From Symploca sp. SIO1C2 (GTDB lineage Bacteria; Cyanobacteriota; Cyanobacteriia; Cyanobacteriales; Coleofasciculaceae), in contig JAAHFP010000001.1 of assembly GCA_010672925.1 (NCBI GenBank), positions 308,604 through 372,603 of the forward strand: a DNA stretch of 64,000 bases, given 5' to 3'. Under the pieces are notes generated by a model. It was not told where the DNA came from, searched no databases, and saw only the letters and a list, made by a program, of their open reading frames with translations. Within the stretch, counting starts at the first letter, position 1. Each line of letters starts with the position of its first letter. This document shows, piece by piece, positions 1-64,000 of the stretch. The translations under genes were made by a program, and so were the position numbers.

Positions 1-133
1 TGTCAAAGCGTTAAGAGTACTGACTAGTGTAGTCTTGACTCTCCGCTAGCGCTCCGAGCCAAGACTAAAGTCAAGGAATTTTTTGGCTTATATAAATAAA
101 TTTTATCAACATTAGTACGGGAGAGCCAGTTAT
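1..133. other. upstream region of truncated AAA_35 gene, with hairpin
   Basis: This stretch holds no gene. TAGTCTTG at 30-37 pairs with CAAGACTA at 60-67 around a GC-rich loop. An A/T-rich patch (tataaataaa) lies at 91-100. In the frame of the next gene a TAG stop at 113-115 sits only six codons before the first possible GTG start, so the usual N-terminus of the family is missing here. Confidence 0.4.
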
Positions 134-2197
134 GTGGTGCGGCAGGCTGATGAGGAATTTTATCAAGCTTTGAAAGCTGGGGAATTCTGCTATGTTCTCA
201 ATTCCCGGCAGATGGGGAAGTCGAGTCTGCGGGTAAGAGTGATGCAACGGTTACAGGCTGAGGGTTTTGCCTGTGGTGTGATTGATATTACCTCCATTGG
301 TAGCCATGACATTACTCCAGCACAGTGGTATCTTAGTTTTGTTCGTAGACTGGCGCGGAGTTTAAGGGTAAAAAAGACTAAGGAAGTACAGAAGTGGTGG
401 AGTGAACACCAGGGTTCTCCAGTCGATCGCTTGAGTGAGTTTATTGAAGAAGAACTACTAGGAAAGATTGAGCAGAAGATAATTGTCTTTATTGACGAAA
501 TCGATAGCATTCTCAAGTTGGGTTTCAAAGACGATTTTTTTGCTTTAATTCGAGCTAGCTATAACCAACGAGCGGAAAATCCAGAATACCGACGCCTCAC
601 TTTTGCTCTGTTAGGGGTAGCGACACCTTCGGATTTGATTCAGGATAAGAACCGCACCCCGTTTAATGTTGGTAAAGCGATTGATTTGCCAGGTTTTCAG
701 TTGCAGGAAGTGCAGCCTTTGGTTCAGGGATTGGAAGGGAAGGTAAATCATCCTCAGGAAGTTCTTAAGGAAATTTTGGCTTGGACTGGAGGACAACCTT
801 TTTTAACCCAAAAGTTGTGTAATTTAGTAGTACAGGAATTGCAAAGAGACGGGGGGACGGGGAGACGGGGAGACGGGGAGAAGTTAATGACTGCCTTACC
901 ATTCGTTGAGCAGATAGTGATATCCCGTATCATTGAAAATTGGGAAGCTCAAGATGAACCGGAGCATTTGAAAACGATACGCGATCGCATTCTTCAAAAT
1001 GAGCAGCGTGCGGGAGTACTGTTAGGACTATATCAGCAAATATTGTCCTTTGCTCCTTCTCAACCAGGAATAGCTGCTGATGGTTCTCCGGAGCAAACGG
1101 AATTGCGGTTATCGGGTTTGGTAGTTCAGCAACAGGGTAAGTTAAGGGTTTACAATCGGATTTATCAGCAAGTTTTTAACCAAGATTGGGTAAAACAGAC
1201 ATTAGGTAGTTTGCGTCCCTATGAAAGAGCGATCGCAGCTTGGTTAAAGTCCCAACGTCAGGATCAGTCTCGTCTGTTGCAGGGAGAAGCATTGCAGGAA
1301 GCATTGCTGTGGAAAGCGGGTAGAAGGTTGAGTGAGGAGGATGATGATTTTTTAACTGCTAGCCAAGAGAAGGCTTTGGAGACGGAGAGGAATAAGAATC
1401 AAATTTTGGCTGGAGCTAATCAAATTTTGGCTGAAGCAGAAAAGCAAGCCAAGCGACTGAGAACAATTTCATTGGCAATTTCCTCAATTTTTCTAGTAGT
1501 GACAGGTGGAGTTAGCTATTATTTTGTCAAGTTAGGCCAATTTGACTTGGAAGCGACAAGACTAAAAGTCCAAGTATTAGAGTCAAAAGCCTTGCGGTTT
1601 GATGGTAGAAATTTTGATGCCTTGCTCATCGCATTGAAGGCAGCCAACCAAATGCAATTACTTCTAGAAAAGGCTCAAACTACGCCCCAAACTAAGACTG
1701 ATCTCCACTCCATTGAACTTCAGACCAAAGTTGCCCTCCAGCAAGCTATGTATGATGTTAGAGAACGCAACCGCTGGGAAGCACATCCGGCTTCAGTACC
1801 CAGCGTGAGTTTCAGCCCCGATGGCAAGCTCCTTGCTTCTGGTAGTAGTGACAACACCATCAAAATTTGGGATTTGGAGGAGGGAGGAGAACTCCTTACC
1901 CTCTCTGGACATCAATATGAGGTCTTCAGTGTGAGTTTTAGCCCCGACGGCAAGCGTCTTGCTTCTGGTAGTAGTGACAACACCATCAAAATTTGGGATT
2001 TGGAGGAAGGAGGAGAACTTCTTACCCTCTCTGGACATCAATATGAGGTCTTCAGTGTGAGTTTTAGCCCCGATGGCAAACTCCTTGCCTCTGGTAGTGG
2101 GGATGGTACTATCAAAATTTGGGATTGGGAGAAGCAAAAAAAACTACACACCCTCCCCGGCGAACATCAAAGTTGGGTATATAGCGTAATTAGATAA
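134..2197 (+). CDS. AAA_35-WD40 repeat protein, trimmed at both ends
   Basis: The product has an N-terminal AAA-like ATPase domain of the cyanobacterial AAA_35 type (residues about 1-330). It shows the Walker A variant SRQMGKSS at 24-31 and a Walker B FIDEID near residue 120. A single hydrophobic segment lies near 445-465, and three WD40 repeats (about 550-687) end the protein. The ATPase half is closely similar to the CHAT protein at 41441-45049, whose N-terminus has about 20 more residues ([20 protein letters not shown]) before the shared RQADEE. Here an upstream stop removes them, and GTG is the first available start. The third WD40 repeat is followed by HQSWVYSV and then stops after two codons, whereas WD40 propellers normally need about seven blades. 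The protein therefore looks like a degraded copy. Members of this family are thought to be signal-transducing NTPases; activity of this copy is doubtful. Confidence 0.75.
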   Translation: MVRQADEEFYQALKAGEFCYVLNSRQMGKSSLRVRVMQRLQAEGFACGVIDITSIGSHDITPAQWYLSFVRRLARSLRVKKTKEVQKWWSEHQGSPVDRLSEFIEEELLGKIEQKIIVFIDEIDSILKLGFKDDFFALIRASYNQRAENPEYRRLTFALLGVATPSDLIQDKNRTPFNVGKAIDLPGFQLQEVQPLVQGLEGKVNHPQEVLKEILAWTGGQPFLTQKLCNLVVQELQRDGGTGRRGDGEKLMTALPFVEQIVISRIIENWEAQDEPEHLKTIRDRILQNEQRAGVLLGLYQQILSFAPSQPGIAADGSPEQTELRLSGLVVQQQGKLRVYNRIYQQVFNQDWVKQTLGSLRPYERAIAAWLKSQRQDQSRLLQGEALQEALLWKAGRRLSEEDDDFLTASQEKALETERNKNQILAGANQILAEAEKQAKRLRTISLAISSIFLVVTGGVSYYFVKLGQFDLEATRLKVQVLESKALRFDGRNFDALLIALKAANQMQLLLEKAQTTPQTKTDLHSIELQTKVALQQAMYDVRERNRWEAHPASVPSVSFSPDGKLLASGSSDNTIKIWDLEEGGELLTLSGHQYEVFSVSFSPDGKRLASGSSDNTIKIWDLEEGGELLTLSGHQYEVFSVSFSPDGKLLASGSGDGTIKIWDWEKQKKLHTLPGEHQSWVYSVIR

Positions 2198-2238
2198 GCT
2201 TAGACCTATTAATGTATCCTCTTCCGATATTAACAGTA

Positions 2239-2481
2239 GGGGCGCACCGACGTGCATTGGTGTCAACTTAAAGTGAAATCCTTGCCCCGCCTGTCGTTTA
2301 AACGACAGGCTAATAGCTCAAGTCATCTAAAGATGACTAACTTAAGGTGAATCGGAACAATTTAGTCCATTTTAATGGACTTGAGCTATTAGCCTTGGAT
2401 TTGAATCCAAGGTGAGTTAGGTCATCCAACTAGCCAGTTATGTCTAGGCTTAAGTTGACACGAATGACCAACGTGCACCCT
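2239..2481. repeat. modular palindrome element, copy A (full)
   Basis: A 243-bp element with terminal inverted repeats: TTGGTGTCAACTTAA at 2257-2271 and CTTAAGTTGACACGAAT at the right end, extended outward by imperfect G/C-rich arms. Inside are four hairpins in order: CCTGTCGTTTAAACGACAGG core (2289-2310), AGTCATCTAAAGATGACT (2321-2338), AGTCCATTTTAATGGACT (2364-2381) and CCTTGGATTTGAATCCAAGG (2393-2412). They are separated by linkers related to TAATAGCTCAAG. Copy B (45070-45314) is the same element in reverse orientation; copy C (60831-60981) has only the last two hairpins. It lies 42 bp beyond the stop of the AAA_35-WD40 gene and 10 bp beyond the stop of the convergent LtrA gene. Confidence 0.8.
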
Positions 2482-2490
2482 CAATGCTTA

Positions 2491-3627
2491 CTATTCTGCC
2501 AGATACTCAGAAAAATCTTTTGTTAAAGTCCACCGGAAATTAGAATAGACATAGAACAACATACCCAAAGTTATGCCAATCAGCATGTATTCTGGGCGAG
2601 GTAAAAACGTAGAGAATACTGTCACACTGATACAGACAACAGTATTAATAGTGATAATAGTACGGGCTATGGGAAATGCTAAATAGTAGCTGATCTGTTT
2701 ACCCAAATAGAACAAAGTCATGCCCGCGATCGCTAACCACCTAAAATCCCTGATTGCGATATCATTCAGAATAGTATGCTGAATCAGACTAGAGAGAATT
2801 CCCATACCTAACAACAGCAACACATGGGAATAGAGAAGGGGAAAGCCATATTTAATCCCCTTGGCCTTCTCTAGCAAGGGGAAGCCATCAAAATAAATCC
2901 ACCAAATTGCCCCAATCATTAAGAAGCCAGTGATAGCTGCTACGAGATCAAACTGGTCCCATTGAAGATCACTAAGTCCCCCTACCAAGCTAATCACCGA
3001 TTCCCCTAACAAGATAATCGAGAGGAGTCCAATCCGCTCAACTAGATGTTCACGATGGACGAGTTTTAATTCCTTACTTGTACTCAGATATGCTGTTGCA
3101 ATCATCTCCAAGCCAATACTACCGAGAAAGATCACTTGTCGTAAAGGGGAGCCAAAGAGGAGAGAACAAAGAGCGATCGCAACTCCAACAAAAATCATCA
3201 CTCCCATCCTTTGAGTATAAGGCTGAGTTTGCTCGAATCGGTAGCCGGTGATAAGATACATAGCTCCCAGCACCACCCTAGTTCCTCCGTAGTAGAGAAT
3301 AAATCGGGTCGAGTCTTCCAGAAGCCCTACCCCTAAAAACGCCGAGAGAGTCATCATCAGAAACATAATCACCAGGCTGGCAACCCGATGGGTGCGGCTG
3401 TCGGTATCGAACCGATTGGCGTAGAGGGTGTGGCTTGCCCAAATCCACCACACGGGGATAAACTCAGTGAGATACAATATCACCTGCTTACCTTCGAGAT
3501 ACCCATGATGAACATGAGCCAGGTGATGGGTAATGACGCTAATGCTGGCAACAAACACCAGGTCGAAGAATAGTTCTAACCAGGTAGCATGGCGACCTTC
3601 GTCGTAGTATTTGAATGTCGATAGCAT
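2491..3627 (-). CDS. low temperature requirement protein A (LtrA) family membrane protein
   Basis: This 378-residue, strongly hydrophobic protein begins with the family signature MLSTFKYYDEGRHATWLELFFDLVFVASIS and carries roughly ten membrane segments. The WLELFFDLVFVA motif and overall length match the LtrA family, named after a Listeria gene needed for growth in the cold; the biochemical role is not established. It is not related to the group II intron protein of the same name. The gene stands alone, convergent with the upstream AAA_35-WD40 gene, and its stop abuts palindrome element A. The start chosen is the only one that gives the complete N-terminal motif. Confidence 0.85.
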   Translation of the reverse strand: MLSTFKYYDEGRHATWLELFFDLVFVASISVITHHLAHVHHGYLEGKQVILYLTEFIPVWWIWASHTLYANRFDTDSRTHRVASLVIMFLMMTLSAFLGVGLLEDSTRFILYYGGTRVVLGAMYLITGYRFEQTQPYTQRMGVMIFVGVAIALCSLLFGSPLRQVIFLGSIGLEMIATAYLSTSKELKLVHREHLVERIGLLSIILLGESVISLVGGLSDLQWDQFDLVAAITGFLMIGAIWWIYFDGFPLLEKAKGIKYGFPLLYSHVLLLLGMGILSSLIQHTILNDIAIRDFRWLAIAGMTLFYLGKQISYYLAFPIARTIITINTVVCISVTVFSTFLPRPEYMLIGITLGMLFYVYSNFRWTLTKDFSEYLAE

Positions 3628-4028
3628 GGAATGACCAGAGAAATTTTAGATTTTAGATTTTAGATTTTAGATTTGAAGGATTACAAAGGTCACAAGCCCC
3701 TAAATTTATTTAGGGAATAAATCTTTAATCTTCAATTACTTGACAGTTACTACTGACTTAAATTTAAGATAATCAGACTAATCACTAAAGTCAACCAGTT
3801 TACTTTTAGTAACCACTCACTCTATCGCGTTTCTCATACTTGTGATGTACATTCGCTATTGGAATGGGGAATTGGGAATGGGGAATTGGGAATGGGAGAT
3901 GTACCTCACGGATGCGAGAATTGCTATATCTCATATTCCCCACCTTGAAGTGTGACAATAGGATTTTAGGGTGTGGCGTGTAGAATATCAATACGTCTTA
4001 GCGAAGTTGAGGGCTTCTAAAAATCAAT
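3628..4028. repeat. 401-bp intergenic region with heptanucleotide tandem repeats
   Basis: No gene is seen. It contains about four units of TTTTAGA at 3644-3674 and a GGGAATT/GGGAATG array at about 3863-3897. The same heptamers recur at several other intergenic places in the window (32843, 39619 and others). Confidence 0.7.
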
Positions 4029-4634
4029 CTATGAGAGTAGAAACTCTGGCGTAAGATGCTCACTCGGTATCTCTCGTTCAATAGGCAGATAGATAACCAC
4101 TTGAATGTCTTTCATCAAAACCAAGTACTTACACATTAAAGGACCCACTCTAAACCAGTCTAAACCTCCTAAGCCACATCCAAGAGCAGGAACTGCTAGG
4201 GATTGTATCCCCTGGACTTGATAATTTTCCACCAACCACTGCAAACCTCTTTCAATATCACCAATATTAGACTTATTTCTCCAATGGTTTTTAGTAGGGA
4301 AGAACAAAAACCAAGTTTGAAACTGATCTGCAGCAGCTTCTATTGGGAGATCTTCATCATCAAGTTCGTCAAAAACCGACGATTCTCTCTTGTACAAACA
4401 AGGTTTACCTGGTGTGATTTGCTTTTTCTTGCACAAATCCTGATATCTAACGTAAATATCAGGAAATCTATCCTTAGCAGTTAAAGCCAACCCCTTACCC
4501 ATAACTCCGACACAATTAACAGTTATAGTTAAGGTTTGCATCCGAGAACAAAACATGTCACCCTTAACAACAGTTAGATTGTCGGCAACACGAGCCTTCC
4601 AGTCTGGTTGAAAAAATCTTTCTTTTCTAGACAT
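4029..4634 (-). CDS. macrodomain protein, DarG-like (orphan)
   Basis: This 201-residue protein is a single macrodomain of the kind found at the N-terminus of DarG, which removes ADP-ribose from DNA and so neutralises the toxin DarT. Visible family features are the VKGDM strand, TVNCVGVMGKGLAL (the ligand-binding loop), FPTKNHWR, and VPALGCGLGGLDW near residues 160-172. DarG normally has a second C-terminal domain of similar size that binds the toxin; it is absent, and no DarT-like gene lies beside it. The neighbours are an LtrA gene and an Rpn-like gene on the same strand. It may be a stand-alone ADP-ribosyl hydrolase or a solitary antitoxin. The family call is firm; the substrate is inference. 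Confidence 0.85.
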   Translation of the reverse strand: MSRKERFFQPDWKARVADNLTVVKGDMFCSRMQTLTITVNCVGVMGKGLALTAKDRFPDIYVRYQDLCKKKQITPGKPCLYKRESSVFDELDDEDLPIEAAADQFQTWFLFFPTKNHWRNKSNIGDIERGLQWLVENYQVQGIQSLAVPALGCGLGGLDWFRVGPLMCKYLVLMKDIQVVIYLPIEREIPSEHLTPEFLLS

Positions 4635-4705
4635 ATAGTCATTTCAGATAATAAGGTAGAAGGGGAATTATTTGTGATTATCCGAACTTGATATTACTGG
4701 ACATG

Positions 4706-4731
4706 AAGCGATCGCATAAGTGCGATCGCTT
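4706..4731. repeat. double-HIP1 hairpin
   Basis: Two GCGATCGC octamers face each other as an 11-bp stem (AAGCGATCGCA / TGCGATCGCTT) with a TAAG loop. It lies about 20 bp beyond the stop of the gene ending at 4752. No T-run follows on the minus strand, so it is not a classic terminator. Confidence 0.6.
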
Positions 4732-4751
4732 TGCTGCACTATAGAAAAATC

Positions 4752-5645
4752 TCAATTAGACTTCCGAAAACGAGCCAATAACTCCTCACGGGATAATTGT
4801 AAGAGCATGGGGGTAAATTCCTCTGGCGGTAGGGCTAATAAGGGCTCAATAATTGCCCCTAGTTCCTCATCCACATCACCAAAGCGCACTTGTAGCAAGT
4901 TGTTAACCACCAAGCGCTCTCCCTGTTGAACTCCCTGTTGAAGCACTTGTTCCCGCTCCTGTTGATACAGTGGTGCTAAATGCATAATTAACTTCCTATC
5001 TCCTTCATCTAAATCTTGCCTGAATTCCAAATTTTTCCGCAAGTTATACAGTAACCTCAGAGTATGGAAACGTAGGGGATTATTTGCTGGCAGTGCCTCT
5101 AGTTCATCAATTGCTTGCTGTTGCACTTTTCCCCTACCCAACACTCTTAACCAAAGGGTTTCTTGGCTACGGGGTAACCGATGGATGACAACAATAACTG
5201 TTCTGAGAATCTTTGCCATAAAGTATACCCCTGGCAACCACTGCTGATCTACTTTGGCATTCAAGCCTCCTAATAGGGTTGCCGAGGCAGTTGGGGTGAG
5301 TATCCACAACTTGGGTAGTTTGGCACGAGAGAGTTTCAGCTGATTGCGATGAGCTTCCCGTTGTAACTCTCCCCGAACTACAAATAATTTTAGTAGACAA
5401 TCGCAGATTTCGTCAGCGGTGGCGGCATTGCGGAAGGGTTCTATCAGTGCAGGAGTTTGAGCCATGCGCCCTAATAATCCCAGGCTGCGAAGATTGCTTG
5501 GTGGACTATCGAAGTTAGGGTCAAACCAGACATCGATTTCTCGCACTTCCCCTGAAACTCGTCGCGGTGCTTTGACTTCACCGTAAGGAGTTAGTAGTTC
5601 TTCAAGGTAATCTTTGGCAAATTGATCATGGATAAATCGAGTCAA
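4752..5645 (-). CDS. Rpn/PD-(D/E)XK-type protein with DUF4351-like C-terminus
   Basis: This 297-residue protein starts MTRFIHDQFAKDYLEELLTPYGEV, typical of a large cyanobacterial family related to Rpn recombination-promoting nucleases. EIDVWFDP near residues 36-43 could be part of the nuclease core, but the catalytic set is less clear than in the two relatives at 22525 and 23788. The C-terminus (about 235-297: LVVNNLLQVRFGDVDEELGAIIEPLLAL and LSREELLARF) matches the helical DUF4351-like tail, and a QQGVQQGE stretch precedes it. Such genes are multicopy in filamentous cyanobacteria and are often linked to mobile DNA. Function is unknown. It stands alone, upstream of the macrodomain gene on the same strand but about 120 bp away. 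Confidence 0.75.
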   Translation of the reverse strand: MTRFIHDQFAKDYLEELLTPYGEVKAPRRVSGEVREIDVWFDPNFDSPPSNLRSLGLLGRMAQTPALIEPFRNAATADEICDCLLKLFVVRGELQREAHRNQLKLSRAKLPKLWILTPTASATLLGGLNAKVDQQWLPGVYFMAKILRTVIVVIHRLPRSQETLWLRVLGRGKVQQQAIDELEALPANNPLRFHTLRLLYNLRKNLEFRQDLDEGDRKLIMHLAPLYQQEREQVLQQGVQQGERLVVNNLLQVRFGDVDEELGAIIEPLLALPPEEFTPMLLQLSREELLARFRKSN

Positions 5646-5784
5646 TCACTTCGCTCCCATTGCAAATTTTTCCGCTGATTATACAGCAATTTCAGGGTAT
5701 TGGGAGTGCGGGAAGGAGAGTGTGGGGAGAGGGAGGAGTGTGGGAAGAGAAGAGCCTAAATTAGGTGTCAAGTTTTGGTATTAG

Positions 5785-5814
5785 TGTAGAGACGTTGCAT
5801 GCAACGTCTCTACA
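5785..5814. repeat. 30-bp perfect palindrome (copy 1)
   Basis: A perfect palindrome built on GAGACGTTGCATGCAACGTC and flanked by GGGTTTTTT on the plus strand. The same 30 bp with the same flank occurs at 17158-17187. Each copy lies about 15 bp beyond the stop codon of a minus-strand gene. Confidence 0.9.
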
Positions 5815-5829
5815 GGGTTTTTTGTATAA

Positions 5830-7161
5830 CTACCGATAATTCGGTGTCTGAATATTCCGCAAACGCGCTGCATCCTTCATCCCATATTCAGGATGACAGA
5901 ACCTATCCAATTGGGCTTCAAAGAATGCCCGATTTGCCTGTAAATGCCTGGGATTGGGGTCATCTAGAGGATAACAAAGGGCAGTCCTTAAGGCTTGAAA
6001 TACCGCAGAGGTAACACAATACATTGAGCGTTGGAAAGTTACCCCAATTTGGTTTAAGATATCATCCTCACCCCGACATCTCTGGGTATAAAACTCCTGA
6101 AGATAAGGTGGCAGGAAGTGATACATATCCTGCATCAGTAGTGTGGGTGGAATCCCGGCTGAACCAACGGGGAATTTATCGGCATAGAGTACTCCATAGT
6201 GGAAGTCTTTTTGGTCACTAGGCACTTCCCCTGCTTGAGCATTATAAGATTTCGTTCCCCGAAAGGGTGCGGTGCGATAGAAAACTGCTTCTACGTAAGG
6301 AAGTGCTGCTTCATACAACCAGGTGAAGCCTTTAGACTTGGGGATAACTTCGTAACATTCATCTCCCACATATACATGATGGTAAATGGGACGTCCCGCG
6401 ATCGCAAATATGCCATTTACCAAAAAGTTCATTGCCTCTGGAACTGTGGTAATCTTACCCTCATCATACAAGTCAGAGACTTCAAAGAAAACTGGAGCCA
6501 TTACTTCCCAAAATAACCCCAAGTTGCTGTAGTAAGATGCTTGACGACATTGCTCAATAAACATTTCTGGGAACAGCTTATGCAGTGCCAGCATTAAGGG
6601 GTTATTTTTAAAGTAAGCTTTAATGGCTCTATCGGCATTAGCTTTGTACTCATCGGAGTCCAAGTAAGCATCAAATTGATTCACCGGTGCATACATATGA
6701 CGATGCCAGAGCATTGCCCGCATACAAGCCTCAGCAAATTCCATATTAATCCGGTCATGCCACAAGTGATGGAGCAACTTGGGCATTTTGTTCGTTTCAC
6801 CTTTCTCAATAAAGGCTAAAAGTTCCGGATGAGCCGTTGCTTCACCACGCCAAATTCTTAAATCAGCATCATCTCCTGCATAATGATTATGCAGCTCTAA
6901 ATATTCCTTAGGGAGGAAGTATTTAAAGAAAGGGAAGGGATTTAAAAAGACTCGTTCAGCAATATAGAGCAAGTCACGCCAGTAGAAATCCATTGGCACG
7001 GCATAAGCTTTCCAGATACCGACAATTTGCATAAGATTTTCTGGAGTGTCGGGTATCATTGCTCCTCCTGCTTCGAGGCGATGCACAATCTCAGCAAACT
7101 CATGCTGAGAAGGAGGTAATTTTGGTTGAGTTTCTGGAGTTTTATCTAAGGTTGTAGTCAT
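5830..7161 (-). CDS. cupA: CO2 hydration protein CupA (ChpY) of NDH-1MS
   Basis: This 443-residue protein matches the CO2 hydration (Chp/Cup) family, including the conserved text FFKYFLPKEYLELHNHYAG, HHLWHDRINMEFAEACMRAM and FHYGVLYADKFPVGSAGIPP. CupA works on the NDH-1MS complex of the thylakoid membrane, where CO2 is hydrated to bicarbonate at the expense of redox energy. It is the last gene of the set ndhF3-ndhD3-cupA, all on the minus strand with an 85-bp gap before it. The length fits CupA better than the shorter CupB. In several cyanobacteria a small cupS gene follows; none is recognisable here, since the next DNA is a palindrome and then an Rpn-like gene. The start MTTTLDKTPE has no competing upstream codon. 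Confidence 0.93.
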   Translation of the reverse strand: MTTTLDKTPETQPKLPPSQHEFAEIVHRLEAGGAMIPDTPENLMQIVGIWKAYAVPMDFYWRDLLYIAERVFLNPFPFFKYFLPKEYLELHNHYAGDDADLRIWRGEATAHPELLAFIEKGETNKMPKLLHHLWHDRINMEFAEACMRAMLWHRHMYAPVNQFDAYLDSDEYKANADRAIKAYFKNNPLMLALHKLFPEMFIEQCRQASYYSNLGLFWEVMAPVFFEVSDLYDEGKITTVPEAMNFLVNGIFAIAGRPIYHHVYVGDECYEVIPKSKGFTWLYEAALPYVEAVFYRTAPFRGTKSYNAQAGEVPSDQKDFHYGVLYADKFPVGSAGIPPTLLMQDMYHFLPPYLQEFYTQRCRGEDDILNQIGVTFQRSMYCVTSAVFQALRTALCYPLDDPNPRHLQANRAFFEAQLDRFCHPEYGMKDAARLRNIQTPNYR

Positions 7162-7176
7162 GGTTTTAATGTAATA

Positions 7177-7268
7177 GGGGAATTGGGAATTGGGAATACA
7201 GAGACAAGGGAGATATTTAAACTAACCAATCCCCCATTCTTAATTCTTAATTCTTAATTCTTAATTCC
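7177..7268. repeat. heptamer repeats between ndhD3 and cupA
   Basis: About three units of GGGAATT lie at 7177-7197, and a TTCTTAA array at 7238-7267. The second array runs into ndhD3: its stop codon and last residues (ELRIKN) are repeat sequence. Confidence 0.8.
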
Positions 7269-8761
7269 TTAACATCTATGGCAACCTGTTGATGATTAAC
7301 AGGGGGAGTAATCGCCACCATTGCTGTAGTAGTTGGTTCCATCCAACGCACTAGGTAGCTAGGTTGTACTCCCAGTAGCAGGATAAGGAAGGCTAAAACA
7401 AAAGCTGGAACTTGTTCTGAGAAGACAACTTTGGGATAGTAGGCTCTATTGCTGTCGAGTTTGCCAAAGCAGGTGCGGTTCAGGAGAATTACAAAGTAAA
7501 CAGCGGTTAAGCCAGAAGCGAGGATACAGAGGAGGGTTTGCCAAGGGAATACGGCATAACTACCTTGAAAGACCAGAAATTCTGCAATAAAACCGACTAA
7601 ACCAGGAATGCCAGCACTCGCCATGCCACTTAAAATCAGAAGGGCACTTACTAAGGGTAAACCTCTTAGAGGATTCATTAATCCATTGAGGACATCCAAA
7701 TCCCGAGTCCCTACCTTGGTTTCAATGATTCCCACTAGATAAAATAGAATTGCCAGGATTAAACCGTGACTTACCATCTGAGAAACGGCACCCAGGAGGC
7801 TTAAGGGAGTAAGTGCAGCAGCGGCAACCACGATGTAGCCCATGTGACCAATGGAACTATAGGCTACCATGCGCTTGATATCTTTTTGCGCGATCGCACT
7901 CAATGCGCCATACATCACACTCACTACACCGATAATTGATAATCCCGGAGCAACAAATGCCCAGGTTTCGGGGAATAGTTGCAAACCAAACCTGACTAAA
8001 CCATAGGTTCCCAACTTAGCAACCATGCCACCTAAAATAATCGCTACTACCGGAGATGCAGCAACATAAGCATCTGGCATCCAAGTATGTACTGGGACTA
8101 GGGGGATTTTGATACCAAAGCCGATTAAGATAGCTGTCAGGAGAATTAGTTGAGTGGTTAAGGATAGGTTTTGAGTGCTAATTGCTCCGTAGTCGAAGCT
8201 GCTGGCATGGGAAAACCAAGTTATTCCCAGGAATGCACCTAGAATCAGAATTCCGGATACTGCTGTATACAGAAGAAACTTCATCGCTGCATATTCCCGC
8301 TTTTCCCCTCCCCAAATAGCAATTAGCAGGTAAAGGGGAATTAAGATTACTTCGTAGAAGATGACGAAGAGCAATAAATTCTGAGCCAGAAAAGAACCAG
8401 CAACCCCAGCATTAACTAGTAAAATTAGGGCGTATTTGAGACGGGGACGCTCTACATTATTCCTACCGCTCAATAGAACAATAACCGTCAGAAAGTTGCT
8501 CAGAGCTAGTAAGGGAAAGGATAGCCCATCAACACCTAGTTTATAGTTTAAGCCGATTTGAGGAATCCAAGGTAAAGATTCTGGAAACTGCATTCCTGGA
8601 TTGGTTATATCAAACTGTAAACCAAGCCAGATAGTAATTAGTAAGATAGCTGTTGCAATGGCTAGAGCCACGGAACGTATTCGCGCACCTGTAAGGTTCC
8701 CGGGGATAAACCCGACCAGGGCAGCACCTAATACAGGTAACAAGATTAAGGTACTAAGCAT
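7247..8761 (-). CDS. ndhD3: NAD(P)H-quinone oxidoreductase subunit NdhD3
   Basis: This proton-pumping, antiporter-like subunit is 504 residues with about 14 membrane helices. It carries the family text LLVNAGVAGSFLAQNLLLFVIFYEVILIPLYLLIAIWG, PLVPVHTWMPDAY and AYSSIGHMGYI. Its place between ndhF3 and cupA marks it as the inducible CO2-uptake paralogue rather than NdhD1/D2. I place the start at the ATG at 8761 (MLSTLILLPVLGAALVGF). An in-frame start at 8830 exists, but the extra 23 residues are encoded by a (TTGTTTG)n tandem repeat ([12 protein letters not shown]) and are unlikely to be protein. The last six residues are also written by a heptamer repeat. Confidence 0.93.
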   Translation of the reverse strand: MLSTLILLPVLGAALVGFIPGNLTGARIRSVALAIATAILLITIWLGLQFDITNPGMQFPESLPWIPQIGLNYKLGVDGLSFPLLALSNFLTVIVLLSGRNNVERPRLKYALILLVNAGVAGSFLAQNLLLFVIFYEVILIPLYLLIAIWGGEKREYAAMKFLLYTAVSGILILGAFLGITWFSHASSFDYGAISTQNLSLTTQLILLTAILIGFGIKIPLVPVHTWMPDAYVAASPVVAIILGGMVAKLGTYGLVRFGLQLFPETWAFVAPGLSIIGVVSVMYGALSAIAQKDIKRMVAYSSIGHMGYIVVAAAALTPLSLLGAVSQMVSHGLILAILFYLVGIIETKVGTRDLDVLNGLMNPLRGLPLVSALLILSGMASAGIPGLVGFIAEFLVFQGSYAVFPWQTLLCILASGLTAVYFVILLNRTCFGKLDSNRAYYPKVVFSEQVPAFVLAFLILLLGVQPSYLVRWMEPTTTAMVAITPPVNHQQVAIDVKELRIKN

Positions 8762-8764
8762 TAT

Positions 8765-8802
8765 TTGTTGTTTGTTGTTTGTTGTTTGTTGTTTGTTGTT
8801 TG
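8765..8802. repeat. TTTGTTG heptamer array before ndhD3
   Basis: About five units of TTTGTTG lie directly upstream of the ndhD3 start, inside the presumed operon between ndhF3 and ndhD3. A similar, shorter array stands before the SPFH gene at about 62007-62035. Confidence 0.85.
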
Positions 8803-8915
8803 GCCTCGCGTTGCTCACCATGCTCCGCAAAAGGAATCGGGAATTGGGAATTAGTGAGTTTCAATATCTCCCTTGTCTCCCCACCCAATATCCCCATCTC
8901 CCAACAGTCCTTCAG

Positions 8916-10778
8916 CTAGCCGCCGATAATGAAAGAAATTTTTGATAAGAATGGCCAACTGATAATTATGCCAAACAAGGCTATTCCCAGGAGAATGGTT
9001 AGGGCATAAAACTGACTTTGACCGGAGACATTGTACTTCAAACTTTGTCCCCCAAACATGGTTGCCATGCCTACAAAATTGACTAGGCCATCCACAATAT
9101 AGCGGTCTGACCAAGCAATGGCTTGGGATACTAGACCAACAACAGATACAATGGTGATGCGGTAGAGTTTTTGGGTGTAAAAATCGTAGGCAAACAAGTT
9201 TTGTAGGGATTGATTGCCAAAACTCACGGGTTTGGTATAGCTGTTATTCAGATAGATAAATGCTCCGATACCACCGCCGATTGCACTTGATAAGAGCAAT
9301 AAGCCCGCTACAGTAAGGTTAACAGCAGACCATTCCGGTATCAGTTGCCATTGCATTAAGATCAGGGGTACGTGTAAGACAAACCCCATTAGCAGTAACA
9401 TAGGGAAAATCATCGGCCAGTGCACTTCCGGTGATCGCTCACTCATTTGCTTGGGTTTGCCACCGAAGATTAAGCCAAACACTCGGATGACGCTTAAGCT
9501 AGCTAGGGTATTGACTATGAGTAATACAGCAAATAGCCAAGGGCGAGTCTGGTAAAGATGCTCCCCTAACTGTAATAAAGCCCAAAAGCCACCGAGGGGA
9601 GGGATGGCGACTAAACCGGCTGCACCAACTAGGTAAGAAATGCCAGAAGCTGGTCTTTTACCCCAGAGTCCCCCTAATTGGGTTAAATCTTGGGTGACGC
9701 TATTCCAGATAATTGTACCGGTACTCATGACTAACAAAGCCATGGCTACGGCGTAGATTAACATTAAGCTTAAAGCGGTTTGGGTTTGGTCAGTACCCAC
9801 AGCGATAAACACCAAACCCATGTAAGCACTGACGAGGAAAGACAGAGTACGCTTAATATCAACTTGAGCGATCGCTACCATCGTACCGCCTAATGCCGTT
9901 ACCGCACCAATTATTAGGGTGACTAAGGCAGCTAAGGGGGAAAGCTCAATGATGGGTTGTACTTTAATTAATACCCAAGCACCGGTACAAACAACTACCG
10001 CATTGCGTAAAATAGTGCTAGGAACAGGACCTTCCATGGCTAAATCTAGCCACAAATGTAGAGGAAATTGTGCACATTTGCCCATTGGTCCAGCGATTAA
10101 GGCTAACCCTAATAATGCAGCAACTGTAGGGTCAATGTGAGCTGTGCTTGCCCAGGTTGTCAGTTCAGTAAAATTCCAGGTTTTTGCTAGGGGATAGATA
10201 GCAATAACTCCCATTAAGAGAAACAAGTCTCCTACCCGTTTGGTTAAAAAAGCATCTCTAGCACCGGTAACCACCAAAGATTGATTAAACCAAAACCCCA
10301 CTAAGAGATAAGTTCCTAGGGTGAGAATTTCCAGGATAATGTAACTGAAAAACAAGGAGTTGCAGAGAACCAAAGCACACATGCCAGCTTCAAAAAAGGC
10401 TAGCAAGGAGTAGAAACGAGCCCAACCCCAATCCATTTCCATGTAACCAATGGCGTAGATTTGCGCCAGCAAATTGATGCCGGTAATCACCAGGGTTGCA
10501 CTAATGGTAATCGCAGAAAATTCTAGGGGAATGGTCAGATTAAGATCAATGGTTTGTAACCAAGGAATTAATATTTCTTGTTTGGGTTGATTCCAAGTTG
10601 CGGATAGAGCAATTACACCGTGTAAAAATGCCACCAAACTCATCAAAGTATTGATGTAACCTGCGGGTCTTGGCCCTGTGCGATAGATAATGCTAGGAGA
10701 CCAAGGTATCGCTAAAATTGAACCAATTAAGGGGTAGCAAGGTATCAACCAAGCTGTTTCTAGGAAGATTTGAGCCAT
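8916..10778 (-). CDS. ndhF3: NAD(P)H-quinone oxidoreductase subunit NdhF3
   Basis: This 620-residue polytopic membrane protein is the NdhF-type antiporter-like subunit of NDH-1MS. Family stretches include TGINLLAQIYAIGYMEMDWGWARFYSLL, TGARDAFLTKRVGDLFLLMG and KCAQFPLHLWLDLAMEGPVPSTILRNA, and the C-terminus has the extra helices expected of NdhF. It opens the ndhF3-ndhD3-cupA set, which in other cyanobacteria is switched on at low CO2 by the LysR regulator NdhR/CcmR; no such gene is in this window. I prefer the ATG at 10778 (MAQIFLETAWLIPCY), which matches the family start, over the in-frame ATG at 10805. A 28-bp inverted repeat lies just upstream at 10807-10834. Confidence 0.93.
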   Translation of the reverse strand: MAQIFLETAWLIPCYPLIGSILAIPWSPSIIYRTGPRPAGYINTLMSLVAFLHGVIALSATWNQPKQEILIPWLQTIDLNLTIPLEFSAITISATLVITGINLLAQIYAIGYMEMDWGWARFYSLLAFFEAGMCALVLCNSLFFSYIILEILTLGTYLLVGFWFNQSLVVTGARDAFLTKRVGDLFLLMGVIAIYPLAKTWNFTELTTWASTAHIDPTVAALLGLALIAGPMGKCAQFPLHLWLDLAMEGPVPSTILRNAVVVCTGAWVLIKVQPIIELSPLAALVTLIIGAVTALGGTMVAIAQVDIKRTLSFLVSAYMGLVFIAVGTDQTQTALSLMLIYAVAMALLVMSTGTIIWNSVTQDLTQLGGLWGKRPASGISYLVGAAGLVAIPPLGGFWALLQLGEHLYQTRPWLFAVLLIVNTLASLSVIRVFGLIFGGKPKQMSERSPEVHWPMIFPMLLLMGFVLHVPLILMQWQLIPEWSAVNLTVAGLLLLSSAIGGGIGAFIYLNNSYTKPVSFGNQSLQNLFAYDFYTQKLYRITIVSVVGLVSQAIAWSDRYIVDGLVNFVGMATMFGGQSLKYNVSGQSQFYALTILLGIALFGIIISWPFLSKISFIIGG

Positions 10779-10806
10779 CAGATATTTAGCAGACAAAAGG
10801 GGCACA

Positions 10807-10834
10807 TTAAGGTTGAATAGCCATTCGACCTTAA
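10807..10834. promoter_or_regulatory. inverted repeat in ndhF3 leader
   Basis: Arms TTAAGGTTGAAT and ATTCGACCTTAA face each other across AGCC: 12-bp arms with one mismatch. It lies about 30 bp upstream of the preferred ndhF3 ATG. A possible -10 box (TATACT on the minus strand, near 10873-10878) stands further upstream, so the repeat would fall in the transcribed leader. It could be an operator or a leader hairpin. Confidence 0.5.
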
Positions 10835-10959
10835 TAGAGAAAGTAATAAATTAAGTTTTGTTAATGTTTTATTACAGTATAGTGGTTAATGGGTCAAAAA
10901 ATAAAGATTAAATTAAATTACTCAATGATGGTGCTTTGAAGGCAGGAGCCCGGAGGTAG

Positions 10960-11020
10960 AAGGCAGGAGGCAGGAGGCAGGAGGCAGGAGGCAGGAGGCA
11001 GAAGGCAGGAGGCAGGAGGT
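10960..11020. repeat. GGCAGGA heptamer array
   Basis: About eight units of GGCAGGA/GGCAGAA lie in the long non-coding stretch upstream of ndhF3. Confidence 0.85.
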
Positions 11021-11460
11021 GAGAGAAGGAAGTATGTATGTCAGGACTTTTAATTTTTGGTATAAGAAAGCTTGGAAGGGAAGCTTTTTCACCTTTTTTA
11101 ACTAGTGGGTTATTTTTGTTGTACTGTACTAGTAAAATCTACTTATCTATGGGAATTAAGATAGTAACTATGTATTTTATCTATGGATAAGCTAATTCTA
11201 GGGAGAGGTGCCAGAATGATATCTTGGCGTTTGAAAACCTGGCTTTTTCGTTGAGATTAACTCAAAACTTGTTACTTGTTACTTACAAAAATGCTCCGAT
11301 TAGGACAAGGGGCTTAAGCCCCTTGTTAACTTGCCTTATCTGAGAATGTCTTAATTACCCTGGCAACTGCCATAGTTTGGGGTCACCAATAATCTTCAGG
11401 CAAAGCCCGCCTTTTGTATCTTCCCCTTCCAGAAATAACAAGGGAAATAATCTGATAGTC
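11021..11460. other. non-coding stretch with one palindrome
   Basis: No open reading frame of note is seen. The clear structure is a perfect palindrome at 11305-11326 with the core CAAGGGGCTTAAGCCCCTTG. The rest is A/T-rich and shows no tRNA or gene that I can recognise. Confidence 0.6.
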
Positions 11461-11568
11461 TCACGCATCCCCGTTGAAGGGGAGTTTGGGAAAACTAGCC
11501 AAAGCCCAAAGTGAGCGAACTGTTTGTTAGGTTTCCATCCCCGTTTGGGGGAATTTATTTATCAAAAG
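11461..11568. CRISPR. possible degenerate CRISPR relic (two repeats, one spacer)
   Basis: Two imperfect copies of a CRISPR-like repeat stand exactly 70 bp apart, measured at CATCCCCGTT (11466 and 11536). The second copy, at 11531-11568, begins GTTTCCATCCCCGTTTGGGG, which resembles cyanobacterial type III repeats with a CCCC...GGGG hairpin. The first copy, at about 11461-11495, is worn and ends TTTGGGAAAAC. The spacer would be about 35 bp (11496-11530). No cas genes lie in the window, and no further repeats are seen on either side. Confidence 0.35.
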
Positions 11569-11723
11569 CTATCTTCTGGAGCATTTACCAGAATAGGGCT
11601 TCTGTAAACCTTTACTGGTAAAGCATCGAAACACTTCAACAAAATTATGCTGTTTTTAAGGATCAGTAGAGGCGTGTCGATTACATAATTGGCTCGAATT
11701 ATAGCTTAGTGCTGAAGTTTTTG

Positions 11724-12707
11724 TCAAATAATTTCAGAATAAAATAGCTTCATAAAGCGCTCTGTATCTACTTCTAAACAGACATCTATATTTGGGGGAA
11801 AGGTGGATTCATCTCTGCGATCGCGCAAATCTGCCAGGGACATACCGGAGGTAAACCTTCCTTCCGTTTCCACTACCATATAGACTGATTCTGTTGAGAC
11901 TAAACTGGGGTCGATTGCCACACCAACTGCCAAAGGGTCATGTAGATAGCAACCATGGAAGTCTTCGTTGTCTCGATAGAAAGCCATATAAACCCCTGTA
12001 CAATCAGCAATAAATTGAGATACTGCTGAGGGATGTTTCTGGGCAAAATCTTCTATATCTTTACGGAGAAGTGGTGCTTTCATGGCGACATCCAGTCCCA
12101 CTAGGGTTAGGGGGATACCGGATTCCATCACTACTTGTGCCGCATCGGGATCAACAAAGAAGTTGAACTCGGCTGCCGCTGAAATATTGCCTGGAACTTT
12201 GACTGCTCCCCCCATAATGACAATACGACCTACTTTTTGTAAGGTGGTGCGATCGCGCTGTAGGGCTGTAGCAATATTGGTCAAAGGTCCTAACGCTACA
12301 ATGGTTAAATCACTACCATACTCTTGAGCTGCCTTCAACAAGACCTCAACCGCAGCTTCAGAAGATGGCTCCGTGGTAAGTTGAGGATAGCAAGGACTGC
12401 CATCGGTATTGGTAAATTGATGCAATTCTCCCAATCCATCTGCTCCGTGGATACCTGCTGCATTGAAGGGAGGACGCACCAAGGGCTTTTCGCATCCTTT
12501 TGCTACTAGAGGAGGTTGCTTTGGTTGGACTATATCAATAACCCGTAATACATTATTAGCAGCCTGATTAACATCAATATTACCTGCCAACACAGTCACT
12601 GCTTTGAGGTCAATTTGTTGACAGTTCAGTGCCAAAATAAGCGCCAAGGCATCATCAACACCACCATCAGTGTCAATAATCATCGGAAAACTTGAGGAAT
12701 TAGCCAT
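11724..12707 (-). CDS. inosine-uridine preferring nucleoside hydrolase family protein
   Basis: This 327-residue protein hydrolyses ribonucleosides to a free base and ribose, by family. The metal and ribose site motif IDTDGGVDDAL lies at residues 11-20, and GPLTNIA and GGAVKVPGN follow in the expected order. I place the start at the ATG at 12707 (MANSSSFPMIID) because a full Shine-Dalgarno AAGGAG lies 8 bp upstream (12716-12721). A longer in-frame start at 12794 would add 29 residues not typical of the family. It is the last of three minus-strand genes with 5'-nucleotidase and urea transporter, which suggests salvage of nucleotides. The exact base preference cannot be read from the sequence. 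Confidence 0.9.
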   Translation of the reverse strand: MANSSSFPMIIDTDGGVDDALALILALNCQQIDLKAVTVLAGNIDVNQAANNVLRVIDIVQPKQPPLVAKGCEKPLVRPPFNAAGIHGADGLGELHQFTNTDGSPCYPQLTTEPSSEAAVEVLLKAAQEYGSDLTIVALGPLTNIATALQRDRTTLQKVGRIVIMGGAVKVPGNISAAAEFNFFVDPDAAQVVMESGIPLTLVGLDVAMKAPLLRKDIEDFAQKHPSAVSQFIADCTGVYMAFYRDNEDFHGCYLHDPLAVGVAIDPSLVSTESVYMVVETEGRFTSGMSLADLRDRRDESTFPPNIDVCLEVDTERFMKLFYSEII

Positions 12708-12715
12708 TTTTTCTT

Positions 12716-12721
12716 CTCCTT
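12716..12721 (-). promoter_or_regulatory. ribosome binding site deciding the nucleoside hydrolase start
   Basis: AAGGAG on the minus strand, 8 bp before the ATG at 12707. It favours this start over the in-frame ATG 87 bp further upstream. Confidence 0.75.
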
Positions 12722-12837
12722 GTGAAACTGACATCTTGCCAGTTATAAAGTTATTAGATGTCTTACTACGCAGGGAATGCAGAATTGTATCCAATTCCTC
12801 ATTGCAAAGAAGATAACAAACAAATCAGCTTCCCTTG

Positions 12838-12909
12838 GTTCCTCTCCTCCGGTTCCCCTCCTTGGAGGGGCTTCTCCTCCGGTTCCCCTCCTTGGAGGGG
12901 TTAGGGGTG
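12838..12909. repeat. CCCCTCCTTGGAGGGG repeat, two units
   Basis: Two 31-bp units with the palindrome CCCCTCCTTGGAGGGG are followed by TTAGGGGTGGGTT. The same family occurs at about 30390-30432 (in a gene), 48941-49048 (in a gene), 51645-51684 and 54756-54795. Confidence 0.85.
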
Positions 12910-12936
12910 GGTTTCTGCCTCCTGCCTCCTGCCTGC

Positions 12937-14631
12937 TCACATTGCCAACGAAGCTAATTCATCCATAGACACCATACCATCACCATCCGCATCTAGTGTC
13001 TCAAACATCATACTAACCAAACCTTTGTTGTTGCGACCGGTTCGTTGTGCCAAGGCACTCTGTAGTTCTTCCGGAGAAATTTGTCCATCCTGGTTTTTAT
13101 CAAGAAAGGCAAAGGATTTTTTGAGAGCCTTTCCCAATTCTTCTTTAGAGATTTGCCCATCGTCGTTGCTATCCCATTCATCATAATTAACTATGACTCG
13201 CCAAGCATCCTTCATGCAGCTTTCCATGATTAAGTTTTTTGCAGGTAGACATTGCTCTAAAGGTGGCGCACCACCGTTGGCATTGACATAATATAGCAAC
13301 GATTTAATTTCATTCATGCCTGTCAGCAAAAACTGATAGATGCCGACATTGTAAAGCTTTTGGGGGTCGAAGGGAGCATGGTTAATGCTGGTAATTTTTA
13401 GACTGGGATAGTCTTCAATCACTACATCTAAATCAGCATGTAAAAAATTAGGAGCTTCTTGCTCTGGAGTACTACGACTTTCGGTAATTGCCTTTTGTAA
13501 GACAGATCCAGGCACTTGAATTAGGGCAATTTCGGTATCAAATGGTAGTTCCTCTAGCAAATCTCCATAGGTGAAAGATGCTCCCTGTTCATAGTCTTGA
13601 TTTCCTCGAACGCCTCCTCCCTGGAGCATTACTAGATCAACATTTTTCAAGCTTTTTTTGATGTAAGAGCATAAGGTGGAAGCAACTTTTTCCGGTTTAA
13701 ATCTTGTCCGCTTAGAGGACATAGATTCTTTCACCTCAAAAATTTCTACTTCCATCAGGGAGCCTAAAAAATTTTGGGTAATTTCGACAAAAGTTTGGGC
13801 GCTGGGGTCTGCATCAAAATGGCTGGCGGGCAACAAATGCACAGCACTGTGTCGCTCTCCTTTAGAATCCCACCAAACATCAACCACAACGACATTGGTG
13901 GCATCAACACCGGCTTTCACAATCAGGCTCTGCTCAATTTTCTCAATATAAATTTCATGCTCGTGTCCCCCAAGAATCACGGGAACCTGACCACGGAGTT
14001 GGTCATCTTGCTCAATCTGCTTTACTAGTTCCCGGTCTTCAGCAATCGTCTGATGAGTTAAGGGAATTAGCATCGTTGCTTGCTCGGAACACTTAGACCA
14101 GGTTTCCTTGAGAGCCTCAAAAATCGGCTGAATGTTTAAGTCTGTTCCCGGTCTAAAAATATTAGTGTCGTTCGTACAAAATCCAGCAAAGGCAACTCGA
14201 TGAGAACCAACGTCAACAATATCATATTTCGGCAGCGGCTGACCACTAGCATCGACAATCGGTAAGTCCAAGATGTTGCTATTCAAACATTTACCTTCGT
14301 AGGTTTTGAAGCGATCGCATAGGACATCCATGCTCACGTCAAATTCATGGTTGCCAAAGCAAAGATAGTCAATATCAACTATCTTGAGTACATCGAGCAT
14401 GGCTTTACCCCCATCGAGGGAGGTAATCAAACAGGGAGAGAGAAAATCACCGTTCAAAGAGGCAATGATTTTCGCATCTTCTGCTGTCTGCTTCAATGAT
14501 TTAATGACTGTTTCGATATAGGGATAATTCTTAATATCATAAACATCATTAATCGAGATGATTCTCAGATAGGTTCCCACCGCTTCTCTAGGTCTGGGTA
14601 GATACAGGGGCGGAGTTTGGCTTATGGTCAT
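12937..14631 (-). CDS. 5'-nucleotidase/metallophosphoesterase with C-terminal EF-hands
   Basis: This 564-residue protein has an N-terminal calcineurin-like phosphoesterase domain: INDVYDI at 27-33, NGDFLSP near 60, GNHEFD near 100 and GGHEHE near 225. The 5'-nucleotidase C-terminal domain follows (about 290-460, with QGGGVRGN). Three EF-hand calcium loops close the protein: DSNDDGQISKEE, DKNQDGQISPEE and DADGDGMVSMDE. No signal peptide is evident, so it may act in the cytoplasm. It probably removes phosphate from nucleotides and hands nucleosides to the hydrolase encoded next. It lies 141 bp downstream of the urea transporter gene, which also carries EF-hands. The calcium loops have the canonical D-x-D/N-x-D/N-G spacing. 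Confidence 0.88.
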   Translation of the reverse strand: MTISQTPPLYLPRPREAVGTYLRIISINDVYDIKNYPYIETVIKSLKQTAEDAKIIASLNGDFLSPCLITSLDGGKAMLDVLKIVDIDYLCFGNHEFDVSMDVLCDRFKTYEGKCLNSNILDLPIVDASGQPLPKYDIVDVGSHRVAFAGFCTNDTNIFRPGTDLNIQPIFEALKETWSKCSEQATMLIPLTHQTIAEDRELVKQIEQDDQLRGQVPVILGGHEHEIYIEKIEQSLIVKAGVDATNVVVVDVWWDSKGERHSAVHLLPASHFDADPSAQTFVEITQNFLGSLMEVEIFEVKESMSSKRTRFKPEKVASTLCSYIKKSLKNVDLVMLQGGGVRGNQDYEQGASFTYGDLLEELPFDTEIALIQVPGSVLQKAITESRSTPEQEAPNFLHADLDVVIEDYPSLKITSINHAPFDPQKLYNVGIYQFLLTGMNEIKSLLYYVNANGGAPPLEQCLPAKNLIMESCMKDAWRVIVNYDEWDSNDDGQISKEELGKALKKSFAFLDKNQDGQISPEELQSALAQRTGRNNKGLVSMMFETLDADGDGMVSMDELASLAM

Positions 14632-14772
14632 AATTGTTTAATATCAAGTCCGGTTGAATACTTACACTTTGGTGTAAATAAGGCTCCAAGGGAAGGAAAA
14701 AGTTATAAGGTAGAAGGATATGATAACTGTTTAGGCAGACATGATATCAAACTTCAGCAAAAATTAATTTGT

Positions 14773-16422
14773 CTAAATCACAAGTAACAATTCGATAAAA
14801 CGTTCCCAAGTCAAGTCTTTGTTCCCGATTCTCTGCCGTAAAAAGCTCACTTCTTCCTGGGTAAGGAGAGGCTCATTGACACTGGTCAATACTACATTCA
14901 TTTCCTCTGGATCAAGTACCCCATTGCCGTCAGTATCAATGGGAATGAAATAGGTGGAAAACTCATCTAGTCGCGACATCAAACGACGATGGCGCAGCAA
15001 TAATTCACCGAATTCCTCAAAGTCAATTTCGCCGCTGTTATCGAAATCCATGCTGGAAAAGGCAAAGTTAAGTTCCTCCTCACTGAGGGGATGTCCTGCT
15101 TGCTGGAAGTGATAGCGGAGTTCTTGCAGGGATAAGCTGCCGCTTTGGTCTTGGTCAATAGCATTAAAAATATAGCGCAAATCCCCCTTAAGCTCCTGTG
15201 GTGCTCGGTCAAATAAAACCTTGTGGTGCTCTCCTTCCATGGCTCCCCGCAACCGACGACGAAAGGCAGAAATCACCTCTTTAGCGGTGAGGTAGCGAAA
15301 TCGATGTTCTTCAGGATTAGCGATAGAGTAGGGAGCAACGGGGACTAGGGAAGAGAGGGAGCGCCGCAACACCAAAAAACATCCATATACGGCTAGCTGA
15401 AAGGGAACCGATAGGATTGGTAAGCCTAAGGTCGTCATCACCAAACTCAGCAACCAAGCTAGCAACGCTGCCACTAAAGCTCCAGCACAGCCTGCTGCAA
15501 GGCTTCGTCGGTTCGGTGTGTAGAATATACCGCCAATAGCGATCGCTGTTAAGGTTGAGTTATAGCCCCATAGTCCAGCGTACAGTACATTCAAATCTAC
15601 CCCTAGCAGGATGCCCGTGAGCAATCCGATGGCACAGCCGAGAACCGCAACCACAGCTCCCATGGGACTGCACAATGTTATAGCAATGATAATCAAAACT
15701 GCAGACACCATGCTACCGGAAAAAAAGACTTGACCTATTCCAGTAACTAAAGCTGATATAATCCTTACCCCATCTAGAGACTCAGCAGGGTTAGGAAATG
15801 GTGGTGGTGTCCCCAGTTCAAAGAAGGGTTGAGGAATGTAGGTGGCACTTGCCAAAAATAACAGGGTAATGAGGATAAACGGTACTCCCATCGACGGTAG
15901 CTTCAGATGCACCGCCATCCACAACCCTAAATGCTTCATCAGCACCGTACTCAGGGCAGCACAAATCGCGATTGCCAATACCCAAAGCAGATTGCCACTG
16001 CCATTTCCCCAGCTACCAAAGGTGCCTAATGCTAGTCCAATTAATGTTCCATTGAAGCCAAAAATGCCGTTACGAATGCTGGGACGATCAATATGCATCC
16101 TATAGGCTGTTACTGTCGCTGCCACAACTCCAACCATCATCATCAAGGCGGCCCAAGGCGACTGAATGAAAACTGCTAGGATGATTAGTAGTCCACTAAT
16201 CGGATTATTGGCAAACGCTACTTGACCAATACCCCGTAAACTCGCATTAAGGAAATCCAACAACGGACGACGCTCTAGGGATTGATTGAAGTCTTGCAGA
16301 GTTCCCATAATCGGGAGGGGATGTCGATGGGATACTTTCTCTGACTCCAAAAGCCGAGAGAGCAATTCATGGAGTGGCAGAGATTGAGAGTTCGTTTGGT
16401 TAATCTGAGGAGCTTCAGGCAT
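14773..16422 (-). CDS. urea transporter (UT family) with C-terminal EF-hands
   Basis: Residues about 20-340 form a UT-type urea channel with two homologous halves, each with the signature NPISGLL / GFNGTLIGLALG and, in the second half, LWGYNSTLTAIAIGG. The C-terminal 150 residues hold three EF-hand loops: DQDQSGSLSLQE, DFDNSGEIDFEE and DTDGNGVLDPEE. This is an unusual fusion, since bacterial UT proteins normally end after the channel. Calcium control of the channel is a reasonable inference. Urea would feed urease (not in this window). It heads the minus-strand group with 5'-nucleotidase and nucleoside hydrolase. A strong inverted repeat lies 23-48 bp upstream of its ATG. Confidence 0.9.
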   Translation of the reverse strand: MPEAPQINQTNSQSLPLHELLSRLLESEKVSHRHPLPIMGTLQDFNQSLERRPLLDFLNASLRGIGQVAFANNPISGLLIILAVFIQSPWAALMMMVGVVAATVTAYRMHIDRPSIRNGIFGFNGTLIGLALGTFGSWGNGSGNLLWVLAIAICAALSTVLMKHLGLWMAVHLKLPSMGVPFILITLLFLASATYIPQPFFELGTPPPFPNPAESLDGVRIISALVTGIGQVFFSGSMVSAVLIIIAITLCSPMGAVVAVLGCAIGLLTGILLGVDLNVLYAGLWGYNSTLTAIAIGGIFYTPNRRSLAAGCAGALVAALLAWLLSLVMTTLGLPILSVPFQLAVYGCFLVLRRSLSSLVPVAPYSIANPEEHRFRYLTAKEVISAFRRRLRGAMEGEHHKVLFDRAPQELKGDLRYIFNAIDQDQSGSLSLQELRYHFQQAGHPLSEEELNFAFSSMDFDNSGEIDFEEFGELLLRHRRLMSRLDEFSTYFIPIDTDGNGVLDPEEMNVVLTSVNEPLLTQEEVSFLRQRIGNKDLTWERFIELLLVI

Positions 16423-16444
16423 AGGATATTAAATAAGGCAACAG

Positions 16445-16470
16445 GGTATCATTTTGTGACAAAAGATACC
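16445..16470. promoter_or_regulatory. inverted repeat before urea transporter gene
   Basis: GGTATC-A-TTTT and AAAA-GATACC arms face each other across GTGAC. On the minus strand a TATAAT lies just upstream (16472-16477), so the repeat sits at the likely transcription start, a place suited to a repressor. It does not have the GTA-N8-TAC spacing of an NtcA site. Confidence 0.45.
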
Positions 16471-16557
16471 GATTATAAGAATAAGGTCATTAGATTAGGC
16501 GATCGCTAATTCCTTGTCAAGGCGATCGCAAGCTAAAGTAATAATTGATCATTACCC

Positions 16558-17136
16558 TCAAAAAACAGGCAAATTTAACATAAATCCAGGTAAAATCTTC
16601 TCTCCTGATAAACTCGTAGGTAACTGGATAATCTCAACAGGCTGATGGGGGCGATAAATTTCTACTTGTTGCGCTTGGGGATTAATCAACCAACCTAACT
16701 GCAAGCCACTATTGAGATATTCCTGCATTTTTTCCTGTAACTCTCTCAGGGAATCAGTACGCGATCGCAATTCAATGACAAAATCAGGACATAAGGGGGG
16801 AAATTTTTCTTGTTCTTCTGGGGTTAATGATTCCCAACGTTGATTATTCACCCAAGCAGCATCGGGAGAACGATCTCCACCATTAGGTAACCGAAATATG
16901 GTAGAAGAGCTAAAAACTTTGCCCAGTTTAGTTTGACGATTCCACAGATTTAAGTCTGTAATGAAATCTGCTTCTCGATTGCCACTAACTCCACCGACGG
17001 GAGGCATAATAACTAATTCTCCTTTGGCAGTTCTTTCTAGTTGCCAATCTTGATTGACTTGGCAGAGCCAGTAAAATTGCTCATCACTCAAGCCAACGTT
17101 GGTTAGATTTAAAATGATTTGAGAAGAAGTCCTCAT
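16558..17136 (-). CDS. Uma2 family (DUF820) putative endonuclease
   Basis: This 192-residue protein has the Uma2/DUF820 pattern of a PD-(D/E)XK fold. It has RSPDAAWV near 97, CPDFVIELRSRTDSLRELQEKMQEY near 120-145 and LGWLINPQAQQVEIYRP near 155. The motif D-x9-E-x-R/K is visible as PDFVIELRS. Uma2 genes are multicopy in cyanobacteria and their biological role is unsettled. A second member lies at 49841-50500. The C-terminus is the usual GEKILPGFMLNL. It is preceded by a 30-bp palindrome and the LamG gene on the same strand. Confidence 0.88.
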   Translation of the reverse strand: MRTSSQIILNLTNVGLSDEQFYWLCQVNQDWQLERTAKGELVIMPPVGGVSGNREADFITDLNLWNRQTKLGKVFSSSTIFRLPNGGDRSPDAAWVNNQRWESLTPEEQEKFPPLCPDFVIELRSRTDSLRELQEKMQEYLNSGLQLGWLINPQAQQVEIYRPHQPVEIIQLPTSLSGEKILPGFMLNLPVF

Positions 17137-17157
17137 TGATGAAAATTTCCAATGCTC

Positions 17158-17187
17158 TGTAGAGACGTTGCATGCAACGTCTCTACA
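17158..17187. repeat. 30-bp perfect palindrome (copy 2)
   Basis: This is identical to the palindrome at 5785-5814, including the GGGTTTTT flank on the plus strand. It lies 15 bp beyond the stop of the LamG gene. Confidence 0.9.
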
Positions 17188-17202
17188 GGGTTTTTGCTTT
17201 TG

Positions 17203-20200
17203 TTAAGATCTGCGGATCTTCATGTTAATCTTGATGTCGTCTTTTTCGATTTTAGCTACCCCCCATTTAAACCTGATGTAAAAGTCATCGATTAGATTTA
17301 GAGCTGAATAGGATGGAATATCTATATATTCCTTCTCACCATTAACGGTAATTTCTATAGGCTTGTTTAAGGAAGATGCTGCATCCTCAAAGGGTATCTC
17401 CATTTTTTCCCAAACTGCTCCAGTAATCTTACCGTCGTTGCCATTACCGGTCTTGTCTGTGATGGTAGTGCCTTTCCCTTCATCTAAAGGCCAATAGGCC
17501 AGCAATCCTGACTCATTTCCAGTCAGGCGGGAGTTCATGGCATCTTGAATTTCTTGGGGAGTGCGAACCCCTTGCCAAATTCTTAAATCGGCTAATTGTC
17601 CTTCAAAAAAGGCGCTGGTTCCTTTGAGAGCACCGATATAAAGATTCCCGGTTCCTTGATAATTTGCTGGCTGACGGCAGGCTTCTAATTCTCCATCACA
17701 GTAAATGATTTGCTGTTGGCGCTCATGATTGTAAACACAACTCCAGTGATGCCAATCACTATCGGTATACTGACCTGTATTGAGGTCATCACCATAGAAA
17801 GCTAGGGTAAAGACATCACTGTTACGAAATCCAATATGTAAGCCTTGATGTTTTTGCTGCTCACCTTGGAATACAATCATATGCCATTTACCGACGGTTT
17901 GACGTTTTGCCCAAAACTCGATAGTAAAGCTGGTGTTGGTGAGATTGATGCCACTACCGCAGTCAATAAAATCATCTTTGCCGTCAAAGGTAAGGACGGA
18001 AGGAAGTTTTTCTTGTTCAGCAGTAGTTGGTTCTTCTTTGTCGGTAGTAGTTTGCTCTTGTTCAGCAGTAGTTGATTCTTCTTTGTCGGTAGTAGTTTGC
18101 TCTTGTTCAGCAGTAGTTGGTTCTTCTTTGTCGGTAGTAGTTTGCTCTTGTTCAGCAGTAGTTGGTTCTTCTTTGTCGGTAGTAGTTTGCTCTTGTTCAG
18201 CAGTAGTTGGTTCTTCTTTGTTGGTAGTAGTTTGCTCTTGTTCAGCAGTAGTTGATTCTTCTTTGTCGGTAGTAGTTTGCTCTTGTTCAGCAGTAGTTGG
18301 TTCTTCTTTGTTGGTAGTAGTTTGCTCTTGTTCAGCAGTAGTTGGTTCTTCTTTGTCGGTAGTAGTTGGTTCTTCTTCCGTAGCAGTTTCTTCTTTGGGG
18401 GGAGCTGGTTGAATAAAGTCCAATGCATCCTGTTTCCAAGTTCCTCCATGAAGGGTTCCTGGATTTTCGTTGCTGGTTTTGTCAGCAATTGTTGTACCAC
18501 TACCTTCATTGAGAGGCCAATAACCAACTAATCCTTCTTCATCTCCCCTGAGTCGATGATTCATGGATTGTTTGATTTCGTCTTGGGAACGGACTCGGTT
18601 CCACATCCGCACTTCTGCTATGTCACCTTTGAATAAGTTTCCAAGAGCATCAGCTTGGGACGCTATACGCACGGGTAATTTGGTTATTGAACCCACCTGA
18701 TTGGGGGTAGCGGTATTTTCTTCTTCTCCATTGATATAGAGTTTGGCTCCATCGGCTTCATGTTTGAAGGTTGCGGCTACATGTTGCCAAGTCTTGGTTT
18801 TTAACTGATTGCGACTGGTTAGGTATACTCCTTTGTTGATAAAACGCAGGTTTTTGGGGTGGGTATCGAAGGTAAAGCCTTCACTTTTACCCCCTATACC
18901 CTTATCAACTATTCGCTTTCCTAATACTTCTGGTTTAATCCAGGCTTCGATGGTAAAGTCGTTGGTCAGATCTAGGACTGAATCCGGTGGAATGTCTACA
19001 TAATCTTTCTTACCATCAAAGGTAAGGGCGGTGGACAAGTTTGAGGAAGATTCTGTTGGTTCTTCTGGAACTGGTACAGGTTCTTCAACCGGTTTGAGGT
19101 AAATTCCTATGGAAGTTAAGAGATTTTGGCGACCCCCATGATGACCGAAGATGCCAACAATTTCCTGACCCTCAGGTGCTTCCAAGGAAAAGGGTTCGAC
19201 TTCTTGCTTGCCACTTCCTCCTCCAAAAACCTTAGAGGTGACTCCTTTGTGAGTATGGAACTGAAGCGTGATAATTTCTTCTTTGGGATAATCAGGAGCT
19301 TGCCTTCCCCAAGTTCCTGAAATTTTAGTCAAATAATCTCCTGCCTCTAGACTAAATTTATCCCCAGATTGGTTAGGAAGTTGTTTACATCGTAAAACTG
19401 AACCGACATTACCTGATTGAATCTTGACTTCAATATTATCGATTGCCCAAGCGTGCCAGACACTGATATGGGTAATCCTTGCTTGGGGCACCCGTTCTTT
19501 CGGTCTGGGTTTAATATCAAAAGATGTTCCCATTGAACTACCTGTTGGTCCTTGTTTGAGTAGTTCTCCTGCCTCTTCGGGTTTCTCCGGCTGCTCACTT
19601 TCACCTTCGGAAGTTGTTTCTGGGGGTTGTTCTTTGGAGGGAGCTGGTGAAATAAAATCGAGTTTTTCCTGCTCCCATGTACCTCCTCCCTCTTTCTTCC
19701 ATGTACCTGCTCCGTAAATGGTACCTTGGTTGCCATTACTAGTCTGATCTGTCGCTGTTGAACCACTACCTTCATTGAGAGGCCAATAACCTAGTAATCC
19801 TTCCTCATCTCCCCTGAGTCGATGGTTCATTGATTGCTTAATTTCTTCTGGAGAGCGAGCAATTTGCCAAATACGGACTTCAGTAATTTGACCTTTACAA
19901 TACTTCTTCCGAGCATCAACGGAGTAGCCGATCCAGATTGTGTCTTGCTTGTTAGCGTCAGATGTGTGTTTCGAGCCACTAGCAACTAATTCACCATCAA
20001 TGTAAATTTTTTGACCACCGACAGATGCACCAAAAACGTGGGCTAAGTGATGCCATTGATTATCAGCTAGGTTCAGATTGGAGCTAGAGATAACTTCGTT
20101 GCTCCAAATGCGAGTTTTGATATTACCACTATTCAAATAGAGATGGCGATCGTTATATCCCCCATTGTTACCAATTACCACAGAAAAGAAACCACAATTG

Positions 20201-22095
20201 GGAGCATCTGTTTTAAACCAAAATTCGTGAGTTACTTCAGTTTCTGGTTCGTTCAGAGGAATGACGATATAGTCATCTTTGCCGTCAAAGGTAAAGACAG
20301 ACTGAAGTTCTTGTGGCTCTTTCTCTGTCTCCTCTTTAATAACTGCTGCTGGTTCTATAATATCTAGCTCTTCCTGTTTCCACGTTGCTCCATGAAGGGT
20401 TCCTGAATTCTCATTACTAGTTTTGTCCCCTGCGGTGTTACCACTACCTTCATTAAGAGGCCAGTAACCGACTAATCCTGCTTCATCTCCCTTGAGTCGT
20501 TGGTTCATCAATTGCTTGATTTCTTCTGGGGAACGGGCTTGATCCCACAAACGTACTTCAGTGATGTCACCATTAAATAAATAGTCTGGATTTCCTTCAG
20601 TTCTTCCTGCTCCAATACGTAAAGGATGGCTGGTATTGAGCTTAATCTTTGATGGTAATGGAGCACCTACTAGTTCGCCATTGATATAGAGCTTCATGGT
20701 GCTGCCATCATAGGTAGCTGCGACATGAGTCCAACTATTGAGCACTACATCTGGGCCAGTGAGGTCTACCCAAGTCTGGCCATTTCCTGTCCAAAACTGC
20801 CACTTATTGTTGGATCCGGCATATATTATGTATCCTCCTTGAGGTCCATCGGTGCGGCAGGTGACCGGCGAGCGCCATTGTCCCTGTCCTCCTTCTACTT
20901 TTGCCCAGCAGGATAGGGTAAACTGGGTTGGATTAAGTTCTGGTTTGTAAGGAACTTCAATATAATCATCTTTACCATCAAAGGTAGCTACCGATTGGGG
21001 AGATTGGGGAGTAGTTGCTGCTATTGTATGGTAGACAAAAGTTTCCCAAGGGCCAATTTTATCTCGATTGGCCACAACAGAGCTGCCTCCCCCTCCTTCA
21101 GCACAGAGATACTTACCATTCTCAGCTTGGATGGCTACTTTACTATCTCCTAATTGGTGCAAAGTAAAAGTTTCCCAAGGGCCAATTTTATCTCGATTGG
21201 CCACAACAGAGCTGCCTCCCCCTCCTTCAGCACAAATATACTGACCATTCTCGGCTTGGATGGCTACCTTACCATCTCCTAATTGGTGCAAAGTAAGGGT
21301 CTCCCAAGGGCCAATCTTATCTCGATTGGCAACAACAGAGCCGCCGCCTCCTTTTTCCGTACATACGTACTGACCATTATCAGCTTGGAGCGCTATCACC
21401 TCAGTCTCTGGAAGGGTTTCTGTAGGAAGGGCTGGGGTAATAAAGTTGAGTTCCTCTTCTTCCCAAGTTCCTCCGTGAATAGTTCCTTGGTTGCCATTGC
21501 TAGTCTGATCCTTGGCAATCGCACCACTTCCTTCATTTAAAGGCCAATAAGCAACCAGTCCTGCTTCATCTCCCTTAAGCCGTTGCCCCATCAAATTTTT
21601 AATTTCATCTGGGGAGTGAACTTGATTCCAAATCCGAATATCTGCTAGCTGACCTTTAAAATAATTATCGCTTTTGTCATCTAGGTTACGAGCTAATAAG
21701 AAGGGAGTTTTATCAGCAATTAAAGCTCCTCCTGTTGGTCCTTCTTTCTTCAGCTGACCATTGATGTAAGTTTTAGCAGTACTGCCATCGTTGGTAATCG
21801 CTATATGACTCCATTGATTCCATTTTAGCGACCTCTTAGCTGTATTAGGCGCTCCTGAATTAGTGCTTCCCTTGGTATGGAAACGGTGGTGTACATATCC
21901 AGTGTTATGTATCCAGATATTGTAATTCCGACCTGGTTTGCCTACAATGCCTTTCCAAACTTGGTTCGGTTTACCGCTGGGCTTGAGCCAAACTTCTACG
22001 GTATAAGCGGAAAGTTGTAAACTCTCGCTATCAGGAACAGAAATATAATCGCTGGTTCCATTGAATCTAAGTACTGATTGAGGAGAAGCAGTCAT
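17203..22095 (-). CDS. giant LamG / fascin-like / jacalin-like lectin protein
   Basis: A 1630-residue mosaic. LamG/concanavalin A-like domains, each beginning F(D/N)Gxx(D/S)YIxVP and ending near GLxxYWPLNEGSG, sit at about 1-210, 370-560, 600-790, 1020-1215 and 1365-1560. Three fascin-like (beta-trefoil) repeats with ENGQYICAEGGGGSSVVANR lie at about 230-360. A jacalin-like lectin domain lies at about 850-996 (SMGTSFDI, EIITLQFHTHKG, EGQEIVGIFGHHGG). A linker of eight 15-residue repeats (TTTDKEEPTTAEQEQ) lies at about 1243-1363. There is no signal peptide or sorting signal that I can see. The content suggests carbohydrate binding or adhesion, perhaps in the sheath. It is monocistronic. A 65-residue C-terminal tail, basic at its end, has no recognised family. 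Confidence 0.88.
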   Translation of the reverse strand: MTASPQSVLRFNGTSDYISVPDSESLQLSAYTVEVWLKPSGKPNQVWKGIVGKPGRNYNIWIHNTGYVHHRFHTKGSTNSGAPNTAKRSLKWNQWSHIAITNDGSTAKTYINGQLKKEGPTGGALIADKTPFLLARNLDDKSDNYFKGQLADIRIWNQVHSPDEIKNLMGQRLKGDEAGLVAYWPLNEGSGAIAKDQTSNGNQGTIHGGTWEEEELNFITPALPTETLPETEVIALQADNGQYVCTEKGGGGSVVANRDKIGPWETLTLHQLGDGKVAIQAENGQYICAEGGGGSSVVANRDKIGPWETFTLHQLGDSKVAIQAENGKYLCAEGGGGSSVVANRDKIGPWETFVYHTIAATTPQSPQSVATFDGKDDYIEVPYKPELNPTQFTLSCWAKVEGGQGQWRSPVTCRTDGPQGGYIIYAGSNNKWQFWTGNGQTWVDLTGPDVVLNSWTHVAATYDGSTMKLYINGELVGAPLPSKIKLNTSHPLRIGAGRTEGNPDYLFNGDITEVRLWDQARSPEEIKQLMNQRLKGDEAGLVGYWPLNEGSGNTAGDKTSNENSGTLHGATWKQEELDIIEPAAVIKEETEKEPQELQSVFTFDGKDDYIVIPLNEPETEVTHEFWFKTDAPNCGFFSVVIGNNGGYNDRHLYLNSGNIKTRIWSNEVISSSNLNLADNQWHHLAHVFGASVGGQKIYIDGELVASGSKHTSDANKQDTIWIGYSVDARKKYCKGQITEVRIWQIARSPEEIKQSMNHRLRGDEEGLLGYWPLNEGSGSTATDQTSNGNQGTIYGAGTWKKEGGGTWEQEKLDFISPAPSKEQPPETTSEGESEQPEKPEEAGELLKQGPTGSSMGTSFDIKPRPKERVPQARITHISVWHAWAIDNIEVKIQSGNVGSVLRCKQLPNQSGDKFSLEAGDYLTKISGTWGRQAPDYPKEEIITLQFHTHKGVTSKVFGGGSGKQEVEPFSLEAPEGQEIVGIFGHHGGRQNLLTSIGIYLKPVEEPVPVPEEPTESSSNLSTALTFDGKKDYVDIPPDSVLDLTNDFTIEAWIKPEVLGKRIVDKGIGGKSEGFTFDTHPKNLRFINKGVYLTSRNQLKTKTWQHVAATFKHEADGAKLYINGEEENTATPNQVGSITKLPVRIASQADALGNLFKGDIAEVRMWNRVRSQDEIKQSMNHRLRGDEEGLVGYWPLNEGSGTTIADKTSNENPGTLHGGTWKQDALDFIQPAPPKEETATEEEPTTTDKEEPTTAEQEQTTTNKEEPTTAEQEQTTTDKEESTTAEQEQTTTNKEEPTTAEQEQTTTDKEEPTTAEQEQTTTDKEEPTTAEQEQTTTDKEESTTAEQEQTTTDKEEPTTAEQEKLPSVLTFDGKDDFIDCGSGINLTNTSFTIEFWAKRQTVGKWHMIVFQGEQQKHQGLHIGFRNSDVFTLAFYGDDLNTGQYTDSDWHHWSCVYNHERQQQIIYCDGELEACRQPANYQGTGNLYIGALKGTSAFFEGQLADLRIWQGVRTPQEIQDAMNSRLTGNESGLLAYWPLDEGKGTTITDKTGNGNDGKITGAVWEKMEIPFEDAASSLNKPIEITVNGEKEYIDIPSYSALNLIDDFYIRFKWGVAKIEKDDIKINMKIRRS
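18007..18369 (-). repeat. eight 45-bp tandem repeats inside the LamG gene
   Basis: Units encode TTTDKEEPTTAEQEQ with only D/N and P/S changes between copies. The array is in frame and acidic, and forms a flexible linker before the last LamG domain. Copy number is likely to vary between strains. Confidence 0.9.
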
Positions 22096-22524
22096 AGTTA
22101 ATGTTCTAAGTGCTAAGAAGTTGCTTTTACTTACTGTCGGAATAAATCCTGTTCTTGCTCCACTGCCAGTCTTTAAAATGACTGGTAAACTCTAGCTTGA
22201 TATTTTACCAGTTTTTTGGTAAAATATTGCAACAAAAGAAGTAAACATTGCCGAGCTTAAAAGCGTCAATGCTTAGACTGCTTCCGCTGCAATCAAGAAA
22301 GGCTTTGGGTATTGTATAATTCTATCCTCCCAGTAGTGAAATTCCCCTAGAAAGTATCGATTAATTTAATCTGGATAAGGAAGACCACTGAGTTCCTCAG
22401 GTATCCAACACATATTGTAGAACTGGCATCTTGCTAGTCATATCTGTGCTACTATCATTTTATGGTAGGAAAATTCTATTCTCAAATTAGCTAAAATATC
22501 AGTAGTAAAACCAGTACACTGACC
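22096..22524. other. 429-bp intergenic region between divergent genes
   Basis: It separates the minus-strand LamG gene from the plus-strand Rpn gene. It holds a hairpin repeat related to ACTGGCATCTTGCCAGT (22422-22438, one mismatch) and a related inverted CCAGT/ACTGG segment near 22166-22187. No gene is seen. Confidence 0.6.
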
Positions 22525-23469
22525 ATGCCTTCGAGACATATTCGCTTTGATTGGGCAATGAAAAGATTACTGCGGAATAAGGCTAACTATGTAATCTTGG
22601 AAGGTTTTTTAAGCGAGTTATTAAATACTGATATCACCATCAAGACCCTTCTCGAAAGTGAAAGCAATCAACAAACTCAAGATGATAAAAACAACCAAGT
22701 TGATATTCTTGCTGAAACCGCCGATTCGGAGTTGGTCCTCATCGAAGTACAAAACAACTCTCAACTAGATTATTTTCATCGTATGCTCTACGGTGTGTCC
22801 AAATTAGTCACCGAATATCTCGAAAAAGGACAAGAGTACGGCGAAATTAGGAAAATCTACTCGGTGAATATCGTCTACTTTAACCTGGGCAAGGGAGATG
22901 ACTATATTTATCGTCTGAAATCAGAGTTTATTGGGGTAAATACGAAAAATACCCTAGAACTGTCCCCAGCTCAAGAAAGAAAGTTTAGTGTAAAAAAAGT
23001 AGCAGATATCTTCCCAGAATACTACCTACTGAAAGTAAGGAATTTTAAAGGAGCAGCAGAGACTACCTTACAGGAATGGATCTATTTTCTGAGAAACAGC
23101 GAGATCAAAGATGAATTTGCTGCCAAGGGAATGGTAGAAGCGAAGGAAACCCTAAGAGTCAATAATCTATCAGACTCTGAAAGAGCGGCATATAACCGTT
23201 ATATGGATAACAAGAGTTACGAAGCAAGTATCAGGAGTACCCAAGAGTTTGAGGCACAATGGCAAATCGAACAGATTGAGGAGACTAAAACGAGAGCTAG
23301 GGAAGAAGGTCTTCAAAAAGGTCGGGAAGAAGGTCGAGAAGAAGGTCGAGAAGAAGGTCTTCAACAAAAAACAATAGAGATTGCACGCTCGTGTAAAGAA
23401 CAAGGTTTAGATACAGAGACGATTATGGCCATCACTAAACTGTCTAGGGAAGATATCGAAGCTTTGTAA
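22525..23469 (+). CDS. Rpn family PD-(D/E)XK nuclease/transposase-like protein
   Basis: This 314-residue protein belongs to the PD-(D/E)XK transposase-like (Rpn) family. RHIRFDWAMKRLLRNKANYVILEGFLSELL begins the protein, and VDILAETADSELVLIEVQ (about 69-86) supplies the D...ExQ core. A region rich in E, G, R and K with REEG/KGREEG repeats leads into a C-terminal helix-turn motif, QGLDTETIMAITKLSREDIEAL. The last 31 residues are nearly the same as those of the next gene (23788-24690), although the bodies are different families. Related proteins promote RecA-independent recombination in E. coli; whether this one does so is unknown. Hairpin repeats follow its stop. Confidence 0.88.
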   Translation: MPSRHIRFDWAMKRLLRNKANYVILEGFLSELLNTDITIKTLLESESNQQTQDDKNNQVDILAETADSELVLIEVQNNSQLDYFHRMLYGVSKLVTEYLEKGQEYGEIRKIYSVNIVYFNLGKGDDYIYRLKSEFIGVNTKNTLELSPAQERKFSVKKVADIFPEYYLLKVRNFKGAAETTLQEWIYFLRNSEIKDEFAAKGMVEAKETLRVNNLSDSERAAYNRYMDNKSYEASIRSTQEFEAQWQIEQIEETKTRAREEGLQKGREEGREEGREEGLQQKTIEIARSCKEQGLDTETIMAITKLSREDIEAL

Positions 23470-23499
23470 GTTTCTTACCAGGGAGCAGGCAATAGTGAA

Positions 23500-23690
23500 G
23501 ATATCTCCGTGGAACTGGCATCCTGCCAGTCTATCTTTAAAGCATCAATTGTGGAACTAGCATCCTGCCAGTCTTATTTGTGCTATTATTATTTCATAAT
23601 GGAAAAAGTGTGCGCTTATATATAAAGTCTCCTCAAGTTAAGCTATTAGCGATTGCTTACAGCACCAGCCAAACTGATAGCACAATTTAA
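23500..23690. repeat. tandem ACTGGCATCCTGCCAGT hairpin repeats and conserved 3' block
   Basis: Two hairpins at 23514-23530 and 23556-23572 (second with ACTAG) precede a block, GTGTGCGCTTATATATAAAG (about 23608-23627), that is repeated after the next gene at about 24752-24771. A single inverted copy of the hairpin is at 45814-45830. Confidence 0.8.
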
Positions 23691-23787
23691 CCTCACCTCA
23701 TATGGATTAAACCCTTGTCCCATGATACTATTGGCCAAATCTTCCCAATGAGAAGTTAACCAACTCAGTTTCTGGCCATGCAATTGA

Positions 23788-24690
23788 ATGCGCACTGACA
23801 CCCTCTTTTACAAAGTTTTCCAAACCTTTCCTGGTGCTATGTTTGAACTCCTCGGAGAAGACATTACCCTAGCACAAAACTATACTTTCAAATCTATCGA
23901 ACTCAAAGAAGTTGCCAAACGTACTCATACTGACAGCCTCTTTTACAATGTCTTCCAAACCTTCCCTGGTACTCTGTTTGAACTCCTCGGAGAAGACACA
24001 ACACCAGCACAAAATTATACGTTCCAATCCATAGAACTCAAAGAAGTTGCCAAACGTACTGATGGGGTATTCTTTCCCAAGAGAGACGGTGACCCCATTT
24101 ATTTTGTGGAAGTCCAGTTTCAACCCGATGAACACTTGTACTACCGTCTAATGCAAGATGTATTTGTCTTTTTGGGACAAAATCGTTGGAAATATGGTTG
24201 GCAAGCGGTGGTATTTTGGGCTAAGCGCAGTTTAGATCCGGGGATTCCTCAGTGTTACGATGCGCAAGTGAAAGCAGGAAATTTAAAAGTATTTTACCTT
24301 GAAGATACTCCAAACACTGCAAACTCCATTGCCTTGGGATTGGTACGATTAGTAATAGAACCAACAAGCAATATTGAAAACCGAGTCAGACAACTCGAAA
24401 CATCTGTGCGAGCTCTGCCAGTGCAGCAGCAAAGAAATGCGATAGAATTAGTAGAGCAAGCTTTGGTGTATAAATTTCCTGATCGTCCTTGGAGGGAACT
24501 AGAAGCGATGTTTGGACTTACAGAATGGAAACAAACTAGGTTTTATCAGGAAGTCGAGGCTGAAGGTATCCAAAAAGGTATCCAGCAAAATACAATAGTG
24601 ATCGCACGCTCATGTAAGCAACAAGGTTTAGATATCGAGACGATTATGGCCATAACCAAACTGTCTAGGGAAGAGATCGAAGCTTTGTAA
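23788..24690 (+). CDS. DUF2887 (Rpn-like) protein with duplicated N-terminus
   Basis: This 300-residue protein resembles DUF2887/Rpn-type proteins. DGVFFPKRDGDPIYFVEVQFQPDEHLYYRL (about 92-120) holds the D...EVQ nuclease core and WQAVVFWAKRSLDPG follows. The first 45 residues occur twice in tandem (TDTLFYKVFQTFPGAMFELL and TDSLFYNVFQTFPGTLFELL), an in-frame 135-bp duplication; relatives have one copy. The C-terminal QGLDIETIMAITKLSREEIEAL is shared with the previous gene. The start ATG at 23788 lies inside the first repeat unit. The reading frame is otherwise intact. Confidence 0.85.
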   Translation: MRTDTLFYKVFQTFPGAMFELLGEDITLAQNYTFKSIELKEVAKRTHTDSLFYNVFQTFPGTLFELLGEDTTPAQNYTFQSIELKEVAKRTDGVFFPKRDGDPIYFVEVQFQPDEHLYYRLMQDVFVFLGQNRWKYGWQAVVFWAKRSLDPGIPQCYDAQVKAGNLKVFYLEDTPNTANSIALGLVRLVIEPTSNIENRVRQLETSVRALPVQQQRNAIELVEQALVYKFPDRPWRELEAMFGLTEWKQTRFYQEVEAEGIQKGIQQNTIVIARSCKQQGLDIETIMAITKLSREEIEAL

Positions 24691-24886
24691 AAATTGTGGA
24701 ACTGGCATCTTGCCAGTCCTATTTGTGCTATTATTATTTCATAATAGGAAATGTGTGCGCTTATATATAAAGTATCTTCAACCTAACCTGTTGCTGTAAG
24801 CGATTCGCACAATTTAACCTCATCCCAAGTAATTCCAACACCCCTATAGATCGTTGATCTAGGCAATTCACCATTTCAACAACACC
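24691..24886. repeat. hairpin repeat and conserved 3' block after DUF2887 gene
   Basis: ACTGGCATCTTGCCAGT at 24701-24717 is followed by the same TTTGTGCTATTATTATTTCATAAT and GTGTGCGCTTATATATAAAG blocks that stand after the gene ending at 23469. The similarity runs on to CACAATTTAACCTCA (near 24810). Confidence 0.8.
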
Positions 24887-27800
24887 TCATTCTTGAGTAA
24901 CGATATCATCACAAAGCTTTCTATCCTTCTTTTCTACCGAGGGATTATTCTTCAGATAATCCCGCGCCCAATTGCAACCGCGCTCTAGTAACTCATCTAA
25001 ATCCAAACTCAAGACTGCCACTCCTTCATCAGTAGCAACGGCTATTGCTTTACCGTCGGGGCTGAAACTAAAATCCCACACACGCTCAATACTGTCAAGC
25101 CTAGTTTCTTTGAACCAAGTACCGTTAAGTATATAGAGGGTAATACCTTTCCAAGTAGCCCCGGCGAGTATTTTGGAATCAGGACTGAAGTTCATACTGC
25201 CATTAAAACTCTCTAATTTGAGGTTTTGAAGCAGAGTACCATCCCCACTCCAGAGTTTAAGAATGTCGTCATCACTAGCAGAGGCAATGGTTTGACCATC
25301 TGGGCTGAAACTGACGCTATTAACCTCATCACTATGTCCCTCAAGAGTTTGGAGTAGAGTACCGTCTCGGTTCCAGAGCTTCACGGTTTTGTCGTCACTA
25401 GCAGAGGCAATGGTTTGACCATCCGGACTGAAACTAACGCTATTGACTTCATCACTATGTCCTTCAAGAGTTTGGAGTAGAGTGCCGTCTCGGTTCCAGA
25501 GCTTCACGGTTTTGTCGTCACTAGCAGAGGCAATGGTTTGACCATCCGGACTGAAACTAACGCTATTGACTTCATCACTATGGCCTTTGAAAGTTGCCTG
25601 CAAAGTTCCATCCATACTCCAGAGTTTCAGGGAATTATTGTGATCTCCCACGCTAAAGGCAACTGTTTTACGATCAAGACTGAAACTGACTATACCAAGA
25701 CTTTGCTCTTCGAGTACTTTGAGTTCCTTACCATTACGATTCCAAAGTATTACTTGATCATCACCTACACAGCTAATTATTTTACCATCAGAACTAAAAC
25801 TGAATCTAGGGAATCTACTTTTACTGTTAAGCCCATGAAGGGTTTTGAGCATCTTACCATTTTTACTCCAAATTTTCACGGTTTTATCATAACTAACAGA
25901 AGCAATAGTCTGATTATCATCACTAAAATTAACGCTTGTGACTTTATCGCTATGCTCCCGAAGAGTTTTCCTTAGAGTACCGTCTTTGCTCCATAGTTTC
26001 ACTGTATTGTCATCACTAGCAGTAGCAATGGTTTCGCCATCAGTACTAAAGCTTACGTCATTGACTTGATTATTGTGTCCTTTAAGGGTTGCTAGTAGTT
26101 CCCCCTGAATACTCCAGAGTGTTACAGTATTGGTTGCACTGATAGAAACTACTATCCTACTATCAGGGCTAAAACAAATTTCTTTGATATTGTAGCAATC
26201 TATGGTTTTGATTAGAATGCCATTTTTTCGCCAAAGTTTTATTTCGCTGTTTTTTGCTTCACGAAATTGCTGAGTACTAACAGAAGCAATAATTCTACTA
26301 TCCAAGCTACATATGACACTTTCTACCCTGTCGTTGTGTCCAGTCAGAATTTTGACAAGAGTACCATCACTCTTCCAGAGTTTGACTAAGTTATCATCAC
26401 CAATAGTGGCAATAATTGAGCTGTCAGGACTAAAAGTAAGGGATTGGCAGCTCTCAGTATGCCCAGTCAAGTTTTTAATGATGGTTCCGTCATTCTTCCA
26501 AAGTTTGACTAAGTTATCATTACCAATGGTGGCAATAATTGAGCTATCGGGACTGAAAGTTAGGCTTTTAATCTCGTCAGTATGCCCAACCAAATTTTTG
26601 TTTAAATTACTATCAATGTTCCAGAGTTTTACTTCATTATCATCACTAATAGCAGCAATAATTGAGCTGTCGGGACTGAAAGTGAGGCTTTTGATTTTTT
26701 CAGTATAACCTTCTAAGGTTTTGATTAGAGTGCAGTCAGTTTTCCAGAGTCGTACTATGTTGTCCCTATCAGTAGTAGCAATAGTCTTACCGTCAGGGCT
26801 AACCCTAATCCTGTCAACACTACTGCTAACTTCTGGCAAAGTTTTGACTTCTCCGCTATCAGCATTCCATACCTTTACGATATTATCATTATCAGCACTG
26901 TCAGTGACAACAGTTTTACCGTCAGGACTCCAACTTATAACCGAAACATTTCCCTCAATAGTTCTTAGCAAAGTTCCTTCACGACTCAATAGTTGAACTT
27001 CTTGATAATTGCTAGTTGCAATAGTCTCACCATCAGGACTGAACTTCACTTTTCTGAAAATATTCTCATTATTTACAGCAGACAAAACAAGCCTATTGTA
27101 GATGTTCCAAATTTTTACTGTATTATCCTTGCTCGCTGAAGCTAGCAGCTTACCATCGGGATTAAAACTTAGACAAGTTACACTGTCACTGTGCACATCT
27201 AACTCTTTTGAACTGTAATCATGGGGTTTTAATACTAGTTTTTTAGCTTTATTTATTATTATCGTTTTTTCTATTGCAAGATAAGGTGCAATTTCATTAA
27301 AAGACACTAAATTTGTATCACTAACAAAATCAATATTAGCAATATTTGAACGATAGTATCTTGAAGATAAATACTTATTTTTAATTAAATTACCATTAAT
27401 ATCAAAAAACTTCAGCGATCCATATTTATTGGCGAGAACAATATTCTGATTATCAGCTGCTAACCTTAGACTAATAACACCATATCCATCGATGGCTATG
27501 AGTTTGTCGCCCTTATTATTCCAGAGTATAACTGTGCCATCTTTACCAGCTGAAGCTAGCAGTTGATTGTCTCGACTGAAACTAATGTTTTCTACACTGC
27601 TATTGTGATCTATAAGAGTTTTAATTAAATTGCCATCAATGCTCCAAAGTCTAACTGTTTTGTCTTCACTCGCTGAAGCTATTAGCTTGCTATTGGGGGT
27701 AAAGATAACACTTGTGACACTACCTGTGTGTCTTTCTAGAGTTTTGATTAAACTTCCACCAAGACTCCAAAGTTTAATGGTTTTATCTTTACTCCCTGAA

Positions 27801-30800
27801 GCAAGTAGCTTACCATCGGGGCTAAAGCTCACACTCGTAACACTACCATTATGCCCTTCTAAAGTTACTAGTAAGCTGCCATCAAGATTCCAAACTCTGA
27901 CAGTTTTATCCTCACTTGCTGAAGCAAGCAACTTACCATCGGGGCTGAAGCTAACACTAGTGACACTACCATTGTGTCCTTCTAATCGATTAAGTTCTCT
28001 TACCCCGTAAACCGCATTATTTAACTCAGTCACAACACTTAGTTGAGTTTCTTCGGGTATTTCTTCAATTGACTCCTTCAGTTTTATTGCGGCTTTGAGA
28101 GCTGATAATAATCGATCAAGCTCTCTATTCTGTCTTGAGGATAAAACGAGATTAATAAGTTCCGAATTGAGCAGTTTCTCTCGCAAAACTTCATTCATTT
28201 TCTCTTCGCTAATTTTGCGCTGCTCCCTCTCCCTCTCTAATTCAGCAATTAATCGCGCTGATTCTGGGTTTTGTGTACGAATGAAAGTTACCAGATAATC
28301 ATGAACCAGTTGATAACGATTAGCTGGAAATCCTGGCACTCTCAGCACGATCCCGGATTTCACTAAGATTTCTAAAACTGAGTCCAGTTTCTCGGCTTGT
28401 ACCTCTAACTCCAATTCCAAATCTTCACGAGTTTTGGAGGGACGAGTATTATTTTCATCAGTAAGTAAATACAAGACCAAGTTAGCAATCTGCTCATTCC
28501 CCACACCACAATCTTTAACAACATCTGCTAAAAATTGCTTTACCAGTTCGTCTTTAGTGCCCCTTGCCTGAAATTGCTCCAGGGTAGTAATATTATCTGC
28601 TTGCAGCTGCGCCCCCACTATCTGCAATTCAATCGGGCGAACTTCTCCCACTTCCCCTGACAACTCCCTAACTAGTTCCTCTACCAAGTCAGGTTCTAAG
28701 TAAAATTGAGAGCGTTGTGTTAATTTCTGGATAACAGATTTAGCATCTTCTGGGGAAAAGTTGCCCAAATAGTAGAGGAGGTGCTTGTAATTTTCATCAA
28801 ATCCTTCAAAATTCGTGGTACGAGTTAACTCCAGCAAATAATGGAGATAGTCTTCCCGCAGAGATAGGATAATCTTGAGATAAGGAATTTCTAAACAGTG
28901 GCGCAAAAACTCATAAAAGGGTCGCCTACTAGCTTGGTCTTTGTAAACAAAGAAAAATTCTTCAAATTGGTCAAAAATCAGCACTGTCAACCGATGGCGC
29001 TGTCCATTTTGTCGCAATTGTTCCAGAATTGTTTGCAGGTTTTGCCCCTCCAATCCTTTGATATCGCTAGCAAAATATTTCGTAATATTGCTAGATTGCT
29101 GAGAACCCCCTAAATCCCCCAATTCTGGGGGACTTTGAGTTTGAGCTCTTTTGGAATTAGCAACTGGGGGGCTTGAAGTCTGGGCTCCCTCAGAATTGGG
29201 GGCTGGGGGGCTTGAGTATTCAATAATGTTAGATTCCCCAGTAGTATCAACATTGGGAGTAGTAAATCCAGTCCTCCCCAGAATTGGGGGGATAGGGGGG
29301 CGATTAATGCCACGGCGGGATTCGTTATCAATGGACAATCCCTTAGCTAATTCCCCAAGCCAATCGGTATAGACATCAACAAAGATAGGTATAGCTTCCC
29401 TTCCCTCAAAATAACTAACCTCCAGCGCTGGTACTAATCCTGCCTGCAAAATCGAACTTTTCCCCACCCCCGACTGCCCATGAATTACCGTCAGCTTACA
29501 ATCAGCACGGTTAACTCGTTCAATCAGACGCTCCACATCTTGCTGCCGCCCAGAAGCTGCTACAATATCTTCTACTTGCTCAGCAACAGTTACCTGACTC
29601 CCCTCTTCCCTCCTCAAAACCGGTGGCTGCAAACGCCCTGCACCAACAAAAGCCCGCAATCCATACCGGCTCTCTACTTCCCTTTGTTCCAGTTTCAGGT
29701 AAAATGCTTCTCGATACTGACCTTGCTCAAAATAAAGCGATCGCAACTCTTGTAGTATCTCAAGATAAAGACTAAGCTGATGCTGAGGTTGAGTTTTATC
29801 CCTGGCTTGTTCTAAATTACGGATAGCCTTGGTAATTTCACCTAATCCTTGCTCTGACTTGGCTAAAATCAAGTAGTATAAAGCGCAATTAATTGACTTC
29901 GATTCAGTTAGAGTTAAATACTCCCTCCTGCCTCCTGCCTCCTGCCTCCTGCCTTCTCGAATTGCTAAAGCTTTTTGTGCCCATTGCTTTGCTTCTTGCC
30001 ACTGCTCTTTTTTGAGGGCAACTTCTGCTAAAAAGCTATAATCTTCCGCCAACCTACCTGAATTACCATGATTTTGGTGCAATTCCAGGGCTTGTTGTGC
30101 CCGGTTTTCCAGAGATTCCCAATCTTCTAAACCTTGCTGTACTTGACAGAGTTGATTAATATGTTTGGCAACTAAATCTTGCCGTTGCGCTTCCTCAAAC
30201 TTATCCAAACATTGCTGGAGATAATTCCTACTTTCGAGCCAATATTGTTCTCCTTTACTGTAGTAAGTTAAGCCTAGCTGTAGTAAAACTATACCCTGCT
30301 GTACTCTTACTCCCCCTCTTTGTACTCTTACTCCCCCTCTTTGTACTCTTTCTCCTTCCCCTTGCACTCTTGCTCCTTCCCCTTGCACTCTTACTCCCCC
30401 TCCTTGGAGGGGGTTGGGGGGTGGGTTATCCGGGGGTGGGTTAAAGCTGTCGGAGGAGGGCGAAGCATTTGGATTGTTCAATTCAGGTTTCGCCGATGAG
30501 TTATCGCTCAAATGCTTCTCCCCTACATCCCCTACATCCCCTACATTATGATTTTGAGGATTTTGGCTTTGAGATGCTTTTGGGGGTGGTTCAAAAAAAG
30601 CTAAACTTTGCTGATAATAATCCAAAGCAGTATCAAGCTGGTTATCTCTATACTGGATCAAACCCTTCATTAGAGCTAAACTAGCCTTCAACTCCGGTTC
30701 TAATTCTTGTCCACTACTTTGCAAATCCTGCTCAATAGCTTCGAGTTCATCCCCTTCTATTATAAAGTCCGGTTCCTCGACAAAGATTTGCTCTGCCTGT

Positions 30801-31267
30801 TGAGGCAATAAACCCATTAACTCCTCATCAGGAAGTTTAAACTCAAGGGGTGGACCTGCCCAACTCTTAAAATCCGGCGCTACCCGCATCAGTTGTCGCA
30901 ATACCCGATCCGTTACCCACAAGACTACCGGGAAAGGGAAACTGCGAAATTGATCTCGTACCTTATTAGTAGCTCCCAGTAAGTCATCTAGAGCCATCAC
31001 CGACTCCAAACCCAATACCATTACAGCATCCGTAGGCTGCTCTCCAAACTCGTTAACGATAGTAGTATACAGAGTCTTGGCAGAGGGTGACAGGGTTAAC
31101 TGTCGAATCTCAATGCTGCATTGCTCACACAACTGGGTTAAGATGCGATCGCGCAAACTAGTATAGTTGCACCGTACCAGAATTAAGGAAAAGCGTCCTG
31201 GACTTTGGGTAAGCGATCGCGTTAAGGTTTGGAGCGTGCGATCGTTTTCTGTATTTGGGTTGGGCAT
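24887..31267 (-). CDS. TPR-STAND NTPase-WD40 giant signalling protein
   Basis: A protein of about 2126 residues. Residues 1-170 form a domain seen at the head of cyanobacterial TPR proteins, with FPVVLWVTDRVLRQLMRVAPDFKSW. TPR-like helices run about 180-560. A STAND-type P-loop NTPase follows with Walker A GQSGVGKS at 597-604 and Walker B LIFDQFEEF around D766. About 22-24 WD40 blades fill about 1095-2095. Low-complexity linkers near 285-325 and 650-690 are encoded by tandem repeats. I start at the ATG at 31267 (MPNPNTENDR); the ATG at 31300 adds 11 hydrophobic residues coded partly by a dispersed repeat. In other systems STAND proteins switch on an effector when WD40/TPR parts sense a ligand. 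The P-loop ATPase gene upstream is probably a partner. Confidence 0.85.
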   Translation of the reverse strand: MPNPNTENDRTLQTLTRSLTQSPGRFSLILVRCNYTSLRDRILTQLCEQCSIEIRQLTLSPSAKTLYTTIVNEFGEQPTDAVMVLGLESVMALDDLLGATNKVRDQFRSFPFPVVLWVTDRVLRQLMRVAPDFKSWAGPPLEFKLPDEELMGLLPQQAEQIFVEEPDFIIEGDELEAIEQDLQSSGQELEPELKASLALMKGLIQYRDNQLDTALDYYQQSLAFFEPPPKASQSQNPQNHNVGDVGDVGEKHLSDNSSAKPELNNPNASPSSDSFNPPPDNPPPNPLQGGGVRVQGEGARVQGEGERVQRGGVRVQRGGVRVQQGIVLLQLGLTYYSKGEQYWLESRNYLQQCLDKFEEAQRQDLVAKHINQLCQVQQGLEDWESLENRAQQALELHQNHGNSGRLAEDYSFLAEVALKKEQWQEAKQWAQKALAIREGRRQEAGGRREYLTLTESKSINCALYYLILAKSEQGLGEITKAIRNLEQARDKTQPQHQLSLYLEILQELRSLYFEQGQYREAFYLKLEQREVESRYGLRAFVGAGRLQPPVLRREEGSQVTVAEQVEDIVAASGRQQDVERLIERVNRADCKLTVIHGQSGVGKSSILQAGLVPALEVSYFEGREAIPIFVDVYTDWLGELAKGLSIDNESRRGINRPPIPPILGRTGFTTPNVDTTGESNIIEYSSPPAPNSEGAQTSSPPVANSKRAQTQSPPELGDLGGSQQSSNITKYFASDIKGLEGQNLQTILEQLRQNGQRHRLTVLIFDQFEEFFFVYKDQASRRPFYEFLRHCLEIPYLKIILSLREDYLHYLLELTRTTNFEGFDENYKHLLYYLGNFSPEDAKSVIQKLTQRSQFYLEPDLVEELVRELSGEVGEVRPIELQIVGAQLQADNITTLEQFQARGTKDELVKQFLADVVKDCGVGNEQIANLVLYLLTDENNTRPSKTREDLELELEVQAEKLDSVLEILVKSGIVLRVPGFPANRYQLVHDYLVTFIRTQNPESARLIAELEREREQRKISEEKMNEVLREKLLNSELINLVLSSRQNRELDRLLSALKAAIKLKESIEEIPEETQLSVVTELNNAVYGVRELNRLEGHNGSVTSVSFSPDGKLLASASEDKTVRVWNLDGSLLVTLEGHNGSVTSVSFSPDGKLLASGSKDKTIKLWSLGGSLIKTLERHTGSVTSVIFTPNSKLIASASEDKTVRLWSIDGNLIKTLIDHNSSVENISFSRDNQLLASAGKDGTVILWNNKGDKLIAIDGYGVISLRLAADNQNIVLANKYGSLKFFDINGNLIKNKYLSSRYYRSNIANIDFVSDTNLVSFNEIAPYLAIEKTIIINKAKKLVLKPHDYSSKELDVHSDSVTCLSFNPDGKLLASASKDNTVKIWNIYNRLVLSAVNNENIFRKVKFSPDGETIATSNYQEVQLLSREGTLLRTIEGNVSVISWSPDGKTVVTDSADNDNIVKVWNADSGEVKTLPEVSSSVDRIRVSPDGKTIATTDRDNIVRLWKTDCTLIKTLEGYTEKIKSLTFSPDSSIIAAISDDNEVKLWNIDSNLNKNLVGHTDEIKSLTFSPDSSIIATIGNDNLVKLWKNDGTIIKNLTGHTESCQSLTFSPDSSIIATIGDDNLVKLWKSDGTLVKILTGHNDRVESVICSLDSRIIASVSTQQFREAKNSEIKLWRKNGILIKTIDCYNIKEICFSPDSRIVVSISATNTVTLWSIQGELLATLKGHNNQVNDVSFSTDGETIATASDDNTVKLWSKDGTLRKTLREHSDKVTSVNFSDDNQTIASVSYDKTVKIWSKNGKMLKTLHGLNSKSRFPRFSFSSDGKIISCVGDDQVILWNRNGKELKVLEEQSLGIVSFSLDRKTVAFSVGDHNNSLKLWSMDGTLQATFKGHSDEVNSVSFSPDGQTIASASDDKTVKLWNRDGTLLQTLEGHSDEVNSVSFSPDGQTIASASDDKTVKLWNRDGTLLQTLEGHSDEVNSVSFSPDGQTIASASDDDILKLWSGDGTLLQNLKLESFNGSMNFSPDSKILAGATWKGITLYILNGTWFKETRLDSIERVWDFSFSPDGKAIAVATDEGVAVLSLDLDELLERGCNWARDYLKNNPSVEKKDRKLCDDIVTQE
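25296..25664 (-). repeat. three near-identical 123-bp WD40 units
   Basis: Units at about 25296-25418, 25419-25541 and 25542-25664 (the last diverging part way) encode GHSDEVNSVSFSPDGQTIAS with hardly a base changed, while the other blades of the same protein are well diverged. This indicates recent amplification. Confidence 0.85.
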
Positions 31268-31277
31268 AAGGATAAGG

Positions 31278-31310
31278 AACCACAAAGACACAAAGAGCAC
31301 AAAGGGAATT
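31278..31310. repeat. ACCACAAAGACACAAAGAGC dispersed repeat
   Basis: Purine/CA-rich repeat next to the start of the STAND gene. A closely similar copy (ACCACAGAGACACAGAGAGC) lies at about 41390-41424, just upstream of the CHAT gene. Confidence 0.7.
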
Positions 31311-31415
31311 TATAGCAAAAGGCAGAGGGCAGAAGGCAGAAGGCAGAAGGGAAGAGATTAACAGGTAAAAGTTTCAACATTTGGCGTTGTCTTTATCGCC
31401 TTGGCGACTGCTATA
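31311..31415 (+). repeat. TATAGCA-bounded element with heptamers (copy 1)
   Basis: A 105-bp element begins TATAGCAAAAGGCAG, carries (GGCAGAA)n, then ACAGGTAAAAGTTTCAACAT and GGCGTTGTC, and ends ACTGCTATA. Relatives are at 49663-49773 (plus) and 58515-58626 (inverted). Confidence 0.75.
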
Positions 31416-31428
31416 AGTTCTAAATTAA

Positions 31429-31461
31429 TTCTCAATTCTCAATTCTCAATTCTCAATTCTC
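31429..31461. repeat. TTCTCAA heptamer array
   Basis: About four units. The array enters the 3' end of the next gene and encodes its last residues (RIEN and stop). Confidence 0.8.
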
Positions 31462-32825
31462 CAAGATTTATATTTTTCCGTTTCCAATAACAGGGGATTG
31501 AGATAAAACCAGCTTCCCTGATCATCAAGATATTCAAAGACAAACAGACTGCGCAATAAGGTTTGGTATTCTCTATCCCCTTTAACTCGTTGCTCTTGGA
31601 CTACCTGAAACAGCAACTGCCACTCTTGATCATCTATTGCTAAGAGTAAGCCATCCCGTTCCCGCCGAATCACTCTTTCGAGCACGGATCGAGAAATAGG
31701 TGGATCTTCTTCTCGCAGACAGCCGAAGAGCATCCCCAGCAAATTCCGCACATGACCACCACTAATCTGGCATAATCGGTCTAAGGTTTCCAAACTATCA
31801 AAAACTTCTGTTACATAGCCCAGGCGCTCTTCTGGCTGGGCATCGGGGAAAGCTCTGGCTAAAACCATTTGCCGCAACAAAGCCATACCCTCAACACATT
31901 GCTCACCATTTCTTAATTGTACCGGTACCATCGGCAGCATCATCGGACTTTCACCACGTCCTAGACGATTTTTGAGGGCTTCCCGCTCATTGGAAAAAAC
32001 CAAAGATAGAGGTATGGTATAAACCACATGGCAGTTTAATTGGCTCAGCTGCTCTCCCCGGTCAACAAAGAGGTATTCTGGTAATAACTTACTTGAGGAT
32101 GAACCTAGTTTATTTTCGATGCGATCGAGGTTATCCACAATCACCACTAACCCTTTCTTACCCTGCTGCTTTAACTGCTCTGTGGCAACTTTGAGAATTT
32201 CCTCGTTGATATATTTCAGAATCTGAGTAGTTTGGGGTTCCAGGTACTGCCGGAGTTTAGAGCGTGTCTGGGGACTGTTTTTCGCTTTAGCGGTAATTGT
32301 ACCAATACCCGCAGGTAGGGAAAATTCTACCCCCTCCTCCGTATTGCCTTTAATCCCAACTCCTACTAACTCCGCTTCAGCACTCAATTCGATAGGAGTA
32401 AGCAATACCTCTCCAGTTTTTTTCAAGAAAGCCTGAAAACCCCTAGGTTGCAGCTTGACCTTACTCTTCTCTAAACTTTCACTAACCTGATGAGCAATTG
32501 CTAAGAGAATATCCGTAAGATCCACATCTGCTACATCCAAGTCTTCTGTAGCTTCAAAGCAAACTACATGAAACCCCACCTCCTCCAATTCCGCCTTCAG
32601 CCGCAACAATTCCGTAGACTTACCACAGCCAATATGTCCGGTAAATAGCTGACAGGTATATTTATGGGGAGATATCCGGCTGATAGTCCGCTTGAGAGCC
32701 TCAATCACTTTACCACTACGCACAGTCGCAAAATCAATATAGTACCTCCGGTCCTCAGCATTGCCCATATCTATGGTAGTGCCAGGGTTACAAGCATCAA
32801 AAAATCTCTCTAAATTTAAGTTCAT
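31446..32825 (-). CDS. P-loop ATPase, probable partner of the STAND-WD40 protein
   Basis: A 459-residue soluble protein with Walker A GHIGCGKST at 63-71 and a Walker B-like LVVIVDNLDR near 225-234. The order and the RIENK that follows recall KAP/AAA ATPases used in signalling or defence. The middle (about 120-190) is glycine-rich, with GVGIKGNTEEGVEFSLPAGIG. It lies 178 bp upstream of the STAND-WD40 gene on the same strand, separated by a small repeat element, so co-expression is possible but not shown. I do not recognise a precise family. Its C-terminal WRIEN is written by a heptamer repeat that overruns the stop codon. Confidence 0.7.
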   Translation of the reverse strand: MNLNLERFFDACNPGTTIDMGNAEDRRYYIDFATVRSGKVIEALKRTISRISPHKYTCQLFTGHIGCGKSTELLRLKAELEEVGFHVVCFEATEDLDVADVDLTDILLAIAHQVSESLEKSKVKLQPRGFQAFLKKTGEVLLTPIELSAEAELVGVGIKGNTEEGVEFSLPAGIGTITAKAKNSPQTRSKLRQYLEPQTTQILKYINEEILKVATEQLKQQGKKGLVVIVDNLDRIENKLGSSSSKLLPEYLFVDRGEQLSQLNCHVVYTIPLSLVFSNEREALKNRLGRGESPMMLPMVPVQLRNGEQCVEGMALLRQMVLARAFPDAQPEERLGYVTEVFDSLETLDRLCQISGGHVRNLLGMLFGCLREEDPPISRSVLERVIRRERDGLLLAIDDQEWQLLFQVVQEQRVKGDREYQTLLRSLFVFEYLDDQGSWFYLNPLLLETEKYKSWRIEN

Positions 32826-32840
32826 TGCTTTTGAGAAACA

Positions 32841-32962
32841 ATTTTAGATTTTAGATTTTAGATTTTAGATTTTAGAATTGAATCAGTCTTTCATAACGGA
32901 TGCTGATGTGCCCTTATTCAGCAAACCCTACCTACCACCTACCACCTACCACCTACCACCTA
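32841..32962. repeat. two heptamer arrays between ATPase gene and cobM
   Basis: TTTTAGA units lie at 32843-32875 and CTACCAC units at 32930-32962. The second array reaches the cobM stop codon region. Confidence 0.8.
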
Positions 32963-33805
32963 ATCCTGCCTTGCTAAAGGGCGAAACAAGTGATTATGTT
33001 CGGGGTGATAGAGACGGGAACGAGCTGTAGTAAAATCTTGCCAAGGCTGTTTACCTACTCTTCCTAGTGCCGGACTTATCAGATAAAGAGTTGTCCGCAG
33101 GAGATTTTCCCTATTGCTAACTTCTGCTATTTTGTCAAGGGTAGCTAGCCAGATTTTTTCATCAGGCCAACCAATACGGAAACAGATTGCTACCGGTGTA
33201 TCTGCCGGATAATATGCTAATAGTTTCTCTTGAGCTTCTTCAATATGACGAGCACTCAGATAGAGGCAGAGACTGGCTTGATGAGCCGCCAAGGATGCCA
33301 ACTCTTCTGCTTCGGGTACTGCGGAAGCACGACCACTGATGCGGGTGAGGATAATCGTTTGTACTAGTCCTGGTACTGTAAGTTCCACACCTAATTTAGC
33401 TGCTGCTGCTTGGTAAGCACTGATACCAGGGATAACTTCAAAGGGAATTTCCGCTTCTGAGAGGGCTTGCATTTGCTCGTGGATGGCGCTGTAGAGACTG
33501 AGATCCCCTGAGTGGAGACGTACCACAGATTTTTGCGATCGCACCCGTTCAATCATTAGGGGTACAATCTCTTCTAAGGTTTTATTGCCAGTGCGGACAA
33601 TTTCCGCATCGGAACGGACATTTTCTAAAATCTGCTTGGGTACAAGGGAATCAGCAAAGACAATTACATCCGCTTGTTGGAGAATTTTAACTGCTTTAAC
33701 CGTCAATAAATCCGGGTCTCCAGGTCCTGCTCCCAGGATATAGACAGCTGGTGCCAAAGTAGATGAAGGGTTTTCCAGAGTAATCAACTCAGTTGAGTCA
33801 GACAT
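32960..33805 (-). CDS. cobM: precorrin-4 C11-methyltransferase
   Basis: This 281-residue member of the tetrapyrrole methylase family transfers a methyl group from S-adenosylmethionine to C-11 of precorrin-4 (or cobalt-precorrin-4) in cobalamin synthesis. The N-terminal VYILGAGPGDPDLLTVKA (about 21-38) is the SAM-binding loop. VRLHSGDLSLYSAIHEQM (near 95-112) and EVIPGISAYQAAAAKLG (near 123-139) are the second and third family motifs. The pattern GDLSLYSA is typical of CobM/CbiF rather than CobI or CobJ. No cobalamin riboswitch is visible upstream, and no other cob genes are nearby, as is usual in cyanobacteria. Confidence 0.93.
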   Translation of the reverse strand: MSDSTELITLENPSSTLAPAVYILGAGPGDPDLLTVKAVKILQQADVIVFADSLVPKQILENVRSDAEIVRTGNKTLEEIVPLMIERVRSQKSVVRLHSGDLSLYSAIHEQMQALSEAEIPFEVIPGISAYQAAAAKLGVELTVPGLVQTIILTRISGRASAVPEAEELASLAAHQASLCLYLSARHIEEAQEKLLAYYPADTPVAICFRIGWPDEKIWLATLDKIAEVSNRENLLRTTLYLISPALGRVGKQPWQDFTTARSRLYHPEHNHLFRPLARQD

Positions 33806-33879
33806 GATATATGTAGTCTTTTATGGTAGCAGAGCAGACGCAAGCTAGCTTGGTGTACTAAAGCTTGAACAGAGAATTA

Positions 33880-34091
33880 TAGCAAATCCGCATTCGTAAT
33901 CCCCTTTTGGGTATAAATCTTTTTTCCTACTGACTGGGAGCCTTGTGCTTCGGTGAACTTTCGTCACAAAAACGGGAATCGTTACCCGGATTCTCAGATT
34001 AGTTCAAAAAAAATAGAGCAACTTACCAAAAAAGTTCCGGATAATCCCTATCTCTTCAGAAAGATTGAATGGTAGATGCACCCTGGTTAAG
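33880..34091 (+). ncRNA. candidate small RNA ahead of a strong terminator
   Basis: No protein gene runs on the plus strand here, yet the region ends in a textbook terminator (34092-34122). It includes possible stems such as TTGTG/CACAA (around 33951-33975) and CGGG/CCCG (around 33980-33998). Its start is not defined. I do not recognise a known family. It could also be the 5' or 3' relic of another transcript. Confidence 0.3.
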
Positions 34092-34122
34092 CCCTAGAGT
34101 TCGACTCTAGGGTATTTTTTTT
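34092..34122 (+). terminator. intrinsic terminator on the plus strand
   Basis: CCCTAGAGT-TCG-ACTCTAGGG forms a 9-bp perfect stem with a 3-nt loop, followed by TATTTTTTTT. The T-run lies only on the plus strand, although both neighbouring genes are on the minus strand. Confidence 0.75.
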
Positions 34123-34127
34123 ACCAA

Positions 34128-36725
34128 TTATCCATTCTCCATTTTCCATTCTCCATTCTCCATTCTCCATTCTCGATTATTTTCGCATTTTGCCTGACAG
34201 CGTTCCAAATAAATTTGAGCTGCTCGATCAGCCGGGTTAATTTTTAAACAATCCTGCAGCAGTTCCGCTGCTTCCTGGAAACAATCTTGATGATAGCGCC
34301 ACAAAGCTTGTTCAAAAGTTGATTTTGTAGCTAATTTACCCTTACGGAGTTCTGGAGGGTCTACCTCAAAGACTTCAAATACAAACACCATTTCTGACTT
34401 ACCTTTAACCGTTACCCGGTCAATGGCACGAAAGGCATACTCAACAGGATGGTTTAACTGCAAAAATGTGTGGTGAGAAATGAGCAACGACACCCCATAA
34501 TCTTTCGTCAGAGTTTCTAAGCGTGCAGCTAAATTAACCGCATCACTAATCACAGTACCATCCATGCGGTTCGGTCCTCCTACTGTTCCCAGCATCAAAG
34601 AACCAGTATTGATACCGACGCCAATATGGATAGTGGAACGCTCTTCTGCTTGCCGTAGAAGATTATACTCCGACAGCCGCCTTAACATAGCGATCGCAGC
34701 TTTCACGGCATCATCGGCACAGCCACTAAACAGAGCCATAATCGCATCACCAATGTATTTATCAATAAAGCCATAATTTTCAGCAATAGCTGGTTCCATA
34801 CGAGACAGGTAAGCATTAATAAATTTGAAGTTGTCTTCGATGCTCATCCGTTCCGATAGGGTAGTAAAGGAGCGGATATCTGCAAACAAAATCGACATCT
34901 CCTTCTGCACTGCTTCACCTAATTTGACATCAACAATGCTCTGTTTATTCAACAACTGGAGGAATTGACGAGGTACAAACCGTGCATTAGCTTGGTTGAG
35001 TTGATACAGCTCATTGGTGAACCTCATGCGTTCAGCTTCTGCTCGTTTGCGTTCAGTGATATCTTGAAAAGCAACGATCGCATAACGAATATTGCCTTCT
35101 TCATCGTAGATAGGAGTTCCCCAAGCTTCTATAGGAATAATCTTGTCACCTTGGTGGATATCTATATCATCAACAGCACTACTTTCACCCCTAAGTGCCC
35201 GCATCAGAGGCAAGTTGTCTACAGGATAAAGTTGATCAGTTCCTGCAACATAGTTTTGATATACCTCAGCAAATTCCTCAGAACTAGTTGAGGTTTCAAC
35301 CCCCTTACCAAATAACTCCTGGGCTTTATGATTAAGGTAATAGGGTTTGCCATTAGCATCAATCACTGCCACACCTACTGGTACAGCCTCTAAAAATTGA
35401 ATTAGCCGCTTTTCTCCTGCACGTATCGCCTCCTCTGTTTGATCTTGCAGCACCGCCTCAACTGAATGGAAATGTTCCGTTGTCGTTTCCAGCAAGATTT
35501 CCAGATCCGCTTTTTCCTGTTGCAACCAGAAACTGTGGTAAAAAATGATCAGAACAGCAGAACCAGTAAAAGCCACTAAAGGAGAAACTACAGGGAGCCA
35601 CCAGCTTGCTAAAAAAGCGACATAGCTGCCAGTAATCAGAATGCCCTCTCCTAAAGTAATGCTCAAGACCAAAACTGTCCATTTCAGCCACAGCTGCTGG
35701 TTTAACTGGTTACTCTGGAGCAAAAGCCAACACCCTGTAGCACCAACAAATGAACAAATTATAGTCCATAGCCACTCCCCCGGTTCTCTCCACACCTTAA
35801 GCAAGGGGCGTCCTTCCATTGCGGCACTGACAATCTGGCTGGCTAAATTAGCATGAATTACCACACCAGGCATTAACTGAGTAGTGTAAGAAGTCTGAAA
35901 ATTATCCTTGAGGCTTTCGGCAGTGGAACCAATCAAGACAATGCGGTTACGGACTAAATCCGGTGGTAGTTGGTTTTCTAGAACCTCTGTTAGGGATATA
36001 GTACGGAAATCTTGTATTGCACCCCGAAAATTCAACAAAATTTGGTAACCACCATCATCCCCACGAATATAGCCACCATCGTTTCCCTTAAAGGGGACAA
36101 ATACCGCTTTACCTAACCCCAATTTGGGAGCAGCTATGGGCTTCAGGTAAATATTCTCGGCTTCGAGATACATCAGAGCTAGTTTAGCTCCTAAACTAAG
36201 TTGAGTAGAACCAGCTTCTGATCTCAGGGAAAGTAAACTTCGACGCACCTTACCATCGCTATCGAGTATTAAATCTGCCACAGCTACTTGCCCTAATTCG
36301 CTCAACGTGGGTGGCGGGAGAACTCGACTACCAGCGGCTTTCTCAATACCAATGAGGTTTGGTGTAGACTCGAACACCTGAACTAGTTCCTGGTGACCAG
36401 GTTCCACCGGTAAATCTCGATAAAGATCCATTCCTATGGCCCTAGGCTGCTGTACCCTCAGGTTTTTGATGACCTGTGCTAGAGTGCCGTCGGGAATTGG
36501 CCATTGCCCAACTTGCTGAATATCTGACTCATCAATGGTGACAATAACAAAGCGTGAGTCCATTGCTTCAGGAGAGCGCAGGCGAAAAAATAGGTCAAAA
36601 CTAGCCCATTCCAGGAGTTGAAACAATCCGGCTGAACTGGCGACAATGGCCAATCCTGCTATGCTGGAAGCAATAATCAGTACTCCCCGCCACTGCCAAA
36701 TTTGAATCTTGAGTTTGAGCCACAT
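34128..36725 (-). CDS. CHASE2-PAS class III adenylate cyclase
   Basis: This 865-residue protein starts with a membrane segment, then an extracytoplasmic CHASE2 sensor (about 40-310, with FVIVTIDESDIQQVGQWP and IGSTAESLKDNF). Three membrane helices (about 320-400), a PAS domain (about 430-560) and a class III cyclase domain (about 600-770) follow. The two metal-binding aspartates are D616 (FADIRSF) and D660 (IGDAIMALF), and K656 fits ATP specificity. A short TPR-like C-terminus follows the catalytic domain. It probably makes cAMP in response to an external signal. The final residues (EWRMENGEWKMENG) are encoded by a heptamer repeat. A second cyclase lies 164 bp upstream on the same strand. Confidence 0.9.
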   Translation of the reverse strand: MWLKLKIQIWQWRGVLIIASSIAGLAIVASSAGLFQLLEWASFDLFFRLRSPEAMDSRFVIVTIDESDIQQVGQWPIPDGTLAQVIKNLRVQQPRAIGMDLYRDLPVEPGHQELVQVFESTPNLIGIEKAAGSRVLPPPTLSELGQVAVADLILDSDGKVRRSLLSLRSEAGSTQLSLGAKLALMYLEAENIYLKPIAAPKLGLGKAVFVPFKGNDGGYIRGDDGGYQILLNFRGAIQDFRTISLTEVLENQLPPDLVRNRIVLIGSTAESLKDNFQTSYTTQLMPGVVIHANLASQIVSAAMEGRPLLKVWREPGEWLWTIICSFVGATGCWLLLQSNQLNQQLWLKWTVLVLSITLGEGILITGSYVAFLASWWLPVVSPLVAFTGSAVLIIFYHSFWLQQEKADLEILLETTTEHFHSVEAVLQDQTEEAIRAGEKRLIQFLEAVPVGVAVIDANGKPYYLNHKAQELFGKGVETSTSSEEFAEVYQNYVAGTDQLYPVDNLPLMRALRGESSAVDDIDIHQGDKIIPIEAWGTPIYDEEGNIRYAIVAFQDITERKRAEAERMRFTNELYQLNQANARFVPRQFLQLLNKQSIVDVKLGEAVQKEMSILFADIRSFTTLSERMSIEDNFKFINAYLSRMEPAIAENYGFIDKYIGDAIMALFSGCADDAVKAAIAMLRRLSEYNLLRQAEERSTIHIGVGINTGSLMLGTVGGPNRMDGTVISDAVNLAARLETLTKDYGVSLLISHHTFLQLNHPVEYAFRAIDRVTVKGKSEMVFVFEVFEVDPPELRKGKLATKSTFEQALWRYHQDCFQEAAELLQDCLKINPADRAAQIYLERCQAKCENNREWRMENGEWKMENG
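34130..34175. repeat. CCATTCT heptamer array in the 3' end of the cyclase gene
   Basis: About six units of CCATTCT/CCATTTT form the last codons of the CHASE2 cyclase gene and its stop. Confidence 0.85.
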
Positions 36726-36731
36726 TTGAGC

Positions 36732-36766
36732 TTAGGTGTTAGGTGTTAGGTGTTAGGTGTTAGGTG
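36732..36766. repeat. TTAGGTG heptamer array between the two cyclase genes
   Basis: Five units of TTAGGTG lie directly upstream of the CHASE2 cyclase start. The same heptamer occurs at about 50516-50550 and, in the reverse sense, at about 62880-62930. Confidence 0.85.
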
Positions 36767-36889
36767 GATGGTTTTTTGAGTACCCCTAGATTGTGCTTTC
36801 ATTCGTCAAACATTCAATGTAGGGTCGGATGCACCAATTACTGTATCTTCGTAGCAAATTCTTGAACACCTGACACCATTTAACCTTAC

Positions 36890-38314
36890 CTAACACCTAA
36901 TACCTTTTCTCTGGGTTAACAGATAAGTAGTCATCTCTCCTTTGCCTTTAACCTGAATCTTACCCCGCTCTTCAAACTGATATTGAGATTGTAAATGCTT
37001 ATAAGTGGATTCAGTAACCTGGATGCAATCAGGAATTCCGTGAGACTCCATGCGGCTGGCAGTATTCACCGCATCTCCCCAGAGGTCGTAAATAAACTTT
37101 TTCGTACCAATTACCCCCGCCACCACCGGACCAGTATTAATACCAATGCGGATGCTCAGGTTAGCTTGGTGTTTAGCATTAAAGTGGGCGACTTCCTGCT
37201 GCATGTCCAAAGCCATTTCAGCAATTGCTTCAGCATGATCCTGCCTCGGCATAGGAAGACCACTAGCCACCATATAGGCATCTCCAATAGTTTTAATTTT
37301 TTCTAAGCCATGTTCCTCACTAAGTTGGTCAAATCCTGTAAAAATTTCGTTAAGTAACGTAACAATTTCTTGGGGAGAAATCTTTTCCGAGAGCTTGGTA
37401 AAGCCAACGATATCGGCAAACAGAATTGTTACCTCAGTAAAACCATCAGCAATGTTGCTCTTACCCTCTTTTAGTTGCTTGGCAATGGGCTCTGGTAAAA
37501 TATTGAGCAACAAGCGGTCAGACTTTTCCTGTTCCGCCCGAACTTTATTTTCGGCTCGCTTACGTTCGGTAATTTCCCATGAAACCCGTTTAAACATCAA
37601 ATTAAACGCTTGTAAAACTTCTCCTAACTCATCCCGGCGCTGCACAGACATAGCGTAAAAGTTAGGATGCTGTTGGCCATTATTATTCAGGGTTTCCCCT
37701 ACTGCCATCAGGTCATCCCGGAGTCGTAAAATCGGGTAAATAACCGTAACACCCAACACAATCATGGTGGTCGCAGTCACAAAAACAGAGATAATTAAAA
37801 CTAGACCAGCTATACTGATAATATATCGGTTCAATTGAGGTTGAATTTCTGAGGCGTCATGACGAATAACAATAATTTTTTCCACTCCTTGTTTATGAGT
37901 TGACCAAGCAACGTCATAGCGATTACCAACTAACCGACGCCTACATAGTTGGCAATCTTTAATATTCTCAATCTCCGATATTTCAATAGCAGGAAATTCA
38001 CCTTCCATAAGCAAAGATTGTCCATCTGGTTTGTAAATTGCTACTCCTTTAATTACCGGCTCACTAATAATATTTTTCAATTTTCTAGTGAGTTCTACCT
38101 CCGACATACTCTCGTCATGCCAGCGTGTTGAAGAGTTGACTACTGCTTCAGAAACTTCTTCTAAATCATTAAGTAAATCCTGTTTTTCTTTATAGTATGA
38201 AGGAACTAAAATAATTGCTTCAATAACAACAAGGCTAGCAAATATCCAAAGAGTAATATTTCGAGATAAACGAGCTTGAAATGAATCAAATAACTTTAAA
38301 ATAGGAGATGACAT
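36890..38314 (-). CDS. membrane-bound HAMP adenylate cyclase
   Basis: A 474-residue protein with a first membrane helix (about 20-40), an outside sensor region of about 120 residues holding CQLCRRR, a second helix (about 165-192), a HAMP linker and a class III cyclase domain (about 290-470). Metal-binding aspartates are D301 (ILFADIVGFT) and D345 (TIGDAYM). K341 and the D of YDLWGDAVN are the residue pair that select ATP over GTP, so the product should be cAMP. The CxxC in the sensor region may be redox-active or bind a metal; that is inference. It probably precedes the CHASE2 cyclase in one transcript or is a tandem paralogue. Confidence 0.9.
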   Translation of the reverse strand: MSSPILKLFDSFQARLSRNITLWIFASLVVIEAIILVPSYYKEKQDLLNDLEEVSEAVVNSSTRWHDESMSEVELTRKLKNIISEPVIKGVAIYKPDGQSLLMEGEFPAIEISEIENIKDCQLCRRRLVGNRYDVAWSTHKQGVEKIIVIRHDASEIQPQLNRYIISIAGLVLIISVFVTATTMIVLGVTVIYPILRLRDDLMAVGETLNNNGQQHPNFYAMSVQRRDELGEVLQAFNLMFKRVSWEITERKRAENKVRAEQEKSDRLLLNILPEPIAKQLKEGKSNIADGFTEVTILFADIVGFTKLSEKISPQEIVTLLNEIFTGFDQLSEEHGLEKIKTIGDAYMVASGLPMPRQDHAEAIAEMALDMQQEVAHFNAKHQANLSIRIGINTGPVVAGVIGTKKFIYDLWGDAVNTASRMESHGIPDCIQVTESTYKHLQSQYQFEERGKIQVKGKGEMTTYLLTQRKGIRC

Positions 38315-38392
38315 TAGATTTTGTTTACACAGATATAATTAATCACGGTGTAGAATAAATATTGAGTTGGTAATGTCACCCTAGGGAAATTA

Positions 38393-38462
38393 AGAATGTA
38401 GAATGTAGAATGTAGAATTTAAAATCAATCATTCTTAATTCTTAATTCTTAATTCTACATTC
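38393..38462. repeat. GAATGTA and TTCTTAA heptamer arrays
   Basis: Two heptamer arrays stand between the divergent cyclase and rlmN genes, one of about four units of AGAATGT and one of about four units of TTCTTAA. Confidence 0.75.
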
Positions 38463-38508
38463 CTCATTGTTGTCTACAATACTGAAAATTACCTTAAAAT
38501 CATCTCTC

Positions 38509-39597
38509 ATGTCTGCTACTTCCCATCTGGATCGGATTCCTTCGGAAAGCACTAGTCATTCAGACCAATCCCTGACAACATCAATCCCACCCCTGTTGGG
38601 AGCTTCCTTGGCTCAATTAACTCAATGGGTTCAACAGCAAGGACAACCGGCTTATCGAGGACGTCAGTTACATAGTTGGATTTATCAAAAAGGTGCACGA
38701 TCTTTGAAGGAAATTTCCGTTTTGCCTAAACAGTGGCGGGAAGCGGTGGCAGATGTGTCCCTTGGTCGTTCCAGTCTACACTATCGTTTAGAAGCAGCAG
38801 ATGGTACGGTAAAGTACCTATTGCGGTTGGCAGATGATCAGATTATCGAAACTGTAGGAATACCGACAGCTAAACGTCTTACTGTATGTGTATCTTCCCA
38901 AGTTGGTTGTCCGATGGCTTGTGATTTCTGTGCTACTGGTAAGGGGGGATTTACCCGCAATCTAGCACATCATGAAATTGTTGATCAGGTGTTGACGGTT
39001 CAGGAAGATTTTGGACAGCGGGTAAGTAATGTAGTATTTATGGGTATGGGAGAGCCTTTGCTGAATCTAGATGCTGTTGTCAGAGCAGTGAAATCCATTA
39101 ATCAAGATGTGGGAATTGGTATGCGATCGCTTACTATTTCCACTGTAGGCGTCCCTCATCGGATCCGCCAACTTGCGGAACATCAGCTGCAAGCTACCTT
39201 TGCTATCAGTCTCCATGCCTCGAATCAAAAGCTACGAGAACAACTAATCCCTAGTGCTAAACATTATTCCCTAAAAGCTTTGTTAGCCGATTGCCGGGAA
39301 TATGTCCAATTAACGAATCGTCGGGTAACCTTTGAGTATATCCTTCTGGCTGGATTAAATGATTTGCCAGAACATGCTCTTGAATTAGCCAAACATTTGC
39401 GGGGTTTCCAGAGTCATGTTAATCTCATCCCCTACAATCCCATTAGTGAAGTAGACTATCAGCGTCCTAGTTCTCAGCGGATTCAAGCTTTTGTCGATGC
39501 CTTAAAGCAACATAATATTGCTGTTAGTGTACGTCGTTCTCGTGGTTTGGAAAAAGATGCAGCTTGTGGACAATTAAGATCTTCTCTTGGTGTTTAA
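38509..39597 (+). CDS. rlmN: dual-specificity RNA methyltransferase RlmN
   Basis: A 362-residue radical-SAM enzyme that methylates C2 of A2503 in 23S rRNA and A37 in some tRNAs. The iron-sulphur cysteines are C134, C138 and C141 ([11 protein letters not shown]). [14 protein letters not shown] and ISLHASNQ follow in the expected order, and the C-terminal catalytic cysteine lies in KDAACGQL. I choose the ATG at 38509 (MSATSHLDR); the in-frame TTG at 38467 lies next to a heptamer array and adds residues not seen in the family. Confidence 0.93.
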
Positions 39598-39909
39598 CTT
39601 TTAAGAAATAGGGCTTGAAATTTTAGATTTTAGATTTTAGATTTTAGATTCAATAAATCTAAACCCATGTCTATTAAAAAACAAGGCAACAGCTCATCTG
39701 GCAACAGGCAACGGGCAAAGAAAGGAATAAGGGAAGAGGGTTTTGCTTGTTTTAGTGCTGAAATTGATTGTTTTCACTTACGTTATTGAGTATTTTTGTA
39801 CTGGTGAAATTAGAACCTTAGAGCCTTGGAACCTTCTTTCCTTCTGCCTTCTGCCCTCTGCCTTCTGCCTTGTTTCTTAAAAGTTTAACCCCGATTTAAA
39901 ATCATAACT

Positions 39910-39929
39910 GACTTGTACCCGACTTGTAC
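39910..39929 (+). promoter_or_regulatory. paired direct repeat GACTTGTAC
   Basis: GACTTGTAC occurs at 39910-39918 and 39921-39929, exactly 11 bp apart (one helical turn), about 65 bp upstream of the HTH-AAA_35 gene. Such spacing suits two regulator molecules on one face of DNA. Confidence 0.4.
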
Positions 39930-39967
39930 TTAAGTTGGCCTCTCTAGCGGTAAAAGAGGGGTATTTT

Positions 39968-39991
39968 AGTAGTAGCTTTGGCAATACTACT
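39968..39991 (+). promoter_or_regulatory. inverted repeat abutting the HTH-AAA_35 start codon
   Basis: AGTAGTA (39968-39974) and TACTACT (39985-39991) flank a 10-bp loop, and the ATG follows after one base. A hairpin here would cover the ribosome entry site; alternatively it is an operator. Confidence 0.4.
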
Positions 39992-39992
39992 C

Positions 39993-41348
39993 ATGTCCCG
40001 TTCCCTCAGAGTCCACACAGATTATATCCCAAAAGTCAAGTCAGCCCTTAGGCGCAATGGTTATCCTCGTCAGAAAGATTTAGCTGAGGAGTTATGGATA
40101 TCTCTATCAACTCTCAATAACTACCTTAATGGTAGAGCTGTAGATGTCCTGAATTTTCAAGAAATTAGTCAGCGATTGGGACAAGACTGGCAAGAGATTG
40201 CTGTTTTTGAGGATAATAATAGCAACAGTGAAGATAAGGAAAGCTTAGCATGTTTCTCCAATAAACCCGGTTGCTTAACTGAGGCTTCAGAAGCAGACTC
40301 TTTCCTCTATATAGAACGTCCTCCCATTGAACAATCCTGCTATGAAGCCCTTTTACGTTCTACTGCGCTCCTCCGGGTTAAAGCCCCGACGCTGATGGGG
40401 AAGACTTTACTGATGTCTAGAGTATTGGATAGGGTTGCTCAGCAGGGGTATCAAACTGTGTACTTGAACTTGCATCTTGCTAACCACGATGAGCTTGCTA
40501 ATATTAACTCTTTGCTCCAATGGTTTGGCTTATGTGTGAGTGAAAGTTTAGGATTGCCCAATCGATTAGCTGATTATTGGTATGAAGGATTAGCTAACAG
40601 TAAAATGGCTTGTACCAACTACTTTGAACGGTATTTGCTACGGCAGATTAACACCCCAGTGGTGTTATGTTTAGATGAGGTTGACCGAGTTTTTCCCCAT
40701 CGTGAGGTAGCCTCGGAATTTCTGGGCATGTTACGGGCTTGGCATGAAAAAGCCAAGATGGGTAAAATCTTACAACGGCTGCGATTAGTGGTCGTTCATT
40801 CCACAGAAGTTTATATTCCCCTCAATGTCAATCAATCTCCTTTTAATGTAGGAGTGCCGATTGAGCTACCGGAGTTTACCCCAGAGCAAATTAAAGAGTT
40901 AGCCCAACGATACAAACTCGATTGTACCGCTTCTGAGGTTGAACAGTTGCAGGAGTTGGTCGGGGGACATCCTTATTTAGTTGGGGAATGTTTTAACTAT
41001 CTTAAGTTTAATGGCAGTGGTTCTTGGGAGAAAGTCTTGCAGGATGCTGCCACAGAAGCGGGGATTTATCGCAATCATTTACGACACCTGTGGCAAATGC
41101 TGCAACATCAGCCAACTTTGGTTGATGCTTTGCAGGAAGTAGTGGAGGCGAATGGTTCGATTCGTTTAGAATCTCTGTTGGCTTACAAACTGCACAGTAT
41201 GGGATTGGTGCATTTACAGGGAAATGAGGTAACTCTCCGTTGTCGGTTGTATCGGGAGTATTTTCGAGAGCGATTTCATGATATAGCGCTATGCGCAATT
41301 CAAAATTCAAAATTCAAAATTCAAAATTCAAAAATAGGCCATGATTAG
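39993..41348 (+). CDS. HTH-AAA_35 NTPase
   Basis: A 451-residue protein. Residues about 10-60 form an XRE-like helix-turn-helix (YPRQKDLAEELWISLSTLNNYLNG). An AAA_35 ATPase domain follows with a degenerate Walker A, APTLMGKTLL, and Walker B VVLCLDEVDRVF; ELPEFTPEQIKELAQRY and GGHPYLVGEC are typical. The ATG at 39993 (MSRSLRVH) matches relatives; a TTG 15 bp upstream is less likely. The last residues (IQNSKFKIQNSKIGHD) are encoded by a TTCAAAA heptamer array at 41297-41332. It lies 92 bp upstream of the AAA_35-CHAT gene on the same strand. It may bind DNA, an RNA or an alarm signal and act with the CHAT protein; that is inference. Confidence 0.82.
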   Translation: MSRSLRVHTDYIPKVKSALRRNGYPRQKDLAEELWISLSTLNNYLNGRAVDVLNFQEISQRLGQDWQEIAVFEDNNSNSEDKESLACFSNKPGCLTEASEADSFLYIERPPIEQSCYEALLRSTALLRVKAPTLMGKTLLMSRVLDRVAQQGYQTVYLNLHLANHDELANINSLLQWFGLCVSESLGLPNRLADYWYEGLANSKMACTNYFERYLLRQINTPVVLCLDEVDRVFPHREVASEFLGMLRAWHEKAKMGKILQRLRLVVVHSTEVYIPLNVNQSPFNVGVPIELPEFTPEQIKELAQRYKLDCTASEVEQLQELVGGHPYLVGECFNYLKFNGSGSWEKVLQDAATEAGIYRNHLRHLWQMLQHQPTLVDALQEVVEANGSIRLESLLAYKLHSMGLVHLQGNEVTLRCRLYREYFRERFHDIALCAIQNSKFKIQNSKIGHD

Positions 41349-41389
41349 GTTTCAGACTTCGTAGTGCGATATGAAGGAAATTTACCACA

Positions 41390-41424
41390 GAGACACAGAG
41401 AGCACAGAGAGAATTTATCCACAC
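41390..41424. repeat. ACCACAGAGACACAGAGAGC dispersed repeat before the CHAT gene
   Basis: Similar over about 35 bp to the repeat at 31278-31310 beside the STAND-WD40 gene. Confidence 0.7.
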
Positions 41425-41440
41425 TAATTGACGAAATAGT

Positions 41441-44400
41441 ATGGAGACTTACCAGGTTGGTGGCGCGTTACCGATTGATGCTGACAGTTATGTGAAGCGT
41501 CAAGCAGATGAGGAGTTGTATCGCTATTTAAAGGCGGGGGAATTTTGTTATGTTTTAAATTCTCGCCAGATGGGGAAGTCTTCTCTGAAGGTGCAAACGG
41601 TAAAACGGTTGCAACAGGAGGGTATTTGCTGTGCATCTATTGATATTACCCTACTGGGTTCCCAAGAGATTTCTCCACGGGAATGGTACGGTAGCTTGAT
41701 TAGTGGTTTGGTGTCTGAGTGGGAACTTTACGATAGGTTTGATGAATATCGTTGGTTAGCACAACACCAACATCTTTCTCCGGTGCAGTGCTTTGGTAAG
41801 TTTATCCAGGAGGTACTGTTTGTCTCTATTGCCGAACCGATTGTTATCTTTATTGATGAAATCGATAGTGTTCTACAATTAAGCTTCAAGGATGACTTTT
41901 TTGCCCTTATTCGAGCTTGTTACAACCAACGAGCAGTAAATAAAGTCTACAACCGCCTCTCTTTCGTGCTGTTGGGGGTGGCAACACCAGGGGATTTGAT
42001 TGAGGATAAAGATAGGACACCGTTTAATATTGGACGTGGGGTTGAGTTGTATGGTTTTCAACTACATGAGGTTGAACCCTTAGCTAAAGGATTGTCAGAA
42101 TATGCCAGCAATCCGCAGGTTGTTCTCCAGAAAATATTAGCTTGGACAGGAGGACAGCCGTTTCTGACCCAAAAACTGTGTAAATTGGTATGTGATGCTG
42201 GGTTTACTATACCTGCTGGCAATGAAGCTCAGTTGATTGAAAAGTTGGCGCGATCGCATATTATTTCTAACTGGGAAGCTGCTGATGAGCCAGAGCATTT
42301 GAAGACAATACGCGATCGCATTCTGGCTAATGAGCAACGAGCTGCCTATTTATTGGAATTGTATCAACAAGTGTGGCAGCAGGAGGAGGTGGTTGCTAAT
42401 AACAGTTTTGAAGAAGGGAAGTTACAGTTATCTGGGTTAGTGGTAAAGCAGAGAGTAGGAAGCTTTCCAGCTCTTAAAGTTTACAACCGCATCTACTATG
42501 AAGTCTTTAATCAGGACTGGATTGAGCAAGAATTAGCTGCATTGCGCCCTTATTCAGAAGCGTTTAGGGCTTGGGTTGCTTCCGGTTGTGAGGATGAGTC
42601 ACGGTTGTTGCGAGGTAAAACTCTGCGGAATGCTCAAGCTTGGGCGAAGGGTAAGAATTTAAGTTACCAGGATCAGCAGTTTTTAGCAGCTAGTGAGAAG
42701 AAGGTTATTGAGGAGCAAATTCGAGATGCGGAATTGGAGAGGGAGAGGAAGGATCGGGAGGCCATAGAGAAGAGAAATTGGGTATTGACTGAAGCAAATC
42801 GAAAAGCTCAACGGCGGATACAGATAGGTGGAGTGGTGCTAATTGTTGCTGTATTGGGAGCAGTTGTTTCCGGAGTATTGGCAGGAAACAAGGTACTGGA
42901 AGCTAATTCTCAGGTTCAAGAAGCCAATTCTAAAGCTAAGGAAGCTAATTCTAAGTTTCAGGAAGCCAACACCAAGGTTAAGGAAGCCAGTACCAAGGTT
43001 GAGAAAGCTAACTATGAATTATCCCAAACACAGCAAAAAGTATTTGAAGAACAGAAGAAAGCTCAACAAGCACAAAACGATTTAGCCTTAGTTCAAGGCG
43101 AGAGAGAAAATATAGAACAAAGAGTACAGGATTTAGAACAACAGCACATAAATAAGTCCGAAGCATTAAATCTAGCCAACAGCGAACTGCTTGCTCTAGA
43201 ACAACAACAAAAACAGATTCAAATAAAGGCCAACGCAGCAGAGGACAGAGAACTAAAAGCAACACAAGCAATCCAAAAAATTAACAATAAGCTGGTATCG
43301 TCTACAGAGAAACTAGACAAAGCACAGCAAAATGCTCAAGCTGCTAATCAAAGAGTTGAGCTTGCTGAACAAAGAGTTCAGCAAGCTAATCAGGAAGTTG
43401 ATTCCGCCAAAATAGAGCTAGATCAAGCCAAGCAAGAAGTTCAAAATGTCTCGCTATTATCTGAACTAGCTGGAGAACTTCACAGAGAAGATAAGCTCCC
43501 TGAGGCAGAAAGAGCATGGCAACAGGCTGCTCTGTCCTTTGAGATGCAAGACTATGAACTAAAACAAGCCATGCTGTTGAGTAATATTTCCATTGCTTAT
43601 CAGCAACTTGAGAGGTTTGACGAGGCAACAAAGGTAATCTCAGAGAGTTTAAACAAATTAGCCAATGCAGATACGAAAAATTCTCCAGACGACTCAGTTA
43701 TTCTTGCTCAAGCTTTAAATACAAAAGGTCATTTACTGGCAGAGGAAGGAGATACTCCAGGCTCACTGTCTGCTCATACTCAAGCGTTTGATATTCTCCA
43801 GTCTTTTGAAGGTAATGTTACGGCACTAAATCCAGCCATACAAATTTCTTTTAGAGAAATCGTCGAGAATGTTTATCAAGGGTTTATCGGTTCACTGTTG
43901 GATTCAAAAGGAACTGACTATAACCAGCAAAATTTCATAAAAGTTCGTCAGGTTGTTGAATCCCTCTATTTGACTGAACTTAACAATTTTCACAAGATAG
44001 AGCTTTTGGATACAAATTTAGTAAGGATTGACCAGATTGATTCACAAGCAGCAGTAATCTACCCTATTATTCTACCAGACCGCTTGGAAGTAATTCTTCA
44101 TTTAGCCGGTCAACCACTACACTACTATTCAACAATTATATCTAACAACAAACTGCATAATTTGCTGGGTAATCTTAAGAATAGTTTACCGAGGAGGGAT
44201 ACGAGTTCTATTCTGCAAGAAGCAGAATCACTTTATGAATTGCTTATTAAACCAGCTGAAGCTGAATTAGCTAAAAGCAGAGTCAAGACCCTAGTATTTG
44301 TATCAAATAGTCCTCTGGGAAATATTCCCATGGCAGCTCTCTATGACGGTGAACAGTTTTTAGTAGAAAAATATGCGATCGCTTCCATCCCTGCTTTACA

Positions 44401-45049
44401 AATATTAGAGCCTCAGCCTCAGGTACAAAGACCTTTAAGAGCTTTAATTGCTGGAATTTCTGAAAGTAGGACTCACCTAGGTGACTCTTATTCTCCATTA
44501 CCTGGTGTTGCATTGGAGGTAGAACAAATTAGCTCAATGATACCTAGTTTAGTTCTACTCAATCAGAGCTTCACTAGTACAGCTCTGGAAAATGCGCTTA
44601 ATTCTTCTTACTTCCCTATAGTTCACTTGGCAAGTCATGGAAATTTTGTAGGTTCTAATACAAATGACTCATATATACTTGCTTGGGATAAAAAAATTAA
44701 AGCCAAGGAATTTGAGCAGCTACTGCGTCCAAGGAAACACGACAAATTTAACCCTATTGAATTACTCGTTCTCAGTACTTGTAATACCGCTGAAGGGGAT
44801 GGTCAAATACCTTTTGGATTAGCAGGATTAGCATTAAAGTCTAAAGTACGCAGTATTCTTAGCACTTTAACAGATGTTAACGACCAAGGTACTACTGAGT
44901 TGATAGTTCAGTTTTACCAAGAATTCACTCAACTAAACGTTACCAAAGCTGAAGCCCTCCGTCGTGCTCAGTTAACTGCTCTCACTTCTATAAATTATCA
45001 AAATCCCAGTCACTGGGCATCTTTTATTCTAATAGGAGACTGGCGGTAA
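41441..45049 (+). CDS. AAA_35-coiled coil-TPR-CHAT caspase-like protease
   Basis: A 1202-residue protein. Residues 1-330 are an AAA_35 NTPase (SRQMGKSS near 43-50, FIDEIDSVL near 130). One membrane helix lies at about 463-483. A long coiled coil (about 485-680) begins with heptad-like repeats ([12 protein letters not shown]). TPR-like helices lie at about 690-800. A CHAT protease domain ends the protein (about 850-1202), with H1066 (HLASHG) and C1114 (LSTCNTA) forming the caspase-like His-Cys dyad. CHAT proteases cut partner proteins when activated. The architecture (NTPase switch, oligomer-forming stalk, protease) recalls apoptosome or inflammasome proteins. It follows the HTH-AAA_35 gene by 92 bp. 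The target is unknown. Confidence 0.87.
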
Positions 45050-45069
45050 AGGGTTATAGCGTAGAATGT

Positions 45070-45314
45070 AGGGGTGCACCGACGTGCGTTGGTGTCAACT
45101 TAAGCCTAGACATAACTGACTCACTGGATTGCCTAACTCACCTTGGATTCAAATCCAAGGCTAATAGCTTAAGTCCATTAAAATGGACTAAATTCTTCGG
45201 TTTTACTTTAAGTTTAGTCATCTTTAGATGACTTGAGCTATTAGCCTGGAACTTAAGTTCCAGGTGGGGTAAGGGTTTCACCTTAAATTGGCACCAATGA
45301 CCGATGTGCGCCCT
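45070..45314. repeat. modular palindrome element, copy B (inverted)
   Basis: A 245-bp element in reverse orientation to copy A. Hairpins in order: CCTTGGATTCAAATCCAAGG (45141-45160), AGTCCATTAAAATGGACT (45172-45189), AGTCATCTTTAGATGACT (45216-45233) and CCTGGAACTTAAGTTCCAGG (45245-45264). The loop bases of the first three are the exact complements of those in copy A. The fourth hairpin has a different arm sequence from its counterpart but is again a perfect palindrome. Terminal repeats are TTGGTGTCAACTTAAG and CTTAAATTGGCACCAAT. It starts 21 bp after the CHAT gene stop. Confidence 0.85.
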
Positions 45315-45335
45315 AAACCAGACGTCACAGAAGCT

Positions 45336-45699
45336 ATGAGCAGCAAGTCTACTGAGATTAAAGATATTGAAGAAATTGCTCAACAAGCTCACTTAGGAGC
45401 AGATATTTCTGAGCATTTCACCGGTAATTTTCAAGCAAAGCAACAGATTAATAGGGAGCATCTCACCTTTGTAAATCGTCTATCTGGATAACAGAATATA
45501 AAGGGTTAAAACTCCTCACCATTGGTATTTGTGCAAAACTGAGATGCTCCAGATTAATATTGCCTTGCTATTAGAGTTACTACAAAGTATTGATACAGAA
45601 TGTCAGCGAGAAAATCTTGATCGTCAAGATTGGATTAAATTAGTCTGCGCTGAGAAAATTAGTGAGATTCAAGCCAGTATAATATCAAAAACTGTTTAA
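45336..45699 (+). pseudogene. BrnA/CopG-like antitoxin gene broken by a 97-bp MITE
   Basis: The left part reads MSSKSTEIKDIEEIAQQA then DISEHFTGNFQAKQQIN. The right part, in another frame, reads IALLLELLQSIDTECQRENL then DRQDWIKLVCAEKISEIQAS. The two join in one frame if the MITE and one copy of the 9-bp target duplication AGATTAATA are removed. The restored protein of about 85 residues has the K-Q-x-I-N-I-x-L-x-L-L-x-x-I-D ribbon-helix-helix pattern of BrnA/CopG antitoxins. The insertion (106 bp in all) shifts the frame and brings a stop at 45489-45491. No toxin gene is recognisable beside it; copy B of the palindrome element occupies the upstream side. Confidence 0.75.
45454..45550. mobile_element. 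97-bp MITE with target site duplication
   Basis: Terminal inverted repeats GGGAGCATCTCA and TGAGATGCTCC bound the element. AGATTAATA stands on both sides (45445-45453 and 45551-45559). It has no coding capacity and must be moved by a transposase encoded elsewhere. Confidence 0.82.
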
Positions 45700-45779
45700 T
45701 TATGGCGCGGTTGCCTTCTCTACGAGAGGCTACGCCAACGACACCAGCGAAGCTGATCGCTATCATTACAAATTTTACG

Positions 45780-45835
45780 GTAGGGGCGTATTGCATACGC
45801 CCAAATTGCTGCCACTGGCAAGATGCTAGTTCCAC
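45780..45835. repeat. two hairpin repeats
   Basis: GGGCGTATTGCATACGCCC (45784-45802) is followed by ACTGGCAAGATGCTAGT (45814-45830), an inverted copy of the hairpin found after the Rpn genes near 23.5 and 24.7 kb. Confidence 0.75.
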
Positions 45836-45850
45836 AAAGGATATTGCTTG

Positions 45851-46060
45851 CTACTCAAAAGATAGTTTACGTTTGCTTACAACACAATCTTGAAGGTATA
45901 AAATGATTAACTCTTGGCAAGACATACCTTTTTCTTGAGCTATTGCCTCAAAATATTCAATGACATCTATCCCCAAAGGTAAAGTTACTTGTTGTTTCAG
46001 TTGTTTAGCAAAGGGATTAGGACGGCTGTTCATTGTAGAAAGCTCGTATTCCTGTTTCAT
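45851..46060 (-). CDS. BrnA-like antitoxin (orphan)
   Basis: A 69-residue protein, MKQEYELSTMNSRPNPFAKQ followed by a ribbon-helix-helix pattern (QVTLPLGIDVIEYFEAIAQE) and YLQDCVVSKRKL. This matches small antitoxins of the BrnA/CopG class that bind DNA as dimers and silence a BrnT-type RNase. I use the ATG at 46060 because AAGGA lies about 8 bp upstream; an in-frame ATG at 46108 would add 16 residues. No BrnT gene is visible upstream, where one is expected. Confidence 0.78.
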   Translation of the reverse strand: MKQEYELSTMNSRPNPFAKQLKQQVTLPLGIDVIEYFEAIAQEKGMSCQELIILYLQDCVVSKRKLSFE

Positions 46061-46118
46061 TTCTTTATCCTTGATAATATTTTCTTTCGTTTTTAGTAAT
46101 ATATTCATGTGAATAACG

Positions 46119-46145
46119 GTGCGTTACGGCATTGCCTAACACACC
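46119..46145. repeat. GGTGCGTTA inverted repeat (copy 1)
   Basis: GGTGCGTTA-CGGC...-TAACACACC followed by CTACAATTTT. A second copy is at 46659-46685. Confidence 0.75.
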
Positions 46146-46190
46146 CTACAATTTTATTATTGCTTATAAAAGAATGACCAATCTTAGCAC

Positions 46191-46391
46191 TTACAACTCC
46201 TGTAGTTTACCCTGATGCTTTGCTGTCATTGCCTCTTCCAGTAAGAAATCAAGTTTACCCTCTGCAATATCAGTCTCAAGTTGTTCATCCCAACTTTGCC
46301 AATCTTTGTCAGCGAACCACTTTCGCAAACGAACAAAGTCTTCTGGAGCAAGAGCTTCGATTTCAGCCTGAATATGTTCAACTTGTGTCAT
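46191..46391 (-). CDS. small antitoxin-like protein (orphan)
   Basis: A 66-residue protein, MTQVEHIQAEIEALAPEDFV then RLRKWFADKDWQSWDEQLET and a tail GKLDFLLEEAMTAKHQGKLQEL. This is the common cyanobacterial/proteobacterial antitoxin that normally precedes a RelE/ParE toxin. Here the next gene in the same direction is the BrnA-like antitoxin 130 bp on, and no RelE-type toxin is present. It may be a remnant or may act in trans. Confidence 0.75.
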   Translation of the reverse strand: MTQVEHIQAEIEALAPEDFVRLRKWFADKDWQSWDEQLETDIAEGKLDFLLEEAMTAKHQGKLQEL

Positions 46392-46730
46392 GTTATCACC
46401 ACACCTCAGTGTCCATCAGACTGTTCCTTTATCATCAAAATCTGGTTTAACGGTGAGCGAGGAGAGCAGATACCCAGCAATAGTAGGACTTCATATATTA
46501 CAGGCGCACACCTATTCCATTATTAAATAATAATAGCAAAAAATAATCGTAATTACAACCAATACTCATATTCCCAAAATAAAGCGATCGCACTGTAGAG
46601 CTTTAGGGTGTGTTTCATTTAACTAACCCGACATCCTAGTCTATAGGGGTGAATAATGGTGCGTTACGGCGCTGCCTAACGCACCCTACAATTTTCGACA
46701 ATTTTCGAGCGATCGCTTAATAACTACAGA
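46392..46730. other. 339-bp intergenic region
   Basis: It contains one HIP1 site, the second GGTGCGTTA inverted repeat (46659-46685) and otherwise A/T-rich DNA. No gene is seen. Confidence 0.6.
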
Positions 46731-47480
46731 TTACTTAGAAGCATAAATCATCCCTCGATACTCCCACACTTCGTGGGGGATAATTTCGGTTTCAAAACCT
46801 TTTTCTTTAAACAGATGGATTAAATCTTGGGATGATAGAATACTGATATCATCATGATACTCCATCCCAATTCTCTTGATTCTGTCAAATGCGGCATCAG
46901 AAGCTGCATTAAACATTTCTCCTTCCGCTCCTTCGCAATCAATTTTGAGCAAATCTATATCACCTTCGTCTCCAACTAAGCTTAAGGCTTCATCAAAGGA
47001 GATGCAGCGGACTTCCCCCGACATCGTCAGTCTATCTTGGTAAAACTCCCCCTCTGGCATAATGGTGCTATTACATTCTGGAGTCGGTGCAGAAAAGATC
47101 TGACGAGTACCGTTTTCTCCTGCCAAAGCGAGATGGTAACCGGTTACTTGGTTTTCCAATTGATTGACTTTAATGTTCTGTTGCAGAACCTCATGGTTGG
47201 TGGGGTGAGCCTCAAAAGCGAATACTTTCCCTTGGGGGTAGAAATAAGCTGCCAAACAAGACAGTAATCCAGCATGAGCTCCAATATCGATTATAGTGAC
47301 TTGCTCCTCCCAAGTCTTAGTCCACTGGCTTTGAGGATTTATGCGATAGCAGTCTTCTACTATAATTTCCCGATATAGATGATCAATTTCGGCATATGGC
47401 GGTAGAGCTAGTTTTAAACCACAACTCAACTCTACTTGGGATATATAAACTTGTTGGTTAGTTTGATTTGTTTCCGGCAA
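46731..47480 (-). CDS. FkbM family methyltransferase
   Basis: A 249-residue SAM-dependent methyltransferase. VTIIDIGAHAGLLSCLAAYF near 60-80 is the SAM-binding motif I, FAFEAHPTNHEVLQQNI follows, and DLLKIDCEGAEGEMF near 177-191 is the FkbM signature IDVEGaE. Family members O-methylate sugars or natural products. No biosynthetic cluster surrounds it, so the substrate is unknown. Confidence 0.9.
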   Translation of the reverse strand: MPETNQTNQQVYISQVELSCGLKLALPPYAEIDHLYREIIVEDCYRINPQSQWTKTWEEQVTIIDIGAHAGLLSCLAAYFYPQGKVFAFEAHPTNHEVLQQNIKVNQLENQVTGYHLALAGENGTRQIFSAPTPECNSTIMPEGEFYQDRLTMSGEVRCISFDEALSLVGDEGDIDLLKIDCEGAEGEMFNAASDAAFDRIKRIGMEYHDDISILSSQDLIHLFKEKGFETEIIPHEVWEYRGMIYASK

Positions 47481-47836
47481 TTTCTTGATCTCCTATCTGG
47501 TAGCAAGTTCCTGAGATGGGCATGGCCAAGGGGGAATGTAACATAGTTAGGGCTTGCTGAATAAGTCACACAAGGGGGACAAGGGGGACAAGGAAGACAA
47601 GGGAGATAAGGGAGAAGAAGAAAGTTACCCAGGAATTTCCCATTAAGGTGCAAGAAAATTGAGCCAAAAAATACAAAAACTTTGGACTAGTTTGGCTGTC
47701 AATTGGACTGAACCCTTTGTCTGGCAAAGCTTCAACACTTATACAGCAAACCCTACTTAGTACAAAGTCCGATTTGCAGTACCCGCCCTACAGTTCTAAA
47801 ATTACCCAATCTACAGTCCCTTGATAAATAGCACAG
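47481..47836. other. 356-bp intergenic region
   Basis: It separates divergent genes. An ACAAGGGGG-type tandem repeat lies at about 47568-47617. The rest shows no gene or RNA that I recognise. Confidence 0.6.
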
Positions 47837-49669
47837 ATGAGGAAAAGGCTAAGAATTGACATTACCAGAAGTGCCATCGCAGCGGCGGTCATTTTTTTTG
47901 TTTTAACCTCAGGGTTTATGCTCCATAGGTTCTACAGCTTTTACCACTCCTACAGTTCCTTCGATCAAGGGATTTTTAATCAAGTTTTTTGGAACGGTAT
48001 CCACGGTAGGTTCTTTCAGAGTTCCCTTTCTTCTTACCTTTCTTCTGCTGTACTCCATGATGGCAATCTTCCGACGGTATTCTACCATCGCTTGGGACAG
48101 CATTTTACCCCAGCTTTGTTGCTCTGGTTACCTATTTATGCTCTGTCTCCCTCATCTCCGACTTTGCTGGTATTGCAAGCAGCGCTGATGACAGCTGCGG
48201 GGTTAGTGCTTTATGCCTTGGCGAGGGTTTACCTCAGTCCCCAGTTGTCAACCATGATTACCGTCAGCTTCTACGCTGCCAATGTGGTAATTGGACCAAC
48301 TTTAGCTAACTTCCACGACTCCTGCCAACTGCCTCTATATATGTTTGGCTTACTACTAGCTTTAGAAAAACGCTGGTGGTGGTTATTTGCTGGCTTAGCA
48401 GTTTTGCTGCTAGGAGTCAGGGAAGATTCGGGGATTCTCCTGTTTAGTGTGGGGTTCTATTTGGTGTTAAGTAGGCGCTATCCCCGTATAGGTTTGATCC
48501 TGTGTACCCTCAGCTTCGGCTATATGCTGGTGCTGACTAACCTGATTATGCCTCTATTTTCCGACGATATTTCTCGCCGGTTTATGATAGAGCAATTTGG
48601 TGGCTATATAGAAGGTAGTGAAGCTTCTACTCTTGATGTGATTTGGGCACTTCTGAGTAATCCCTGGCTACTGATCAAGGAAATTTTCACCCCCTTTGGA
48701 CGGACAATACAATATTTACTGGCTTATTGGCTACCCCTCGCATTTATACCAGCCATTTCTCCTACTGCCTGGATGGTAGCCGCATTTCCCTTACTCACAG
48801 CTTTGATGCGGCAGGATTATTGGGCATTGTCGGTTAATATGCGCTTTGCAATCAATGTAGTTCCAGGAATATTTTACGGTGCAATCATCTGGTGGTCTCA
48901 GCATCCTGGGGTTTTTACCAGGGGAACAGAACCTACCCAGGAGGAACCCACCCCTAACCCCTCCCAGGAGGAACCCACCCCTAACCCCTCCCAGGAGGAA
49001 CCCACCCCTAACCCCTCCCAGGAGGAACCCACCCCTAACCCCTCCCAGGAGGGGAACCGGAGGCAGGAGGGTTTTAAAAGCGGATTTACTCTCAAAGCCG
49101 GATTCCGACGCTTTTGGATATTCTGTCTGAGTCTGTCACTGGTGTTTACCTTTACCTCCAATCCCCATCGCGCTTGGTCTTTTCTTTTCCCTACCTCTAT
49201 CGACCCTTTGATATATATCTCCGTACCTCGTCAATGGCAACATGCAGGGCAAATTCGCTCTTTGTTAGAACAAATTCCCTCAACTGCCAGTGTTTCTGCC
49301 ACCACACATATTGTTCCTCATCTATCTAACCGTCGAGAAATACTAGGTTTTCCCTCACTGCGGTTGATTAATGATGCCAGACAAGAGATTAGTGTAGATT
49401 ATGCGATCGCAGATTTGTGGCAATTTCAACAGTATGAGGTAGCCTTTGATGATGATCGTGAGCGTTTACGTAAGCTAGTTCCCGCGATCGAACAGATACT
49501 CGCTCAGGGCAATTATGGCATAATTGACTTTCGAGATGGAGTCATGTTGCTCAAGCAAGGAGTTACTTCTGAGTCTACAGCATTGTCTGCTTGGCAAAAT
49601 TTTCGAGAAGAGATTGAGCCAATTTTGCAGAAAATAGGCAAAGCGGGTATTGAAGGAATTAAGCTATGA
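47837..49669 (+). CDS. DUF2079 membrane protein with repeat-encoded linker
   Basis: A 610-residue polytopic protein of the DUF2079 family, with about ten helices in residues 15-365. YSSFDQGIFNQVFWNG, GQHFTPALLLWLPIY, NFHDSCQLPLY and GVREDSGILLFSVGFYL are family text. A foreign-looking stretch at about 369-408 consists of four EEPTPNPSQ units encoded by a 27-bp tandem repeat. That repeat is also found as non-coding DNA elsewhere in the window. Normal sequence (a membrane helix and the C-terminal domain) resumes afterwards, so the frame was preserved. The TGA stop lies within the left end of a small repeat element. The function of DUF2079 is unknown; a glycosyltransferase-like fold is often suggested. 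Confidence 0.87.
   Translation: MRKRLRIDITRSAIAAAVIFFVLTSGFMLHRFYSFYHSYSSFDQGIFNQVFWNGIHGRFFQSSLSSYLSSAVLHDGNLPTVFYHRLGQHFTPALLLWLPIYALSPSSPTLLVLQAALMTAAGLVLYALARVYLSPQLSTMITVSFYAANVVIGPTLANFHDSCQLPLYMFGLLLALEKRWWWLFAGLAVLLLGVREDSGILLFSVGFYLVLSRRYPRIGLILCTLSFGYMLVLTNLIMPLFSDDISRRFMIEQFGGYIEGSEASTLDVIWALLSNPWLLIKEIFTPFGRTIQYLLAYWLPLAFIPAISPTAWMVAAFPLLTALMRQDYWALSVNMRFAINVVPGIFYGAIIWWSQHPGVFTRGTEPTQEEPTPNPSQEEPTPNPSQEEPTPNPSQEEPTPNPSQEGNRRQEGFKSGFTLKAGFRRFWIFCLSLSLVFTFTSNPHRAWSFLFPTSIDPLIYISVPRQWQHAGQIRSLLEQIPSTASVSATTHIVPHLSNRREILGFPSLRLINDARQEISVDYAIADLWQFQQYEVAFDDDRERLRKLVPAIEQILAQGNYGIIDFRDGVMLLKQGVTSESTALSAWQNFREEIEPILQKIGKAGIEGIKL
48941..49048 (+). repeat. four 27-bp units in frame inside the DUF2079 gene
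   Basis: Units begin at 48941, 48968, 48995 and 49022 and encode EEPTPNPSQ. The sequence is that of the ACCCACCCCTAACCCCTCC intergenic repeat. Confidence 0.92.
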
Positions 49670-49773
49670 TGGTAAAAGGCAGAAGGCAGAGGGCAGAAGG
49701 CAGAAGGGAAAAGATTTACAGGTAAAAGTTTCAGCATTTGGCGTTGTCTTAATCGCCTTAGCAATTGCTATAG
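49663..49773 (+). repeat. TATAGCA-bounded element with heptamers (copy 2)
   Basis: This has the same body as 31311-31415, with (GGCAGAA)n, ACAGGTAAAAGTTTCAGCAT and GGCGTTGTCTTAATCGCC, and ends TTGCTATAG. Its left end is worn and overlaps the DUF2079 stop codon (49667-49669). Confidence 0.72.
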
Positions 49774-49840
49774 ATAGCAAGCATATTAGCTAAACCTGCC
49801 CTACAAATCAAAAACTCAAAATTTTGTTGTAATTCCTGTT

Positions 49841-50500
49841 ATGACTGTTATTACTCCCATTCTTAAACCTGTTAGCCAGATGAGTCTAGAACCTGGCAGT
49901 ACTGTCACTATTCCCAATATCAACTGGCAAGAATTTGAGTCCATTATGGCAGAATTGGGAGAAAGACGTGCTGCACGCATTGCTTACAGTCAGGGTACTT
50001 TAGAAATTATGGTTCCTTTACCTGAACATGAAATTCCGAAAGAGTTAATTTCTGATTTTGTCAAAGCATTACTGAAAGCAAAAGGCATCCGCTACCAGCC
50101 CTTTGGTTCAACCACATTTAGACAAGAAGGTACAGCAGGAGTTGAACCGGATGCCTGTTTCTACATTCAACATTGTCAACAGATGATTGGACGTCGCCGA
50201 CTTGAACCTAATGATCCACCTCCTGATTTAGCAATTCAGTCAGACCTCACCTCTAAAACCAAATTGGATGCTTATCGAGTTATTGGTGTTCCGGAAATCT
50301 GGGTTTATGACAGGGGAAAGCTGAAAATTTATTTGCTCCGAGAAGGAAAGTATATAACATCTGAAACCAGTCCAACTTTTCCAGAAATTCCCATCACCCA
50401 GATTATTCCTGCTGCTGTAGAAAGATCTTGGCAAGTAGGACATGTTCAAGCATTAGAGGAATTTGAAGAGGTAATTAGGTCTTGGGAAAATAAGTCCTAA
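49841..50500 (+). CDS. Uma2 family (DUF820) putative endonuclease
   Basis: This 219-residue Uma2/DUF820 protein has EQ-like motif residues in GVEPDACFYIQ near 105-115, PPDLAIQSDLTSKTKLDAYRVIGVPEIWVYD near 126-158 and a LEEFEEVIRSW C-terminus. The PD-x9-S-D pattern replaces the more usual E-V/I-x-S. The start is MTVITPILKPVSQMSLEPGS. It stands alone between a repeat element and a convergent SDR gene. Function is unknown; it is a second, well diverged copy besides the one at 16558. Confidence 0.88.
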   Translation: MTVITPILKPVSQMSLEPGSTVTIPNINWQEFESIMAELGERRAARIAYSQGTLEIMVPLPEHEIPKELISDFVKALLKAKGIRYQPFGSTTFRQEGTAGVEPDACFYIQHCQQMIGRRRLEPNDPPPDLAIQSDLTSKTKLDAYRVIGVPEIWVYDRGKLKIYLLREGKYITSETSPTFPEIPITQIIPAAVERSWQVGHVQALEEFEEVIRSWENKS

Positions 50501-50515
50501 TTCTCGGTTGAGATA

Positions 50516-50550
50516 GGTGTTAGGTGGTAGGTGGTAGGTGTTAGGTTTTA
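50516..50550. repeat. TTAGGTG/TAGGTGG heptamer array
   Basis: About four units lie just downstream of the Uma2 gene. Confidence 0.75.
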
Positions 50551-50632
50551 GGAAATTTTCCACTTCGGTACATCGATGAAGTTTTTCTCCCCTAGCTTTC
50601 TCAAAACACCGGGTACAAACCCGGATTTGGTA

Positions 50633-51466
50633 TCAGTTAGCCTGATTCCCAGCAGCACAAAAAGTTAATCCGGCATCAACTCTTTCAACCTCAGACAAGG
50701 GGGCTGATAGTAGGACAATCTTTTCCATCAACCAAGGTAGAAAGCGGTTGAGCAAAGCCGTAACTTTACTCTGCCAGCCAACAAATATTTCTAGAGTTCC
50801 TTTAGGAAGTTGAGCAACTAACACCTTCGCTACTGTTTCTGGTGTAGTAGGCCAAACCCAGCGAAACTTTTGAGTATCCCGCACCATATCTGTTTCCGTG
50901 AGGGAAGGTAATAAAGCCACTACTCGAACATTATAGGGGGCTAATTCTACCCTTAATGCTTGGGTAAAACCCAAGATAGCGAATTTAGTAGCCGAGTAGG
51001 TAGCAAAAGTGGGAGCTGCTAATTTCCCCATCAAGCTAGAGACATTGACAATTACACCATCTCGTTTGGCTGCCATACGTCGTGCGATGACCCGGGTAAT
51101 GGCATACATCCCTAAAAGATTAACATTGAGTTCTTCTTGTGCTTGACGAGGTGTTGAACTCAGGAAAGAAGTTTGGTGAGCAACTCCAGCATTGTTAACT
51201 AAAAGATCTATTGGACCGTAATCCTGCCAAGCTTGGGAGATAGTAGCGCTTACTGCTTCTGCTTGGCTCAAGTCTACAGCGAGGGGAATGACTTGGACTT
51301 CTGGATTCAATTGTTGTGCTTCTAATGCTACTTCCTTGAGGCGTTCAATATTCCGTGATACTAATAGTAAGCAGGCTGCTCCTTGTTGAGCTAGTTCGAG
51401 AGCGATCGCACGCCCAATGCCACGAGATGCACCTGTAATCAGAGCTGTTTTTCCTTGTACTTGCAT
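50633..51466 (-). CDS. short-chain dehydrogenase/reductase (SDR) family protein
   Basis: A 277-residue classical SDR. The cofactor loop GASRGIG lies at about 11-17, VNNAGVA near 90, and the catalytic Tyr-Lys pair is Y157/K161 (YSATK). AVDLSQ follows the second strand. An R in the loop after strand 2 (VSRN) suggests NADP preference. The C-terminal 60 residues are longer and more hydrophobic than in minimal SDRs, with LLNRFLPWLMEKIVLLSAP, as in membrane-associated SDRs. The substrate cannot be read from the sequence. Confidence 0.88.
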   Translation of the reverse strand: MQVQGKTALITGASRGIGRAIALELAQQGAACLLLVSRNIERLKEVALEAQQLNPEVQVIPLAVDLSQAEAVSATISQAWQDYGPIDLLVNNAGVAHQTSFLSSTPRQAQEELNVNLLGMYAITRVIARRMAAKRDGVIVNVSSLMGKLAAPTFATYSATKFAILGFTQALRVELAPYNVRVVALLPSLTETDMVRDTQKFRWVWPTTPETVAKVLVAQLPKGTLEIFVGWQSKVTALLNRFLPWLMEKIVLLSAPLSEVERVDAGLTFCAAGNQAN

Positions 51467-51942
51467 GGGTTACCTCCTTTCCTATTTGGGAGTTGAACCT
51501 CTCAACTCAACAAATTGTTTGCCTTATGTAATCTAATGTAACGATTATTAAATTATGTTAAGGTGACTTGACAAAAAATAATTGGTGAAAATCGTCACCT
51601 AGAAGAAGTAATTTGGCTCACAAGAAGTAGTGAGGAGGGCAGGAGGCGGAACCCACCCCTAACCCCTCCAAGGAGGGGAACAGGAGGTTTCGAGGGAAGA
51701 AAGTTTATACCGTCAGTGGAAAAAGCTTTTTCACTAGTTGGTTATTTTCACCGTGTTGTAGTAATAACATAAGTACTAAACTCTAAAACCCAAAAACAGA
51801 CCCTAGGGCAGAGCTATGCCTTCCTTGAAGTATGCTAACTTTGCTACACCTTAAATTGCTGACAACAGTGCTAGATCCCCGATTTCTTCAAGAAGTCGGG
51901 GATCTGAATACCAAGCAAATGATCACCACTAATAACTAACCA
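51467..51942. other. 476-bp intergenic region with two repeats
   Basis: It holds an ACCCACCCCTAACCCCTCC-AAGGAGGGG repeat at 51645-51684. A long hairpin at 51873-51905 (arms AGATCCCCGA and TCGGGGATCT with inner pairing) lies 38 bp before upp. No T-run follows. No gene is seen. Confidence 0.65.
51873..51905. repeat. long hairpin in the upp leader
   Basis: AGATCCCCGATTTCTT and AAGAAGTCGGGGATCT pair over about 15 bp with a minimal loop. This is a common cyanobacterial dispersed palindrome; here it lies in the likely leader of upp. Confidence 0.7.
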
Positions 51943-52578
51943 ATGACCGCTCAAGTCACCGTAGTCAACCACTCCTTAATACAACACAAACTGACACTGA
52001 TGCGTCAGGCTGACACCAGTACAGCCAAATTTCGTCAACTCCTGAGAGAAGTTGGAATGCTGTTGGCCTACGAGGTGACGCGGGATTTGCCTCTTAAGTA
52101 CGAAGAAATCAAAACACCGCTGGCTCCGATGGTGGCTCCGATGCTTGCCCCAGATAAAAAGATGGTGATTGTTTCTATTCTCAGGGCAGGGCAAGGTCTT
52201 TTAGACGGAATCTTAGAACTGATACCTTCAGCTCGTGTTGGTCATATCGGATTGTATCGCGACCCTGGTACTCATGTTGCTATTGAGTACTATTGCAAAC
52301 TTCCTCAAGACATTCACCAACGAGATGTTTTGGTGGTTGATCCCATGTTGGCAACGGGCAACTCTTCTGTGGCGGCAGTTTATCGTATTAAGGAAGCCAG
52401 CCCGATGTCGATGAAGTTCTTATGCTTATTGGCTGCTCCAGAAGGCATTAAGAATTTCCAAGAGCATCATCCTGATGTCGCAATTTATACAGCATCAATT
52501 GACGATAAATTGGATCAATATGGCTACATCGTACCTGGATTGGGTGATGTTGGCGATCGCTTATATGGAACGAAGTGA
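51943..52578 (+). CDS. upp: uracil phosphoribosyltransferase
   Basis: This 211-residue salvage enzyme makes UMP from uracil and [18 protein letters not shown] (about 79-92), the PRPP-binding [18 protein letters not shown] (about 125-142) and the C-terminal [14 protein letters not shown] are the family signatures. The start MTAQVTVV gives the usual length. A small internal echo, [11 protein letters not shown], is encoded by a short duplication. It is monocistronic, with heptamer repeats directly after the stop. Confidence 0.95.
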
Positions 52579-52612
52579 GGTAGTAGGTGGTAGGTGGCAG
52601 GTGGTAGGTTAT
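52579..52612. repeat. TAGGTGG heptamer array after upp
   Basis: About four units of GGTAGGT/GGCAGGT directly follow the upp stop. Confidence 0.75.
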
Positions 52613-52770
52613 ATACCATGTCGGCATAATTGCCCATAATCACAGAAGGTCTTGTCGGGAAGCCCATGAGCGTAGCGTCCTTTAGGCGTGGGAGGAACGA
52701 CAACCACCTTTAGGTGGCGTGCCATTTTCACAGAGCTTATGATACACTCTCATAATGCAGTGAGTTTTTC

Positions 52771-53952
52771 ATGTCCATGAAACAAGTCTTAACGCTTGTT
52801 GTCAAGCTTCAACCTACCTCAGAGCATCGTCAATTATTAGACGATACTGCTAAGGCGTTTGCTGATGCTTGCAACTGGATTAATGAGGCTGTTAAACCTA
52901 ATTTGACAAATAAAAACTCGATTCAAACCGTATGTTATCAAGATGTTAAAGAACGTTTTGGACTAACAGCTAACCATGTTGTCAGAGCCTGTGCTAGGGT
53001 CGCAGCTAACCGTTTAACTGCTCAACATAAAGGCAAAAAAGTTAAACAGTTTAAACCTACCAGTTTTGATTGTGATGCTCGGACATTTCGGTTGATTAAA
53101 ACTGGTTATTTGGCCAGTATTAGTACAACAGAAAAACGGGCAAAAATTCCTATGAGAGTAAGCAATTACCATCTAGGAAAACTCAAAAATCAAAACCCGA
53201 CATCAGCATAAATTTGTCAACATAAAGATGGTGATTGGTATGTACACATTCAATTAAAATCCGATGTCTCTAAACCTACTAAAACTGATAAGGTAATCGG
53301 TATCGATTTGGGACGCACAGACATAGCAGTTACCAGTACAAATAAGTCGTGGTCAGGAAGAGAGATTCAAGAAAAAAGAGATAAATTTAATCGTGTTAGA
53401 GCTTCTTTGCAGAAAAAAGCATCCCAAGGCACAAGAGCAACACGGCGTAGATGTCGTGAGATTTTGAAACGGCTATCGGGAAAAGAAAGAAGATATCAAG
53501 TGTGGTTAAACCATAATATTTCTAAAGCTATTATTGATGAAGCTAAGCAAACTCAATCCTTCATAGCTATTGAAGATTTGACGGGTATCCGAGAAAGAAC
53601 TAATCAACAACCTAGAAATAAAACCCAGAGAAGACGGTCTAATTCTTGGGCTTTTTATCAGTTAAGAACATTTCTTGAATACAAAGGAATTAAAGAAGGG
53701 GTTGAAGTCATCGCAGTTTCTCCGAGATATACAAGCCTTACTTGCCATTGCTGTCTGCACATTGGACGAAGAAATAATAAATCTTTTAGGTGTAGTAATC
53801 AAGCTTGTGGATGGTTTGGGGATGCTGATACTAATGCTTCATATATGATAGCTTTAGTGGGGCTGAGTGTAAGGCAGCCTGGAGGCTCGAGTTTATTGGC
53901 TTGTCCGATAGACTCAGGGCTACAGAAAGCCCACGACTTTAGCGTAGCGTAG
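52771..53952 (+). pseudogene. tnpB: tnpB (RNA-guided nuclease family) with an internal stop
   Basis: The frame runs from 52771 to 53952 with one in-frame TAA at 53209-53211 (codon 147), so the parts before and after belong to one gene of about 392 residues. The RuvC-like residues are D179 (GIDLG), E268 (IEDL) and D351/D353 (FGDADTNAS). The zinc ribbon CHCC...CSNQACG is present. TnpB acts as an RNA-guided DNA nuclease that keeps the element in place, with a guide RNA overlapping its 3' end. The internal stop should inactivate this copy unless it is read through or restarts at a TTG at 53308. Everything else is intact, so decay looks recent. Confidence 0.88.
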
Positions 53953-53962
53953 TCGTAGTGGG
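53930..53962 (+). repeat. right-end hairpin of the IS605-type element
   Basis: CCCACGACT and AGTCGTAGTGGG pair around TTAGCGTAGCGT. It overlaps the tnpB stop codon and would be part of the omega-RNA scaffold. Confidence 0.6.
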
Positions 53963-53975
53963 AACCTTACAATAA

Positions 53976-54236
53976 CTTCCCCGCGTCACTGTGTCACCGT
54001 GTCTCCCGGTCAAAACAATTCAAAATTAAAGACAATTAGTGGGGGTTTGTACCCACCGCTAATTGAAGACCACCACATCAAAGATTATGGTGAGGGCTTG
54101 TACCCAAAATTAATCAATTCAAAATTATCTTTTCCTACATTTTGAATTTTGGAAAGCGTAGCATGGTGAGCAAAGCGTTACGCAGCGGGACGGAGTCCGG
54201 CAAATTTTGAATTTTGAATTCAAAAAATGGTCAATA
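53976..54236. other. non-coding region after the IS
   Basis: It holds a GAGGGCTTGTACCC / GGGGGTTTGTACCC direct repeat, a GCGTAGCATGGTGAGCAAAG segment (54157-54176) with relatives near 8.8 kb, and TTTTGAA heptamers. No gene is seen. Confidence 0.5.
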
Positions 54237-54641
54237 CTATCCTGGAATAGCTGCAAAGGTATGAAATGCAATCCCATCATTAATCCAACCTGAGCCTATG
54301 TTTGGGTCGGTTGAGTACTGATACCTCCAGGGATCTTTGGCATGATACCCATATACTGGGATAGTATAGGTTCCCGGATTGGGAAAGGCATAAAATGCAA
54401 TCCCTTCCTTGACCCAACCTGAGCCGATATTTGGGTCAGTTGAGTACTGATACCTCCAGGGATTCTCCGCATGATACCCGTATATAGGCACAACACCTAC
54501 TTCATCTTTGCCCAATGCGAAGAACCCAATACCGTCTCTCATCCAGCCTGAACCGATATCTGGGCTAATCGAGTACTGATACCTCCAGGGATCTTCCGCA
54601 TGGTATTGATATATGGGAACGATAACTGGGTACTGAGCCAT
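54237..54641 (-). CDS. small protein of three 42-residue DPWRYQYS repeats
   Basis: A 134-residue protein made almost wholly of three repeats: (I/V)YxYHA(E/K)(D/N)PWRYQYSxxPxIGSGWxxxGI(A/G)F. The pattern resembles the DUF5648-type repeats attached to secreted or lectin-like proteins, where Y/W residues form a beta-propeller- or lectin-like unit. No signal peptide or membrane segment is seen. Three units alone may be a full trefoil. Function is unknown. It stands alone between the IS605-type element and a TIGR03032 gene. Confidence 0.72.
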   Translation of the reverse strand: MAQYPVIVPIYQYHAEDPWRYQYSISPDIGSGWMRDGIGFFALGKDEVGVVPIYGYHAENPWRYQYSTDPNIGSGWVKEGIAFYAFPNPGTYTIPVYGYHAKDPWRYQYSTDPNIGSGWINDGIAFHTFAAIPG

Positions 54642-54755
54642 AGTGTATTTCCTTTGCTCTACGACCGATTTCTTCCAAATATTAGCAAAATAGAATTTTA
54701 TTCAGTATTTAGCTTCTTTTTTCTTAACTTAGTGCAAGGAGGCAGAAGGCAGGAG

Positions 54756-54795
54756 ACGGAACCCACCCCTAACCCCTCCAAGGAGGGGAACAGGA
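54756..54795. repeat. ACCCACCCCTAACCCCTCC repeat
   Basis: A single unit with the AAGGAGGGG partner arm, preceded by GGAGGCAGAAGGCAGGAG. Confidence 0.8.
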
Positions 54796-54855
54796 AGCCC
54801 AGAAGGAAGAAAGATTGTACGGTAAGCTTTTTGACTTTTTTTCACTAAATCAACA

Positions 54856-55896
54856 CTAAAAAATAAAAATATTATTAATGGTTGGTTTCTGAAACCCAAC
54901 TACCGTCGGTTGACGACAATTGAGTAATAGTTGTAAATCAAACAATTCTGTACAACCTGCTTGAAACCGCAAAAAAGCTACCCTCTCACCAGTCTGAATA
55001 TCTACTACCCAAATAGCACATTGCAATTCCTCATTACTATCCTCAATGGGCAATCCCCCAAAAGTCTTTTTCTCCCGAATCTGTGACAAACCGACAAAGG
55101 CATAGCGATTGTAAAAAGTTAATCCTCTGGTAAACCCTGGTAACTCTACCACTGTTGTACTATTACCAGTTTCTGGATCTACTACCACCAAACGCCCTCT
55201 ACCGGAATCTAGCAGCCAGAGGTATCCAGCATAAACCCTAGGAGAATGAGGCATGGAGAAACCCCGCGCTACAATCTCCCCACTGGGTACATCAATCAAA
55301 CAACCACCAGTTGCTTTGTTTTGCCGCCAGCCTTGGGGAAGATCCGTCTCTCCCAAAACTGTGACATACTTTGGCTGTCCCTCCACCACCGCCAACCCAT
55401 TTAAATGGCAGCGGTCTTCTGCCTTCAACTGACTGATAAACTTTGGTTGCCAACGAGGTACAAAATTACATTCAGGACTAACGGTACACAGACAAGAGAA
55501 ACGAGTGTTAACAAACCACAACTCTTCTCCCACCCAAGCCAACTCATGGATGCGGATATCTCCAGTAATTTGAGACCACCGTGGTACAAAACAAGCTTCA
55601 TACTGGTTAGGGGGGTCTACCTTGTCAGCGATTCCGGGAATATTAGGCAAAAACCAAATCTGTCTGCGGGTGCCGATTGCTAGTTGCTGGGGTGACAAAG
55701 CTAACCCCATCAACAATTCAAAGTTACGCAGCAAAGTATTCAAGCATCCTTGCTCAGATCTGACTACCATCAACTTTCCTGCCTGATAGGTAGAGACAAA
55801 TAGGGAAATTCCCAGCTTCTCTAATAATTCTGGAAAACTAGCAGAGTGAATGTAGTGAAATTGAGTTGACTCAGGTTGGGTTGATAGTGATGGCAT
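54856..55896 (-). CDS. TIGR03032 family protein
   Basis: A 346-residue protein matching the TIGR03032 family: FPELLEKLGISLFVSTYQAGKLMVVR, GLALSPQQLAIGTRRQIWFLPN, HELAWVGEELWFVNTRFSCL and GLTFYNRYAFVGLSQIREKKTFGGLPI. The repeated W/F-rich beta strands suggest a propeller fold. The family's role is unknown; members often lie near TPR or peptide-modification genes, but not here. No signal peptide. Confidence 0.88.
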   Translation of the reverse strand: MPSLSTQPESTQFHYIHSASFPELLEKLGISLFVSTYQAGKLMVVRSEQGCLNTLLRNFELLMGLALSPQQLAIGTRRQIWFLPNIPGIADKVDPPNQYEACFVPRWSQITGDIRIHELAWVGEELWFVNTRFSCLCTVSPECNFVPRWQPKFISQLKAEDRCHLNGLAVVEGQPKYVTVLGETDLPQGWRQNKATGGCLIDVPSGEIVARGFSMPHSPRVYAGYLWLLDSGRGRLVVVDPETGNSTTVVELPGFTRGLTFYNRYAFVGLSQIREKKTFGGLPIEDSNEELQCAIWVVDIQTGERVAFLRFQAGCTELFDLQLLLNCRQPTVVGFQKPTINNIFIF

Positions 55897-56063
55897 GGAG
55901 GGTAGATCACACTAGAGTGTGTTTTTAAACTGCCGGAGGGCGAAGGCCAGAGGGCGAAGGCCAGAGGGCGAAGCATTTGGATTGTACAATTTGGGTTTTA
56001 TCGATGAATTATCGCCCAAATGCTTACGCCCCTACATCAAATTTTTGACCTTGAAGATATGCC
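55897..56063. repeat. GGGCGAAGGCCAGA short tandem repeat
   Basis: Three units of AGGGCGAAGGCCAG lie at about 55936-55972, followed by GCGAAGCATTTGGATTGTAC. The latter also occurs near 30459-30477 inside the STAND gene. No gene is seen. Confidence 0.7.
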
Positions 56064-56981
56064 CTAGTGCGTAGCGCTATAAAATTGCTGCATAGAGTTC
56101 TTGAGAAACTCGATAAATGCACGAACTTTAAGTGGAACGTAAGTTCGGGAAGGATACAGCAACCAAGCAGCTGTGTTGAAATCTGTTGCTGTTACCTCAT
56201 AATCGGGAAACACATCAACAAGACTACCAGCCTGTAAATCATTGTCAATCAACCAATTAGGGAGCAATGCTAACCCCATTCCTGCGATTGCACATTGTTC
56301 TAGCGCGATCGCATTTGAGATAATAGTACGTCCATTAACAGGTACTTCGCTAGTGAGCCCATTGCTGTCCCTGAATATCCACCTGGAACGAAAGCCTGGT
56401 AGTGCAAACAGAAGACAGTTATGTTGTTGTATGTCGTTTGGTTGTTGTGGATGACCAAACTTCTGCAAATACTGGGGACTAGCACAAACTCTATAGTAGG
56501 TTCGTAGAAGTTGTTGGGCAATTAGGGTCGAGTCTGCCAGGAGTCCCAAGCGAATTGCAACATCAATCCGATCAGCAAACAAATCAACGATCGCATCAGT
56601 GAGAAGTAAATCAACTGTGAGTTCAGGATACATCGCTCCGAAGTCAGGCAAGAGGGGAACGATACATTTTTGTCCGAAAGAGACAGAGGCAGTTACACGT
56701 AAGGTTCCCTTGGGTTGTCCAGAAATATCTATCGTGGCATTAATCGCCTGTTGCATCTCCTCAATCAGTGGCTCAATACGCTCAAAATAAGCAGTACCCG
56801 CCTCAGTTGGTGAAAGTCGGCGCGTTGTCCGCTGAAATAATCTAACACCCAATTCTTTCTCTAAACCTGCAATAGTTCGTGACACAGAAGAAGGATCAAT
56901 ATTGCGATCGCGTGCAACAGCAGCAAAACTTTTCTGTATCATGACTTCGACAAAGATTTGTAGCGCTGATAAGTCCATCAT
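56064..56981 (-). CDS. LysR family transcriptional regulator
   Basis: A 305-residue LysR-type regulator. The winged helix-turn-helix lies at residues 1-65 (FAAVARDRNIDPSSVSRTIAGLEKELGVRLFQRTTR), followed by the linker helix and a periplasmic-binding-protein-like effector domain (about 92-290). It is of the group close to YhjC/DsdC-like local regulators. It is divergent from the NTF2-like and dehydrogenase genes, its probable targets; 237 bp separate the LysR start from the preferred NTF2 start. Two hairpins lie in this gap. Confidence 0.92.
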   Translation of the reverse strand: MMDLSALQIFVEVMIQKSFAAVARDRNIDPSSVSRTIAGLEKELGVRLFQRTTRRLSPTEAGTAYFERIEPLIEEMQQAINATIDISGQPKGTLRVTASVSFGQKCIVPLLPDFGAMYPELTVDLLLTDAIVDLFADRIDVAIRLGLLADSTLIAQQLLRTYYRVCASPQYLQKFGHPQQPNDIQQHNCLLFALPGFRSRWIFRDSNGLTSEVPVNGRTIISNAIALEQCAIAGMGLALLPNWLIDNDLQAGSLVDVFPDYEVTATDFNTAAWLLYPSRTYVPLKVRAFIEFLKNSMQQFYSATH

Positions 56982-57000
56982 TTTTAACCTAACCCCCCAA

Positions 57001-57025
57001 CCCCCTTCCCTGCAAGGGAAGGGGG
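57001..57025. repeat. CCCCCTTCCCT hairpin
   Basis: An 11-bp stem, CCCCCTTCCCT/AGGGAAGGGGG, with loop GCA between the divergent LysR and NTF2-like genes. This is a common cyanobacterial intergenic repeat. Confidence 0.8.
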
Positions 57026-57052
57026 AGTAAGAAGTTCCTTGCTAGTAGCCGA

Positions 57053-57070
57053 AGTCATCTAAAGATGACT
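57053..57070. repeat. solo hairpin module of the palindrome element
   Basis: AGTCATCTAAAGATGACT, identical to the second hairpin of element A, stands alone in the LysR/NTF2 gap without the other modules. Confidence 0.85.
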
Positions 57071-57218
57071 CAATCTGCTCAGAAATTTTTAGCCTATCAT
57101 TGATTCATGCGATAAATGCACGAGAGTTATTCTTAAATTGATATTTATTGTTCTTTTCGCAGCAAGTATGCTTTTGATATGGGGAAAGGAAGCAAAATTA
57201 AGCAAAGGAACAATACAG

Positions 57219-57599
57219 ATGTCTAGCGAAGAACAAAAAGCTGCTGTTTTAGAGGCAACAAAAAGGGCAAGTGAGCAATGGAAATCCGCCTTTAATTCAG
57301 GGGATGCAGCTGGTTGTGCTGCCCAATATGAAGAAAATGCAGTAATGCAAGCCAAGCCTTTTGGTACTTTTACTGGTACTACCGAAATTAAAGCATTTTG
57401 GCAAAAGATTCTCGATGATGGTTTTTATGATGTTGAATACTTAGAACCATCCATCAAGGTAGTTGATGAAACAAGTGCCATATTAACTGCTAGCTGGAAA
57501 ATGAATAAAGCTAAGGGTGTAATTCATCAAGAACTTTGGGTCTTGCAAAAAGATGGTACCGCAAAATTACGTCAAGATGATTTTGAAGCAATAGGTTAA
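57219..57599 (+). CDS. NTF2-like (SnoaL/DUF4440) protein
   Basis: A 126-residue protein of the NTF2-like cone fold: KRASEQWKSAFNSGDAAGCAAQYEENAVM at the front and FGTFTGTTEIKAFWQKILDDGF in the middle. Such domains bind or isomerise small molecules, or act as calcium/calmodulin kinase-type association domains. I choose the ATG at 57219 (MSSEEQKAAVL), with AAGGA about 11 bp upstream. An ATG at 57168 and a TTG at 57138 would add a hydrophobic N-terminus that could be a signal peptide, so export is possible. It is followed 51 bp later by the dehydrogenase gene. Confidence 0.75.
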   Translation: MSSEEQKAAVLEATKRASEQWKSAFNSGDAAGCAAQYEENAVMQAKPFGTFTGTTEIKAFWQKILDDGFYDVEYLEPSIKVVDETSAILTASWKMNKAKGVIHQELWVLQKDGTAKLRQDDFEAIG

Positions 57600-57650
57600 T
57601 TATTGTTTTTTAATCTAAAACCTAAAACGTTAGTTATTTAGAGGTAAAAT

Positions 57651-58514
57651 ATGAGCAGAATTGCTGTTTTAGGAATGGGAGCAATGGGTTCTCGCATTGC
57701 CCAGAAACTTCTCAAGACAAATCACCAAGTAATTGTGTACAATCGTACAGCAGATAAGGCAAAGCCATTGGTTGAACAGGGAGCTATTTATGCAGCCAAA
57801 CCCAGAGAAGCTGCGGAGCAAGCCGACATTGTGATTAGCATGGTTACTGATGATCTTGCATCAAGAGCAGTCTGGCTTGATCCAGAAACAGGAGCAATAT
57901 TAGGACTTAGCAAAAATGCGATCGCGATCGAGTCAAGCACGTTAACTGTTAATTGGACAAGAGAATTAGCCGCAGCAATTGAAGGTCGTGGAGCAGAATT
58001 TTTAGATGCACCTGTGGTTGGTTCTCGTCCACAAGCTGATGCCGGAAAACTAATTTATCTGGTGGGAGGTAAAGCAGAAATTTTGAGTAAAGTTCAAGAT
58101 ATTCTGCTATCTATTGGTGCAACCGTTCATCACATCGGCTCCCTCAGCCAAGGGATGGCGATGAAACTGGCTGTTAATGCACTGTTTGGAATTCAGGTGG
58201 CGGCTTTAGCAGAAGTCCTAGGAATGCTGACAAAGCATGGCCTAACAAGTGCCAAAGCAATGGAATGTCTCGGTAATTTGCCTATTATCAGTCCTGCTGC
58301 CAAAGGTGCAGGAAATCTGATACTGGCCAACAATCAGACACCGATGTTTCCCATTGGTTTAGTAGAGAAAGATTTCCGCTACATTCTGCAAACGGCACAA
58401 GCTGTTAATGCTCAAACTCCTACATCGGCTGCCATTCATCAGATTTATCAAGACGCGATCGCTAAAGGTTATGGCAATGACAATATTACGGGAATCGCTC
58501 AACTGTTTAGCTAG
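57651..58514 (+). CDS. NAD(P)-dependent oxidoreductase, 3-hydroxyisobutyrate dehydrogenase family
   Basis: A 287-residue beta-hydroxyacid dehydrogenase. IAVLGMGAMGSRIAQKLL is the N-terminal dinucleotide loop, followed by VYNRTADKAKPL; the R after VYN suggests NADP. FLDAPVVGSRPQADAGKLIYLVGG is the substrate loop, and the catalytic lysine is in GMAMKLAVNALFG (near 170). Members reduce or oxidise short 3-hydroxy acids, glyoxylate or succinic semialdehyde. It is probably co-transcribed with the NTF2-like gene and controlled by the divergent LysR gene. Confidence 0.9.
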   Translation: MSRIAVLGMGAMGSRIAQKLLKTNHQVIVYNRTADKAKPLVEQGAIYAAKPREAAEQADIVISMVTDDLASRAVWLDPETGAILGLSKNAIAIESSTLTVNWTRELAAAIEGRGAEFLDAPVVGSRPQADAGKLIYLVGGKAEILSKVQDILLSIGATVHHIGSLSQGMAMKLAVNALFGIQVAALAEVLGMLTKHGLTSAKAMECLGNLPIISPAAKGAGNLILANNQTPMFPIGLVEKDFRYILQTAQAVNAQTPTSAAIHQIYQDAIAKGYGNDNITGIAQLFS

Positions 58515-58626
58515 TATAGCAACCGCCAGGGCAGTTAGGACAATGCCAAATGCTGAAACCTTTACCTGTCAATCTTTTCCCTTCTGCCTTCTGCCTTCTG
58601 CCCTCTGCCCTCTGCCTTTTGCTATA
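58515..58626 (-). repeat. TATAGCA-bounded element with heptamers (copy 3, inverted)
   Basis: Read on the minus strand it begins CTATAGCAAAAGGCAGAGGG, has (GGCAGAA)n and ACAGGTAAAGGTTTCAGCAT, and ends GGTTGCTATA. It fills the space between two convergent genes, with its edges touching both stop codon regions. Confidence 0.75.
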
Positions 58627-58630
58627 GCGT

Positions 58631-60469
58631 TCAACTACCTAAAGCAATAATCCACTCTCGCCAACGATTGAATGAATTAGATAGAGAGGATTTAATCTTA
58701 TTCCAAGAAAAGTTTTCTGCTGGAGGTAGACTCACTGGCTGACTGCCTACCGGTGACATCTCTAACCAAGCGTTGAGGGCTGTTGGTAATTCTGTATGCA
58801 GACGTAGGGAAATGGTGGAGTTGGAAAGAGATTGAACGTAAGCAGGGGTTAAAAAGGGTTGATAAATTTCGGCTTCTGGGGTTAGTTGTTGGATAAAAGC
58901 TAAGCTGATACTTCTTGCCAGTTGTCGCAGGGGTTCAGCTTCTGAACCAATTTCTTCCTTAACTAGAGTACTGCGAGCAAGAGCATCATTGAGGTTACCT
59001 TGGTCAGTTACACTTAAGTGAGTACCACCGATAGCAGAAACTAGATATTTAGAACTACCTAACTGAGCAAAGGCTCGCAGCTGATGGTTGAGGGATGGGG
59101 TAATAAAGTCTTCTGTTCCAGTAAAAATTAAGGTTGGGGTAGTTACTTGAGCTAAACCATCTTTGCCAAACAGGTGTCCTGTTACCGTATTGAAAGCAAT
59201 TACCTGAACTACTCGTTCATCCTGTAACTCTACTTTATTATCAGGCAAAGCCGCAGCAGCACATTGAAACCAGTCTGCTGGGGACTGGAGGAAGGGACTA
59301 CGGTTTTTACAAAACTGCCGTAATGCCTCTAAGTCCAGTTTTCCTCCAGCCAAGACTAAAGCAGTGTAACCTCCTAGAGAATGACCAATAACACTAACTT
59401 GTTGAGTATTAAATTTACCTCTGAGGGAAGCGGACTTGCGACTAATTTGCGTTATTCTGTCTAGGGCAAAGCTGATATCCTGAGGACGGTCAATAAATTC
59501 TGAGGCTGGTAGTATATCTCCAATTTGCTCACCGACAGAGCTTCGGTCAATCCAAGTATAGTTACTGTTGGGATGCTCTACAGAAGCAACGGAGATACCG
59601 TGGGAAGCTAGATGACGGGCTAAATAGGTTAAGAATTTGCGGTCAGAACCATAGCCGTGAGAAAAAACGACCAAGGGACCGTGGGAATTACGTGCCCAGT
59701 GCAAGTCTACCTTAATGGTACGTTCCCGTTGTTGGTCTTCTAACCTTAAAGTTTTCTCCCAGACATATTGAGAGCCAGGAGCAGTAGGATCAATCTTGGA
59801 GACAAACTTCCCTTGGTCTTCAATACTCAGTTTCTGTTCTAGGATCGGACCAATAGCTTTGCCTTGTAAGCGGGAGGCATTAAGCTGAAGAGCAATTGTG
59901 ACTGCGGCACTAGCATTGACGGTAAAACTCTCTTGGGGGTAAGCCCTTAAAAAACCTAATAAGCTTAGTCCTTCTTTTTCCCTGATTGCTACAGATAGCG
60001 CTTGATTTAATTCCCCTAAGCTACTATCAGGAAGTGCTGAACCAAGTTGTTCGAGTATTTGGGGACTATCTGCTGAACCGAGTAAGTTATTGATAAATTT
60101 CTCTATCAGGTTGGGGTTAATCTCTAGTTTCCTATTAAGTGCCTGTTGTAACTGTGGTGTCAGTAGTTTACGGTAGGGTTTTAGGGATGAGGACAACTCG
60201 CCAGTCTGAGCAAACTCTTCTATCTCCGCGATCGCAACGGAGCTTTCCAATGGTCCTAAGCGTAGGGTTAAACGTTCTGCTGCTGATGCTGGTGCGGCGA
60301 AGTAACATAGAGTAAGGCAAATGACACTCAGAGTACTTTGTTCAATAAAACAGCGGTAGCGATGAAAGCGGTGGATTTTTTGGGTTAAACCTTTTTTCAG
60401 AAAACGGTGCTTTTTGTCTGGGGCAGGTTGAGATGCCATGCCACTGTGCAAGCTAGACTTAAACTTCAT
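58631..60469 (-). CDS. alpha/beta hydrolase with DUF1400 domain
   Basis: A protein of about 612 residues. A hydrophobic segment STLSVICLTLCYFAAPASA (about 45-63) looks like a late signal peptide. The DUF1400 domain (about 65-200: LTLRLGPLESSVAIAEIEEFAQTGELSS) and an alpha/beta hydrolase (about 270-560) follow. The nucleophile elbow is GHSLGGYT near 365 and the likely catalytic His is in GGTHLSVTD. The layout matches cyanobacterial lipase-like proteins related to PAF acetylhydrolase. I start at the ATG at 60469 (MKFKSSLHS); the ATG at 60541 and another at 60439 are alternatives. The substrate is unknown. Confidence 0.87.
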   Translation of the reverse strand: MKFKSSLHSGMASQPAPDKKHRFLKKGLTQKIHRFHRYRCFIEQSTLSVICLTLCYFAAPASAAERLTLRLGPLESSVAIAEIEEFAQTGELSSSLKPYRKLLTPQLQQALNRKLEINPNLIEKFINNLLGSADSPQILEQLGSALPDSSLGELNQALSVAIREKEGLSLLGFLRAYPQESFTVNASAAVTIALQLNASRLQGKAIGPILEQKLSIEDQGKFVSKIDPTAPGSQYVWEKTLRLEDQQRERTIKVDLHWARNSHGPLVVFSHGYGSDRKFLTYLARHLASHGISVASVEHPNSNYTWIDRSSVGEQIGDILPASEFIDRPQDISFALDRITQISRKSASLRGKFNTQQVSVIGHSLGGYTALVLAGGKLDLEALRQFCKNRSPFLQSPADWFQCAAAALPDNKVELQDERVVQVIAFNTVTGHLFGKDGLAQVTTPTLIFTGTEDFITPSLNHQLRAFAQLGSSKYLVSAIGGTHLSVTDQGNLNDALARSTLVKEEIGSEAEPLRQLARSISLAFIQQLTPEAEIYQPFLTPAYVQSLSNSTISLRLHTELPTALNAWLEMSPVGSQPVSLPPAENFSWNKIKSSLSNSFNRWREWIIALGS

Positions 60470-60830
60470 ATGCTCGATCTTACGGCGATGTAACCAGCAA
60501 TCAATAATCTCCCTCCCAAGGACTAGATGAGGAATCGACAAGTTCCCCAGGCATCTGTGCCAAAAATAAAATGCATAATCTGCTATGCATTACTTGGAAG
60601 CTCTTTTCTCCAAGATACAACTTTCTACAATAATTGTATGCGATCGCTTATTATTGAACTAATTTTCAATTTATCGGCGGAGATAGGGTGCATGTCATAT
60701 CAATTCCGGTTGCATCGGAATGATTAAAAATCTGGCTTTCTGGTTAGAAAACATAGATATTTGAGGGCGCAAGCTTTGCGCCCCTACATCACTAATATTA
60801 TTCAAATGTAGCCGGAATTGATATCAGTCA
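60470..60830. other. non-coding region ahead of the hydrolase gene
   Basis: It contains one HIP1-like site and the hairpin GGGCGCAAGCTTTGCGCCC at 60765-60783. ATATCAATTCCGG/GCCGGAATTGATATC near 60696 and 60812 is an inverted pair. No gene is seen. Confidence 0.55.
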
Positions 60831-60981
60831 TTGGTGTCAACTTAAGGTGAATCCTAAAAATTTAGTCCATTTCAATGGACTTAAGCTATTAGCCTTGGAT
60901 TTGAATCCAAGGTGAGTTAGGTCATCCAGCTAGCAGTTATGTCTAAGCTTAAGTTGATACCAATACACATCAGTGCGCCCC
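60831..60981. repeat. modular palindrome element, copy C (short form)
   Basis: A 151-bp version with terminal repeats TTGGTGTCAACTTAAG and CTTAAGTTGATACCAAT but only two hairpins: AGTCCATTTCAATGGACT (60864-60881) and CCTTGGATTTGAATCCAAGG (60893-60912). It keeps the linker GGTGAGTTAGGTCATCCAGC of copy A. The first two hairpins of copy A are missing as one block. It lies about 22 bp from the SPFH stop. Confidence 0.85.
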
Positions 60982-61002
60982 TACATGTCATATATCTATA
61001 GC

Positions 61003-61992
61003 TCAGCGTTTCTTAATGTCACCTAGCTTAAAATCAAGATTGTCCCCATCCCCAACAATAGAGCGCATTCCCTCAATCGTTGCTGGAATAGTGCGAGGAT
61101 CCATAAACATCACCTTGCTGCTGTCACTGCTACCAACCTTGATCCCCATATCTATATAATTTTGAGCAATTAAGAATTGCAGCGCTTCACGAGCAGTAGG
61201 GTCTTTTTTCAAAGCAGTGCTAACTACCTGTAGAGCATCAGCAGTAGCGTGAGCTTTGAGGACTTGTTGCTGGCGTTCTGCCTGAGCTCTGAGTACAATT
61301 GCCTGTTGTTGTCCTTCCGCATCCAAAACTGCGGCTTTTTTCCGTGCTTGAGCATCCAACTCTAGGGCTTCCGCTTTACCTCTAGCAGTATTGACAGCCG
61401 ATTCCCTTTCTCCTTCCGATGTCAGAATCGCCGCTCTTTTGCGACGCTCTGCTGACATTTGCAACTCCATTGAATCCTGCACTGCTTTAGAAGGGACAAT
61501 ATCCCTTAGCTCCACCCGTGTTACTTTAACACCCCAAGGATCTGTAGCTTCATCTAATTCCCGCAACAAGATTTCATTGATATCGGATCTAGCAGTAAAG
61601 GTTTGATCTAGCTCCAATTTACCCATTTCTGACCGAATTTGGGTGAGCACCAAATTTTGCATTGCCGCTCGCAAATTTTCTACTTTGTAATAGGCTTTTT
61701 CCATATCCATAATGCGCCAGTAAACTACGGCGTCAACACCAATAGAAACGTTATCGCGGGTAATACATTGCTGAGCTGGAATATCCAAAACTTTTTCCCG
61801 AATGGTTTCTTGGAATACCACTCTATCAAGGACAGGGACGAGAAAATTAAGACCAGGAGTAAGTTCCTTCCCGCTATATTTCCCCAATCTCTCGACCAAT
61901 GCTTTATTCCCCTGATTAATAATCTTAACGGAACTGGCAATTCCTGAACCGCCAAGAAGCAAAGCAATTAACCAAGCAAATACATTTTCCAT
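61003..61992 (-). CDS. SPFH/Band 7 (paraslipin-type) membrane protein
   Basis: A 329-residue stomatin-like protein with an N-terminal membrane hairpin (residues 1-20), the SPFH/Band 7 domain (about 25-190: [20 protein letters not shown] and [16 protein letters not shown]) and an Ala/Glu/Arg-rich coiled coil (about 195-265). It oligomerises in membranes as a scaffold. I choose the ATG at 61992 ([12 protein letters not shown]) because AGGAG lies about 8 bp upstream. A start at 62073 would add 27 residues coded by heptamer repeats. NfeD is encoded just upstream on the same strand, the classic partner pair. Confidence 0.92.
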
Positions 61993-62006
61993 CTTGAGTC
62001 TCCTAA

Positions 62007-62196
62007 ATTGTTGTTTGTTGTTTGTTGTTTGTCGTTTGGGAATTGGGAATTGGGAATCGGGAATTGAGAACATCTTCCTTGTCTACCTCAGCTCCCCCAG
62101 CTCCCCATCTCCCCCAGCTCCCTCAGCTCCCTCAGCTCCCTCAGCTCCCCCAGCTCCCCCAGCTCCCCCAGCTCCCCCAGCTCCCCATCTCCCCAT
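62007..62196. repeat. tandem repeats between NfeD and SPFH genes
   Basis: TTTGTTG units lie at about 62007-62035 and GGGAATT units at about 62037-62066. A 9-bp array of AGCTCCC(C/T)C units runs at about 62091-62190. The last has about a dozen copies. Confidence 0.85.
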
Positions 62197-62209
62197 CTCC
62201 CCACATTCC

Positions 62210-62644
62210 TCATCCTTCTACCAAATACTGGGGTACAACTACGAGAGTGTTACCTTCCCGTCTGACTACATAGACTTTTTGGTTAGGGGCAATTTCTTCT
62301 ACATAATCCTCACAACGAGCACGCCAGGAATTTCCTTCGTAAAGTACCCTCCCTGTTTCTCCTGCGGGAATTGCTGTCAAGGTTTTGGCTTCCATCGAAT
62401 CCATTCTTTTGGCTACTCTGGCTGGTGGTAAGAAACGACGGGTGAAAAATACGGCTCCCGTAGACAGCAACAGCCACAGTACCACTTGCAAGCTGAATGC
62501 CATCGTGGGCCAAATATACATTACCAACGCTACTACCAAGGCGCTGAGTCCCATCATGAAAGCGACAAAAGCGGTTGGCAGGAACAATTCCATTAGGCAA
62601 AGAATTGAGCCTGCTAGGAGCCAGAGTATTGCAGAACTTAGCAT
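62210..62644 (-). CDS. NfeD family protein
   Basis: A 144-residue short-form NfeD. Residues 1-70 form two to three membrane helices (ILWLLAGSILCLMELFLPTA and VVLWLLLSTGAVFF). The C-terminal OB-fold (about 85-140: AIPAGETGRVLYEGNSWRARC and QKVYVVRREGNTLVVVP) is the family mark. Short NfeD proteins lack the protease domain and serve SPFH proteins as partners. It lies 217 bp upstream of the SPFH gene, with a long repeat array between them. Confidence 0.9.
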   Translation of the reverse strand: MLSSAILWLLAGSILCLMELFLPTAFVAFMMGLSALVVALVMYIWPTMAFSLQVVLWLLLSTGAVFFTRRFLPPARVAKRMDSMEAKTLTAIPAGETGRVLYEGNSWRARCEDYVEEIAPNQKVYVVRREGNTLVVVPQYLVEG

Positions 62645-63056
62645 AGGGGATGGGGAATTTAGAATTTAGAATTTAGAATGAAGAATTGGGAATAGGCCAC
62701 AGGCAACAAGAAAGAGCTTACTAGTGCAACGGGCATGGAAATAACCCACCAGCGAAAAAAGGTTATAAGGCTGACTGTGTAAGCTTTATTCCCTTGGATC
62801 CTTCTGACTTGAAAGTAGGGAGCAGCTCATCTGTCAACTTTCATCACCTGGTGGTGACAATTTTTTCATCATCTCCTGCCACCTAACACCTCATACCTAA
62901 CACCTAACACCCGCCACCTACCACCTACCATTTGAATTTCTTCAAACAACCATGCACTATTGAGAGAGAATATTAAAAAATTCCCAGGCTATAATTCCAA
63001 TCTATCTCAGTGGTAGGGGATTTGGTCTCAAAGCAGTAAAAGTTCATTTAACGGTT
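62645..63056. other. 412-bp intergenic region with heptamers
   Basis: AATTTAG units lie at 62656-62680 and CCTAACA/CCTACCA units at about 62880-62932. A TCACC/GGTGA hairpin followed by CAATTTTTTC at about 62844-62868 could be a weak terminator. It separates divergent genes. Confidence 0.6.
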
Positions 63057-64000
63057 ATGAGCAGTTCCGAGCCTCTAACGAATTTCTACCTGTGGGCAGA
63101 CGCTGAACCAACTGTCCAGATTGGAGTAGGAGAAGAAGTTGCCTACAGATATCAGGTGGTTGCTCCCCAAATTTGGCAGGACACTCTACCGGAAATACCC
63201 CCAGATATTCCTGAGCAACTCGAAGGTAAAATTCTTCCCTATCTGCGCTTGTATCCCTACCGTCTCCATATCCCAGAGGTTTACGGGGTGTGTAAATTAC
63301 CAGATTTAGGACCCGATTTGGAGGTAATTCTACTCGAAAATGTACCAATTCAGACCAATGGTGAATTGTATCCTACTATTGAGTCTGCTTGGTCAAAGGC
63401 ATCGGCAGTACGCCAAATATATTGGCTATGGCAGATGTGGGAATTGTGGAAACCTTTAGAGGAATTAGGTGTTGCTTCCTCCCTCTTAGTACCTGATAAT
63501 TTGCGGGTTGAAGGCTGGCGGCTACGACTGCTGCAACTTTATATGGATCCTGCTCAGGAAGAATCTACCCGTTTAGCTACAGAAAGTGCCGCTTCCTCCA
63601 ACAACACAGTAGCAACTGCTGGGGAAGCAGGTATCGCTGTAATGAATCCCCCGGTGAAAGCTAGTCTCCAGCAATTAGGAGAGCGCTGGGGAATTTGGTG
63701 TCGTAAAGCCTCAGGTTCATTGTCGGAGCCATTACAGGAGATTGCCAAGCAGCTGCAAACAGAGCAACCACCATTAGATGAGATCACGGCTCAACTCAAC
63801 CAACTATTGTTAGAACAAGCTGCTTTGCAACCTCTAAATTTGCAAGTGGCTGGTGCTACTGATCCTGGGCCGAATCAAAGCCATAATGAAGATAACTGCT
63901 ATCCTACCGCCGCAGATCTACCCACCGATACTAACCAATCCAGCGATCCTTTGATTCCTCATCTATCTGTTATCTGTGATGGTATTGGTGGCCATGAAGG
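63057..64000 (+). CDS. PP2C-type protein phosphatase (partial, runs off the window)
   Basis: An open frame begins at the ATG at 63057 (MSSSEPLTNFYLWADAEP) and stays open to the end of the window (over 314 codons). Residues 1-260 form an N-terminal regulatory region with helices and tryptophan-rich text (QIYWLWQMWELWKPLEELGV). It is related to the N-terminal zone of cyanobacterial serine/threonine phosphatases. The catalytic PP2C domain begins at about 262 with the metal-site motifs DPGPNQSHNEDN and CDGIGGHEG, where the window ends. It should dephosphorylate Ser/Thr residues in Mn/Mg-dependent fashion. It is divergent from nfeD. Confidence 0.85.
   Translation, partial: MSSSEPLTNFYLWADAEPTVQIGVGEEVAYRYQVVAPQIWQDTLPEIPPDIPEQLEGKILPYLRLYPYRLHIPEVYGVCKLPDLGPDLEVILLENVPIQTNGELYPTIESAWSKASAVRQIYWLWQMWELWKPLEELGVASSLLVPDNLRVEGWRLRLLQLYMDPAQEESTRLATESAASSNNTVATAGEAGIAVMNPPVKASLQQLGERWGIWCRKASGSLSEPLQEIAKQLQTEQPPLDEITAQLNQLLLEQAALQPLNLQVAGATDPGPNQSHNEDNCYPTAADLPTDTNQSSDPLIPHLSVICDGIGGHE

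Follow-up and report, generated by a model that had tools for sequence, protein, structure and literature searches.

Adjacent class A and class B AAA_35 NTPase genes in Symploca sp. SIO1C2, a candidate two-protein STAND-type relay

Results

Architecture of the two genes

Two adjacent genes, A and B, were analysed on the plus strand of a 64,000-nucleotide stretch of the Symploca sp. SIO1C2 genome (the window; all positions refer to it). Based on its open reading frame (ORF), Pfam, a transmembrane (TM) scan, class scoring and a structure model, gene A (39993..41348, +) encodes an XRE-type helix–turn–helix (HTH) joined to a class A AAA_35 STAND-like NTPase and is predicted to be a cytoplasmic output protein. 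The longest frame starts with TTG at 39978, but the ATG at 39993 (MSRSLRV...) matches the start of its relatives (MPRSLRV/MSRSLRV). The HTH_3 domain (40071..40196, +; residues 32–73 in the frame from TTG 39978; E 1.8e-6) is formed by helices in the model, and the AAA_35 domain (40287..41270, +; E 1e-130) carries the P-loop MGKT, the Walker B motif LCLDEVD and GGHP. A dispersed short repeat with no strand assigned (41273..41359), which has many further copies in the genome at 83–96% identity, reaches from the C-terminal tail of A into the A–B gap.

Gene B (41441..45049, +) was assigned by the same approaches together with a fold match, and encodes a predicted membrane-spanning sensor. Its class B AAA_35 NTPase (41462..42493, +; residues 8–351; E 2.9e-31) has the P-loop QMGKSS and the Walker B motif IFIDEID and holds seven of the nine cysteines of B. 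The one hydrophobic segment, residues 462–480, forms a single predicted TM helix (42824..42880, +), with six K/R in the preceding 20 residues and three after. A long coiled coil (42890..43480, +), seen as long helices in the model and placed by alignment with other B proteins ending in CHAT (B-CHATs), is not conserved in length, most of it being missing in those proteins. TPR-like helices follow (43454..43984, +; Pfam and model; TPR_12 E 2.1e-5, under its curated cut-off), and then a CHAT domain (44219..45040, +; residues 927–1200; E 1.8e-48). Both residues of the CHAT dyad are present: H1066 (44636..44638, +) in the motif VHLASHG and C1114 (44780..44782, +), the sole cysteine after the TM helix, in LSTCNT. 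The domain composition described for both genes in the original prediction, including the intact dyad, was thereby confirmed by ORF analysis, Pfam, hydrophobicity and modelling. Histidine kinase and receiver domains were absent from the window's A and B by Pfam.

The model of A (pLDDT 88.6) gave its top structural matches to the archaeal ATPases 2qen (Z 20.1) and 2fna, which we take to be MNS-type, with Z of 18.1 to CED-4 and 16–18 to plant NLRs over about 300 residues. As modelled, A has the NTPase, helical and winged-helix fold of CED-4/NB-ARC and is of STAND/CED-4/NLR type, in agreement with the switch fold proposed earlier. A PDB sequence search with A returned three RecA chains, over 40 residues, and one with the TPR-CHAT part of B returned no match at E 0.01. 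By fold, the best PDB match of B was Craspase TPR-CHAT (Csx29; E 1.4e-12), with separase also among the closest solved structures. Csx29 shares the TPR-CHAT fold with B but is CRISPR-associated and is not known to have an NTPase or a TM helix.

Two subfamilies encoded side by side

Class scoring resolved the classified AAA_35 ORFs into two subfamilies, A and B, leaving the interval from −40 to +24 bits of score difference empty; the shared core proposed for the two proteins therefore holds at the level of the AAA_35 domain but not of the subfamily. Nucleotide-binding motifs were largely intact in both, the P-loop [ML]GK[ST] being found in 112/113 A and 102/110 B and a Walker B type motif D-[EDNQH]-x-[DNEK] in 104/113 and 108/110, respectively. 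Counting fragments, the 8.67-Mb genome contains 21 A and 25 B ORFs. A same-strand B lies within 4 kb downstream of 15 of 19 A genes; random placement of the 25 B ORFs would give this for 0.6% of A genes, so the adjacency is not due to chance.

A cyanobacteria-wide set anchored on A comprised the best 80 of at least 544 relatives and thus leans towards A proteins like the window's. Here 54 of 76 A genes were followed on the same strand by a B within 4 kb, three of these being fusions of B and A in one chain, each in a different species (L157, L183 and L190), and seven more pairs were divergent. No B within 4 kb was found for 20 of 82 A ORFs (a count that includes fragments such as the two A pieces of L136, as the B counts include several short ORFs), which counts against a relay between the two proteins. 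The NTPase domain distances of paired A and B (n = 65) were correlated (r 0.70; none of 2000 permutations as high), part of this being due to shared inheritance alone. No constant third component was found between A and B; the intervening ORFs were mostly unrelated, with small recurrent families comprising an exported-looking one (L055, L133, L141), one in L167, L174 and L187 and one in L048 and L059. No shared operator-like repeat was found upstream of 20 XRE-type A genes, as judged by eye from exact inverted repeats, and this also counts against a relay. Scanning the locus for promoters and terminators gave no more matches than shuffled sequence.

That the two genes form a real pair is supported by the loci in which an XRE-HTH A directly precedes a B-CHAT: the window, L105, L106 and L107 (three genomes from two other genera of the family) and Moorena (L123). 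The Moorena locus is very like L107 and perhaps from the same genus. With exactly these ends, the pair was seen in near relatives only, and the co-occurrence anticipated earlier is conserved to that extent; beyond them the A/B arrangement is kept but this combination of ends is not, and the wider system is widespread. In a profile search 88 of 292 genomes matched at E 1e-60, a threshold that class B might also reach with this profile, class being unassigned per genome; among the matches listed, every best E was 6e-101 or lower. The survey reached outside the cyanobacteria through plasmid records, 38 of 72,556 of which matched A (A or B class unassigned per match). Similar pairs were seen on an Abditibacteriota plasmid, with TIR-A and B-PAS-GAF, and on a Chloroflexota plasmid, with B-TM-WD40 and kinase-A; in the latter the retrieved sequence ends within the A gene, whose A-over-B margin is small (219 versus 207 bits). 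Plasmid pLBX of Leptolyngbya boryana (LBWT_RS31275/31280) bears an XRE-looking A together with a B that the NIES-2135 record annotates as WD-40. None of 50,697 phage records matched A at E 1e-3.

Segregation of end domains

The domains attached to the two NTPases differ in kind. A ends are output-like, mostly catalytic or DNA-binding (TIR, HTH, cyclase, short CHAT, GGDEF), and B ends are input-like (WD40, periplasmic-binding or PBP/ANF receptor, CHASE2, GAF, PAS, TPR-CHAT). Among 112 A N-termini there were 32 TIR, 35 XRE, 21 vMAP-like HTH and 8 short CHAT domains, none of which occurred in 91 B C-termini; the latter comprised 45 WD40, 10 of the TPR-CHAT group (including GUN4 proteins), 6 PBP, 5 CHASE2, 5 GAF, 4 GUN4 and 3 COP23, all absent from the A N-termini. 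A kinase group was found on both sides (10/112 A N-termini, 2/91 B C-termini and 7/8 long B N-termini), which counts against a relay from B to A; the kinase-A of the Chloroflexota plasmid accordingly says little on polarity.

In a model following the original prediction, the HTH protein would sense, for instance, invader DNA and assemble with B, whose CHAT protease would then execute cell death or defence. This division of labour is not what the end domains suggest: HTH and TIR groups are confined to A and receptor-like groups to B, and the slot of the HTH otherwise holds TIR, kinase, cyclase and other output-like domains. The STAND fold of A and the kinship of B's CHAT region to Csx29 and separase do speak for an executing CHAT, but matches to PADLOC-DB were weak only, with PDC-M64C at the N-terminus of A (E 0.0037) and JetC (8.6e-6) and LmuB (4.7e-4) in the coiled-coil region of B.

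Topology of B

In 65 of 91 B proteins the NTPase is followed by a TM helix. K/R was higher before it than after it in 55 of these 65 (p 1e-9), and cysteine density was lower after it in 62 of 63. At a threshold of 1.6, the helix was detected in 42/45 WD40, 10/10 TPR-CHAT-group and 5/6 PBP proteins and in 0/5 GAF proteins. Of the five CHASE2 proteins just two had it within the tested interval, the three others having a TM helix nearer the NTPase, which counts against the sensor role of B. Stand-alone TPR-CHAT relatives began with a signal-peptide-like segment in 26 of 29 cases by a loose test, a somewhat looser form of which was passed by 113/392 other ORFs, 16/111 B and 6/113 A. No TM helix was found in the 21 A proteins of the own genome by hydrophobicity scan. 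Given the charge bias, the cysteine depletion after the helix and the exported-looking relatives, the window's CHAT is predicted to be extracytoplasmic, separated from its NTPase by the single putative TM helix and away from A.

It is very unlikely that the hydrophobic segment merely anchors B, leaving CHAT in the cytoplasm in one compartment with A. Such an arrangement would suit the low confidence of the B model around the TM region and the presence of GUN4, cytoplasmic elsewhere, behind the helix in 4/4 B proteins, both of which count against a sensor at the envelope; the positive-inside and cysteine biases, the missing helix in GAF-type B and the exported look of the relatives argue for CHAT outside.

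State of the CHAT dyad

The His–Cys dyad was intact in four of seven B-CHATs (the window, L106, L107 and L123), a point in favour of an active protease. It was lost in L105 (H to N), in which the A gene is also split into two ORFs, and, through a C to S change, in L167 and L079, the last being a contig-end fragment lacking the NTPase part. All 29 stand-alone relatives kept it (L217 read by eye), giving p 0.0049 for the contrast, or 0.025 without L105; these values are optimistic since the sequences are related. With CHAT predicted outside the cytoplasm and its dyad lost in three of seven B proteins, an executioner triggered by a sensing HTH protein is quite unlikely. In L048, inspection by eye of the trypsin domain of the B protein showed neither the usual His motif nor the usual Ser motif. 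Trypsins on the A side escaped the motif pattern search and may or may not be intact, which counts against a relay ending in A.

The same topology, with four intact dyads, would also suit signalling from the inside out, A sensing in the cytoplasm and B activating a CHAT protease that cleaves envelope proteins in the periplasm. At least one B protein carries a peptidoglycan amidase domain (Amidase_3) and could be an envelope output, as intact CHAT dyads could mark others, and both count against B as sensor. Nevertheless, many B proteins end in receptor-like domains (PBP/ANF receptor, CHASE2, GAF, PAS), A ends are mostly catalytic or DNA-binding and the L048 trypsin looks dead, so that we regard inside-out signalling as unlikely.

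Discussion

From the segregation of end domains, the predicted position of CHAT outside the cytoplasm and the loss of its dyad in three of seven B-CHATs, signalling more likely runs opposite to the first reading, with B as the sensor at the envelope and the HTH protein A as the responder. The pair is probably one member of a widespread two-protein relay of STAND-type NTPases, a proposal built on computed gene pairing, two subfamilies, B–A fusions, end-domain segregation, topology signals and intact P-loops. In such a relay the class B NTPase would be cytoplasmic, with one TM helix spanning the membrane and the coiled coil, TPR and CHAT outside. The external CHAT would act as the input module for a putative ligand, as a peptide-binding, self-cleaving or pseudo-protease domain. 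The signal would pass inwards to the B NTPase, which would pair by direct contact with the class A NTPase and switch its nucleotide state or assembly, and the switched A would show changed DNA binding by its HTH and hence, we infer, a transcriptional output.

Plant paired NLRs likewise combine two STAND-type NTPases, a sensor with integrated sensing domains and a helper with an executing domain. The likeness is one of analogy; the A/B sensor usually spans the membrane, and the outputs include HTH, kinase and cyclase domains. On balance we lean slightly towards AAA_35 as a general bacterial NTP-driven signalling system, parallel to histidine kinases and response regulators and built like sensor/helper NLR pairs, in which a mostly membrane-spanning sensor B, with receptor modules that are sometimes enzymatically dead, and a cytoplasmic executor A, with TIR, HTH, kinase, cyclase or protease outputs, carry interchangeable modules. 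For the class as a whole a role in immunity or cell death is possible; nothing specific to this locus points to one. Adjacent MoxR and vWA genes, as in the vWA-MoxR ternary system, were not found among the part of the window's proteins scanned.

Among the matches listed, a literature search outside preprints and most subscription journals found no description of the A/B pair. As far as the sections used here of Kaur et al. 2021 (PMC8195603) describe it, nSTAND2 is a mobile operon of two STAND NTPase genes with variable domains attached, one NTPase having eroded NTP-binding motifs and carrying the effectors GT4 and HEPN. The mobile layout of two adjacent STAND genes and the variable domains are alike, but the A/B pair keeps both P-loops and has no eroded effector-bearing partner; effector-like domains are on A and receptor-like ones on the usually membrane-spanning B. 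The same sections name, after Leipe et al. 2004, an "Npun2340/2341 family" of the MNS clade; AAA_35 may be this family, for which they describe no A/B split, pairing or transmembrane sensor. HetF of Anabaena, according to the sections used of PMC8406250, is also a cyanobacterial membrane CHAT protein with one TM helix and TPR. Its CHAT region (aa 1–555) is N-terminal, presumably with the TM helix behind it, whereas that of B is C-terminal after the helix, and those sections do not mention AAA_35 for HetF.

Similar pairs appear to be numerous, and their sensing and acting parts interchangeable. If the relay is correct, bacteria have the sensor/helper NLR arrangement in a transmembrane form, with NTPase pairs linking sensing at the envelope or in the cytoplasm to outputs of the TIR, kinase, cyclase, protease or transcriptional kind. 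It would also warn that a CHAT domain in such an AAA_35 protein may be an input and not an executioner, and it would offer a testable function for many cyanobacterial "AAA-like domain-containing" proteins, many of which have WD40 ends.

The AAA_35 gene pair

Both open reading frames of the predicted pair, gene A (39993–41348, + strand) and gene B (41441–45049, + strand), were confirmed. Pfam assigned HTH_3 and a strong AAA_35 match (436 bits) to A, and a weaker AAA_35 match (109 bits), a marginal TPR_12 and CHAT (166 bits) to B, in which residues 462–480 form a single strongly hydrophobic helix. The intact His–Cys dyad claimed for this CHAT domain was also found, with H1066 and C1114 both present. 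The genes are separated by 92 bases, and this gap is partly made of a dispersed repeat (41273–41359; 83–96% identity, many genome sites) that covers the last codons of A, encoding its final residues, and the beginning of the gap.

The structure model of A (pLDDT 88.6) gave archaeal ATPases, ORC/Cdc6, CED-4 and plant NLRs as its best fold matches, and because of these the comparison with apoptosomes in the original prediction is apt for the fold. The B model (pLDDT 79.6, below 50 in the TM region) matched Craspase TPR-CHAT and separase. Just upstream of the pair lie two neighboring Guanylate_cyc-family cyclases (34128–38314, − strand), one a CHASE2-PAS-cyclase and the other with a weak HAMP match. 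The window also encodes a TPR-nSTAND1-WD40 protein of 2137 amino acids (24887–31300, − strand), a STAND NTPase of a second kind, and a DUF2079 gene with short tandem repeats near 48900–49130.

Two AAA_35 subfamilies and their pairing

The genome studied (8.67 Mb, 245 contigs) contains 58 AAA_35 matches and, within this single genome, 83 CHAT matches. AAA_35 ORFs were classed by the score difference between profiles made from A and B of the window; they fall in two groups, and the range between −40 and +24 bits is empty. Counting fragments, the genome has 21 A and 25 B ORFs. Where at least 1.5 kb of downstream sequence was available, 15 of 19 A ORFs were followed by a same-strand B within 4 kb (within 300 bases in 11 of the 15), and none of the 19 had B upstream; random placement would give a downstream same-strand B at about 0.6% per A gene. 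A further class B AAA_35-TM-WD40 protein (134–2197, + strand, 687 amino acids) ends within its WD40 repeats, which may point to a broken gene or an error in assembly; no class A partner was found in the stretch examined around it.

For a wider survey, an A alignment was compared with genome contigs of 84,980 species. Of at least 544 relatives, the best were retained as 79 loci, and every one of these carries an organism name that we take to be cyanobacterial. The sequence on the downstream side was long enough for 76 A ORFs, of which 54 were followed by a same-strand B within 4 kb (within 300 bases in 33) and 5 had one upstream. Over all 82 A ORFs, 55 had a downstream same-strand B within 4 kb, 7 more a divergent B and 20 neither. 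B and A domains are fused in one chain in three species (loci L157, L183 and L190). Paired A and B domain distances were correlated (n = 65, r = 0.70; equally high in 0 of 2000 permutations), for which shared inheritance could be a partial cause. An Abditibacteriota plasmid record carries a TIR-A with a B-PAS-GAF protein without TM, and on two plasmids of Candidatus Chlorohelix (Chloroflexota) the order is B before A, with an AAA_35 gene downstream of a TM-bearing B. On the first of these, Pfam assigned WD40 to B and a kinase to its AAA_35 partner; this partner, whose gene is cut by the end of the stretch examined, has a slightly better score as A than as B. No A matches were found among 50,697 phage records (E 1e-3).

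In the phylum, 292 genomes were sampled, and an XRE-/HTH-type A profile (E 1e-60) found matches in 88 of them, in 49 of 116 genera. XRE-HTH A adjoining a class B protein ending in CHAT (B-CHAT) was seen in the window, at L105, L106 and L107 (three genomes, two other genera of the same family) and in Moorena (L123), which is very close in sequence to L107 and, judged by this, may be of one genus with it. The A gene of L105 is broken into two ORFs, the B-CHAT of Nostoc L167 is partnered by a short-CHAT A, and that of L079 is a fragment at a contig end. The A/B arrangement is therefore widespread, but the exact HTH/CHAT combination, in the sequences covered, is confined to near relatives.

Kaur et al. 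2021 (PMC8195603) describe nSTAND2 as a two-gene STAND pair in which one NTPase is inactive; following Leipe et al. 2004, they also name an MNS-clade "Npun2340/2341 family", to which AAA_35 may belong. No description of the A/B pair was found in the literature searched, including passages of PMC7159879, PMC10907252, PMC8406250 and PMC5587647.

End modules of A and B

Pfam analysis of 78 A N-termini (best 25 of 27 families) gave TIR_2 (28), HTH_3 (13), Pkinase (8), Guanylate_cyc (5), short CHAT (5), Sigma70_r4_2 (5), GerE (4), Trypsin_2 (3) and caspase C14 (1). For B, 34 C-termini left once a WD40 motif count had removed 21 gave (best 25 of 92 families) TPR_1 (7), CHAT (5), Peripla_BP_6 (5), GAF (4), CHASE2 (3), WD40 (3), PAS_9 (3) and Pkinase (2). 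Home-made profiles were run on the N-termini of A (n = 112) and the C-termini of B (n = 91): TIR, XRE, short-CHAT and vMAP-like HTH groups occurred only on A, and WD40, TPR-CHAT, PBP, CHASE2, GAF, GUN4 and COP23 only on B; the kinase group was common to both (10 A N-termini, 2 B C-termini and 7 of 8 long B N-termini). Modules are mixed, XRE-type A being partnered by PBP, CHAT, GUN4, GAF, COP23, CHASE2 and WD40 B proteins. Types in the genome studied include GGDEF, nucleoside phosphorylase and kinase for A, and Macro, dynamin-like, DPBB and trypsin-COP23 for B. Nostoc sp. ATCC 53789 pairs a trypsin-TIR-A with a B-TM-WD40-Amidase_3 protein. By eye, the B trypsin of L048 is without the usual His and Ser motifs; the His motif is kept in the A trypsin of L236, the sole A-side trypsin compared.

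Several unusual architectures were recorded. Receiver-PAS or kinase-containing proteins at L045 (13389), L050, L060 and L061 end in a class B AAA_35, in a place where a histidine kinase is often expected. L051 (8803–13425) encodes a single protein with two tandem class B AAA_35 domains, then TM and WD40, and adjoins a short-CHAT A. L107 and L123 have in-frame tandem peptide repeats (DPPQPPLTRGE-like) between conserved blocks of class B AAA_35. Mutually related, exported-looking small proteins lie between A and B at L055 (6173–6592), L133 (8984–9451) and L141 (9045–9629), and are possible periplasmic partners.

Topology of B and the CHAT dyad

A TM helix lies 40–180 residues past the NTPase in 65 of 91 B proteins. 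K/R content is higher before than past it in 55 of these 65 (p = 1e-9), and cysteine density is lower past it in 62 of 63 (mean 1.21 before, 0.40 per 100 after); B of the window has eight cysteines before the helix and C1114 alone past it. GAF domains are expected to be cytoplasmic; a TM is absent from all 5 GAF-type B proteins, in which cysteines are kept (1.05 per 100).

The TPR-CHAT part of B was searched for in 292 genomes, of which 64 matched, and 29 loci, one per genome, were examined. All 29 proteins are stand-alone TPR-CHAT proteins within the stretches seen, and 26 have a signal-peptide-like opening (2 are cut by the locus edge and 1 fails); a somewhat looser test was passed by 6 of 113 A, 16 of 111 B and 113 of 392 other ORFs. 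The His–Cys dyad is present in all 29 (L217 read by eye), whereas it is missing from 3 of 7 B-CHATs (Fisher 0.0049; 0.025 without L105).

A proposed signaling relay

The simplest reading of the A/B pairs is a signaling relay, in which B would sense, outside the cytoplasm if TM is present and inside if GAF/PAS is carried, the A and B NTPases would interact, and A would act as output. On the relay reading, therefore, the envelope TPR-CHAT of the window pair would be the input and the HTH the output. The intact dyad of the window CHAT is compatible with proteolytic processing of a ligand or of the protease itself, or with an inside-out protease. An immune function is plausible for part of the A/B class, because A carries TIR, caspase and protease modules.
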